Virus record (IMG/VR): IMGVR_UViG_3300024259_000122
Coordinates: 1-28,709 of that record
DNA from: a virus
Strand: one strand, 5' to 3'
DNA length: 28,709 bases
This document shows, piece after piece, positions 1 through 28,709 of this stretch. Below the pieces are notes generated by a model, which was not told the DNA's origin, did not search any database, and saw only the letters and a list, made by a program, of their open reading frames with translations. The translations under genes were made by a program, and so were the position numbers. How positions within the stretch are numbered: position 1 is the first letter of the stretch; every line of letters begins with the position of its first letter.

Positions 1-1
1 C

Positions 2-1072
2 AAAGCCTTCAAATATCAAGCCCGTAGAGATTGCGCGGTACACGGGAATATAAAATCCTCCGACACTAAAACGGGTAGAGCCGCCATGGCAAACCCGAAT
101 CTCCAGAACATACCTAATCCTAAGCGCCTAGCAAAAGAATCAAAGTGGATACTGGACTTTTTACGGAATGTACCGCCAGTTCGAAGTGCGTTCGTCCCAA
201 ATCCGAATTACCAGTTTGGCATTTTTGATTACAGCCAAATTGAAATGCGCATCTTCGCAATCTACACACAAGAAGAAGGCATGATGCAGGCAATCCGCGA
301 CGGCGTTGATTTGCACGACGGCACCGCAAAAATGATGTTCCCAAAGTACGCTGAAAATCCAGAGTTATATCGTACACTTGCCAAAGCCATCAATTTTGGG
401 ATCGTCTTCGGCATGGGCATAGAAAAGCTTGCGAACGAGCTGTTAATTCCGCGCTCAGAGGCCCAGGAATTGCGCACAGAGTACTTTAGGCAGTTCCCTG
501 GTGTCAAGACCCTCCAAAACAAATGCAAGCACCACCTGTGGCGTGAGGGCTATCTAATCGGATTGTTTGGACGCAGGTTTGAAGTTCCTGAATCTCAATC
601 GTACGCGGGAGTAAACCGGATAGTGCAAGGTACCGCTGCGAATGTCCTGAAAATCGCAACACTTCAAGTACACCGATTGTTCAATGAACTTGGACTGGAT
701 AAAAATCAAATCCGTATGCTACTCACAATTCACGACGAACTTGTCTTCGAAATGCGAAAATCCCTCCCAATGTGGATTTATCCCGCTATCAAAATGACCA
801 TGGAAGAAATTAAGCCCGTCCTCCAGTACGGCATCAAAACGGACGTAGACATTGAAATCGCCACCAATAACTGGGCCGAGAAATCAAACTGGGAAATCAC
901 AGACAAAGCTATTAATAATGCGAAATTGCCGACAGTGCAAGACAAAATGCGTAGAATGCGCGACTTGCGATTAGAAGCTACAGAACAGGCAAAAATAATT
1001 CTTTCGGAAAAGGTTGACTTTGAAACGCTTACGTGTTATAATGTTCCTGAAGTTGATTGGTTTTTGAACTAG
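2..1072 (+). CDS. DNA polymerase A family, C-terminal part (5' partial)
   Basis: The frame is open from base 2, so the gene runs off the left edge. The ATG at 86 is internal, because it lies inside the family signature TGRAAMANPNLQNIP. Visible motifs are motif A DYSQIEMR (D codon at 227), the O-helix motif B RTLAKAINFGIVFGMG, and motif C LTIHDELVF with the HDE catalytic residues. These define the palm and fingers of a Pol I-like replicative polymerase that adds dNTPs to a primer. The O-helix has Phe where E. coli Pol I has Tyr766. About 75 residues beyond motif C form an unassigned C-terminal tail. A promoter for the next gene lies in the last 60 bases. The missing N-terminus would show whether a 3'-5' exonuclease domain exists. 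Confidence 0.95.
   Translation, partial: KAFKYQARRDCAVHGNIKSSDTKTGRAAMANPNLQNIPNPKRLAKESKWILDFLRNVPPVRSAFVPNPNYQFGIFDYSQIEMRIFAIYTQEEGMMQAIRDGVDLHDGTAKMMFPKYAENPELYRTLAKAINFGIVFGMGIEKLANELLIPRSEAQELRTEYFRQFPGVKTLQNKCKHHLWREGYLIGLFGRRFEVPESQSYAGVNRIVQGTAANVLKIATLQVHRLFNELGLDKNQIRMLLTIHDELVFEMRKSLPMWIYPAIKMTMEEIKPVLQYGIKTDVDIEIATNNWAEKSNWEITDKAINNAKLPTVQDKMRRMRDLRLEATEQAKIILSEKVDFETLTCYNVPEVDWFLN
1014..1042 (+). promoter_or_regulatory. sigma70-like promoter
   Basis: TTGACT at 1014-1019 and TATAAT at 1037-1042 are separated by 17 nt. It lies inside the 3' end of the polymerase gene and 40 nt before the next start codon, so it probably drives the 1082-2796 group. Confidence 0.65.
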
Positions 1073-1081
1073 GAAACGATT

Positions 1082-1387
1082 ATGAAAGTATTTCTTGACG
1101 ACTGTAGATCGGCCCCTGAAGGCTGGATATTGGTACGCCACGCAATGGATGCAATTGCCCACTTAAGAAATAACAGTGTCACTCATTTGAGTCTGGATCA
1201 CGATTTAGGGGACGACATTATAGAAACTGGCTACGACGTCATCCTGTGGATTGAGGAGGCCGTCGCCATGAAAAACTTTATACCGCCAGAAATCACCATA
1301 CATTCTTCAAACCCTTCAGCCCACAGAAAAATGCAACTAGGAATCAACAAGATAAAGCAACTTGCCAAAAAGGAATTCACAATATGA
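1082..1387 (+). CDS. Cyclic-phosphate processing receiver-like (cREC) protein
   Basis: This 101-residue protein begins MKVFLDDCRSAP and carries LSLDHDLGDD at about residues 37-46, an arrangement of acidic residues typical of receiver-fold domains. The pattern DDxRxxPxGW followed by HDLG matches the phage and bacterial cREC family, thought to process cyclic phosphate ends on RNA alongside repair enzymes. The family assignment is from memory of the pattern; the enzymatic role is family-level inference. An AGGAAAC site precedes the ATG and a promoter lies 40 nt upstream. The stop overlaps the next gene as ATGA. RNA-end repair would suit a genome carrying a large tRNA array. Confidence 0.7.
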   Translation: MKVFLDDCRSAPEGWILVRHAMDAIAHLRNNSVTHLSLDHDLGDDIIETGYDVILWIEEAVAMKNFIPPEITIHSSNPSAHRKMQLGINKIKQLAKKEFTI

Positions 1388-1584
1388 AAATGAAGCACAT
1401 TGGACTTTATGATTTGCGCCGTGCTTGCGCGGATTACAATTATGGTGGGCTACCGTATGACCTAGAAGGCACTGCTGTCCCGCCATGGGTATCCGAGCTA
1501 ATTAAATTGGTAGACGTGCAACAAGAGCAAATTATCGAATTAAGGGCAGAGCTGGACGCACTAAATAGCCGATTAATAGGATAA
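1384..1584 (+). CDS. Small unknown protein with C-terminal coiled coil
   Basis: A 66-residue protein not recognised as any family. Its start overlaps the previous stop (ATGA), which implies translational coupling. The N-terminal half has LYDLRRACADYNYGGLP, and the last 25 residues (QQEQIIELRAELDALNSRL) have heptad-like leucines that suggest a short coiled coil and oligomerisation. It lies in the small operon behind the polymerase. No catalytic motif or membrane segment is visible. Confidence 0.7.
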   Translation: MKMKHIGLYDLRRACADYNYGGLPYDLEGTAVPPWVSELIKLVDVQQEQIIELRAELDALNSRLIG

Positions 1585-1589
1585 CGAAT

Positions 1590-1835
1590 ATGCGCGAATT
1601 AATAGACCGGAGAACCTGCGCACAGTGCCGCACCCAAAAAGAATGCACAGACGGCATCAAAAACATTGAGGATTCCAGCCCGTTTTCAGAATGGCACGCG
1701 CTGGAATTCCCAAACGAATACGAAAACAATTTGTCACTGCATACTCCAAGTGGTTCGCATATTTTACTTGATTTTTGTTCATTGGATTGCTTGTACAGAT
1801 TTATATCCGAAAGGGTAGAGAATGAAACCGTCTAA
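1590..1835 (+). CDS. Zinc-binding-like small protein, paralogue of 9704-9949
   Basis: An 81-residue protein with a cysteine pair near the N-terminus (RRTCAQC, residues 8-13) and a second pair near the C-terminus (FCSLDC), consistent with a four-cysteine zinc site. Between them is PFSEWHALEFP. The same skeleton, with RRxCxxC, PFxxWxxLxxP, then DFC/EFC and CLxxF, recurs in the 81-residue protein at 9704. I infer the two are paralogues. The function is unknown; the C-terminal part FCSLDCLYRFI resembles FCSxxCxxxF treble-clef ends. Its 3' end overlaps the next gene by 14 nt. Confidence 0.75.
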   Translation: MRELIDRRTCAQCRTQKECTDGIKNIEDSSPFSEWHALEFPNEYENNLSLHTPSGSHILLDFCSLDCLYRFISERVENETV

Positions 1836-2796
1836 AGTTGGATACATTCCAGAGCGTCTAGCATTTTTCACATCTCCCAGTAAAAAGTTCACCGTGTCCG
1901 ATACGCAAGTTCAAAAAGTCTACGTGGCCGACGCATCGAACAAGAAAACACGTGAAACCGGAAAAAACTGGGCTGATTATACGTACCGGCGAGGCGGAGA
2001 AGACGCGGACAACGAAATACAAATTACGGAACGCGACAATACACCCTTCACTCGCCCACAAATATTAAGCCTGGAATACCGCGAGCAAGGAGGACGCGCT
2101 TTCAAAGTTCGACTTCCTGATGGATATTATGTGGACATGCGCGACTACGTATTACTAGAATTAATAAAGGACGCGGGAATCAGCGCAGGAGGATACTGTA
2201 ACGGCGAGTTCGTATTCGCAATAATGGGCAGTCAAATGACATTGGTGCGCGTTGGATCGCAAATGCACGCGGACCTCGTGGCTTCTGGCGAAAATAAAAA
2301 ACTAAAACCCATCTCAAAGAAAGACTTAGTCCCAGGCCACTTGTACCGCCAACGCAACGGCGAAGAATTCGTTTTCATAGGCCACATAGACACCATTAAA
2401 ATACAAGGACACAATGAAAATATACCAAATGAAAGATGGCCGTATCACACCAAGTTCATTCATGACGGTTGGGCCACACTAAAAAATCAAATGCTATTCG
2501 TAGAGAAGTCACATTGGCAAAAATTAGAAAAAGACATACTGGACTTGAACAACTTTCATACGTTCAACATAGTCATAAAGAGTTCGCACGCATTGCGAGA
2601 AGACCTTGGGTATTTCGAACAGCATTCCGTAGAAGAAGTCCGGAACGCGTATATCGCAGCGTTTGAAAAAGACATGGTTCAGGCTAAAGAAGCGGGAAGA
2701 AAGAGTTTTGATCTACCAAAATTTGAAATACTCGCAATGGTAGACAAAGGTGAAGAACCAATAATTCCCGAAGAATTGAAGAAATTGTGCAAATAA
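1822..2796 (+). CDS. Unknown 324-residue phage protein
   Basis: A long, soluble-looking protein with no family I recognise. The first 60 residues are basic and polar (PSKKFTVSDTQVQKVYVADASNKK). The middle is rich in beta-prone segments such as FKVRLPDGYYVDMRDYVLLEL and GHLYRQRNGEEFVFIGHID. The last 80 residues are helical and charged. The start at 1822 overlaps the preceding gene by 14 nt. It is the last gene before the tRNA-Pro promoter. No signal peptide, membrane segment or catalytic signature is visible. Confidence 0.8.
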   Translation: MKPSKVGYIPERLAFFTSPSKKFTVSDTQVQKVYVADASNKKTRETGKNWADYTYRRGGEDADNEIQITERDNTPFTRPQILSLEYREQGGRAFKVRLPDGYYVDMRDYVLLELIKDAGISAGGYCNGEFVFAIMGSQMTLVRVGSQMHADLVASGENKKLKPISKKDLVPGHLYRQRNGEEFVFIGHIDTIKIQGHNENIPNERWPYHTKFIHDGWATLKNQMLFVEKSHWQKLEKDILDLNNFHTFNIVIKSSHALREDLGYFEQHSVEEVRNAYIAAFEKDMVQAKEAGRKSFDLPKFEILAMVDKGEEPIIPEELKKLCK

Positions 2797-2808
2797 CCAA
2801 ATAAAAGC

Positions 2809-2838
2809 TTGACATTGGGGAGCCGAATGTGCTATACT
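2809..2838 (+). promoter_or_regulatory. sigma70-like promoter for tRNA-Pro
   Basis: Perfect -35 TTGACA (2809-2814) and TATACT (2833-2838) with an 18-nt spacer, ending 29 nt before the tRNA-Pro gene. The sequence after the -35 (TTGACATTG) resembles the other promoters in the window. Confidence 0.85.
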
Positions 2839-2867
2839 ATGTCAAACGCGACGAAATTTTACACTTA

Positions 2868-2939
2868 CGAGCGGTAGCATAATGGCAGTGCCCTTGTTTT
2901 GGGAACAAGGTTGTGTCGGTTCAAGTCCGACTCGCTCGA
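2868..2939 (+). tRNA. tRNA-Pro (TGG)
   Basis: Acceptor CGAGCGG pairs with TCGCTCG. The D stem is GCAT/GTGC, the anticodon loop TTTGGGA, and the T arm GTCGG TTCAAGT CCGAC. The discriminator is A and no CCA is encoded. It is followed by an AAAATTTTAACAT linker and an HNH gene. Confidence 0.9.
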
Positions 2940-2964
2940 AAAATTTTAACATAAGAAGTTTAGC

Positions 2965-3492
2965 ATGAAAAATAGTAAAAGCAATGAATACCTTATTGGT
3001 GCATTTGAAAAGGGTTATCGAGTAATTAACGGTGCTGTTATTTCTCCATTTTCTGGGAAGCCGTTGAAATTATCTACGAAAACACTAAAATGTGGATATG
3101 TCTATAAGTGGTTTACCGTACGGAGCAGTGAAGGGCTGCGCGTTGTCGTTAAAGTACACAGATTAGTAGCGTACCAGAAATTTGGGGAAGAAATGTTTAA
3201 GTCTAAGCTGCAAGTTAGGCACCTGGACGGTAACAGTTTAAATAATAAAAACAGCAACATTGCAATAGGCACTGCCTCGGAAAATGCACTAGATAAGTCC
3301 CCCGAAATTCGAATGAAAGTTGCGATTAACGCTTCCGCTGCAGGTAGAAAATTTTCTGATAGTAAAATGCGAGAAGTAAAAGAATACCACGCTAAATATA
3401 AATCGTATGCGGAAGTTATGGAAAAATTTAATATCTCTTCAAAAGGGACTTTACATTACATTTTAAATCACAACTACGTAACTAGTGCGTAA
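2965..3492 (+). CDS. HNH homing-type endonuclease (HNH_3-like), copy 1
   Basis: A 175-residue protein with an HNH core at about residues 65-101: VHRLVAYQKFG, then VRHLDGNSLNNKNSNIAIG, matching the HxLDGNxxNNxxxNL pattern of HNH_3 nucleases. Residues about 137-170 (KYKSYAEVMEKFNISSKGTLHYIL) look like a helix-turn-helix DNA-binding domain. It is closely similar along its whole length to the protein at 8804. It begins 26 nt after tRNA-Pro, preceded by AAGAAG. Such genes are usually selfish free-standing homing endonucleases; its insertion at a tRNA array edge fits that. Specificity cannot be read from the sequence. Confidence 0.88.
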   Translation: MKNSKSNEYLIGAFEKGYRVINGAVISPFSGKPLKLSTKTLKCGYVYKWFTVRSSEGLRVVVKVHRLVAYQKFGEEMFKSKLQVRHLDGNSLNNKNSNIAIGTASENALDKSPEIRMKVAINASAAGRKFSDSKMREVKEYHAKYKSYAEVMEKFNISSKGTLHYILNHNYVTSA

Positions 3493-3534
3493 GAGTTCAA
3501 ATGTTTAACGAATTTTATTTCGGAGGAAAATGAC

Positions 3535-3741
3535 ATGTCAAATGATAATACACCTGGAGCGGCTCTAGCAAAATTACTTGAGCAGGAAATCCGGAAAATG
3601 AACGGGGAAGACCTAGATACTACGTCTGCCAAAAAGGAATTCAATAGCGCTCAAAGCACATGGGCTAAAAACATTACCAAAGACGGCACAGCTAGAATTA
3701 CCATCGGTGAAAAAGAATTTGCAGGTGGTGAAGAAATTTGA
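3535..3741 (+). CDS. Small unknown acidic protein
   Basis: A 68-residue protein starting 7 nt after a strong CGGAGGAAAA site. It is polar and charged, mostly helical in composition, with a beta-prone end (GTARITIGEKEFAGGEE). No recognised family. It lies between the first HNH gene and the main tRNA array and may be translated from the tRNA-Pro promoter. Its stop runs directly into a tRNA-type linker (AATTTGAATAT at 3735-3745), so the mRNA is probably processed at that point. Confidence 0.65.
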   Translation: MSNDNTPGAALAKLLEQEIRKMNGEDLDTTSAKKEFNSAQSTWAKNITKDGTARITIGEKEFAGGEEI

Positions 3742-3746
3742 ATATG

Positions 3747-3792
3747 TGCAACGGAACATGCATTACCCGTTGAATTAGAGATAGGCGCAACG
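3747..3792 (+). other. Short gap with one hairpin before the tRNA array
   Basis: CAACGG at 3749-3754 pairs with CCGTTG at 3767-3772 around a 12-nt loop. There is no T tract, so it is not a typical terminator. The segment follows a tRNA-type linker but has no tRNA fold that I can make. Confidence 0.35.
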
Positions 3793-3863
3793 TCCTTGCT
3801 GGTGTAATTGGTAGCACGCCGCTGGAAGGCGGAGATGCGGGTTCGAGTCCCTACAAGGAAACC
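3793..3863 (+). pseudogene. Degenerate tRNA
   Basis: TCCTTG pairs with CAAGGA as an acceptor stem, and the D arm GTGT AATTGGTA GCAC is perfect. The anticodon arm is only CCGC TGGAAG GCGG, three nt short of normal. The T stem GCGGG TTCGAGT CCCTA pairs at three of five positions. The anticodon cannot be assigned (GGA is possible). No CCA follows. Confidence 0.5.
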
Positions 3864-3921
3864 GTATGGTTCAGTTGTGTAACGAAACGTGAAACCCTTC
3901 AGCTTATTCAAAAATTTTAAT

Positions 3922-3998
3922 GTCATCGAAGGCGAATTGGCTTAGCCGCTGGACCTTCACTCCAGTGCTTGCGGGATCGTACCCCGTCGATGACTCCA
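3922..3998 (+). tRNA. tRNA-Glu (TTC)
   Basis: Acceptor GTCATCG/CGATGAC, anticodon stem CTGGA/TCCAG with loop CCTTCAC, encoded CCA. Position 33 is C instead of the near-universal T, and the T loop is ATCGTAC. Confidence 0.85.
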
Positions 3999-4010
3999 AT
4001 TTTATAATAT

Positions 4011-4085
4011 CCCGAGAAAGCTCAATTGGACGAACGCCTGACTGTGGATCAGGAGGCTCCGGATTCGATCTCCGGTCTTGGGACA
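4011..4085 (+). tRNA. tRNA-His (GTG)
   Basis: Acceptor CCCGAGA/TCTTGGG, anticodon stem CCTGA/TCAGG with loop CTGTGGA, T arm CCGGA TTCGATC TCCGG. The D stem has one mismatch. The 3' end is ACA, so CCA is not encoded. Confidence 0.85.
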
Positions 4086-4086
4086 T

Positions 4087-4162
4087 GCCTGTGTACTCAA
4101 ATGCTTAAGAGCTTCGATTGCAACCCGAATGTAAGCTGGTTGGATTCCAGCCACAGGCTCCA
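4087..4162 (+). tRNA. tRNA-Cys (GCA)
   Basis: Acceptor GCCTGTG/CACAGGC, anticodon loop TTGCAAC, T stem GCTGG/CCAGC with unusual loop TTGGATT, encoded CCA. One A-C mismatch closes the anticodon stem. Confidence 0.85.
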
Positions 4163-4179
4163 AATTTTAATATATGTAT

Positions 4180-4256
4180 GGCGGTGTAGCTCAATTGATT
4201 AGAGCAATGGACTTTGATTCCATAGGCTGAAAGTTTAAATCTTTCCACCGCTTCCA
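4180..4256 (+). tRNA. tRNA-Gln (TTG)
   Basis: Acceptor GGCGGTG/CACCGCT, D stem GCTC/GAGC, anticodon stem ATGGA/TCCAT with loop CTTTGAT, T arm GAAAG TTTAAAT CTTTC, encoded CCA. Confidence 0.9.
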
Positions 4257-4265
4257 ATTTAATAT

Positions 4266-4340
4266 GCCGAGATAACTCAGTTGGTAGAGAGCCTGCGTGA
4301 AGTACAGGAAGCATTCGTTCAATTCGGATTCTCGGCACCA
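4266..4340 (+). tRNA. tRNA-Phe (GAA)
   Basis: Acceptor GCCGAGA/TCTCGGC, anticodon arm CCTGC GTGAAGT ACAGG (one C-A mismatch), T arm ATTCG TTCAATT CGGAT, encoded CCA. Only one nt separates it from tRNA-Asp. Confidence 0.88.
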
Positions 4341-4341
4341 T

Positions 4342-4415
4342 GGTCCAATATTTCAATGGTAGAATCGTGGGTTGTCTCCCCGCAGATCCCGGATCATTAC
4401 CGGGTTGGATCGCCA
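4342..4415 (+). tRNA. tRNA-Asp (GTC)
   Basis: Acceptor GGTCCAA/TTGGATC, anticodon stem GTGGG/CCCGC with loop TTGTCTC, T stem CCCGG/CCGGG with unusual loop ATCATTA, G discriminator, encoded CCA. Confidence 0.88.
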
Positions 4416-4427
4416 AAATTTGAATAT

Positions 4428-4503
4428 GGACACTTAGTTCAGTTGGCAGAACGCCGTTCCTACAAAGCGGAGGTCGGGGGATCGTAACCCTCAGTGTCCA
4501 CCA
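4428..4503 (+). tRNA. tRNA-Val (TAC)
   Basis: Acceptor GGACACT/AGTGTCC, D stem GTTC/GAAC, anticodon loop CCTACAA with C at position 33, T stem GGGGG/CCCTC with loop ATCGTAA, encoded CCA. Confidence 0.88.
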
Positions 4504-4504
4504 T

Positions 4505-4578
4505 GCCCGCATAAGCTAATTGGAAAACCTCGACCCTACGAAGGTCAGATTGTCTGTTCGACTCAGACTGTGGGCGCA
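4505..4578 (+). tRNA. tRNA-Arg (ACG)
   Basis: Acceptor GCCCGCA/TGTGGGC, anticodon loop CTACGAA on a GACC/GGTC stem, T arm GTCTG TTCGACT CAGAC. The 3' end is GCA, so CCA is incomplete. It starts one nt after tRNA-Val. Confidence 0.85.
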
Positions 4579-4586
4579 TTTTTACC

Positions 4587-4680
4587 TAAATCTGTCTTCT
4601 CTGCGTCCGGCGCACAGGCTATGCTGAGGCAGACGCGAACGGGATGGCCTCCTAGTAGTGAAGAAAGCATAGCAGGTTTA
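4587..4680 (+). ncRNA. Candidate structured RNA inside the tRNA array
   Basis: This 94-nt segment takes the place of a tRNA between tRNA-Arg and tRNA-Lys and is followed by the standard linker. Nested helices are visible by eye: TAAATCTG (4587-4594) with CAGGTTTA (4673-4680), TCTTC (4595-4599) with GAAGA (4660-4664), and GCGTC (4603-4607) with GACGC (4632-4636). An alternative pairing joins GCTATGCT with AGCATAGC. No tRNA arms and no reading frame are present. The function is unknown. Confidence 0.5.
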
Positions 4681-4693
4681 TAAATTTTAATAT

Positions 4694-4769
4694 GGGCGTA
4701 TAATTCAACGGTTTAGAATAGCGCACTTTTAATGCACTAATGAAGTTTCGATTACTTCTGCGCCCACCA
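4694..4769 (+). tRNA. tRNA-Lys (TTT)
   Basis: Acceptor GGGCGTA/TGCGCCC, D stem ATTC/GAAT, anticodon loop CTTTTAA, T arm GAAGT TTCGATT ACTTC, encoded CCA. Confidence 0.9.
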
Positions 4770-4800
4770 ATTTTCACAATAACAACTGGAGGAAAGTACA

Positions 4801-5106
4801 ATGGCACACACAGTAATGACCGAAAACAACGAAATCCCGGAAATCAGCGCAGGGCTAGTAGCGGAACTTCCCGAGGGCGGGTCTCCCCGAGACAGCACGA
4901 TTGGAGATTGGTACGCGGCAATCGGCACAGGCTACAAAGGCAATCGCGCATACGGTGAAACACGAGAAATTGCACTTGAACGCGCTGCCGCAACATGGAA
5001 CAAGGCCATACTAAATCGAATGGAAGCAAGACAACTCAGAAAGAAAGACTACGAGCAGAGTTTTGACGTAGGTTTTGAAGATATCTCCAACCTAAAGGCC
5101 ACTTAG
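4801..5106 (+). CDS. Unknown 101-residue protein
   Basis: It starts after a strong TGGAGGAAAG site, 31 nt behind tRNA-Lys. The sequence is soluble and mixed. A central part (IGDWYAAIGTGYKGNRAYGETREIALERAAATW) reads like a small alpha/beta fold of the kind in which a short sheet is followed by an alanine-rich helix. No family is recognised. It is followed after 9 nt by an HNH gene and probably shares its transcript. Confidence 0.72.
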   Translation: MAHTVMTENNEIPEISAGLVAELPEGGSPRDSTIGDWYAAIGTGYKGNRAYGETREIALERAAATWNKAILNRMEARQLRKKDYEQSFDVGFEDISNLKAT

Positions 5107-5115
5107 AGCATTCAC

Positions 5116-5649
5116 ATGGAAAAAGTACTACTACTAAACGGAAACTACGACCATCTGAGTCTAATATCCTTTAAGCACGCGGTTCGCCTAATGTTTAGGG
5201 GAGCCGTGGAGGCAGTTGGTGAAGAGTTCCATGCTATTCAAGGCGCTGAGGCTGAGTTTAGAGTACCGAAAATTTTGCGCCTGGTAAAACTAGTACGCTA
5301 CGTATACAAAAGAAAGGTGCGCTTTTCAAAGGCAAATGTTTTCACACGTGACCACCATGTTTGCCAGTACTGCCAAACGCGCATAACCGCAAACCCGACT
5401 GTGGACCATATTATACCGAGATCCCAAGGCGGAAAACTAACCTGGGAAAACTCAGTGACGTGCTGCCAATCTTGCAATTACAAAAAAGGCGGGCGAACAC
5501 CGTCACAAGCGCATATGTCGCTAAAGAAATTGCCGTATGCTCCAACGATTATGGAGTTCATACATTTGAAGTTAAAGGAAACGGGCCTAGCGGAAACGCT
5601 GAATCAGTTATTGCGTGATGCTAGTAATGCAGACGCGGGTAAAGTTTAA
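5116..5649 (+). CDS. HNH endonuclease of the common bacterial full-length type
   Basis: A 177-residue protein that aligns by eye with the widespread bacterial HNH family starting VLLLNxxYxxLxxxSxxxAVxL. Zinc cysteines are C83/C86 (VCQYC) and C117/C120 (CQSC). The HNH core is DHIIPRSQGG with H98, then TWENSVTCC with N112. The length is normal for the family, so it is intact. It differs from the HNH_3 copies at 2965 and 8804 and has no homing-type DNA-binding domain. A nicking or repair role is possible; a specific target cannot be inferred. It sits between two blocks of tRNA genes. Confidence 0.9.
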   Translation: MEKVLLLNGNYDHLSLISFKHAVRLMFRGAVEAVGEEFHAIQGAEAEFRVPKILRLVKLVRYVYKRKVRFSKANVFTRDHHVCQYCQTRITANPTVDHIIPRSQGGKLTWENSVTCCQSCNYKKGGRTPSQAHMSLKKLPYAPTIMEFIHLKLKETGLAETLNQLLRDASNADAGKV

Positions 5650-5660
5650 TCTAAGATTAT

Positions 5661-5723
5661 GGGCCAAGGTACCAAGCGGAAGTCATGATCCGCCTCGCCG
5701 GACTTTACCGGCTAGGCCCACCA
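5661..5723 (+). tRNA. Short D-armless tRNA-like, CAT anticodon
   Basis: Acceptor GGGCC/GGCCC with one A-A mismatch below it, anticodon stem GCGGA/TCCGC around an 8-nt loop AGTCATGA, T stem GCCGG/CCGGC around a 6-nt loop, then A and encoded CCA. Only GGTACCAA separates the acceptor from the anticodon stem, so there is no D arm. The total is 63 nt including CCA. It may be a decayed tRNA-Met or a real minimal tRNA. Confidence 0.6.
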
Positions 5724-5733
5724 ATTTTAATGT

Positions 5734-5807
5734 GCTGGTATAGTTCAAAAGAAGAATCCCTGTTTTGTAATCAGGGGACTGGGGCGCGATACCTCATACC
5801 AGCACCA
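5734..5807 (+). tRNA. tRNA-Thr (TGT)
   Basis: Acceptor GCTGGTA/TACCAGC, D stem GTTC/GAAT, anticodon loop TTTGTAA, T stem TGGGG/CCTCA with loop CGCGATA (CG at positions 54-55), encoded CCA. The D loop lacks the GG pair. Confidence 0.85.
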
Positions 5808-5808
5808 T

Positions 5809-5883
5809 GCCAGTATAATTCAAGTAGCAGAATACCGCCTTCGTAACGCGGAAATCGGGACGCAAGTTCTCGTACTGGCTCCA
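5809..5883 (+). tRNA. tRNA-Thr (CGT)
   Basis: Acceptor GCCAGTA/TACTGGC, D stem ATTC/GAAT, anticodon loop TTCGTAA, T stem CGGGA/TCTCG with loop CGCAAGT, encoded CCA. It starts one nt after the previous tRNA. Confidence 0.87.
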
Positions 5884-5884
5884 G

Positions 5885-5958
5885 GCGGCATTCGTACAGT
5901 GCTAGTACCCAGGATTTCCACTCCTGAGACACGGGTTGAATTCCCGTATGCCGCTCCA
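5885..5958 (+). tRNA. tRNA-Gly (TCC)
   Basis: Acceptor GCGGCAT/ATGCCGC, D stem GTAC/GTAC, anticodon arm CAGGA TTTCCAC TCCTG, T arm ACGGG TTGAATT CCCGT, encoded CCA. Confidence 0.9.
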
Positions 5959-5971
5959 AATTTTAATATAT

Positions 5972-6046
5972 GCCCCGGTAGCCCAATTGGTAGCAGGCAC
6001 ACGGTTTAGATCCGTGGTGATGTAGATTCGAATTCTACTCGGGGTA
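5972..6046 (+). tRNA. tRNA-Leu (TAG), short variable loop
   Basis: Acceptor GCCCCGG/TCGGGGT, anticodon arm CACGG TTTAGAT CCGTG, T arm GTAGA TTCGAAT TCTAC. The variable region is only GTGAT, unlike the long arm expected for bacterial tRNA-Leu. CCA is not encoded. Confidence 0.82.
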
Positions 6047-6054
6047 CTTTTTAT

Positions 6055-6141
6055 GGGCGTGTGATGTAATGGCAGCCATGACAGACTTAAAATCTGTTGA
6101 CCGTAATGGTCGTGTGGATTCAAATTCCACCGCGCCTACCA
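6055..6141 (+). tRNA. tRNA-Leu (TAA), class II
   Basis: Acceptor GGGCGTG/CGCGCCT, anticodon arm ACAGA CTTAAAA TCTGT, long variable arm GACC GTAAT GGTC, T arm GTGGA TTCAAAT TCCAC, encoded CCA. Confidence 0.9.
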
Positions 6142-6156
6142 AATTTGAATATCTGT

Positions 6157-6244
6157 TCCTGGATGGTGAAATTGGTAGCCACAGCGGCCTGTTAAGCCGC
6201 CGCCTGTAATGGGCTTGCAAGTTCGATGCTTGCTCCAGGAGCCA
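6157..6244 (+). tRNA. tRNA with Asn anticodon (GTT) but class II long variable arm
   Basis: Acceptor TCCTGGA/TCCAGGA, D arm GTG...CAC, anticodon arm GCGGC CTGTTAA GCCGC, then a long variable arm CGCCTGTAATGGGCTT, T arm GCAAG TTCGATG CTTGC, G discriminator, encoded CCA. The anticodon says Asn while the body looks like tRNA-Leu. Confidence 0.85.
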
Positions 6245-6253
6245 AATTTTTAT

Positions 6254-6330
6254 GTCCCAGTAGTTCAGTTGCATAGAACAATTGTCTTCTAAACAATAGG
6301 TCGAAGGTTGAATTCCTTCCTGGGACTCCA
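6254..6330 (+). tRNA. tRNA-Arg (TCT)
   Basis: Acceptor GTCCCAG/CTGGGAC, D stem GTTC/GAAC, anticodon arm ATTGT CTTCTAA ACAAT, T arm GAAGG TTGAATT CCTTC, encoded CCA. Confidence 0.9.
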
Positions 6331-6341
6331 AATTTTAATAT

Positions 6342-6425
6342 GGAAGCGCTGCCATCAGTGAAGCAATCTGTCTGCTAAACAGTTGACGTTAATTCGTCAT
6401 GCAGGTGCAAATCCTGTCGCTTCCG
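6342..6425 (+). tRNA. tRNA-Ser (GCT)
   Basis: Acceptor GGAAGCG/CGCTTCC, anticodon loop CTGCTAA, long variable arm TGACG TTAATT CGTCA, T stem GCAGG/CCTGT, G discriminator. CCA is not encoded. Confidence 0.88.
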
Positions 6426-6427
6426 AT

Positions 6428-6511
6428 CCGGGTATTGAGCAACAGTGGCTCGTCTGGCTGTAACCCAGATGTCGAAAGACCGTGGTGGTGCAAATCCATC
6501 TGCCCGGACCA
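6428..6511 (+). tRNA. tRNA-Tyr (GTA)
   Basis: Acceptor CCGGGTA/TGCCCGG, D stem GAGC/GCTC, anticodon arm TCTGG CTGTAAC CCAGA, long variable arm with GTC GAAA GAC, T stem GGTGG/CCATC, encoded CCA. Confidence 0.9.
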
Positions 6512-6523
6512 AATTTTAAAATC

Positions 6524-6552
6524 TTGTTTCGTAGTTCCAAATATGCTATAAT
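6524..6552 (+). promoter_or_regulatory. sigma70-like promoter with weak -35
   Basis: TTGTTT (6524-6529) and a perfect TATAAT (6547-6552) with 17-nt spacing, 38 nt before the HNH gene at 6591. Confidence 0.6.
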
Positions 6553-6590
6553 ATAGGTATTCTGAGTTCGAACCTATAAGGAAACATATT

Positions 6591-7334
6591 GTGGAACTAT
6601 TTTGTGTAAACTGTGGAAACGAGATAACTAAGGATAAGTCAGCTAAGCGTAAATTTTGTTCGCGTTCCTGCTCTGCGGTTTATTCACTTCCTCGGCATAC
6701 GGGGAAGGTATTTAAAAAGACATGCAAGTGCGGTAAAAAATTTGAATCAAAAACCAGAAATAGAGTACACTGCGAAAACTGTGCTATATACATACCAGTA
6801 CGCAAAAGGAAAAAGCGGGTACCCAACAAAAACGCGTTTAATCCATGGATTACGAGCACAGGATATTTTGTTGATCGCCGTACGACTACTGGAAAGTACG
6901 TTAAGGTACGTGTTCGCGAACACCCAAATGCGAGAAATGGGTATATAGTCGAGCATCGAGTACTAGTAGAAGATAAGCTAGGTAGAATACTGGAAGCGCA
7001 CGAGGCAGTACACCACATCGACGGTAATCGCAAAAACAACAATCTAAGCAATTTGCAGTTACTTACCCATGCCGCGCACACCAGTCTACACGCTTGTCGC
7101 CATGGCGTCAATATGCTGCTATTAAAATGCCCAACATGCGGAATTTTATTTGAACGAGAACGAGGAAAATCGCATGTAAGCAAACGTACGTTGTCTAGTA
7201 GTTGCTCAATAGAGTGTGGGCATAAATTTATGTGGAGGCTTCGAAAAGAGCGGAGCAGCAAAGAAGTGCAAAAACTTCTTGCAGAAAATGTAGTTAAGGA
7301 GTATAAAGTATTCAATAAGCCTCTAGTGACATAG
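6591..7334 (+). CDS. HNH endonuclease flanked by zinc-ribbon-like segments
   Basis: A 247-residue protein starting at GTG after AAGGAAA; the GTG is chosen because it follows the ribosome site at normal distance and lies behind its own promoter. N-terminal cysteine groups (CVNC, CSRSC; then CKCG and CENC at about 45-64) form one or two zinc ribbons. The HNH_3-like core is at about 121-167: EHRVLVEDKLGR, HHIDGNRKNNNLSNLQLL and HxxLH. A further ribbon follows at 180-210 (CPTC, CSIEC). This multi-finger build is typical of phage homing nucleases. It interrupts the tRNA array between tRNA-Tyr and tRNA-Ser. Confidence 0.9.
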   Translation: MELFCVNCGNEITKDKSAKRKFCSRSCSAVYSLPRHTGKVFKKTCKCGKKFESKTRNRVHCENCAIYIPVRKRKKRVPNKNAFNPWITSTGYFVDRRTTTGKYVKVRVREHPNARNGYIVEHRVLVEDKLGRILEAHEAVHHIDGNRKNNNLSNLQLLTHAAHTSLHACRHGVNMLLLKCPTCGILFERERGKSHVSKRTLSSSCSIECGHKFMWRLRKERSSKEVQKLLAENVVKEYKVFNKPLVT

Positions 7335-7343
7335 TCTTAGTAT

Positions 7344-7424
7344 GGAGGGTCTGTTATCGGTGAAAACGAGCAGCCTTGAAAGCTGTGGACTTCGGTTCGG
7401 TAGGTTCGACTCCTGCACCCTTCG
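7344..7424 (+). tRNA. tRNA-Ser (TGA)
   Basis: Acceptor GGAGGGT/ACCCTTC, D stem GTT/AAC, anticodon loop CTTGAAA, variable arm with a GAC TTCG GTTC hairpin, T arm GTAGG TTCGACT CCTGC. CCA is not encoded. Confidence 0.88.
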
Positions 7425-7437
7425 AAAATTTTAACAT

Positions 7438-7516
7438 GGAGAGTCTGTTATTGCTGGAACGCACGATTTCGAAAATCGCGACTTAGGTCATGGGGGTTGG
7501 ATTCCCTCACTCTCCG
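7438..7516 (+). tRNA. tRNA-Ser (CGA)
   Basis: Acceptor GGAGAGT/ACTCTCC, anticodon loop TTCGAAA, variable arm GAC...GTC, T stem GGGGG/CCCTC with loop TTGGATT. CCA is not encoded. Confidence 0.86.
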
Positions 7517-7519
7517 TAT

Positions 7520-7594
7520 TGGCAGTTAATTCAGCGGTAGAAATCGAATCTTATATATTCGTATGCATCGGTTCGACTCCGATACTGCCGACCA
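7520..7594 (+). tRNA. tRNA-Ile (TAT)
   Basis: Acceptor TGGCAGT/ACTGCCG (T-G at the end), anticodon arm CGAAT CTTATAT ATTCG, T arm ATCGG TTCGACT CCGAT, encoded CCA. It reads AUA directly without lysidine. Confidence 0.88.
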
Positions 7595-7605
7595 AATTTT
7601 AATAT

Positions 7606-7681
7606 GGAACTGTATTTCAGTAGGTAGAAAGCGAGTCTGATAAATTCGTACGCGTTTGTTCAATTCAAACCAGTTCCACCA
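7606..7681 (+). tRNA. tRNA-Ile (GAT)
   Basis: Acceptor GGAACTG/CAGTTCC, D stem TTTC/GAAA, anticodon arm CGAGT CTGATAA ATTCG, T arm GTTTG TTCAATT CAAAC, encoded CCA. Confidence 0.9.
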
Positions 7682-7682
7682 T

Positions 7683-7758
7683 GGGCCGATAGTTCAGTTA
7701 GGAGAATACTAGTTTTGCAATCTAGAGGTCGCGGACGCAATTTCCGCTCGGTCCACCA
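7683..7758 (+). tRNA. tRNA-Ala (TGC)
   Basis: Acceptor GGGCCGA/TCGGTCC, D stem GTTC/GAAT, anticodon loop TTTGCAA, T stem GCGGA/TCCGC with loop CGCAATT, encoded CCA. The usual G3-T70 identity pair of tRNA-Ala is visible. Confidence 0.9.
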
Positions 7759-7767
7759 AATTTTTAT

Positions 7768-7844
7768 GGCGTAATAGTTCAATTGGAAGAATAGTTGGTC
7801 TCCAAAACCAGAAGACCTCCGTTCAATTCGGAGTTACGCTGCCA
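7768..7844 (+). tRNA. tRNA-Trp (CCA)
   Basis: Acceptor GGCGTAA/TTACGCT, D stem GTTC/GAAT, anticodon loop CTCCAAA on TTGGT/ACCAG, T arm CTCCG TTCAATT CGGAG, G discriminator, encoded CCA. Confidence 0.9.
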
Positions 7845-7866
7845 AATTTTTTAGGAGGAAAACCAC

Positions 7867-7895
7867 TTGACTTTTCAAAACAAATGTGGTATACT
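7867..7895 (+). promoter_or_regulatory. sigma70-like promoter
   Basis: TTGACT (7867-7872), 17-nt spacer and TATACT (7890-7895) in the context TGTGGTATACTA, which recurs at 8282-8292 and in part at 10831-10848. It lies 33 nt before the 59-residue gene. Confidence 0.85.
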
Positions 7896-7927
7896 ACCAT
7901 TAGTTAAGTGAACAAAGGGACCACACA

Positions 7928-8107
7928 ATGACATTTGAAGAATTTAAAACGCAATACAGCGGAAAACTGTGGGACGTGGAGGAAATAGCGGAGGGAGTCC
8001 TAGAACACGTTACAGACGCTCCTGAACTTTACAGCAGCGCTGAACTTTTTCTAGCTGAACGAGCGTTCCTAATAGAAGAACTAAGAGAACGCGATTTTAC
8101 AGTTTAA
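7928..8107 (+). CDS. Small acidic unknown protein (59 residues)
   Basis: ATG at 7928 opens a 59-codon frame ending in TAA at 8105-8107. The product is strongly acidic and helical (MTFEEFKTQY ... LFLAERAFLIEELRERDF). There is only a weak purine-rich site upstream (AAAGGGACC), but a clean promoter lies just before it. No family is recognised. Its transcript runs straight into the long stem-loop at 8117-8241, which may protect or process the mRNA end. A small, promoter-led, acidic early protein could be a host-takeover factor; this is inference only. Confidence 0.65.
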   Translation: MTFEEFKTQYSGKLWDVEEIAEGVLEHVTDAPELYSSAELFLAERAFLIEELRERDFTV

Positions 8108-8116
8108 TACGCAACC

Positions 8117-8241
8117 GTTTCTCCCCGCCGAGGACCACAACCAACATGGATCTTGAGTTGAGTTTTTGATCGCGTAATGATCTGCGCGTAGACGTTGATA
8201 CTATGATGGACTTTGGGTGGTTGCCTCGGCCAGGGAGAAAC
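8117..8241 (+). ncRNA. Long closed stem-loop, candidate structured RNA
   Basis: Three near-contiguous helices close a 125-nt element: GTTTCTCCC (8117-8125) with GGGAGAAAC (8233-8241), CCGAGG (8128-8133) with CCTCGG (8224-8229), and CAACC (8138-8142) with GGTTG (8219-8223). That is 20 pairs. The apical 76 nt contain no convincing reading frame. It lies on the transcript of the 59-residue gene and ends 22 nt before the next promoter. It could be a ncRNA, an mRNA end or an RNase III site. Confidence 0.6.
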
Positions 8242-8263
8242 ACGAAATAAATTGAAATACCAT

Positions 8264-8292
8264 TTGACATTCAGGAGATTATGTGGTATACT
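8264..8292 (+). promoter_or_regulatory. sigma70-like promoter for a non-coding transcript
   Basis: Perfect TTGACA (8264-8269), 17-nt spacer, TATACT (8287-8292) in TGTGGTATACTG. No protein gene of reasonable size follows for about 500 nt on this strand. Confidence 0.85.
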
Positions 8293-8298
8293 GATTGT

Positions 8299-8542
8299 GC
8301 TTATGAAAGTTGAACATTGGTTGTCGCGTGAATAAACATTCGCACAATATCGGACGTTAAAAATAGGCTGGAGCAATCCCAACGAATACGTTGCAAGTTC
8401 TTCGGTAGCCTGAAACTTGTAGCGCTGGAATAGCCTAACCACCGACGCGGTGACACGATGTCGATTTTGAAATTTTTGCCCATGCCAGACACTTAACGGT
8501 GAAGGCTGTCCGGGATGACGCTTCTGTCATGGGCATGTTTTT
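8299..8542 (+). ncRNA. Candidate promoter-driven structured RNA, about 240 nt
   Basis: A strong promoter precedes this segment, which has no convincing + strand reading frame. Hairpins seen: TAGGCT (8364-8369) with AGCCTA (8432-8437), enclosing CAACG AATA CGTTG (8380-8393) and CAAGTT...AACTTG (8394-8419). These are followed by CACCG ACG CGGTG (8440-8452) and GACA CGA TGTC (8452-8462). The end is TGCCCATG (8477-8484) with CATGGGCA (8528-8535) and T5 at 8538-8542, a terminator-like finish. The ends are estimated. I do not recognise the RNA class. Confidence 0.55.
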
Positions 8543-8647
8543 GCTTTCGTAGGTTTCGGAGCGCACTTGAGAAGGAAGAGCATTGCTTATGTCTAGTATT
8601 TCTTTTGCCGGAATTTACGATTGCCCAAAATTTGAATATTGATTTTT

Positions 8648-8729
8648 GCTTGCCTTGGTCGTTTTTATTTTGCTTATCACATCGTGCGGACTGACTCGCG
8701 CATACTCCTTGGCGATTGAGGCAAGCACA
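8648..8729 (+). other. tRNA-sized element with acceptor-like stem, unidentified
   Basis: GCTTGCCT (8648-8655) pairs perfectly with AGGCAAGC (8719-8726), followed by ACA. A tRNA-type linker (AATTTGAATATTG) stands before it and AAAATTTTTGACG after it. The size fits a tRNA, but no D, anticodon or T arm can be drawn. It may be a decayed tRNA or another small RNA. Confidence 0.35.
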
Positions 8730-8749
8730 TTATATTTGAAAATTTTTGA

Positions 8750-8787
8750 CGCGGAATAGAGTAATTGGTAACTCGCTAGTCTCATAT
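8750..8787 (+). pseudogene. tRNA 5' half with CAT anticodon, interrupted in the anticodon loop
   Basis: CGCGGAA, TA, a perfect D arm GAGT AATTGGTA ACTC, G, then CTAGT and the loop CTCATAT. The expected ACTAG and the whole 3' half are missing; the HNH ribosome site follows at once. The bases are those of an initiator-like tRNA-Met. It is either a remnant of a tRNA cut by insertion of the HNH cassette or a stand-alone half. Confidence 0.65.
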
Positions 8788-8803
8788 TAAGGAAAACACA
8801 TTA

Positions 8804-9328
8804 GTGTACTACAGTAAATTACATGAAAACACGGCACTAGCATATGCAAAAGGTTATCGAGTAGTAGATGGGATAGTCATGTCCCCGTATTCAAAAGAAC
8901 CGCGTACGCTATACACAAAGATGACTAAAAAACATTGTTCATATAAATTTACAATAAAAACGAGCGAAGGAAAAGGTTTTGGAATACCTGTACATAAATT
9001 AGTAGCATATCAAAAATTTGGTGACAAGGCATTTGAAACCGGAACGCATGTTAGGCACTTGGATGGTGACAGTTTGAATAACTCAGAAGAGAATATTGCG
9101 TTAGGTACTCCATCGGAAAACTCGTTCGATAGGCCCCACAATAAGAGGAAGCAATCTGCAATAAAAACAGCCACCGCTCATCGTAAATTTTCAGATAAAG
9201 AATGTGAAGAAATACGAAAATACCACGAAGAAACAAGATCGTATAAAAAGGTAATGGCGAAGTTCAACATTCCAGCAAAATCTTCACTTCGTTGTATTTT
9301 AACTACTGAGTATGTAACTACAGTTTAA
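8804..9328 (+). CDS. HNH homing-type endonuclease (HNH_3-like), copy 2
   Basis: A 174-residue protein starting at GTG 14 nt behind AAGGAAA. It is a clear paralogue of the protein at 2965, sharing AKGYRVVDG, VHKLVAYQKFG, VRHLDGDSLNN and the C-terminal helix-turn-helix-like end (YKKVMAKFNIPAKSSLRCIL). The HNH core lies at about residues 62-101. A tRNA-Met 5' half ends 16 nt upstream, and a complete initiator-like tRNA begins 7 nt downstream. That context suggests homing into a tRNA gene. The copy appears intact. Free-standing mobile endonuclease activity is expected from the family. Confidence 0.88.
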   Translation: MYYSKLHENTALAYAKGYRVVDGIVMSPYSKEPRTLYTKMTKKHCSYKFTIKTSEGKGFGIPVHKLVAYQKFGDKAFETGTHVRHLDGDSLNNSEENIALGTPSENSFDRPHNKRKQSAIKTATAHRKFSDKECEEIRKYHEETRSYKKVMAKFNIPAKSSLRCILTTEYVTTV

Positions 9329-9334
9329 TCCTGA

Positions 9335-9410
9335 CGCAGCGTGGAGGAGTTGGTCACCTCGCGGGTTTCATACGCCTGAGACACGAATTCGAATTTCGTC
9401 GCTGCTACCA
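9335..9410 (+). tRNA. tRNA-Met (CAT), initiator-like
   Basis: Acceptor CGCAGCG/CGCTGCT with a C1-T72 mismatch, the hallmark position of initiator tRNA. D stem GAGG/CCTC, anticodon arm CGGGT TTCATAC GCCTG, T arm ACGAA TTCGAAT TTCGT, encoded CCA. The GGG half of the initiator stem is partly kept. Confidence 0.85.
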
Positions 9411-9418
9411 ATAATTTT

Positions 9419-9491
9419 GCGGAGTAGTGTAGAAGTTAACATGCTGGATTCATATTCCAGTGCCTCAAGGGCCAATCTTGACTCCGCTCCC
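9419..9491 (+). tRNA. tRNA-Met (CAT), elongator-like
   Basis: Acceptor GCGGAGT/ACTCCGC, anticodon arm CTGGA TTCATAT TCCAG, T stem TCAAG/CTTGA with loop GGCCAAT. The 3' end is TCCC, so CCA is imperfect. An Ile (AUA) reading by lysidine is possible but less likely, since tRNA-Ile (TAT) is present. Confidence 0.78.
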
Positions 9492-9495
9492 AATC

Positions 9496-9635
9496 CTCGC
9501 AGGCTAACTAACGAATGTTGTAAAACGCTGCGAGACGCGGAGACCTAGCTAACCCGCGTCCCCTTCGCCGTAAGGGTCGTATGCCGAACGTCGGGCAAAT
9601 AAAACGGTAAGACGTGACATTCGGGAGAGACCGAA
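9496..9635 (+). ncRNA. Cluster of five hairpins, candidate structured RNA
   Basis: Successive helices are CTCGCAG/CTGCGAG (9496-9502, 9528-9534), GACGCGG/CCGCGTC (9534-9540, 9554-9560), CCCTT/AAGGG (9561-9565, 9572-9576), CCGA/TCGG (9584-9587, 9591-9594) and TTCGG/CCGAA (9620-9624, 9631-9635). No reading frame covers it. It follows tRNA-Met directly and precedes a linker-like AACTTGAATATAG. It has no T tract, so it is not a set of simple terminators. Confidence 0.5.
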
Positions 9636-9703
9636 AACTTGAATATAGCGCCCACTGATAAAATGTTCAGTACTTTTCGCACTACGCTTACGGAGGAATA
9701 CGA

Positions 9704-9949
9704 ATGCCCATAGAAATTGAACGACGTGTTTGCAAAAATTGCGGCCAAATAACTGACTATGAAAAAGGCCACGTTGTGTATGGGCCAAGCAATTATCCGT
9801 TCGATGCGTGGTGCTCATTGAAAGTCCCACTAGGCGCTATACCTACGCTTAAAATGACTTGCGCGAGCAATCAAAAACTTATGTTGGAATTTTGTTGCTA
9901 CCAATGTCTTTTTTCTTTTTTGGATGAAGACAATCGACATGGCACTTAA
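9704..9949 (+). CDS. Zinc-binding-like small protein, paralogue of 1590-1835
   Basis: An 81-residue protein after ACGGAGGAA. Cysteine pairs stand at residues 10/13 (RRVCKNC) and near the C-terminus (EFCCYQC), with PFDAWCSLKVP between them. The spacing and the FCxxxCL end match the protein at 1590, which has the same length. I infer a zinc-stabilised fold duplicated within this genome, with about 8 kb and the whole tRNA array between the copies. No function is known to me. No promoter is visible; it may be read from the upstream tRNA transcript. Confidence 0.75.
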   Translation: MPIEIERRVCKNCGQITDYEKGHVVYGPSNYPFDAWCSLKVPLGAIPTLKMTCASNQKLMLEFCCYQCLFSFLDEDNRHGT

Positions 9950-9991
9950 TATTTTGAGTCTTTAGGAATACAACAACCGGAGGAAACGACA

Positions 9992-10414
9992 ATGTTGGAC
10001 TACGCATATGGATTAGGATTTTTTACTTTTGGAACAGGTCTTTGGCTTTGGCTTATCGGAATACCTGTAGGGTACTTGGGCTGGCAGATGGCGACGAATT
10101 ACATAACCGACAAAACTGAGCCACTGCACGCTAAAGGGATAGCAATAGAGAAGTTCATGGACGAGCGGATTAACGATATTGAAGACCCCTGGGACACCCT
10201 GTGGTTTGCTTCTTTGGGCACTATGTCGGTAGCAATATTAGGTTTCGTATGGCCTGTCGCTCTTCCTATATGCGTAGTGCTTTTATCACTGCGATGTCTA
10301 CGCTGGTGCTTTCGACTTAAAACCAAGGTAGGATCAATTGGCAGCACCGCCCATAAACACACAGGCGACCAAGTTAACATTGAACCGGTTATAACTGGCC
10401 CAGTAAAATTTTAG
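9992..10414 (+). CDS. Inner-membrane protein with three likely TM segments
   Basis: A 140-residue protein starting after CCGGAGGAAA. Hydrophobic stretches at about residues 8-33 (FFTFGTGLWLWLIGIPVGYL), 68-82 (LWFASLGTMSVAILGF) and 83-101 (WPVALPICVVLLSL) suggest two or three membrane helices, with a charged loop at 38-66 and a polar 35-residue tail. RCLRWCFRLK follows the last helix, so that side is probably cytoplasmic. The family is unknown. It could be an envelope-acting phage factor, but no lysis signature is visible. Confidence 0.75.
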   Translation: MLDYAYGLGFFTFGTGLWLWLIGIPVGYLGWQMATNYITDKTEPLHAKGIAIEKFMDERINDIEDPWDTLWFASLGTMSVAILGFVWPVALPICVVLLSLRCLRWCFRLKTKVGSIGSTAHKHTGDQVNIEPVITGPVKF

Positions 10415-10415
10415 A

Positions 10416-10508
10416 ATGGGCATGCTAAGCTGGATTAAAAAGCGCGGATTCAAACTAGGCTGGACATTGAAGTTTCGAGGAAAGTCCCAACACAAAAAGA
10501 GGAAATAA
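10416..10508 (+). CDS. Possible 30-residue basic peptide
   Basis: ATG at 10416 gives MGMLSWIKKRGFKLGWTLKF followed by a lysine-rich end and TAA at 10506. It lies just behind the previous stop and just before the next start. It has a positive, amphipathic character. The upstream sequence has no good ribosome site, so it would need coupling to the previous gene. It may be a real micro-protein or merely leader for the GTG gene at 10511. Confidence 0.35.
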   Translation: MGMLSWIKKRGFKLGWTLKFRGKSQHKKRK

Positions 10509-10510
10509 CC

Positions 10511-10753
10511 GTGCCCCCAAAAATAAAATACTCAGTGCAAGTGCTCGTACCCGAAGAAACCAACTCAGAATACACAACTCACCGGAAAATTGACCTGCTC
10601 GATTTATGCCAAGCCATAGAACTCGCCAAAATCAACAATTCAATGGTAACAATTACAATACAAGACGGACACGATGGAGAAATGTACTGTAGCCGTGAGT
10701 TTCAACTGGACCCAATGGCATGCGCAAGTGTTCGCAGCAGTACAGTATATTGA
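10511..10753 (+). CDS. Unknown 80-residue protein, GTG start
   Basis: The GTG start is set by AAGAGGAAA 7-13 nt upstream. The product has alternating hydrophobic residues in IKYSVQVLVPEE and SMVTITIQDG, pointing to a small beta-sheet protein with one helix (LLDLCQAIELAKINN). No family is recognised. It is the last gene before the strong promoter at 10819. Confidence 0.7.
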   Translation: MPPKIKYSVQVLVPEETNSEYTTHRKIDLLDLCQAIELAKINNSMVTITIQDGHDGEMYCSREFQLDPMACASVRSSTVY

Positions 10754-10818
10754 CATTGTATAAGTTTTTAGCAGTATTATCACTATTCAAAGCGCGTAAA
10801 ATTAAATCCAAAAATAAC

Positions 10819-10847
10819 TTGACATTCGAACTGTGGTATGGTATACT
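10819..10847 (+). promoter_or_regulatory. Strong sigma70-like promoter
   Basis: Perfect TTGACA (10819-10824), 17-nt spacer, TATACT (10842-10847). The stretch CTGTGGTATGGTATACTATG echoes the -10 regions at 7890 and 8287. Confidence 0.88.
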
Positions 10848-10911
10848 ATGTGTACTTAAGATATAAAAATTGAAAACACAACTTCAACACCAAAACTCCT
10901 GGAGGAAAACA

Positions 10912-11667
10912 ATGAGTACCCAATTACACCAACTTCTACCCGCCGAATCTGACTTGGCAGGTCGCACTAAACGCATTTTGGCGGAAGGAATCACAACCTT
11001 CACCAAAAAGACTGAGCACTTCACAGGGCATACGCGAACCTTGACAATGCACGACGAATCGCGTTCAAACGAGGATCTCACCGAAGTCAAGGCACTCACG
11101 ACCACCGTAGCGGATAAACTTGCCTACATACAGGATAGTGTGATACCATATTACGATGCAATGGTTGCAAAAGAAACCACTAACCAATCAGCGCGAGCGG
11201 ACGTTATTGTAGATGGGACCAAACTACTTTCAGACGTGCCTGCTACCGCGCTGCTGGCATTTGAATCTCGTCTGAAAGACTTGCGCACAGTGTACGAAGC
11301 GATCCCCACGTTGGCTCCTGGTGTGGACTGGATAGCCGACAACACAAAATTCAACGTATGGAAGGACAAAAACAATAAGAAATCCACTAAAACTGAGAAA
11401 TCCATGCAGTTCAAAGAGGTTTCCCCAGCCCTTGGCGCACACAAGGCCCAAGTGGAAACCTGGGCAGCGGACGTTCCCGTAGGCACATACGTTCAGACTA
11501 CCGAGTGCTCCATGCTTACGCCCGGTGAGAAATCCAAGTACCTTGGCAAAATCGACGCTTTGATTACCGCTGTAAAAATGGCGCGACAAAAAGCAAACTG
11601 CGCGGAAGTTCCAGCCTACAGTGGCGCAGGCGCGGCCATCTTCAACTATATTCACGAAAGTGACTAA
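10912..11667 (+). CDS. DUF7873-like conserved protein
   Basis: A 251-residue protein; ATG at 10912 is chosen because TGGAGGAAAACA precedes it, and an upstream in-frame TTG has no such site. The central and C-terminal parts (NQSARADVIVDGTKLLSDVPATALLAFESRL, RTVYEAIPTL, DVPVGTY, MLTPGEKSKYLGKIDALITAVKMARQKAN) match my memory of a bacterial family of unknown function (DUF7873) in order and spacing. The role is unknown. It is monocistronic: a strong promoter stands in front and a strong terminator 314 nt behind. It looks like a cargo gene acquired from bacteria. Confidence 0.8.
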   Translation: MSTQLHQLLPAESDLAGRTKRILAEGITTFTKKTEHFTGHTRTLTMHDESRSNEDLTEVKALTTTVADKLAYIQDSVIPYYDAMVAKETTNQSARADVIVDGTKLLSDVPATALLAFESRLKDLRTVYEAIPTLAPGVDWIADNTKFNVWKDKNNKKSTKTEKSMQFKEVSPALGAHKAQVETWAADVPVGTYVQTTECSMLTPGEKSKYLGKIDALITAVKMARQKANCAEVPAYSGAGAAIFNYIHESD

Positions 11668-11808
11668 CAGGTTTTTGCGGGACATAGTTCTCGCAAGGTC
11701 TAAGCTCAATCTCAAATTCAAGCTAAAAGCCGCGTGATATAAGACACGCGCACTTAAAATTCAGAGTTTTACGACCTTAAGTTCAACTCGCCAAAAGTTT
11801 AATATTCG
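11668..11808 (+). other. Non-coding stretch with two hairpins
   Basis: GCGGGA...TCTCGC and a perfect CGCGTG ATATAAGA CACGCG hairpin (about 11730-11750) are seen, neither followed by a T tract on this strand. There is no gene. A linker-like AAAGTTTAATATTCG closes the stretch. Confidence 0.4.
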
Positions 11809-11828
11809 ATGGAAAGTCCAATACACAA

Positions 11829-11905
11829 CTCCAGACGCCGGTTCAATTCCGGCTACGGCCCCCATAATTTTCAATGGCCGTATGGTCTAGCGGCAAGACA
11901 GGAAG
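11829..11905 (+). tRNA. tRNA halves in reversed order (3' half before 5' half)
   Basis: The left part has a perfect T arm GCCGG TTCAATT CCGGC (11837-11853), TACGGCC (11854-11860), C and CCA (11862-11864). After TAATTTTCAAT comes GGCCGTA (11876-11882), which pairs fully with TACGGCC, then TG and a perfect D arm GTCT AGCGGCA AGAC (11885-11899). The left part has no 5' half and the right part has no 3' half. The anticodon cannot be read. It is either a circularly permuted tRNA or two truncated neighbours. Confidence 0.5.
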
Positions 11906-11949
11906 TAATTACACTGAGGCTCTCCATTCAGAAGAAAGAACTATCACAA

Positions 11950-12016
11950 ACGGCACATCTCTTGAAAAGATGCAACTTTGGGTGGTGCCGTGCGGAATGC
12001 GGCATCACCTTTTCTT
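11950..12016 (+). terminator. Rho-independent terminator with competing upstream helix
   Basis: GGTGGTGCCG (11981-11990) pairs with CGGCATCACC (12000-12009) over 10 bp with one G-T, loop TGCGGAATG, followed by TTTTCTT. An upstream ACGGCAC (11950-11956) can instead pair with GTGCCGT (11985-11991), covering the 5' arm; that alternative encloses the CATCT/AGATG hairpin. This is the arrangement expected of an attenuator. Confidence 0.75.
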
Positions 12017-12049
12017 AACCATTGAAATCCGACATAAGGAATAGGACAT

Positions 12050-12193
12050 ATGCTTAATAACTATTTTAACTTCAAACCTGATGGACACAGCATGCAACGC
12101 ACATGGGAGAAAGTATACCAATCCCCCGAGTACTGGAGAGACATGCGAAAAGGGCGCACACTCAAGAATAGGAAAGCCACAAAGAATGTTTGA
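12050..12193 (+). CDS. Small basic protein, 47 residues
   Basis: ATG at 12050 follows AAGGAATAGG and opens a 47-codon frame ending in TGA at 12191. The sequence is basic in its second half (WRDMRKGRTLKNRKATKN) and aromatic near the front, with no cysteine pair. It is the first gene behind the terminator at 12016, and its end overlaps the next start by 8 nt, which supports it being translated. No family is recognised. Confidence 0.6.
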   Translation: MLNNYFNFKPDGHSMQRTWEKVYQSPEYWRDMRKGRTLKNRKATKNV

Positions 12194-12599
12194 CGATCTT
12201 GCATTGGATCTCGTAAACGTCCTCAGAGAAGACTTCGCAGGCCGAGTGGGCATAGACATTAACAAGCTGCCTCCGGAGACGCTAGACGCCCTTATAGAGC
12301 GCTTACTGGACAAATTTGGGAGCCTACTTCTGGAGAACGCTGTCCAAATCTACACAGAAGCAAGCAAACTAACAACCGACGAGATCACCCAGCAAGACCT
12401 GCTCGGACTGGCCGTGCTAAACGAAGAGGGCAATGGACTCAGCTACGTACCCCCCAATGATGACGGACCTATGATCGTGACGCTTGGAACACGTGAATTT
12501 TTACGCGCCTTGTCTTCTGAAGGTCTAATATGCTACATTAGTTTAGAATCTATCTACATGCTTATTCCGGACCTCCAAGAAAACGTTGCCCATGCCTGA
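12186..12599 (+). CDS. Unknown 137-residue acidic helical protein
   Basis: I place the start at ATG 12186, 10 nt after AGGAAA and overlapping the previous gene, rather than at an upstream in-frame ATG with no ribosome site. The N-terminal 75 residues (LVNVLREDFAGRV, LDALIERLLDKFGSLLLENAV) form amphipathic helices. The organisation loosely recalls the small proteins at 13311-14284. The remainder has beta-prone stretches (PMIVTLGTREFL). No catalytic motif. Its stop overlaps the ERCC4-like gene. Confidence 0.7.
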   Translation: MFDDLALDLVNVLREDFAGRVGIDINKLPPETLDALIERLLDKFGSLLLENAVQIYTEASKLTTDEITQQDLLGLAVLNEEGNGLSYVPPNDDGPMIVTLGTREFLRALSSEGLICYISLESIYMLIPDLQENVAHA

Positions 12600-13113
12600 A
12601 GAACCAATTGTAATTTTACAAGATGATCGCGAGAAGGTGAGAACCTGGGACCAGGAATTCCTTGGAGACGCGTTTGCCGTAAAGCGTACGCGTCTCCACA
12701 CAGGTGACTACACATTTGAGCGATATTCCGATTTGGTTTGCATTGAACGAAAAGCAAACTGGGAGGAAATCGCCACCAACATTTGTAAAAAGGACGGCAG
12801 GCGCAGGCTACAACACGAATTTCAACGAATGGAAGCCTATCCATTGCGGTTCCTGATAGTGGAGAGTAGTATTACGCAAATCCCATTCACAAAGTTTTAC
12901 AGTGCCTATATGGGACCGCAAAACTTGCGAGAATGGATTTATAAAGCGACCTTGGAGCACGGCGTTCAAATGTTTTGTATCGGACGAGACGCTAAACACT
13001 CGCAGGTTTTCATGCGCGAATTTTTAACCGCGCTTTACACTCAAATCACCTGCCACAAACTTTCACGAGGCGTAAAAAACGAGATCATGCTGAGGAAAAA
13101 AGAAAATGGATGA
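12592..13113 (+). CDS. ERCC4-type (XPF/Mus81-like) nuclease
   Basis: A 173-residue single-domain protein. The ERCC4 signature is plain: DDRE at 11-14, TGDY at 37-40 and ICIERK-type VCIERK at 49-54, followed by a helix with RRRLQHEFQRM. In this family the acidic residues and ERK motif bind metal and cut branched or flapped DNA. No helix-hairpin-helix domain follows, so it is shorter than cellular XPF relatives but normal for phage versions. It overlaps its neighbours by 8 nt on both sides. It probably processes recombination or replication forks together with the Cas4-like and Sak4-like proteins downstream. Confidence 0.85.
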   Translation: MPEEPIVILQDDREKVRTWDQEFLGDAFAVKRTRLHTGDYTFERYSDLVCIERKANWEEIATNICKKDGRRRLQHEFQRMEAYPLRFLIVESSITQIPFTKFYSAYMGPQNLREWIYKATLEHGVQMFCIGRDAKHSQVFMREFLTALYTQITCHKLSRGVKNEIMLRKKENG

Positions 13114-13318
13114 CATAGTGGTCACATGCGTGCAATGCAAAACCGCCAAACTCAGTAGAAACTCAAACGACCTTCACTATGTTGGATCCAATATGCACGA
13201 GCAATTAGAAGACGCGGGTTGGACACGCCCTTGCCCAATGACGAGAACCGCGCTGTGCCCAACGTGTACACAAAAAGAAGAGGCACAGAAGCCAATAGAG
13301 GAATCCGCGCATGGTTGA
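13106..13318 (+). CDS. Cysteine-pair small protein (zinc ribbon-like)
   Basis: A 70-residue protein with CVQCK at about 8-12 and CPTC at about 51-54, plus a cysteine in TRPCP, consistent with a small zinc-binding fold. The start overlaps the stop of the ERCC4 gene, and the end overlaps the next start. No family can be named. Zinc-ribbon mini-proteins of this sort often bind nucleic acid or a polymerase; nothing in the sequence proves that here. Confidence 0.7.
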   Translation: MDDIVVTCVQCKTAKLSRNSNDLHYVGSNMHEQLEDAGWTRPCPMTRTALCPTCTQKEEAQKPIEESAHG

Positions 13319-13523
13319 GTTCAAAAGGAATATGGTGTACGGCCTTGACCTTGATTTCGTAAACGCCTTGGAGAACAAATTGAAAACCCGACACAAGCGC
13401 TTGGCAAAAGAACTGATTAGCATTGTTGAGGAAGTTTGCTTTGACCTTGGATGGGACAAGGACGCCATGGTATACAACGCTAGGCAATCAAACATAGAGG
13501 AATGCCAATATGATATCTATTAG
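13311..13523 (+). CDS. Small helical protein, tandem paralogue 1
   Basis: A 70-residue protein containing DFVNALENKLKTRHKRLAKE followed by LISIVEEVC. The same layout of a helix, a short basic linker and a second helix ending E-x-x-C occurs in the next two proteins, so I treat the three as tandem duplicates. It overlaps both neighbours. No known family. Operon position between nuclease genes suggests a role in DNA metabolism or host takeover, but that is only context. Confidence 0.68.
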   Translation: MVEFKRNMVYGLDLDFVNALENKLKTRHKRLAKELISIVEEVCFDLGWDKDAMVYNARQSNIEECQYDIY

Positions 13524-13704
13524 ACCACATGCGCTACCCGTTTTTACTCCCGAATTCATGCGCGAACTTGAATTTCACTTGGATAAAAAACCACAAACAT
13601 TCGTTGATGAATTCATGCAGGTTCTCGAAGACACTTGCGAAAAATACAAAACTAGTGGAATCGTGCCCTCTGATAACCTATGGTGGGACGAAGAAGACTC
13701 TTAA
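13510..13704 (+). CDS. Small helical protein, tandem paralogue 2
   Basis: A 64-residue protein with PEFMRELEFHLDKKPQTFVD then EFMQVLEDTCEKY, matching the helix-linker-helix and terminal E-x-x-C pattern of the proteins at 13311 and 13722. It overlaps the previous gene by 14 nt. The end is acidic and tryptophan-containing (LWWDEEDS). Unknown function. Confidence 0.68.
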   Translation: MISIRPHALPVFTPEFMRELEFHLDKKPQTFVDEFMQVLEDTCEKYKTSGIVPSDNLWWDEEDS

Positions 13705-13721
13705 ACGCAGGAGAAAACGCA

Positions 13722-13925
13722 ATGTTAAAGAACAGCACGGTCATCCGTGAATCCGGCCTCCTAGATTTTGAACTTGTACAAGAAATCGACTACCGCATGT
13801 ACCAACTTGATCCTGAAATTGCCGCCGAGTTCGTCACAATAATTGAAAACGCATGCAAGGAAGTCGCGTCTCGCGAAGGCCACGCGGGTTACCTAGTCAA
13901 CAATGAAATGCTCGAAGGCCATTAA
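13722..13925 (+). CDS. Small helical protein, tandem paralogue 3
   Basis: ATG at 13722 follows GCAGGAGAAAA; an upstream in-frame ATG at 13680 lacks a site and is not used. The 67-residue product has FELVQEIDYRMYQLDPEIAA then EFVTIIENACKEV, the same pattern as its two upstream neighbours. Unknown function. The three together read like a run of diverged duplicates. Confidence 0.68.
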   Translation: MLKNSTVIRESGLLDFELVQEIDYRMYQLDPEIAAEFVTIIENACKEVASREGHAGYLVNNEMLEGH

Positions 13926-13942
13926 CCAAGCATGGATGAAAA

Positions 13943-14284
13943 ATGAAACCTCAAATTACAATACTCCGACCTGATCTATGGGAAACCTGCCCAGAGCAAA
14001 TAGCAATTGACATAGACGCGCTTATTGCAGCGCTAGTACTGTATGTTCCTATTGTACGCACCAAAGGAATAGACGCGACTATTTTGGACCTTTTGCTTAC
14101 GCAGCTAGGCTCCATTTTGCTTTGTATTCGTGCTCAAGCGAACTCTGAAACAGGTATCTGCGCTTCCATGGACATTATAGCGGACGCCATTACACAACTT
14201 TCCGAGTTAGTGGACTTTCCAGAAAAAGAAGATGCGCCTGAATGGACTAAAGACTTGTTCACAAAAATGGACAATAAACAATGA
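13943..14284 (+). CDS. Unknown 113-residue helical protein
   Basis: A mostly alpha-helical product with long aliphatic runs (IDIDALIAALVLYVPIV, ATILDLLLTQLGSILLCIRA) and an acidic end. The helices are amphipathic rather than clearly transmembrane. It may be a longer, more diverged relative of the small proteins before it. The stop overlaps the start of the Cas4-like gene (ATGATG), so the two are coupled. Confidence 0.7.
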   Translation: MKPQITILRPDLWETCPEQIAIDIDALIAALVLYVPIVRTKGIDATILDLLLTQLGSILLCIRAQANSETGICASMDIIADAITQLSELVDFPEKEDAPEWTKDLFTKMDNKQ

Positions 14285-15291
14285 TGGAAATCCAACCGAC
14301 AACCGAGTTAACTGCCCTGTTCAACTCGAAGATTGCATGCGCGAAATCCTGCTGGCGCAAGTACTACTGGACTTACGTGCGCAACTTCGAGCGTAATGGA
14401 TTTTACGAACCTTTCTTTGTTGGGAGCGCTTGTCACGCGGGTCTCGAAGCCTTTTACTTGGGCAAAAGCGAGGAAAGTGTTATCCGAGCCGCCGAAAAGT
14501 ACATGGACGAGTACGTCTTCAAAAACTTTGTGCATGATATGGCACTAGAACGCTCTGAGAAGGCCAGGATGCTCGTTACAGGCATTCTACACGGATATGT
14601 ACACTCACATAAGGCTGAAGCCAAAAACACGAACGTGGTCTTTACGGAACGCACAATTGAAATTCCAATGCCCGGTGCAGGCGTCCCTTACGTGGGCACA
14701 ATCGACTTGGCAATTGAAAAGCGCAGAAGAATTTGGATAGTGGATCATAAGTTTTATCGCACAATTGATGAGAATGTCGTGCGTGGTCTAAAAATTGACC
14801 CGCAAGTCCAAATGTACATGCTTATGATGCGCTCAGCCTATGGTGAAAAAGTTGGCGGATGCATTTACAACATGGTCAAAAAGCCTATGATTCGTCAGAA
14901 AAAGGCCACTAAAAACAAAGCCGAAGAATCGCGTGTCGATTTCCTGCTCCGCCTTGAAGAATGTTTTACGCAAAAGGGCGCGGAGTATATGGTTAGAGAG
15001 CGTGTGCCGTTCAGCAAAAAAGATACGCGCATGTCATTTATTGATACGCATCAATGGTCCATGTTGTTGAGGATTATGCATGACCGCTCAGAGAAGACAC
15101 TACTAAACCCAAATGCGTGGCCGAAAAGCACAAAAGCCTGTTTTGAATTCGGGACCAGCAATAAATGCGAGTTCTTCGATTTGTGCAGAAACCACTGCAC
15201 GGGAAACGGCGTAAACCAAATGGGCTTCAGGCAGCGCACGGGGCTGGAACGGGGCGACGTTATAAAAACCGCACTAAAGATTGACGTATAG
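14281..15291 (+). CDS. Cas4/RecB-like PD-(D/E)XK nuclease with Fe-S cysteines
   Basis: A 336-residue protein. It has the N-terminal C20/C24 with CWRKYYWTYV, the motif GSACHAGLE at 48-56 whose His binds metal, GTIDLAIE at 139-146 and IVDHK at 153-157 (catalytic D and K of PD-(D/E)XK), then QVQMYMLMM (the QxxxY helix). The C-terminal CEFFDLCRNHC supplies three cysteines which with an N-terminal one would hold a 4Fe-4S cluster as in Cas4 and AddB. The expected activity is DNA end resection or exonuclease. No CRISPR repeat is present nearby, so a phage recombination role fits better than adaptation. Confidence 0.9.
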   Translation: MMEIQPTTELTALFNSKIACAKSCWRKYYWTYVRNFERNGFYEPFFVGSACHAGLEAFYLGKSEESVIRAAEKYMDEYVFKNFVHDMALERSEKARMLVTGILHGYVHSHKAEAKNTNVVFTERTIEIPMPGAGVPYVGTIDLAIEKRRRIWIVDHKFYRTIDENVVRGLKIDPQVQMYMLMMRSAYGEKVGGCIYNMVKKPMIRQKKATKNKAEESRVDFLLRLEECFTQKGAEYMVRERVPFSKKDTRMSFIDTHQWSMLLRIMHDRSEKTLLNPNAWPKSTKACFEFGTSNKCEFFDLCRNHCTGNGVNQMGFRQRTGLERGDVIKTALKIDV

Positions 15292-15300
15292 GAAAACAAA

Positions 15301-15495
15301 ATGAGTAAAGACACTGAAATTTCTTTTATATCTCTTGCTGACTTGCGCAAAGAGTTGGACGACAAGTTGGAAAAATACGCCAGCATGGACCCGCACAGTG
15401 CCGCCGGAAAAATTGCATTGGAAGGGGTCCGGGAGGCGGAGGTAATTTATTTAAACTCAAAGCAATTTTTAGATCAGAAAGCAAATACACAATGA
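15301..15495 (+). CDS. Small charged coiled-coil-like protein
   Basis: A 64-residue product, helical and charged (LADLRKELDDKLEKYASM), with a second helix (AAGKIALEGVREAEVIYLNSKQ). It starts 9 nt behind the nuclease gene with AGGAAAA in front. Its stop overlaps the following membrane-protein start. No family recognised. Confidence 0.68.
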   Translation: MSKDTEISFISLADLRKELDDKLEKYASMDPHSAAGKIALEGVREAEVIYLNSKQFLDQKANTQ

Positions 15496-15665
15496 ACTGG
15501 ATATTCGACACGTTAATCTGGATATTGACGACCTTCCAATCCTGGTGGAACATGCATCCTTGGTTATTCGGGCTTGGGGCAACGGTGTCCGCGTTAGTTT
15601 TTCTTTATATAATGTGCGTGATTTCGATTGTGCTAATGCTGCATTTTGGAACCTGGGGAAGATAA
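15492..15665 (+). CDS. Small membrane protein, 57 residues
   Basis: ATG at 15492 overlaps the previous stop (ATGA), and the frame ends at TAA 15663-15665. The sequence is tryptophan-rich at the front ([20 protein letters not shown]), with a clear membrane helix at about 26-51 ([20 protein letters not shown]). It is tightly packed between two real genes. Its role is unknown. Holin-like size is noted, but no lysis neighbour supports that. Confidence 0.65.
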
Positions 15666-15666
15666 T

Positions 15667-15996
15667 ATGCGCGAAAAACTATTCACACTGACCAAAAAAG
15701 ACTTTGAAGTCCAAACGTTCAGAGGTAGCGGTCCAGGCGGGCAACATCGTAACAAAACAGATTCCGCAGTGCGCATAATTCACAAGGAAAGTGGCGCGTC
15801 CGCAGAATCTCAAACTAGTCGCAGTCAACGCTCGAACAAAAAAGTCGCGTTTGAACGCTTATCCAAAACACCAAAATTCAAACTGTGGCTAAGCAAGCGA
15901 ATTCATAATCTACCGACGTCTCCAGAAGAAATTGAAATACTGGACAAGGATATTATTACTGAATTTCAAGTCGAAGGAAAATGGAAAAAGCAATGA
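15667..15996 (+). CDS. GGQ-domain peptide-release/rescue factor-like protein
   Basis: ATG at 15667 is taken because GGGGAAG precedes it. The 109-residue protein contains [20 protein letters not shown] with GGQ at 24-26, then [15 protein letters not shown], the class I release-factor catalytic domain. There is no codon-recognition domain, so it resembles the stop-codon-independent rescue proteins (ArfB/Pth4 type) or a free RF domain 3. The C-terminal tail is charged and basic at the very end (GKWKKQ), shorter than that of ArfB. Hydrolysis of peptidyl-tRNA on stalled ribosomes is the likely role. Confidence 0.85.
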
Positions 15997-16175
15997 ACCA
16001 CACACCCGAGCAATGCGTATACTATTTCGCGACTGGATCCCCTCATGATAAAAGTCAGTGCGAATGCACACTGCACGAAGTACTGCGGCAAACATCCGAA
16101 TGTGAAGGGGTACCGTGCGGGTTCGCGGATTTTTACTGTCAATGCCCCGAATGCGTCGGACAGGAAAAAGAATAA
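15993..16175 (+). CDS. Cysteine-rich mini-protein
   Basis: I take ATG 15993, which overlaps the previous stop as ATGA; an in-frame ATG at 15981 inside the previous gene is possible. The 60-residue product has nine cysteines, including [17 protein letters not shown] and YCQCPECV, enough for two zinc sites. No family is recognised. The stop overlaps the next start (TAATG). Confidence 0.65.
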
Positions 16176-16432
16176 TGAAAATACTGTGGGAAGACATGCC
16201 CATAGCAGCGCCAAACATAGAACTGGTTAACTGCTTATTCGGGAGACTTCCGCCAAACGATATTCTTTGGGCTTTTCGTTTGGTAAAATTGGAGGAAGAG
16301 TGGATATTAGAAGGACTAGTCAATGAAACTTGGCGGGAAGATGAAGTTTTAGGTAAATACCGTACCGTGAACCTTGGAAAACAATTCGCAAAAAATTGGC
16401 TAAATCAAAGACTAGCGGAGGAGAAGGAATAA
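16175..16432 (+). CDS. Unknown 85-residue protein
   Basis: The start at 16175 is set by the TAATG overlap. The product has LPPNDILWAFRLVKLEEEWI and a basic, helical end (LGKQFAKNWLNQRLAEEKE). No recognisable domain. Its stop also overlaps the next gene as TAATG, so three successive genes are translationally coupled here. Confidence 0.68.
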   Translation: MKILWEDMPIAAPNIELVNCLFGRLPPNDILWAFRLVKLEEEWILEGLVNETWREDEVLGKYRTVNLGKQFAKNWLNQRLAEEKE

Positions 16433-16677
16433 TGGAATGCCTAGTGCAAAAACGAGACGGTACTTACGAACTACGCGATGATATTCCAGGACCATATTGC
16501 AGTGAGCAAGACCCAGCAACCGAGCACAGTGATTATTGCAACATGTGTGGGACTTGCCTAGTGTGCGCCTTCGAGGACTCCTGCTACCCGCACACCAATG
16601 AAGACCATTCCTGGATTATCCCAATATCAGACATTCGGAATCCACATTGTACCATTAAGGAGGAAAACCATGAATAA
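16432..16677 (+). CDS. Cysteine/histidine-rich small protein
   Basis: An 81-residue product starting at 16432 behind GGAGAAGGAA. Cysteines and histidines cluster in the middle (YCNMCGTCLVCAFEDSCY, then HTNEDHSW), suggesting a zinc-binding module. Unknown family. It overlaps the nucleotidyltransferase-like gene by 8 nt, and the ribosome site of that gene (AAGGAGGAAAA) lies within its last codons. Confidence 0.68.
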   Translation: MECLVQKRDGTYELRDDIPGPYCSEQDPATEHSDYCNMCGTCLVCAFEDSCYPHTNEDHSWIIPISDIRNPHCTIKEENHE

Positions 16678-17311
16678 CGATCAAATTACCGAGCATTTAG
16701 CGGCAAAGTTCGACGAATGGGTTGAAAGTATCCCTGACCTTGCTTTGCGCAATTTAATAATTCGAGACGCATATATAGCGGGAGGCGCAATCGCAAGTCT
16801 AGTCAACAACGAGTATGCGCGTGATTATGATATATTTTTTCGAACATTGGAAACTTGCGCACGCGTAACACATTATTATGCAACCAATGTTTTGGCAAAG
16901 GGTACAGTGTCGAAACATGCCATCACTTTACCTAACCAAGTACAACTAATTACGCACTGGTGGGGAGGACATGATGACATACTCGGACAATTCGACTTCG
17001 AGCACACTAAAGCGCATTGGAACGCGAGTGATAATAAATTATATATACCGGATGAAACAAAACTGGCAATCCGTGACAAAACATTAAGATACACTGGCAG
17101 ATCTAGGTATCCAGTAAGGTCACTAGTGCGTGCGGTTGATTTTCAGCAACGCAGGTGGAATTTAAGCTATGTAACCTTGCTGCATATTATTGCGGATATT
17201 CTGAAATTGAAAATCGAAAGTCCCGCAGAATTCATAAAGCAACTGGGTGGGCTATACTTGGACCCGCAAGAGGAAAATGAACTTGAAGATATAATTGCAA
17301 CCATGTTCTAG
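16670..17311 (+). CDS. Nucleotidyltransferase-fold protein
   Basis: A 213-residue protein; the start follows AAGGAGGAAAACC. Residues 36-57 read YIAGGAIASL...RDYDIFF, matching the pol-beta-type nucleotidyltransferase signature GG-x-hS followed by D-x-D (here D52 and D54). The C-terminal half is helical and basic (RYPVRSLVRAVDFQQRRWNL). The head-domain pattern resembles the CCA-adding and poly(A) polymerase group, but the protein is shorter than those enzymes. Substrate is unknown. With several phage tRNAs lacking an encoded CCA, tRNA end-addition is one possibility and toxin-like or RNA-tailing roles are others. Confidence 0.75.
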   Translation: MNNDQITEHLAAKFDEWVESIPDLALRNLIIRDAYIAGGAIASLVNNEYARDYDIFFRTLETCARVTHYYATNVLAKGTVSKHAITLPNQVQLITHWWGGHDDILGQFDFEHTKAHWNASDNKLYIPDETKLAIRDKTLRYTGRSRYPVRSLVRAVDFQQRRWNLSYVTLLHIIADILKLKIESPAEFIKQLGGLYLDPQEENELEDIIATMF

Positions 17312-17335
17312 CGCAACAGCAGTAAGGAAAGTATT

Positions 17336-17515
17336 ATGCAAATTACCGCAGTACCCACCTTAGATATTGCAACCGCAAAACCAAACCGTATCCGAGTACA
17401 AGAACACATTGACCATGCATGCCTTTGCAAACTATGTGGGCATGCGCTGGTCACCGCAGGTAGCAAATGCCAAGCATGCGGAAACCGAGCACTGCCAAAA
17501 CGACGTAAAAAATGA
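17336..17515 (+). CDS. Small zinc-ribbon protein, 59 residues
   Basis: ATG at 17336 follows AAGGAAAG; TGA at 17513 overlaps the next ATG. The product has CLCKLCGHAL at about 29-38 and CQACGNRALPKRRKK at the end, a textbook C-x2-C...C-x2-C ribbon with a basic tail. A nucleic-acid or ribosome contact is plausible but not shown. A longer overlapping frame from 17367 is a shadow. Confidence 0.7.
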   Translation: MQITAVPTLDIATAKPNRIRVQEHIDHACLCKLCGHALVTAGSKCQACGNRALPKRRKK

Positions 17516-17691
17516 AAAAACGACCATCTTACAAAGACCTCGGCCCGAACTCAGTGTGGTGTGAAACATGCAAGCACCCTTGGTGGGACGGCCAGTGTAG
17601 CGCAGCGCCCATCTACCCTAAAAACGGGGACGACTTAAAAGCAAGCGAAGCAACTTATCAACGTTACTGCCCGAATGGGCACAAAATATAA
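17512..17691 (+). CDS. Small cysteine-containing protein, 59 residues
   Basis: ATG 17512 overlaps the previous stop (ATGA), and the frame ends at TAA 17689-17691. Cysteines at VWCETCKHPWW, GQCS and RYCPNGH suggest one zinc site. WCETCKHPWWDGQCS is reminiscent of small phage proteins of unknown role. No site or motif gives a function. Confidence 0.68.
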   Translation: MKKRPSYKDLGPNSVWCETCKHPWWDGQCSAAPIYPKNGDDLKASEATYQRYCPNGHKI

Positions 17692-17712
17692 ACCAGCGTA
17701 GAAAGAGGAAAA

Positions 17713-17910
17713 ATGAGCGTTACATACAAAACTAAAACACCGGATCCAGAAATCGCGTCAGATGACTTTTGGTACGACCTAACTGATGGTGGATATTTCA
17801 AACCTAAAGACTTTCTAGTACACCAAAAAGACATTGAGGAGGTTAACGATGCAATTTATACGTTGATGAAGTTCAAAAACTCAGTGGAAGACTTGATCGA
17901 AGAAATGTAA
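17713..17910 (+). CDS. Unknown 65-residue protein
   Basis: An acidic protein after AGAGGAAAA. It has FWYDLTDGGYFKPKDFL followed by a charged C-terminal helix (DIEEVNDAIYTLMKFKNSVE). This resembles the small partner proteins often placed in front of phage recombinase genes, but I cannot name a family. It ends 14 nt before the Sak4-like gene. Confidence 0.7.
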   Translation: MSVTYKTKTPDPEIASDDFWYDLTDGGYFKPKDFLVHQKDIEEVNDAIYTLMKFKNSVEDLIEEM

Positions 17911-17924
17911 AGGAAAAACACAAT

Positions 17925-18698
17925 ATGGTACAAATCAAAAAACGAGCACCCATCCAAATTCCAGCCACTGCAACAAAGGAACCGTCAAACCCGACCAAAC
18001 TCTCCATTTGCTTGATGGGACCACCAAAATTTGGAAAATCAGACTGGGCCAATCAACTGGGTGACGCATTATTCATAGACACGGAAGACGGTCTAAAAGA
18101 ATTGAAAACCCGTGACCTCCGATGCCTGAACTGGGAAACCTATTTAGACATTATTGATGAACTGGAAAGCGCGGAACCCAATTACGACTTTTTAGTGTTG
18201 GACACGGTATCCCGCCTCTATGATCAGTGCTTCAAGTATGTCTGTAAAAAGAATGGTTTTGAGCACCCCGCAGACCAAGCCCACGGCAAAGGGTGGTCAT
18301 TGATCGGCAAGGAGTGGTCCGAGGGTATCTGGCGTGCGAATTCGCTAAACGCAGGCTGCATATTCATAGCCCATTCCAAACAAAAAGAAGTGGACGTGAT
18401 TCGCAACGGATTCAAAACGAAAGTGCAACAAGAGGTTATGAGCTTGCCGCCGAGCGGTGCTGAAAACGTGAACACACTCGTGGACTGCATATTGACCGGC
18501 GGGTACGTGCAAACCGCCAATAACCAGTCCACCAGTGAGGACCGTGTTTGGTACACGCGCTCGACATCCGCCAATCAAGCGGGAAGCAGGTTCCTACTAC
18601 CGGAGACCATTGAATGGGATCCGAAGCATTTCAAAGCAGCCCTAACCCAAAAGGAGAAAAAATCGGCATCCAAACCTAGACGAAGACGCAAACAATAG
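17925..18698 (+). CDS. Sak4-like RecA-fold ATPase (AAA_24 type)
   Basis: A 257-residue protein with Walker A GPPKFGKS at 32-39 and a Walker B in YDFLVLDTVSRLYD. FIAHSKQKEVD lies where the RecA-fold sensor strand is expected. FIDTEDGLKEL after the Walker A segment is typical of Sak4/AAA_24 proteins. These phage single-strand annealing or exchange proteins work with a ssDNA-binding protein, and the putative SSB gene stands two genes downstream. The last 15 residues are very basic (KSASKPRRRRKQ), probably for DNA contact. AAGGAAAAA precedes the start. Confidence 0.88.
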   Translation: MVQIKKRAPIQIPATATKEPSNPTKLSICLMGPPKFGKSDWANQLGDALFIDTEDGLKELKTRDLRCLNWETYLDIIDELESAEPNYDFLVLDTVSRLYDQCFKYVCKKNGFEHPADQAHGKGWSLIGKEWSEGIWRANSLNAGCIFIAHSKQKEVDVIRNGFKTKVQQEVMSLPPSGAENVNTLVDCILTGGYVQTANNQSTSEDRVWYTRSTSANQAGSRFLLPETIEWDPKHFKAALTQKEKKSASKPRRRRKQ

Positions 18699-18720
18699 CA
18701 TGCAGAAAGGAAAAACAAGA

Positions 18721-19059
18721 ATGAAAACCCTAAACAATTGCGATGTTGAGGGCGCAAAAGAACAAGTTTCCGACCTAGAAGTTTTCGGAAATGGAGACAC
18801 GTTTTTGCTTATTTGCAAAGCGTCCTCCAAAGAAGAAAAATGGATGAAGTCCACAAAAGCTATGCCCGTGCTCGGTGTAGGGTGCGTAGTACAAGTTACC
18901 ACACAACAAGGAGACTCTATCGCAGAGGCACTTACGTTTGTTCCAGGAGCCTGTATTGTGGAAGACTATAGTGCAGACAATACCGTTACTGCCCGCCGCG
19001 TGTTCGCAGGCAATAACATCAACGCAGGAACAATAGTTAATAGCGCTGCTTGCGAATAG
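18721..19059 (+). CDS. Unknown 112-residue protein between recombinase and SSB-like genes
   Basis: ATG 18721 is preferred to an in-frame ATG at 18700, since AAAGGAAAAA lies between them. The product looks beta-rich (DTFLLICKASSKEEKWMKST, GCVVQVTTQQGD, GACIVEDY), possibly a small barrel. The position between Sak4-like and SSB-like genes suggests a recombination accessory role, which is inference. No motif is recognised. Confidence 0.72.
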   Translation: MKTLNNCDVEGAKEQVSDLEVFGNGDTFLLICKASSKEEKWMKSTKAMPVLGVGCVVQVTTQQGDSIAEALTFVPGACIVEDYSADNTVTARRVFAGNNINAGTIVNSAACE

Positions 19060-19113
19060 CAGTACATTACCAACTCAAAAACAACACCAAAACACCAAAA
19101 GGAAAAGACCAAT

Positions 19114-19725
19114 ATGACAGCAACACTTGAACAACTGCAACAAGCATGGACCGAATCGGCGGCAACCGGAGGAAGCAGCCAACGCGATGAATTTGAACCT
19201 GACACGTTTCCGGCCATCCTGGGCGACTGCTCGGTTGGCGCTGGGAAGAAAAACCCAGACGTGTTTAGAACCTACATTCCCTTCCGGGCGCTCGACGGCA
19301 TTAACAAAGGAAAAGGAGGACTGAAAACCGAGCAACTGGCTACCGCCCAGAACTTGAGTTTCCTAAAAGAGGACTTCCGACGCATGGAAATTGAAGCGCC
19401 GGAAGACACCAAGGACATTCCCGCCGCAGTCGCGCAAATGAGCGGCCTTGGCGTCGAAATGACCGTTAAGCAATCTGGCGAGTACACCAACTTCTACATT
19501 AACGGCCTCATGGACGTTAGTGATTACGACAACCCCACGAGCTTCGCGGACACCGTGGCCGAGTCGGAAGAGGAAAAGTCCAAAGACATCGACGACATGG
19601 ACACTAAAGAACTGCTTGCTGAGATTAAATCGCTCGGCTTGAAAGTTCCGTCCAAACGCAAACTCGAAAGCATGGACGACGATGATCTCCGCGACATTAT
19701 CGATCCGCCTCCAGCAGCCGAATAA
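19114..19725 (+). CDS. Probable ssDNA-binding protein
   Basis: A 203-residue protein after AAAAGGAAAA. The first 150 residues hold beta-prone strands (FPAILGDCSVGAGKKNPDVF, TYIPFRALDGI, GVEMTVKQSGEYTNFYINGL) compatible with an OB-type fold as in phage DUF669-like proteins. The tail from about residue 155 is very acidic (SEEEKSKDIDDMDTKE, then SMDDDDLRDIIDPPP), a common SSB feature for partner binding. The order Sak4, small gene, SSB-like is seen in many phages. The assignment is by layout and composition, not by a unique motif. Confidence 0.55.
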   Translation: MTATLEQLQQAWTESAATGGSSQRDEFEPDTFPAILGDCSVGAGKKNPDVFRTYIPFRALDGINKGKGGLKTEQLATAQNLSFLKEDFRRMEIEAPEDTKDIPAAVAQMSGLGVEMTVKQSGEYTNFYINGLMDVSDYDNPTSFADTVAESEEEKSKDIDDMDTKELLAEIKSLGLKVPSKRKLESMDDDDLRDIIDPPPAAE

Positions 19726-19777
19726 CCAACTGTCCTGGGCAAGACATTAAACTGCCCATTCCAAAAGGAAAAACAAT

Positions 19778-19984
19778 ATGCTCGAAAAAGACATGGACAG
19801 ACTTATAAACTTGGTGGATTTGCTTGCTACGCACGCGTGCATGACTGACGCGGAAAGCAAGTACGGACATGAAATAAAAATTGAACGGGACTTGGCGATC
19901 TTCCGGGAAAACCTCGGAAAAATTGAACCTAGACCCCTTAACCTAAAAGACAGCACTGTGCTAATCGCTGACGAAGTTGACTAA
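19778..19984 (+). CDS. Unknown 68-residue protein
   Basis: It starts after AAAAGGAAAAAC, the same leader as the SSB-like gene. It is a charged helical protein (MDRLINLVDLLATHACMTDA, KIERDLAIFRENL) with no recognised domain. It closes the long operon that began at 12050; the 311-nt gap follows. Confidence 0.68.
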   Translation: MLEKDMDRLINLVDLLATHACMTDAESKYGHEIKIERDLAIFRENLGKIEPRPLNLKDSTVLIADEVD

Positions 19985-20295
19985 TTTTTTGGGCAATACA
20001 TGGAGGTAGCGCCCTTCTCACTGTGTGCGCAAATCAATGTGCAGGGTTTTGGAATGTCCGTTACATAGGATAACGGCAAACCGTAGGAAACGAGGGCGCG
20101 GGATATTGGGATTCCCGCCACAGTGACTTAATTGAATATTTTTATCGCTGCGCAACGCAAACACGAATGCGCATGGGCCGGAGGTTACTTTCGAATGGGG
20201 TGACCAGCAAGGAACTTCCCTGGGCAATACCCGGCGAGGTACGGAAAGTCCGGGGTAATGGTGACGGACGCGATAATGAATAAGAGGAAAACAAT
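19985..20295 (+). other. 311-nt gap without a supported gene
   Basis: It holds a hairpin GCGGGA...TCCCGC near 20099-20119 and a repeated GGGCAATAC (about 19990 and 20223), each followed by a GAGGTA some bases later. A 38-codon frame at 20167-20283 has no ribosome site. The strong site AAGAGGAAAA for the next gene lies at its end. No promoter consensus is seen. Confidence 0.4.
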
Positions 20296-20673
20296 GTGAA
20301 CAGACGAAATTTTTTGCAGTCTTCCGCCGTACTACTGAGCGCTTGTATAGTTCCTAAAACATTCGCAAGCACTATTTCCCCAGAACGTGGTAGAAAACCT
20401 TGGGCAATTCGCCTAGAAACGTATGACAAAAAAGAGCTAACAACCCTACCGATCACTATCACCACTGAATTTTGCGCAGAAGGGGCGATATTGCATACAG
20501 GCACCATTGGCATAGAAGGGTGCGCATTGCTCGACACTAAGCATAATATCATGCGCCGATACTCAATCAGCACTTCTAATAAGGCCGACCTGCATATCTC
20601 CTGCCCGTATGTCAATGCTGGAGACACTATACGCATGTGCATGCCAAAGAATTATTTACTTAACGCAGCCTAA
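20296..20673 (+). CDS. Exported protein with Tat-like signal and lipobox
   Basis: GTG at 20296 follows GAGGAAAACAAT. The 125-residue product begins with NRRNFLQSSAVLLSAC, a twin-arginine motif (RRxFL) followed by a hydrophobic core and LSAC, which fits a lipobox with Cys17. The mature part has many beta-prone stretches and cysteines (TEFCAEG, EGCALL, ISCPY, RMCM). A small periplasmic or outer-membrane domain is likely. No known family. It forms a pair with the next gene, which has the same signal pattern. Confidence 0.75.
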   Translation: MNRRNFLQSSAVLLSACIVPKTFASTISPERGRKPWAIRLETYDKKELTTLPITITTEFCAEGAILHTGTIGIEGCALLDTKHNIMRRYSISTSNKADLHISCPYVNAGDTIRMCMPKNYLLNAA

Positions 20674-20685
20674 TAAGGAACGAAC

Positions 20686-21489
20686 ATGAACAGAAAAACA
20701 TTTTTACAAAGTTGCATTTCCCTAATGCCGGTAGCATTCTTAGGTAGTGCTACTCCTGCAGCTAGTGCGGAGAACTTCACACATGCCGCGAATTCTAAAA
20801 TAAATATCTTTAACTGTCCGTGGAAGACCAAATGTTCATTTATAGTGCATCCTGAAGCTATCTATTGGAAATTCGTTAACTCGGACTTAGCCTGCGCCGT
20901 TTCTCCGAAGCACGCTAGGATAGGCTATTCCAAAGCAAAATGGGTTGTTGAATTTTTCACTAGAAGACCTGGAATAGCGAACAATCCGTACAAAACACAC
21001 CTCATCAACGCTACTTGTACTTTGGAAAACTGCGGTGAGTTATCTAGCGCCCTAAGTTTAGCGGACGAGTGCATCAATGTGGTTTATTATGACTTGGGAA
21101 ACTCGAACATTGTCCCTTCCAAAAGTGCTCGTCTAATGTCAGCGCAGTCACCATGGATAAAAAATACTACCACAATTCTTCGATGGCTGCAGCAAGAAGA
21201 TCAAAAAAATTTAGGGCGCAATGCACCGTGGGCAATTCAAGCAAGAACAAAAGAAGATGAGATAGTGGCGACGTTTGTACTAAAAACTTCTGGAGACGCG
21301 ATAGATTTTAACGTAATCGGAGGAACAGTGGAACCAGGTTCTATCTATCTAATCAATAAATATTTCCATAAATTGTCGCGAGTATCGGTAAAAGGCTTGC
21401 TCCAGCACAGGGCACTATTGTATTCTGGAGAAGTAATAAAGATACCTAAAAATTGGTATTTTTATGGCACAAAAAGTGAAATAATATGA
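20686..21489 (+). CDS. Exported protein with Tat-like (RK) signal
   Basis: A 267-residue protein starting with MNRKTFLQSCISLMPVAFLG and an Ala-rich cleavage region (ATPAASA at about 22-28). The NR(R/K)xFLQS start is shared with the preceding protein, so the signals are probably homologous. The mature part has several cysteines (NCPWKTKC, NATCTLENC) and is otherwise unrecognised. The family is unknown. It sits 12 nt behind its partner and overlaps the next start as ATGA. Exported phage proteins of this type may alter the cell envelope or bar superinfection; that is inference. Confidence 0.75.
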   Translation: MNRKTFLQSCISLMPVAFLGSATPAASAENFTHAANSKINIFNCPWKTKCSFIVHPEAIYWKFVNSDLACAVSPKHARIGYSKAKWVVEFFTRRPGIANNPYKTHLINATCTLENCGELSSALSLADECINVVYYDLGNSNIVPSKSARLMSAQSPWIKNTTTILRWLQQEDQKNLGRNAPWAIQARTKEDEIVATFVLKTSGDAIDFNVIGGTVEPGSIYLINKYFHKLSRVSVKGLLQHRALLYSGEVIKIPKNWYFYGTKSEII

Positions 21490-21711
21490 ACACACCCGAA
21501 AAAGATTCCGAAATAAAAAAAAAACACCACTAAACACATAGCAACTATTCAAGTGTGGATCGAAGCCTTGCACATTCTTGATTCCATGAGTAAAGGCCCG
21601 CCAAAACACTTAAACAAAAAACGACTAATCGTGAAGTTGTTTGAACGATTTCATAATAAAATGGCAAACAGAATAATGCAACAAATACAAAGGGAACTCA
21701 AAAAATCGTGA
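21486..21711 (+). CDS. Small gene split by a 10-A run, likely frameshifted
   Basis: ATG 21486 overlaps the previous stop, and the frame closes at TAA 21531 just after ten A residues (21515-21524). The +1 frame opens inside the A run and continues to TGA 21709, which overlaps the next GTG as GTGA. Joined, the product is about 74 residues: MNTPEKDSEIKK, then a basic helical part with IQVWIEALHILDSMSK and NRIMQQIQRELKKS. Both ends are coupled to neighbours, which supports one gene. Transcriptional or ribosomal slippage on A10, a real mutation or a sequencing error could explain it. Confidence 0.6.
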
Positions 21712-21998
21712 ACACGCCAATAAGAACACTCGGAACAGCCAAACCCGACAAGAAGACAACCGAATACCTATTAAAACTGAACAACTTTATCACCCGACTG
21801 CATGACCTTCATATTGTTCACCAAGAAATTGGCGGGCATCTCGAATCTGAGAATCCCGTGCGCGAAATTTCAGAACGCGTACACGACAAACTTGCGGCAA
21901 AACTTGAAAACGACATCGAAAAAATCTTGGAAAAACTATACACAAAACAACTTAACGCAGTACCGCACGAGGAGGAAGACAATGCCCAAAAGACCTAG
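21708..21998 (+). CDS. Unknown 96-residue helical protein, GTG start
   Basis: GTG at 21708 overlaps the end of the split gene. The product is charged and helical (YLLKLNNFITRLHDLHIVHQ, DKLAAKLENDIEKILEKLY), and heptad spacing suggests a coiled coil. It overlaps the DUF3310 gene by 17 nt. No family recognised. Confidence 0.68.
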   Translation: MNTPIRTLGTAKPDKKTTEYLLKLNNFITRLHDLHIVHQEIGGHLESENPVREISERVHDKLAAKLENDIEKILEKLYTKQLNAVPHEEEDNAQKT

Positions 21999-22416
21999 AA
22001 CCGATCCCCGCCTAGCACAACCAATCGATAATGTGCCGTGCGCAGAGGACGCCTTAATGGACAACGCGGAACCATTTGGAGAACCTCTGCCCCTAACAAC
22101 AAAAGAAGCCGTAGCCGAGCTAATCAAAAATGAAAAACCAGACATGGTCAACCGCCCTTCACATTATGCCGCTGCGTGTCGAATTCCCGAAGGAAACTAC
22201 GACCCTGAAACCAAAATCGCGTTCATCGAATGTTTGGACGTTATTGAAGCGTTGAATTTGGATATGACCGGGCATTTACAAAACGTCTTCAAGTACATCT
22301 GGCGAGCAGGCAAAAAACAAAATACGGATACGCTGGAAGACTTGAAGAAGGCCCAAGTTTACCTTGATCGGCATATTGTTCGAACTGAGCGCACAAAGGA
22401 GAGTAAAAATGGGTGA
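21982..22416 (+). CDS. DUF3310 family protein
   Basis: ATG 21982 follows GGAGGAAGAC; a longer in-frame extension to 21802 overlaps the previous gene and is not used. In the 144-residue product the last 75 residues match the phage DUF3310 pattern: RPSHYAA, IAFIECLDVIEAL, HLQNVFKYIWRAGKK, EDLKKAQVYLDRHI. The fold is sometimes compared with MazG-like nucleotide-binding helices, and the family is almost confined to phages. The first 60 residues are acidic and of low complexity. The biochemical role is not established. Confidence 0.85.
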   Translation: MPKRPRTDPRLAQPIDNVPCAEDALMDNAEPFGEPLPLTTKEAVAELIKNEKPDMVNRPSHYAAACRIPEGNYDPETKIAFIECLDVIEALNLDMTGHLQNVFKYIWRAGKKQNTDTLEDLKKAQVYLDRHIVRTERTKESKNG

Positions 22417-22693
22417 CCTTACTACAATAACCAAACACATTAGGCACATCAAAAAAGAAATAAAACACGCTGAAAAGGAAATGAGCAAAACAGTCGAAGT
22501 ACTTGCGCAAAAATCCACAGTAACAGAGTTGGATAGTAAAGCGCTTGGCTACGCTATTGAATGGGCCATGCAACTTGAGCAACAACGCCACGAGGCTATT
22601 TTGGTAAAAGCTAAGTTGGAAAATCAGTACACATTGCCACATGCAGACCTTGCTGGCTGGCTATGGAACAACGAACCACACGCAAAGGAATAA
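22409..22693 (+). CDS. Unknown 94-residue coiled-coil-like protein
   Basis: ATG 22409 lies behind AAAGGAGAG and overlaps the DUF3310 stop. The product is almost wholly helical with dense charges (HIRHIKKEIKHAEKEMSKTV, AMQLEQQRHEAILVKAKLEN). No domain is recognised. Confidence 0.68.
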   Translation: MGDLTTITKHIRHIKKEIKHAEKEMSKTVEVLAQKSTVTELDSKALGYAIEWAMQLEQQRHEAILVKAKLENQYTLPHADLAGWLWNNEPHAKE

Positions 22694-22698
22694 ACATT

Positions 22699-22974
22699 AT
22701 GAAATTCAAAACACTAGACAAGTACATAGAATATTTATACGCGGAAATTGAATTCATGCGCAAGGATCCGGATTTTTACATGGAGAGGTTGCACGCGTTT
22801 GACAAATATTTGAACAATGCAATAATCCAAAAATTCCAAAACAACGAAGAGCACAACACGTACATTAGTTATCCTACGTATGCACCGCCCGTTTATCCTT
22901 ATTATGAATATCCGAGGTATCCTCCTTCCCCTGTTATTACGTGGAGCGGATCCAGTACGGACCTCCAGGAGTAA
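22699..22974 (+). CDS. Unknown protein with Tyr/Pro-rich tail
   Basis: I start it at ATG 22699 behind AAGGAATAAAC. The first 50 residues are helical (DKYIEYLYAEIEFMRKDPDF). The last 40 are rich in Tyr and Pro (SYPTYAPPVYPYYEYPRYPP), a disordered or sticky segment with adhesive or scaffold character. No family. Low-complexity tails of this kind are unusual among its compact neighbours. Confidence 0.68.
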   Translation: MKFKTLDKYIEYLYAEIEFMRKDPDFYMERLHAFDKYLNNAIIQKFQNNEEHNTYISYPTYAPPVYPYYEYPRYPPSPVITWSGSSTDLQE

Positions 22975-22980
22975 TCGAGT

Positions 22981-23163
22981 ATGCTATTCTACATTGTGCT
23001 GATATTCTCCGCGCTGTTCATACTAGGAATATGGTACGGGAACGCTAATAGCTCGGGAGGCGTACTGGACTTGCCGGATCCTGCGGGATGCAGTGTCGCT
23101 GTTGTTAGTTTTTTGATACTACTGGTTTGCGCTGGAATTTATATTGGAAAACTTTACCTATGA
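22981..23163 (+). CDS. Small two-helix membrane protein
   Basis: A 60-residue product with TM segments at about 2-19 (LFYIVLIFSALFILGIWY) and 37-59 (CSVAVVSFLILLVCAGIYI), joined by a short polar hairpin. It lies 6 nt behind the previous gene. The stop overlaps the next ATG (ATGA). Possible holin-like size and topology, but nothing else supports lysis. Confidence 0.68.
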   Translation: MLFYIVLIFSALFILGIWYGNANSSGGVLDLPDPAGCSVAVVSFLILLVCAGIYIGKLYL

Positions 23164-23357
23164 ATGACACCACAAATATGAACTTCTATACCAAACCCTG
23201 TCTAGAGCCTTATTCAACTTGCATTTGGTGCAAAAGAGCAATTCCAATTCGATTACTATATGTAAACCACTACGAAAACGGAGAGTCAATATTGGAGTGG
23301 CCGTGCTGCAATGCTTCACAGCGAATATGGTCCCCGCAAAATCCCAATGAGGAATAA
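23160..23357 (+). CDS. Small cysteine-containing protein
   Basis: ATG 23160 overlaps the previous stop; an in-frame ATG at 23127 lies inside the membrane-protein gene and is less likely. The 65-residue product has CIWCKRAIPIR and WPCCNA, consistent with a zinc site. Unknown family. Confidence 0.62.
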   Translation: MNDTTNMNFYTKPCLEPYSTCIWCKRAIPIRLLYVNHYENGESILEWPCCNASQRIWSPQNPNEE

Positions 23358-23360
23358 TAT

Positions 23361-23498
23361 ATGAGCTACTTGGACTTTTTTATTTATGTTGCGCTGGTTT
23401 TGCCCGCGCTTTTAACTGGGTTTTTCGTTGTGGTGATAATAGGCGGAATTCTTGGCTGGGCATTCCCTTTTCCACCTAAAAAGGAGGACGAATCTTGA
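23361..23498 (+). CDS. Small single-span membrane protein, 45 residues
   Basis: ATG 23361 opens a 45-codon frame ending at TGA 23496. A long hydrophobic stretch (IYVALVLPALLTGFFVVVII) is followed by a short acidic tail (KKEDES). The ribosome site of the next gene (AAGGAGG) lies in its last codons, and the frames overlap by 4 nt. Unknown function. Confidence 0.6.
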   Translation: MSYLDFFIYVALVLPALLTGFFVVVIIGGILGWAFPFPPKKEDES

Positions 23499-23737
23499 TA
23501 GCCCACCGTGAAGACGACCTTTTAATAAATGAACCTCCGTTCGCTATTATTGTCCAAAAAGAGGGGGCACAATACACAATCGCAGGTAAAACGCAGTGCG
23601 GCAAAAAATCAGAAGCGGTTGACGTAGTTCTCACTGAATTGCGCGAGCACGTTGAATCTTGCAAATGCGATATCGCCGCGTTAATGAAGTATAGATCCGC
23701 ATTAGAGAATGTCGAACACCTAGAACAAAGAAAGTAG
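23495..23737 (+). CDS. Unknown 80-residue protein, TTG start
   Basis: TTG at 23495 is set by a perfect AAAAAGGAGG site about 7 nt upstream. The product has a beta-prone half (PPFAIIVQKEGAQYTIAGKT) and a helical half (EAVDVVLTELREHVESCKC). No known domain. It ends 4 nt before the PP-loop enzyme gene. Confidence 0.68.
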   Translation: MIAHREDDLLINEPPFAIIVQKEGAQYTIAGKTQCGKKSEAVDVVLTELREHVESCKCDIAALMKYRSALENVEHLEQRK

Positions 23738-23741
23738 GTAT

Positions 23742-24512
23742 ATGCACCATTTGATAAGTTATTCTGGTGGCATCACAAGTTGGGGCACCGCCAAACTGGT
23801 TATAGACACTATTGCAAAACCTGAAGACACCGTTGAACTGTTGTTCGCGGACACCTTAATAGAAGATCCTGATTTACATCGCTTTTTGGACGAGACAAGC
23901 GAAAAATTTGGAGTGCCAATTACCAAACTATGTGACGGTAGAACACCGTGGGAAGTTTTCAGGTCCGAGAAATTCCAGGGAGACAGTCGCATCGATCCGT
24001 GCAGTCGCCATCTAAAGAGAAAACTACTTTGGAAATACATAAAAGACAACTATTCCCCGGAAGAAGTGGTAATCTATTTGGGACTAGACGCGAATGAAGC
24101 ACACCGTTTGGAGCGTACTCGCGAATCCAGAGATGCCTATACTATCCGCGCCCCACTCGTGGAGAATGATACCTTCAAAGAGTCCGTGTTCGAATGGTTA
24201 AAAGAATGCAACATTGAACCTCCCAGCTTGTATGGTTATGGTTTTAGCCACAACAACTGCGGAGGCTTCTGCATAAAAAGCGGACAAGGTCAGTTCAAAT
24301 TATTGATGGACCACTTTCCAGAACGCTACGAATGGCACATAGCCGAGCAAGAAAAAACATTCAAAGAACTTGGAAAACGTCACCCATTCATACGCAAAAT
24401 GATAAACGGAAAAGTTCGGTATTTATCGTTGGCGGATTTCCGACGGAGAGTAAAGGCAGGCGAAGAGTTTGACAAGTTTGAACTTGGAGGCTGCGGCTGC
24501 GCTATTGATTAG
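23742..24512 (+). CDS. PP-loop (PAPS reductase/adenine nucleotide alpha hydrolase) family enzyme
   Basis: A 256-residue protein beginning MHHLISYSGGITSWGTAKLV; SGGxTS at 8-13 is the PP-loop that binds ATP pyrophosphate. VELLFADTLIED follows as the second strand. Cysteines occur in DPCSRHLK (about 87), NNCGGFC and the C-terminal GGCGC, enough for a metal or Fe-S site. Such phage proteins are often annotated PAPS reductase-like, but adenylation, thiolation or DndC-like DNA sulfur chemistry would use the same fold. No dnd neighbours are present. Substrate unknown. Confidence 0.85.
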   Translation: MHHLISYSGGITSWGTAKLVIDTIAKPEDTVELLFADTLIEDPDLHRFLDETSEKFGVPITKLCDGRTPWEVFRSEKFQGDSRIDPCSRHLKRKLLWKYIKDNYSPEEVVIYLGLDANEAHRLERTRESRDAYTIRAPLVENDTFKESVFEWLKECNIEPPSLYGYGFSHNNCGGFCIKSGQGQFKLLMDHFPERYEWHIAEQEKTFKELGKRHPFIRKMINGKVRYLSLADFRRRVKAGEEFDKFELGGCGCAID

Positions 24513-24567
24513 TGAAAACCATGCAACCGAAAATAGCCCGTCTAAAACAATAATGAGCACCCAATAA

Positions 24568-25884
24568 ATGGCAACAAAGAAAATCCGATGGTCTCGCAGT
24601 GGACGACAACGCATAGCCGACAACATGGCGTCCCTAAAGGAAAACCTATCCACACTCATTCATTACCCTACTCCGCAGGAGCAGCAGCTTGTTGAATTTT
24701 GCATGTTGCCCGCCATCTCCCTTAAATGGCAATCTAAGCCCCTTTGGTGTATGGTCGTAGGCCCACCAAGCAGCGGAAAAACCCTCCATATCGAATTAAT
24801 GAAAAACTGGAATGACGCAGTATTCGTTTCAAGCATCACAAAGAATTCCCTTATTAGTGGATACCGCGAAGACTCAAGCAAGGATGACGACGCTCCTGAT
24901 CCTTCGCTGCTTCCTGAGCTAGACGGCAAAGTTATGGTCCTTAAAGATTTAACGTGCTTGCTTGAAGGCCCGAAGGATGACCTTCACGCAGTAATGGGAC
25001 AATTACGAGACGTCTATGATGGCGAAATTTCAAAAGCATTCGGCAACATTGGGCTACAGTCGCATAAGAGCCGCTTCAACATGTTAATTGCCGTGACCCC
25101 TGCAATCGACAGCTACCACAGTGTAGGTCAGCAGCTAGGAGAACGCTTTATTTATCGACGGGAGACATGCACCAACCGACTAAAAATTACGCAGACCGCA
25201 GTAAAAAATCTCTTAACAAACAAATCCCAAACCAATGAACTTGCAGAACTTGAACGTCAATTTATACAGTTTATACAAGAACTCCCGCTGGTTACCGTAA
25301 GTGAACTCCACTGGGACGATGAAATGTTTAACCGGATTACGATTGGCGCTGATTTTGCCGCGTTGGTGAGGTCACACGTAGCGAGAGAGCGCGGGGGGTA
25401 TGACCCACAAAGTCTTGCGTTGCCCGAGGTTGGCGCTAGATTTGGTTTGCAGATTTCCCAGTGCATAGCGGGATATTGCATTGCTAATGGGATCGACACG
25501 CCAGGGGACGACGCTTGGAATTTCGGGGGAGCACGAGTATTGCGGGATACATTGCCCATGCCTATTTGCGCATTGTTATATACATTGTGGAGTAAACATT
25601 ATGAATGCGTAAATACGACAGGCGGTATACCCTTGTTTGGGCTAGAACAGTTGGGAAGGGACACGCGTTTAGGCACAAAATCCGTTCGGTCTATACTGCT
25701 CGACTTAGAGTTGCACGGCCTAGTCGGAAAAATGCACTCTAATCGCGGGGGGAGTCGCAGCACAAAGTTCTACCTTAATAAGACCACTCTTGAAAAAATT
25801 AATTATCTCCGCTTGTTCGATGGCTATTCGTTGTCTCCGTTTGAACTGGATTTGCCTGATGGGGTGCCCGCTGACGGCCATTAA
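24568..25884 (+). CDS. AAA+ ATPase with C-terminal winged-helix-like domain
   Basis: A 438-residue protein. Walker A GPPSSGKT stands at 65-72 after WCMVV; VMVLKDLT at about 120-127 is in the Walker B place, although the second acid is not the usual DE. FNMLIAVTPAID looks like sensor 1 and LGERFIYRR a possible arginine finger. The last 120 residues (FGLEQLGRDTRLGTKSVRSILLDLELHGLVGK) read as a winged helix. The overall plan recalls phage helicase or initiator-loader ATPases; motor function on DNA is inferred. The ribosome site is weak, so the exact start is less certain. Confidence 0.78.
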   Translation: MATKKIRWSRSGRQRIADNMASLKENLSTLIHYPTPQEQQLVEFCMLPAISLKWQSKPLWCMVVGPPSSGKTLHIELMKNWNDAVFVSSITKNSLISGYREDSSKDDDAPDPSLLPELDGKVMVLKDLTCLLEGPKDDLHAVMGQLRDVYDGEISKAFGNIGLQSHKSRFNMLIAVTPAIDSYHSVGQQLGERFIYRRETCTNRLKITQTAVKNLLTNKSQTNELAELERQFIQFIQELPLVTVSELHWDDEMFNRITIGADFAALVRSHVARERGGYDPQSLALPEVGARFGLQISQCIAGYCIANGIDTPGDDAWNFGGARVLRDTLPMPICALLYTLWSKHYECVNTTGGIPLFGLEQLGRDTRLGTKSVRSILLDLELHGLVGKMHSNRGGSRSTKFYLNKTTLEKINYLRLFDGYSLSPFELDLPDGVPADGH

Positions 25885-25893
25885 AAATAACGC

Positions 25894-25923
25894 TTGACAT
25901 TCCATACTACAATATGTTATACT
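25894..25923 (+). promoter_or_regulatory. sigma70-like promoter
   Basis: Perfect TTGACA (25894-25899), 18-nt spacer, TATACT (25918-25923), 19 nt before the GTG start at 25942. Its position rules out the in-frame ATG at 25894 as a start. Confidence 0.85.
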
Positions 25924-25941
25924 GCGGCAAAGGAGAATAGC

Positions 25942-26118
25942 GTGAGTTTCGACAAACATTATCCAAATAGAAAAGACCGCAGAAAACAATACTACCGCAG
26001 TAAGGCGTTTGACCGCTCTTGCCGTCCAGGTGGTGATTGCCCATGGTGCATTGGTAATCGCATGCACAAAAATAAAAAGCGACTGCAAAGCGCAAAAGAC
26101 CAGGAGAAATACGAATAA
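25942..26118 (+). CDS. Small basic protein with CxxC motif, 58 residues
   Basis: GTG at 25942 follows AAAGGAGAATAGC and its own promoter. The product is very basic (NRKDRRKQYYRSKAFDRSC, then GNRMHKNKKRLQ) with CRPGGDCPWC, three cysteines that may form a zinc knuckle with a histidine. The family is not recognised. Basic, early-expressed small proteins often bind nucleic acid. A second promoter follows just behind its stop. Confidence 0.7.
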   Translation: MSFDKHYPNRKDRRKQYYRSKAFDRSCRPGGDCPWCIGNRMHKNKKRLQSAKDQEKYE

Positions 26119-26127
26119 ACAAAATGG

Positions 26128-26156
26128 TTGACATTCACGCGTATTCATGGTATAAT
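26128..26156 (+). promoter_or_regulatory. sigma70-like promoter
   Basis: Perfect TTGACA (26128-26133), 17-nt spacer, perfect TATAAT (26151-26156), followed by AAAGGAGAAAA and ATG at 26182. It drives the metallopeptidase and radical-SAM pair. Confidence 0.9.
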
Positions 26157-26181
26157 GAATTCAAAGGAGAAAAGCACAACC

Positions 26182-26772
26182 ATGGATAAAATAGAGGAAG
26201 TCGCAAAAAACCTAATCAAAAAACTTGAAGACCCGGACAGTTTACCCGCGCCTTTTCCATTACAGTGGTTAGGAAAACGTTCTGCAATTCCATTTTTGCA
26301 CACGTTGCCGTTGCGGTCCATATTGACCCCCTGGAATATTACCCTTAGCGCACAAGCTACCTATGGTGGACTACCCGAACCTCAATATCGAGGACTGACT
26401 TATTTTTACCCTGATAACAGCATTGAAATTGAAATGTACGCCCGAAGCGTTAATACTTGGATACACGAACTTATGCATGTGGCCGCAACAAAGAATGGAA
26501 GAGATCCTGGCGCAAAAAGCATCGATAGTTACGGTATTGACCACTTGTGGATTAGAGATGAAACAATAGCGGAATTCGGCGCTGCCATAGCACTAACTTG
26601 CCTGAACATGGAAGAGCACGTGGATATTGGAAGGTGTTTCCACTATGTTAGATGTCATTTGGCGCATTTGCCTTACCCAAGGACAGTAGCGACGAAATGT
26701 AAATCAAATCTCCCTTTAGTGTGCAGCGACGTAGAAACACTATTAAGAACCGCGGGAGTTGAAACATGCTAA
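26182..26772 (+). CDS. HExxH zinc metallopeptidase, ArdC/polyvalent-protein-like
   Basis: ATG 26182 is fixed by the promoter and AAAGGAG site. The 196-residue protein has WIHELMHVA with H95, E96 and H99, followed after 28 residues by DETIAEFGAAIAL, whose E127 or E131 would be the third zinc ligand. This H-E-x-x-H plus E-x-x-A-E-x-G layout is that of the peptidase domain in ArdC-type anti-restriction and polyvalent proteins. The ssDNA-binding ArdC N-domain is not evident in the first 90 residues. No signal peptide, so it acts in the cytoplasm. It overlaps the radical-SAM gene by 7 nt. Confidence 0.8.
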   Translation: MDKIEEVAKNLIKKLEDPDSLPAPFPLQWLGKRSAIPFLHTLPLRSILTPWNITLSAQATYGGLPEPQYRGLTYFYPDNSIEIEMYARSVNTWIHELMHVAATKNGRDPGAKSIDSYGIDHLWIRDETIAEFGAAIALTCLNMEEHVDIGRCFHYVRCHLAHLPYPRTVATKCKSNLPLVCSDVETLLRTAGVETC

Positions 26773-27272
26773 CAAAACAATCACCAAGCCAACTTCGCCT
26801 TTTACTGTGGGACACTTGCAACAAGCGCTGCGCGGGATGCTGCAATAAAGATTGGGATTTACTTGCACTCCCAATATGCAAAAACTACAAACCCTACAAA
26901 ACAATTATGCTAACAGGCGGAGAGCCGATGTTGTTTCCAACCAAGGTCCACACTACCATTAATCAAATTCGCAGGTCATCCAAAGCGATGTTATACTTAT
27001 ATACTGCACGTGTCATCAATACACAAGCAACTATTCAAATTTTACAAAAAATAGACGGCATTTGTGTAACTCTGCACGACCAGTCGGATGTTGCACCGTT
27101 TTTTAAGTTGGCGTCCGCAGCCCGAGGATTGCGTAAAAGTCTCCGTGTAAACATATTCGACAATGTGGATATTGGTTTGCGAAAAATTCCTACCCATTGG
27201 CGAGCAAAAACCAACATAAAACGAATACCTAATTGTCCAATACCGGATGATGAAGTTTTCATGCGCATTTAA
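26766..27272 (+). CDS. Short radical-SAM-like protein
   Basis: A 168-residue protein with C18-x3-C22-x2-C25 (DTCNKRCAGCC), the 4Fe-4S binding motif, and LTGGEP at 49-54, the SAM-binding GGE motif. Usual radical-SAM enzymes are at least 200-250 residues, so this is a compact or partial barrel; LYLYTARVIN and GICVTLHDQ could be further strands. Two more cysteines (C26 and C38) lie near the cluster. Substrate unknown. Overlap with the metallopeptidase gene suggests a joint function. Relation to QueE or activating enzymes cannot be settled by eye. Confidence 0.8.
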   Translation: MLTKQSPSQLRLLLWDTCNKRCAGCCNKDWDLLALPICKNYKPYKTIMLTGGEPMLFPTKVHTTINQIRRSSKAMLYLYTARVINTQATIQILQKIDGICVTLHDQSDVAPFFKLASAARGLRKSLRVNIFDNVDIGLRKIPTHWRAKTNIKRIPNCPIPDDEVFMRI

Positions 27273-27296
27273 TTTTTAAAAGGATCACAAACGAAT

Positions 27297-27833
27297 ATGA
27301 CGTGCATTATTGGGATTAACGATGGAAAGAAAACATGGATAGGCGGTGACAGTGCATCCTCTGACACCCATACAATCCACTCTGTCCACACAGAAAAAGT
27401 ATTTAAAAAGGGTAAGTTTATTATCGGAATTTCCGGAGCATGGGAAGCAAGCAACGTTATGCGATATCGTTTCAATCCTTCGCCAATAAAAAAGGGAGTC
27501 AGCGTAGATAAATACATGCACACCATCGTGTTTGATCACATCCGTCGAATATTTAAGCATGCTGGGCATCTTACAATAAGCAGTTCAAATGAATCCCAAA
27601 ACGGAACAATCTTAATTGGAATAGGAAAGCATTTGTATCTATTGCAGTCTGGCCTAAGTTTAGTGGATTACTCCAACAATTTTGAAGCCACTGGATCGGG
27701 AGGTGCCGTTGCATTAGGTGCCATGGCGGCTACCAAGGAGTTACTGCCCGAAGAACGAATAATGAACGCCTTGGAGATTGCTGCAAAGTATACTACGTGC
27801 GTACGCGGCCCTATGAAAGTATTAAGCACATGA
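27297..27833 (+). CDS. Proteasome beta/HslV-like Ntn hydrolase
   Basis: A 178-residue protein starting MTCIIGINDGKKTWIGGDSA. After loss of Met the N-terminal Thr would be the nucleophile, and Asp17 (GGDSA) and Lys33 (TEKVFKKG) fall at the exact positions of the proteasome catalytic residues. GSGG in ATGSGGAVALGAM matches the conserved SGG loop. The length is that of HslV. No ATPase partner is beside it, though a host unfoldase could serve. A phage-encoded self-compartmentalising peptidase is the likely product. It has AAAAGGATC upstream but no clear promoter. Confidence 0.85.
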   Translation: MTCIIGINDGKKTWIGGDSASSDTHTIHSVHTEKVFKKGKFIIGISGAWEASNVMRYRFNPSPIKKGVSVDKYMHTIVFDHIRRIFKHAGHLTISSSNESQNGTILIGIGKHLYLLQSGLSLVDYSNNFEATGSGGAVALGAMAATKELLPEERIMNALEIAAKYTTCVRGPMKVLST

Positions 27834-27878
27834 CTAAGAAAATAAGCAATCCGCCCCACAAACCACAAGGACTCCTGA

Positions 27879-28115
27879 ATGTCTGAACTAGACAACAGAT
27901 ATGCAGTAAGCGCTGAAACCGAAAGCCCTAACGACTCTAGTATTTACGTAGGAGTGGATTACAGTTCAGATGACTTTTGCATTGAATGCGGCGTGGACTT
28001 CGCCAACCTGGATAAGAATACGGAACTCGCATTCGACGAAGAAGAGAACGGCCCTTACTGCCCAGTGTGCTTTGAGTTTGTTCTTTCCGCACTCTCTGAA
28101 TTTCAGGGATTTTAG
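27879..28115 (+). CDS. Acidic protein with two CxxC motifs
   Basis: A 78-residue product; cysteines in FCIECGVDF and YCPVCFEF form a likely zinc site within a strongly acidic chain (DKNTELAFDEEENG). It is preceded after 45 nt by the Ntn-hydrolase gene; an 18-codon frame in between is too short to support. No family is recognised. Confidence 0.7.
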   Translation: MSELDNRYAVSAETESPNDSSIYVGVDYSSDDFCIECGVDFANLDKNTELAFDEEENGPYCPVCFEFVLSALSEFQGF

Positions 28116-28118
28116 CGC

Positions 28119-28475
28119 ATGACAAAACCAAAATCCATAAGCAGAGACGCGCAGCACTCCCGATTTTTAGATTTGGAGTCCCAACACATTGAGCAACGTC
28201 TTTGCGCGGAAGCGCTGATCAATCCCGCCTTCATGGGCATGGATGACGAAGAATGGAACACGCACGTCCTGGACAGCGTTTTTTCCGAGCAATGCGCGAA
28301 CCGAAAAGATGAACTATTCAAAGAGCGATGCGTTCAAGCGGAACTGGTGAACGCGGATCCCGAATATTCGAATGCGCAAACCCAAATAAAGCTAAGTGAA
28401 TCCCAACGACGTTCAAAGAAAATCCTAAAGAAGATCGCCACACTGGTGGACGCCCATTCCCATAAGCGCGAGTAG
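28119..28475 (+). CDS. Unknown 118-residue charged protein
   Basis: It starts 3 nt behind the previous stop. It is helical and charged with several cysteines (RLCAEAL, EQCANRK, ERCVQAE) not in zinc-like pairs. The C-terminal part is basic (SQRRSKKILKKIATL). Unrecognised. It is followed by a strong TGGAGGAAAA site for the next gene. Confidence 0.7.
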   Translation: MTKPKSISRDAQHSRFLDLESQHIEQRLCAEALINPAFMGMDDEEWNTHVLDSVFSEQCANRKDELFKERCVQAELVNADPEYSNAQTQIKLSESQRRSKKILKKIATLVDAHSHKRE

Positions 28476-28498
28476 CAACACTCCTGGAGGAAAACAAT

Positions 28499-28709
28499 AT
28501 GGCTAAAACAAAATTCAACAGGCTTACAATACCCTATTCCCGCAAATACCAACTCGAAAAAACCGACGAACTTTGCTGGACCATCCAAGAAAAGAAAACC
28601 AATGAAAAAACAGGCGTATCCACATGGAGAACCGTAAGTTACCACGGAACACTGCGAAAAGCATGCACGAACCTTGCCCAACGCGTAACCGACCAAGGTG
28701 ACTCTGAAA
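28499..28709 (+). CDS. Unknown protein, 3' partial
   Basis: ATG 28499 behind CTGGAGGAAAACA opens a frame that runs off the right edge after 70 codons. The visible part (TIPYSRKYQLEKTDELCWTI, then STWRTVSYHGTLRKACTNLA) reads as three beta strands and a helix. The pattern is seen in small phage proteins of unknown role. No motif gives a function. Confidence 0.7.
   Translation, partial: MAKTKFNRLTIPYSRKYQLEKTDELCWTIQEKKTNEKTGVSTWRTVSYHGTLRKACTNLAQRVTDQGDSE

Follow-up and report, generated by a model that had tools for sequence, protein, structure and literature searches.

The DNA analysed here, called the window throughout, is a virus record of 28,709 nucleotides (28.7 kb), which represents a fragment of a phage genome. 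The window contains a DNA polymerase A, 22 tRNA genes, HNH proteins, a PD-(D/E)XK nuclease, an AAA_24 ATPase, an RF-1-like protein and a PAPS-reductase-like protein. The tRNA genes lie at 2868–9492 (+) in several clusters, with HNH proteins interspersed; the RF-1-domain protein (15646–15996, +, 116 aa) carries a GPGGQ motif and may be an ArfB-like factor for ribosome rescue or release. The object of this study is an open reading frame on the plus strand, which starts with ATG, stops with TGA and encodes 178 residues in an intact frame. The features of the locus are the following:

26128–26772, plus strand: HExxH protein (HELMH) of 214 aa, a putative zinc metallopeptidase (weak match to Pfam PF18818, E 0.09), some 500 bases 5' of the Ntn hydrolase gene
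26766–27272, plus strand: short radical-SAM-like protein of 168 aa with CxxxCxxC and GGE, ending 24 bases upstream of the peptidase
27280–27284, plus strand: candidate ribosome-binding site AAGGA, proposed from its sequence and lying 12 bases 5' of the peptidase ATG
27297–27833, plus strand: proteasome-type Ntn hydrolase gene, 178 aa (PHROG 1040; AAH-like), assigned by homology searches and predicted fold
27300–27302, plus strand: codon of Thr1, the nucleophile once Met is gone
27348–27350, plus strand: codon of Asp17
27396–27398, plus strand: codon of Lys33
27435–27437, plus strand: Gly codon, residue 47 counting Met, the likely equivalent of the oxyanion-hole Gly47 by sequence alignment
27696–27704, plus strand: Ser-Gly-Gly loop, residues 134–136 counting Met, with the Ser129 equivalent by alignment

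No sign of a propeptide was found in the peptidase frame, and the family alignment begins at the same Met-Thr. Thr1, Asp17 and Lys33 are numbered after removal of Met. These three residues and the SGG loop had been read as in place from the letters of the DNA, and this held: their codons were located, and Thr1, Asp17 and Lys33 are invariant across 124 aligned relatives, with a qualification for Asp17: most of the viral relatives were fetched with two search patterns, one of which includes this residue, and its conservation among them is therefore in part a product of the search. The triad is also complete in all 12 phage sequences fetched after a tblastn search, which used no pattern. The 124-relative alignment took in 112 of the 163 loci L015–L177, and one relative having ATT at the matched start position (L082) was kept in the counts.

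Around the triad the window protein departs from its relatives. At the position aligned with Gly47 it has Gly, where the 124 relatives have Ser (109), Thr (9) or Gly (6); at the position aligned with what we take to be Ser129 in proteasome numbering it has Ser, found in 21 relatives, whereas 96 have Cys. The stretch SSFRMGQ is common in the relatives and missing from the window protein; its frequency is inflated, since the patterns by which most of them were fetched contained SSFRM(GQ). At the position presumably corresponding to proteasome Asp166 the window protein has no acidic counterpart (residues 164–168 are KYTTC), and E. coli HslV, judged by eye, also seems to lack an acidic residue there.

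PHROG 1040, annotated “peptidase HslV family”, matches the window protein over residues 1–177 with E 4.3e-20; all 13 members of a reference alignment (A1), E. coli HslV among them, match the same PHROG. The name of this PHROG is to be read as an annotation. No Pfam model matched the window peptidase alone at E 1, and the Pfam Proteasome model matched 10 of the 13 members of A1, E. coli HslV included. A profile built from nine phage members found HslV (1m4y, E 9e-11) and BPH (5ovs, E 1e-8) among PDB sequences, where the single window sequence had no match.

By tblastn, 14 of 50,697 phage records match the window protein; every match spans 97% or more of the query, at under 34% identity. Cultured phages that carry a relative include Geobacillus virus E3 and Pseudoalteromonas phage J2-1. 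Their annotations comprise peptidase HslV family, Ntn_hydrolase-like, proteosome component, putative nucleophile aminohydrolase, ATP-dependent protease subunit and hypothetical protein. Twelve of the 14 records were used (H8 duplicates H9, and ct2KA10 is represented a second time by H11). Relatives were also recognised in 305 of 368 pattern-matched viral stretches and in 101 of 144 pattern-matched stretches of bacterial genomes, the query of the bacterial search being an alignment of phage relatives with the window protein left out. Among the 80 bacterial relatives listed of these 101, 41 belong to Alphaproteobacteria, 18 to Actinomycetes, 8 to Bacillota, 6 to Betaproteobacteria, 4 to Myxococcota and 1 to Bacteroidota, and 2 are unplaced.

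The window protein shares at most 36% identity with the relatives in the tree, where its row is a long branch; long-branch joins were flagged and the tree was not used for any subfamily claim. No near relative of the window phage appeared in scans of viral contigs with the peptidase, a P-loop protein of the window or the polymerase, nor in a megablast of positions 20000–28709 against phage records. The DNA polymerase A fragment (2–1072, +) has at most about 35% identity to the phage records listed, and this divergence of its sequence suggests that the window phage is far from the phages in the collection.

The Ntn hydrolase fold proposed in the sequence-only reading was borne out by structure prediction. 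AlphaFold2, run on a 52-row alignment (A4, window protein included), gave a proteasome fold with pLDDT 94.3 and pTM 0.89. The model has the four-layer alpha-beta-beta-alpha arrangement of proteasome-like Ntn hydrolases, with helices at 49–58, 70–89, 136–145 and 151–165 and a final strand at 174–177; all four core helices are present and H1 is short. The best PDB match in Foldseek is BPH (E 6.5e-12). In VIA-align the model superposes on BPH with Z 21.2 (rmsd 2.3, 168 aligned residues), on an archaeal 20S subunit with Z 20.8 and on HslV with Z 20.3 (rmsd 2.6, 164 aligned residues); by the rule of the tool these three scores are ties, and Z was at least 8 for all 1000 PDB chains compared. Among predicted viral structures there were 36 matches with E ≤0.001, the best at 2.6e-20. 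BPH is a double heptameric ring with a long acidic pore loop, and HslV is a double hexameric ring.

Judged by its sequence and by the model, the window protein is probably an active peptidase after Met removal. We favour, with moderate confidence, the reading that the gene product is an active threonine peptidase, AAH-like and of proteasome type, which would serve in clearing or remodelling proteins early or midway through infection. Translation would start at position 27297 (ATG) and yield no propeptide, and the Met-Thr start suggests that the host methionine aminopeptidase would strip Met1 and expose Thr1. Sequence and model show the subunit as a proteasome beta-type sandwich bearing Thr1, Asp17 and Lys33, and its kinship with BPH and HslV suggests that a ring or partial ring is probably assembled, as in those proteins. 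Peptides or unfolded proteins might then be cleaved, either in the absence of a dedicated unfoldase or with one of the host, and the most likely role would be that host or phage proteins are cleared or remodelled in early or middle infection. The ground for this timing is the position of the window copy in a region of replication, tRNA and translation genes; the many relatives found in a head module count against it. As for the assembly, helices H1–H4 take part in subunit contacts in this family (PMC8665760) and H1 is short in the model (49–58), so that a ring might be different or absent. Because most relatives lack the canonical Gly47 and Ser129, HslV-like action need not be assumed for the family.

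The opposite possibility, that the protein is catalytically idle or structural and has retained the fold alone, could be read from its long branch and the loss of the SSFRMGQ stretch. Nevertheless, the triad is kept, the equivalents of Gly47 and Ser129 are canonical and the frame is intact, and we regard an idle protein as rather improbable.

It had also been supposed that the peptidase might replace HslV, in partnership with a host unfoldase. HslV (ClpQ) shares its fold and its catalytic residues with the window protein, and identity in structural alignments is only about 17–19%. The window protein scores 21.2 bits with TIGR03692 (HslV), where the cut-off is 157.75, and 23.1 bits with NF003964 (HslV), where it is 137; with no HslU found as well, neither identity with HslV nor substitution for it is supported. 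In fact, a search of the window at E 1 gave no HslU match, the window being a fragment and an HslU of the host being possible, and none was found in the 12 phage records carrying relatives. Similarly, AAA_2 was absent from the window, and it exceeded its cut-off in 1 of the 12 phage records; among 46 viral contigs it did so in 1 and matched more weakly in 3 others. Since no phage-encoded HslU was found, the unfoldase, if any, would be host-derived in most cases. This paucity of AAA+ partners agrees with Fuchs, Alva and Lupas, who report no co-occurring AAA+ partner for these homologs (PMC8665760), and a host unfoldase is possible.

A more specific form of the idea is that the phage protein docks on host HslU, or on another AAA+ unfoldase, and redirects ATP-dependent degradation. 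The HslV-like fold (Z about 20) and the lack of a phage-encoded HslU are in its favour, as are the HslV-like genes, unaccompanied by HslU, that are reported from a Salmonella jumbo phage (PMC7823757). The low identity to HslV, the scores far under the HslV model cut-offs and the missing AAA+ partner mentioned above weigh against such a substitute, which we consider quite unlikely. The P-loop protein of the window (24568–25884, +, 438 aa) was considered as an unfoldase partner and left unassigned, having no match in phages, PDB sequences, PHROGs or viral contigs. It has a possible C-terminal winged helix, and its match to the Pfam DprA winged-helix model is below cut-off.

The genes immediately upstream raise a different question, namely whether the peptidase is a narrow processing enzyme or a ligase of the connectase type, acting perhaps on one peptide and possibly cooperating with its radical SAM neighbour. 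Connectase, which is a ligase, belongs to the wider family (PMC8665760), and the short radical-SAM-like gene ends just upstream of the peptidase. By contrast, the window model has both H1 and H2, which connectase lacks (PMC8665760), and a radical SAM gene was near the peptidase relatives in none of 176 loci. Relatives of the radical-SAM-like protein, often annotated as HxsC-like, occur in 37 phage records, most of them of Bacteroides phages, and in the two Bacteroides phage loci inspected no annotated peptidase stood beside the radical SAM gene. We therefore hold this explanation to be very unlikely. An operon of peptidase, radical SAM and HExxH genes was likewise rejected, as no such neighbour recurs in the 176 loci; a tblastn of eight other window proteins in these loci showed that only the polymerase A recurs, in L091.

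The genomic setting of the relatives bears on a further explanation, in which the protein is a head-assembly factor, taking part in the processing or quality control of capsid, portal or scaffold beside the usual prohead protease. A Pfam portal was found in 30 of the 46 viral contigs carrying peptidase relatives, and in 23 of these 30 the relative lies within 8 kb of it, against a mean of 9.95 under uniform random placement, where none of 20,000 draws reached 23 of 30. In 19 of the 30 contigs the relative is upstream of the portal, on the same strand and within 8 kb. In the same contigs, N6/N4 methylase genes were within 8 kb of the portal in only 2 of 11 cases. The recurrent neighbours, named by eye, resemble terminase, portal, prohead protease and capsid. 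The portal-proximal relatives are among the viral contigs behind L015–L097 (for example L020, L028, L032, L050 and L074).

On the other hand, HNH genes cluster near the portal too (13 of 20 within 8 kb), the contigs are interrelated and were selected for their similarity, and the null of uniform placement is weak; for these reasons the portal proximity is treated as a lead. In addition, the window copy lies in the replication/tRNA region, with no head gene seen among the window proteins scanned, and in 10 annotated phage loci no structural gene is annotated within 3–4 kb of the relative. The neighbours in those loci include ribonucleotide reductase, PhoH, thymidylate synthase, DNA ligase and nicotinate phosphoribosyltransferase, with lysis or cell-wall genes in four. 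Taking the two sides together, we consider the head-assembly explanation unlikely. We also give a low probability to a combined scheme, in which an unfoldase-free viral proteasome would have two deployments, as an early-region degrader in large lytic phages like that of the window and as a second, portal-adjacent protease for head assembly in other phages.

The preferred reading, an AAH-like threonine peptidase acting early or midway through infection, concerns a protein whose phage setting is not surprising, phage-borne proteasome homologs having been described in 2021 (PMC8665760). The openly licensed literature that was searched yielded no account of a phage proteasome homolog with a tested function. 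The window copy is a divergent representative whose catalytic and loop residues are canonical, and it is small enough to be expressed and assayed. Moreover, the association of the relatives with the head module offers a concrete hypothesis for the family; Fuchs et al. state that no genomic context they found was suggestive (PMC8665760).

Fuchs, Alva and Lupas described 22 new proteasome homologs, and state that PPH, AAH and CPH of the HslV-like group are carried by phages, AAH being found in many of them (PMC8665760). A “Proteasome-like” gene is also listed in Alteromonas phage V22 (PMC7289586). To judge from sequence comparison, the window protein is a divergent member of this kind of proteasome homolog, already known from many phages. 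With PPH it shares the phage-borne condition; PPH, however, is described as having about 140 residues and no H2 (PMC8665760), and the 178 aa of the window protein, together with its helix at 70–89, led us to reject a PPH identity. Connectase is described as having neither H1 nor H2 and a helical insertion between S3 and S4 (PMC8665760), whereas the window model has both helices and no inserted helices before residue 49. BPH (5ovs/5ovt/5ovu) is the best PDB fold match, with only 20–21% identity to the window protein in structural alignments, and has, in the account of Fuchs et al., no known unfoldase (PMC8665760). By published description the window protein resembles AAH: it is full-size, has no propeptide, has H1–H4, and shows neither insertions nor a C-terminal S12/H5. 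We call it AAH-like rather than AAH because its row is a long branch and the comparison was made with descriptions instead of published alignments. The distribution of the relatives is also similar to that of AAH, as they are spread over phages as well as Alphaproteobacteria and Actinomycetes (59 of the 80 bacterial relatives listed of 101).
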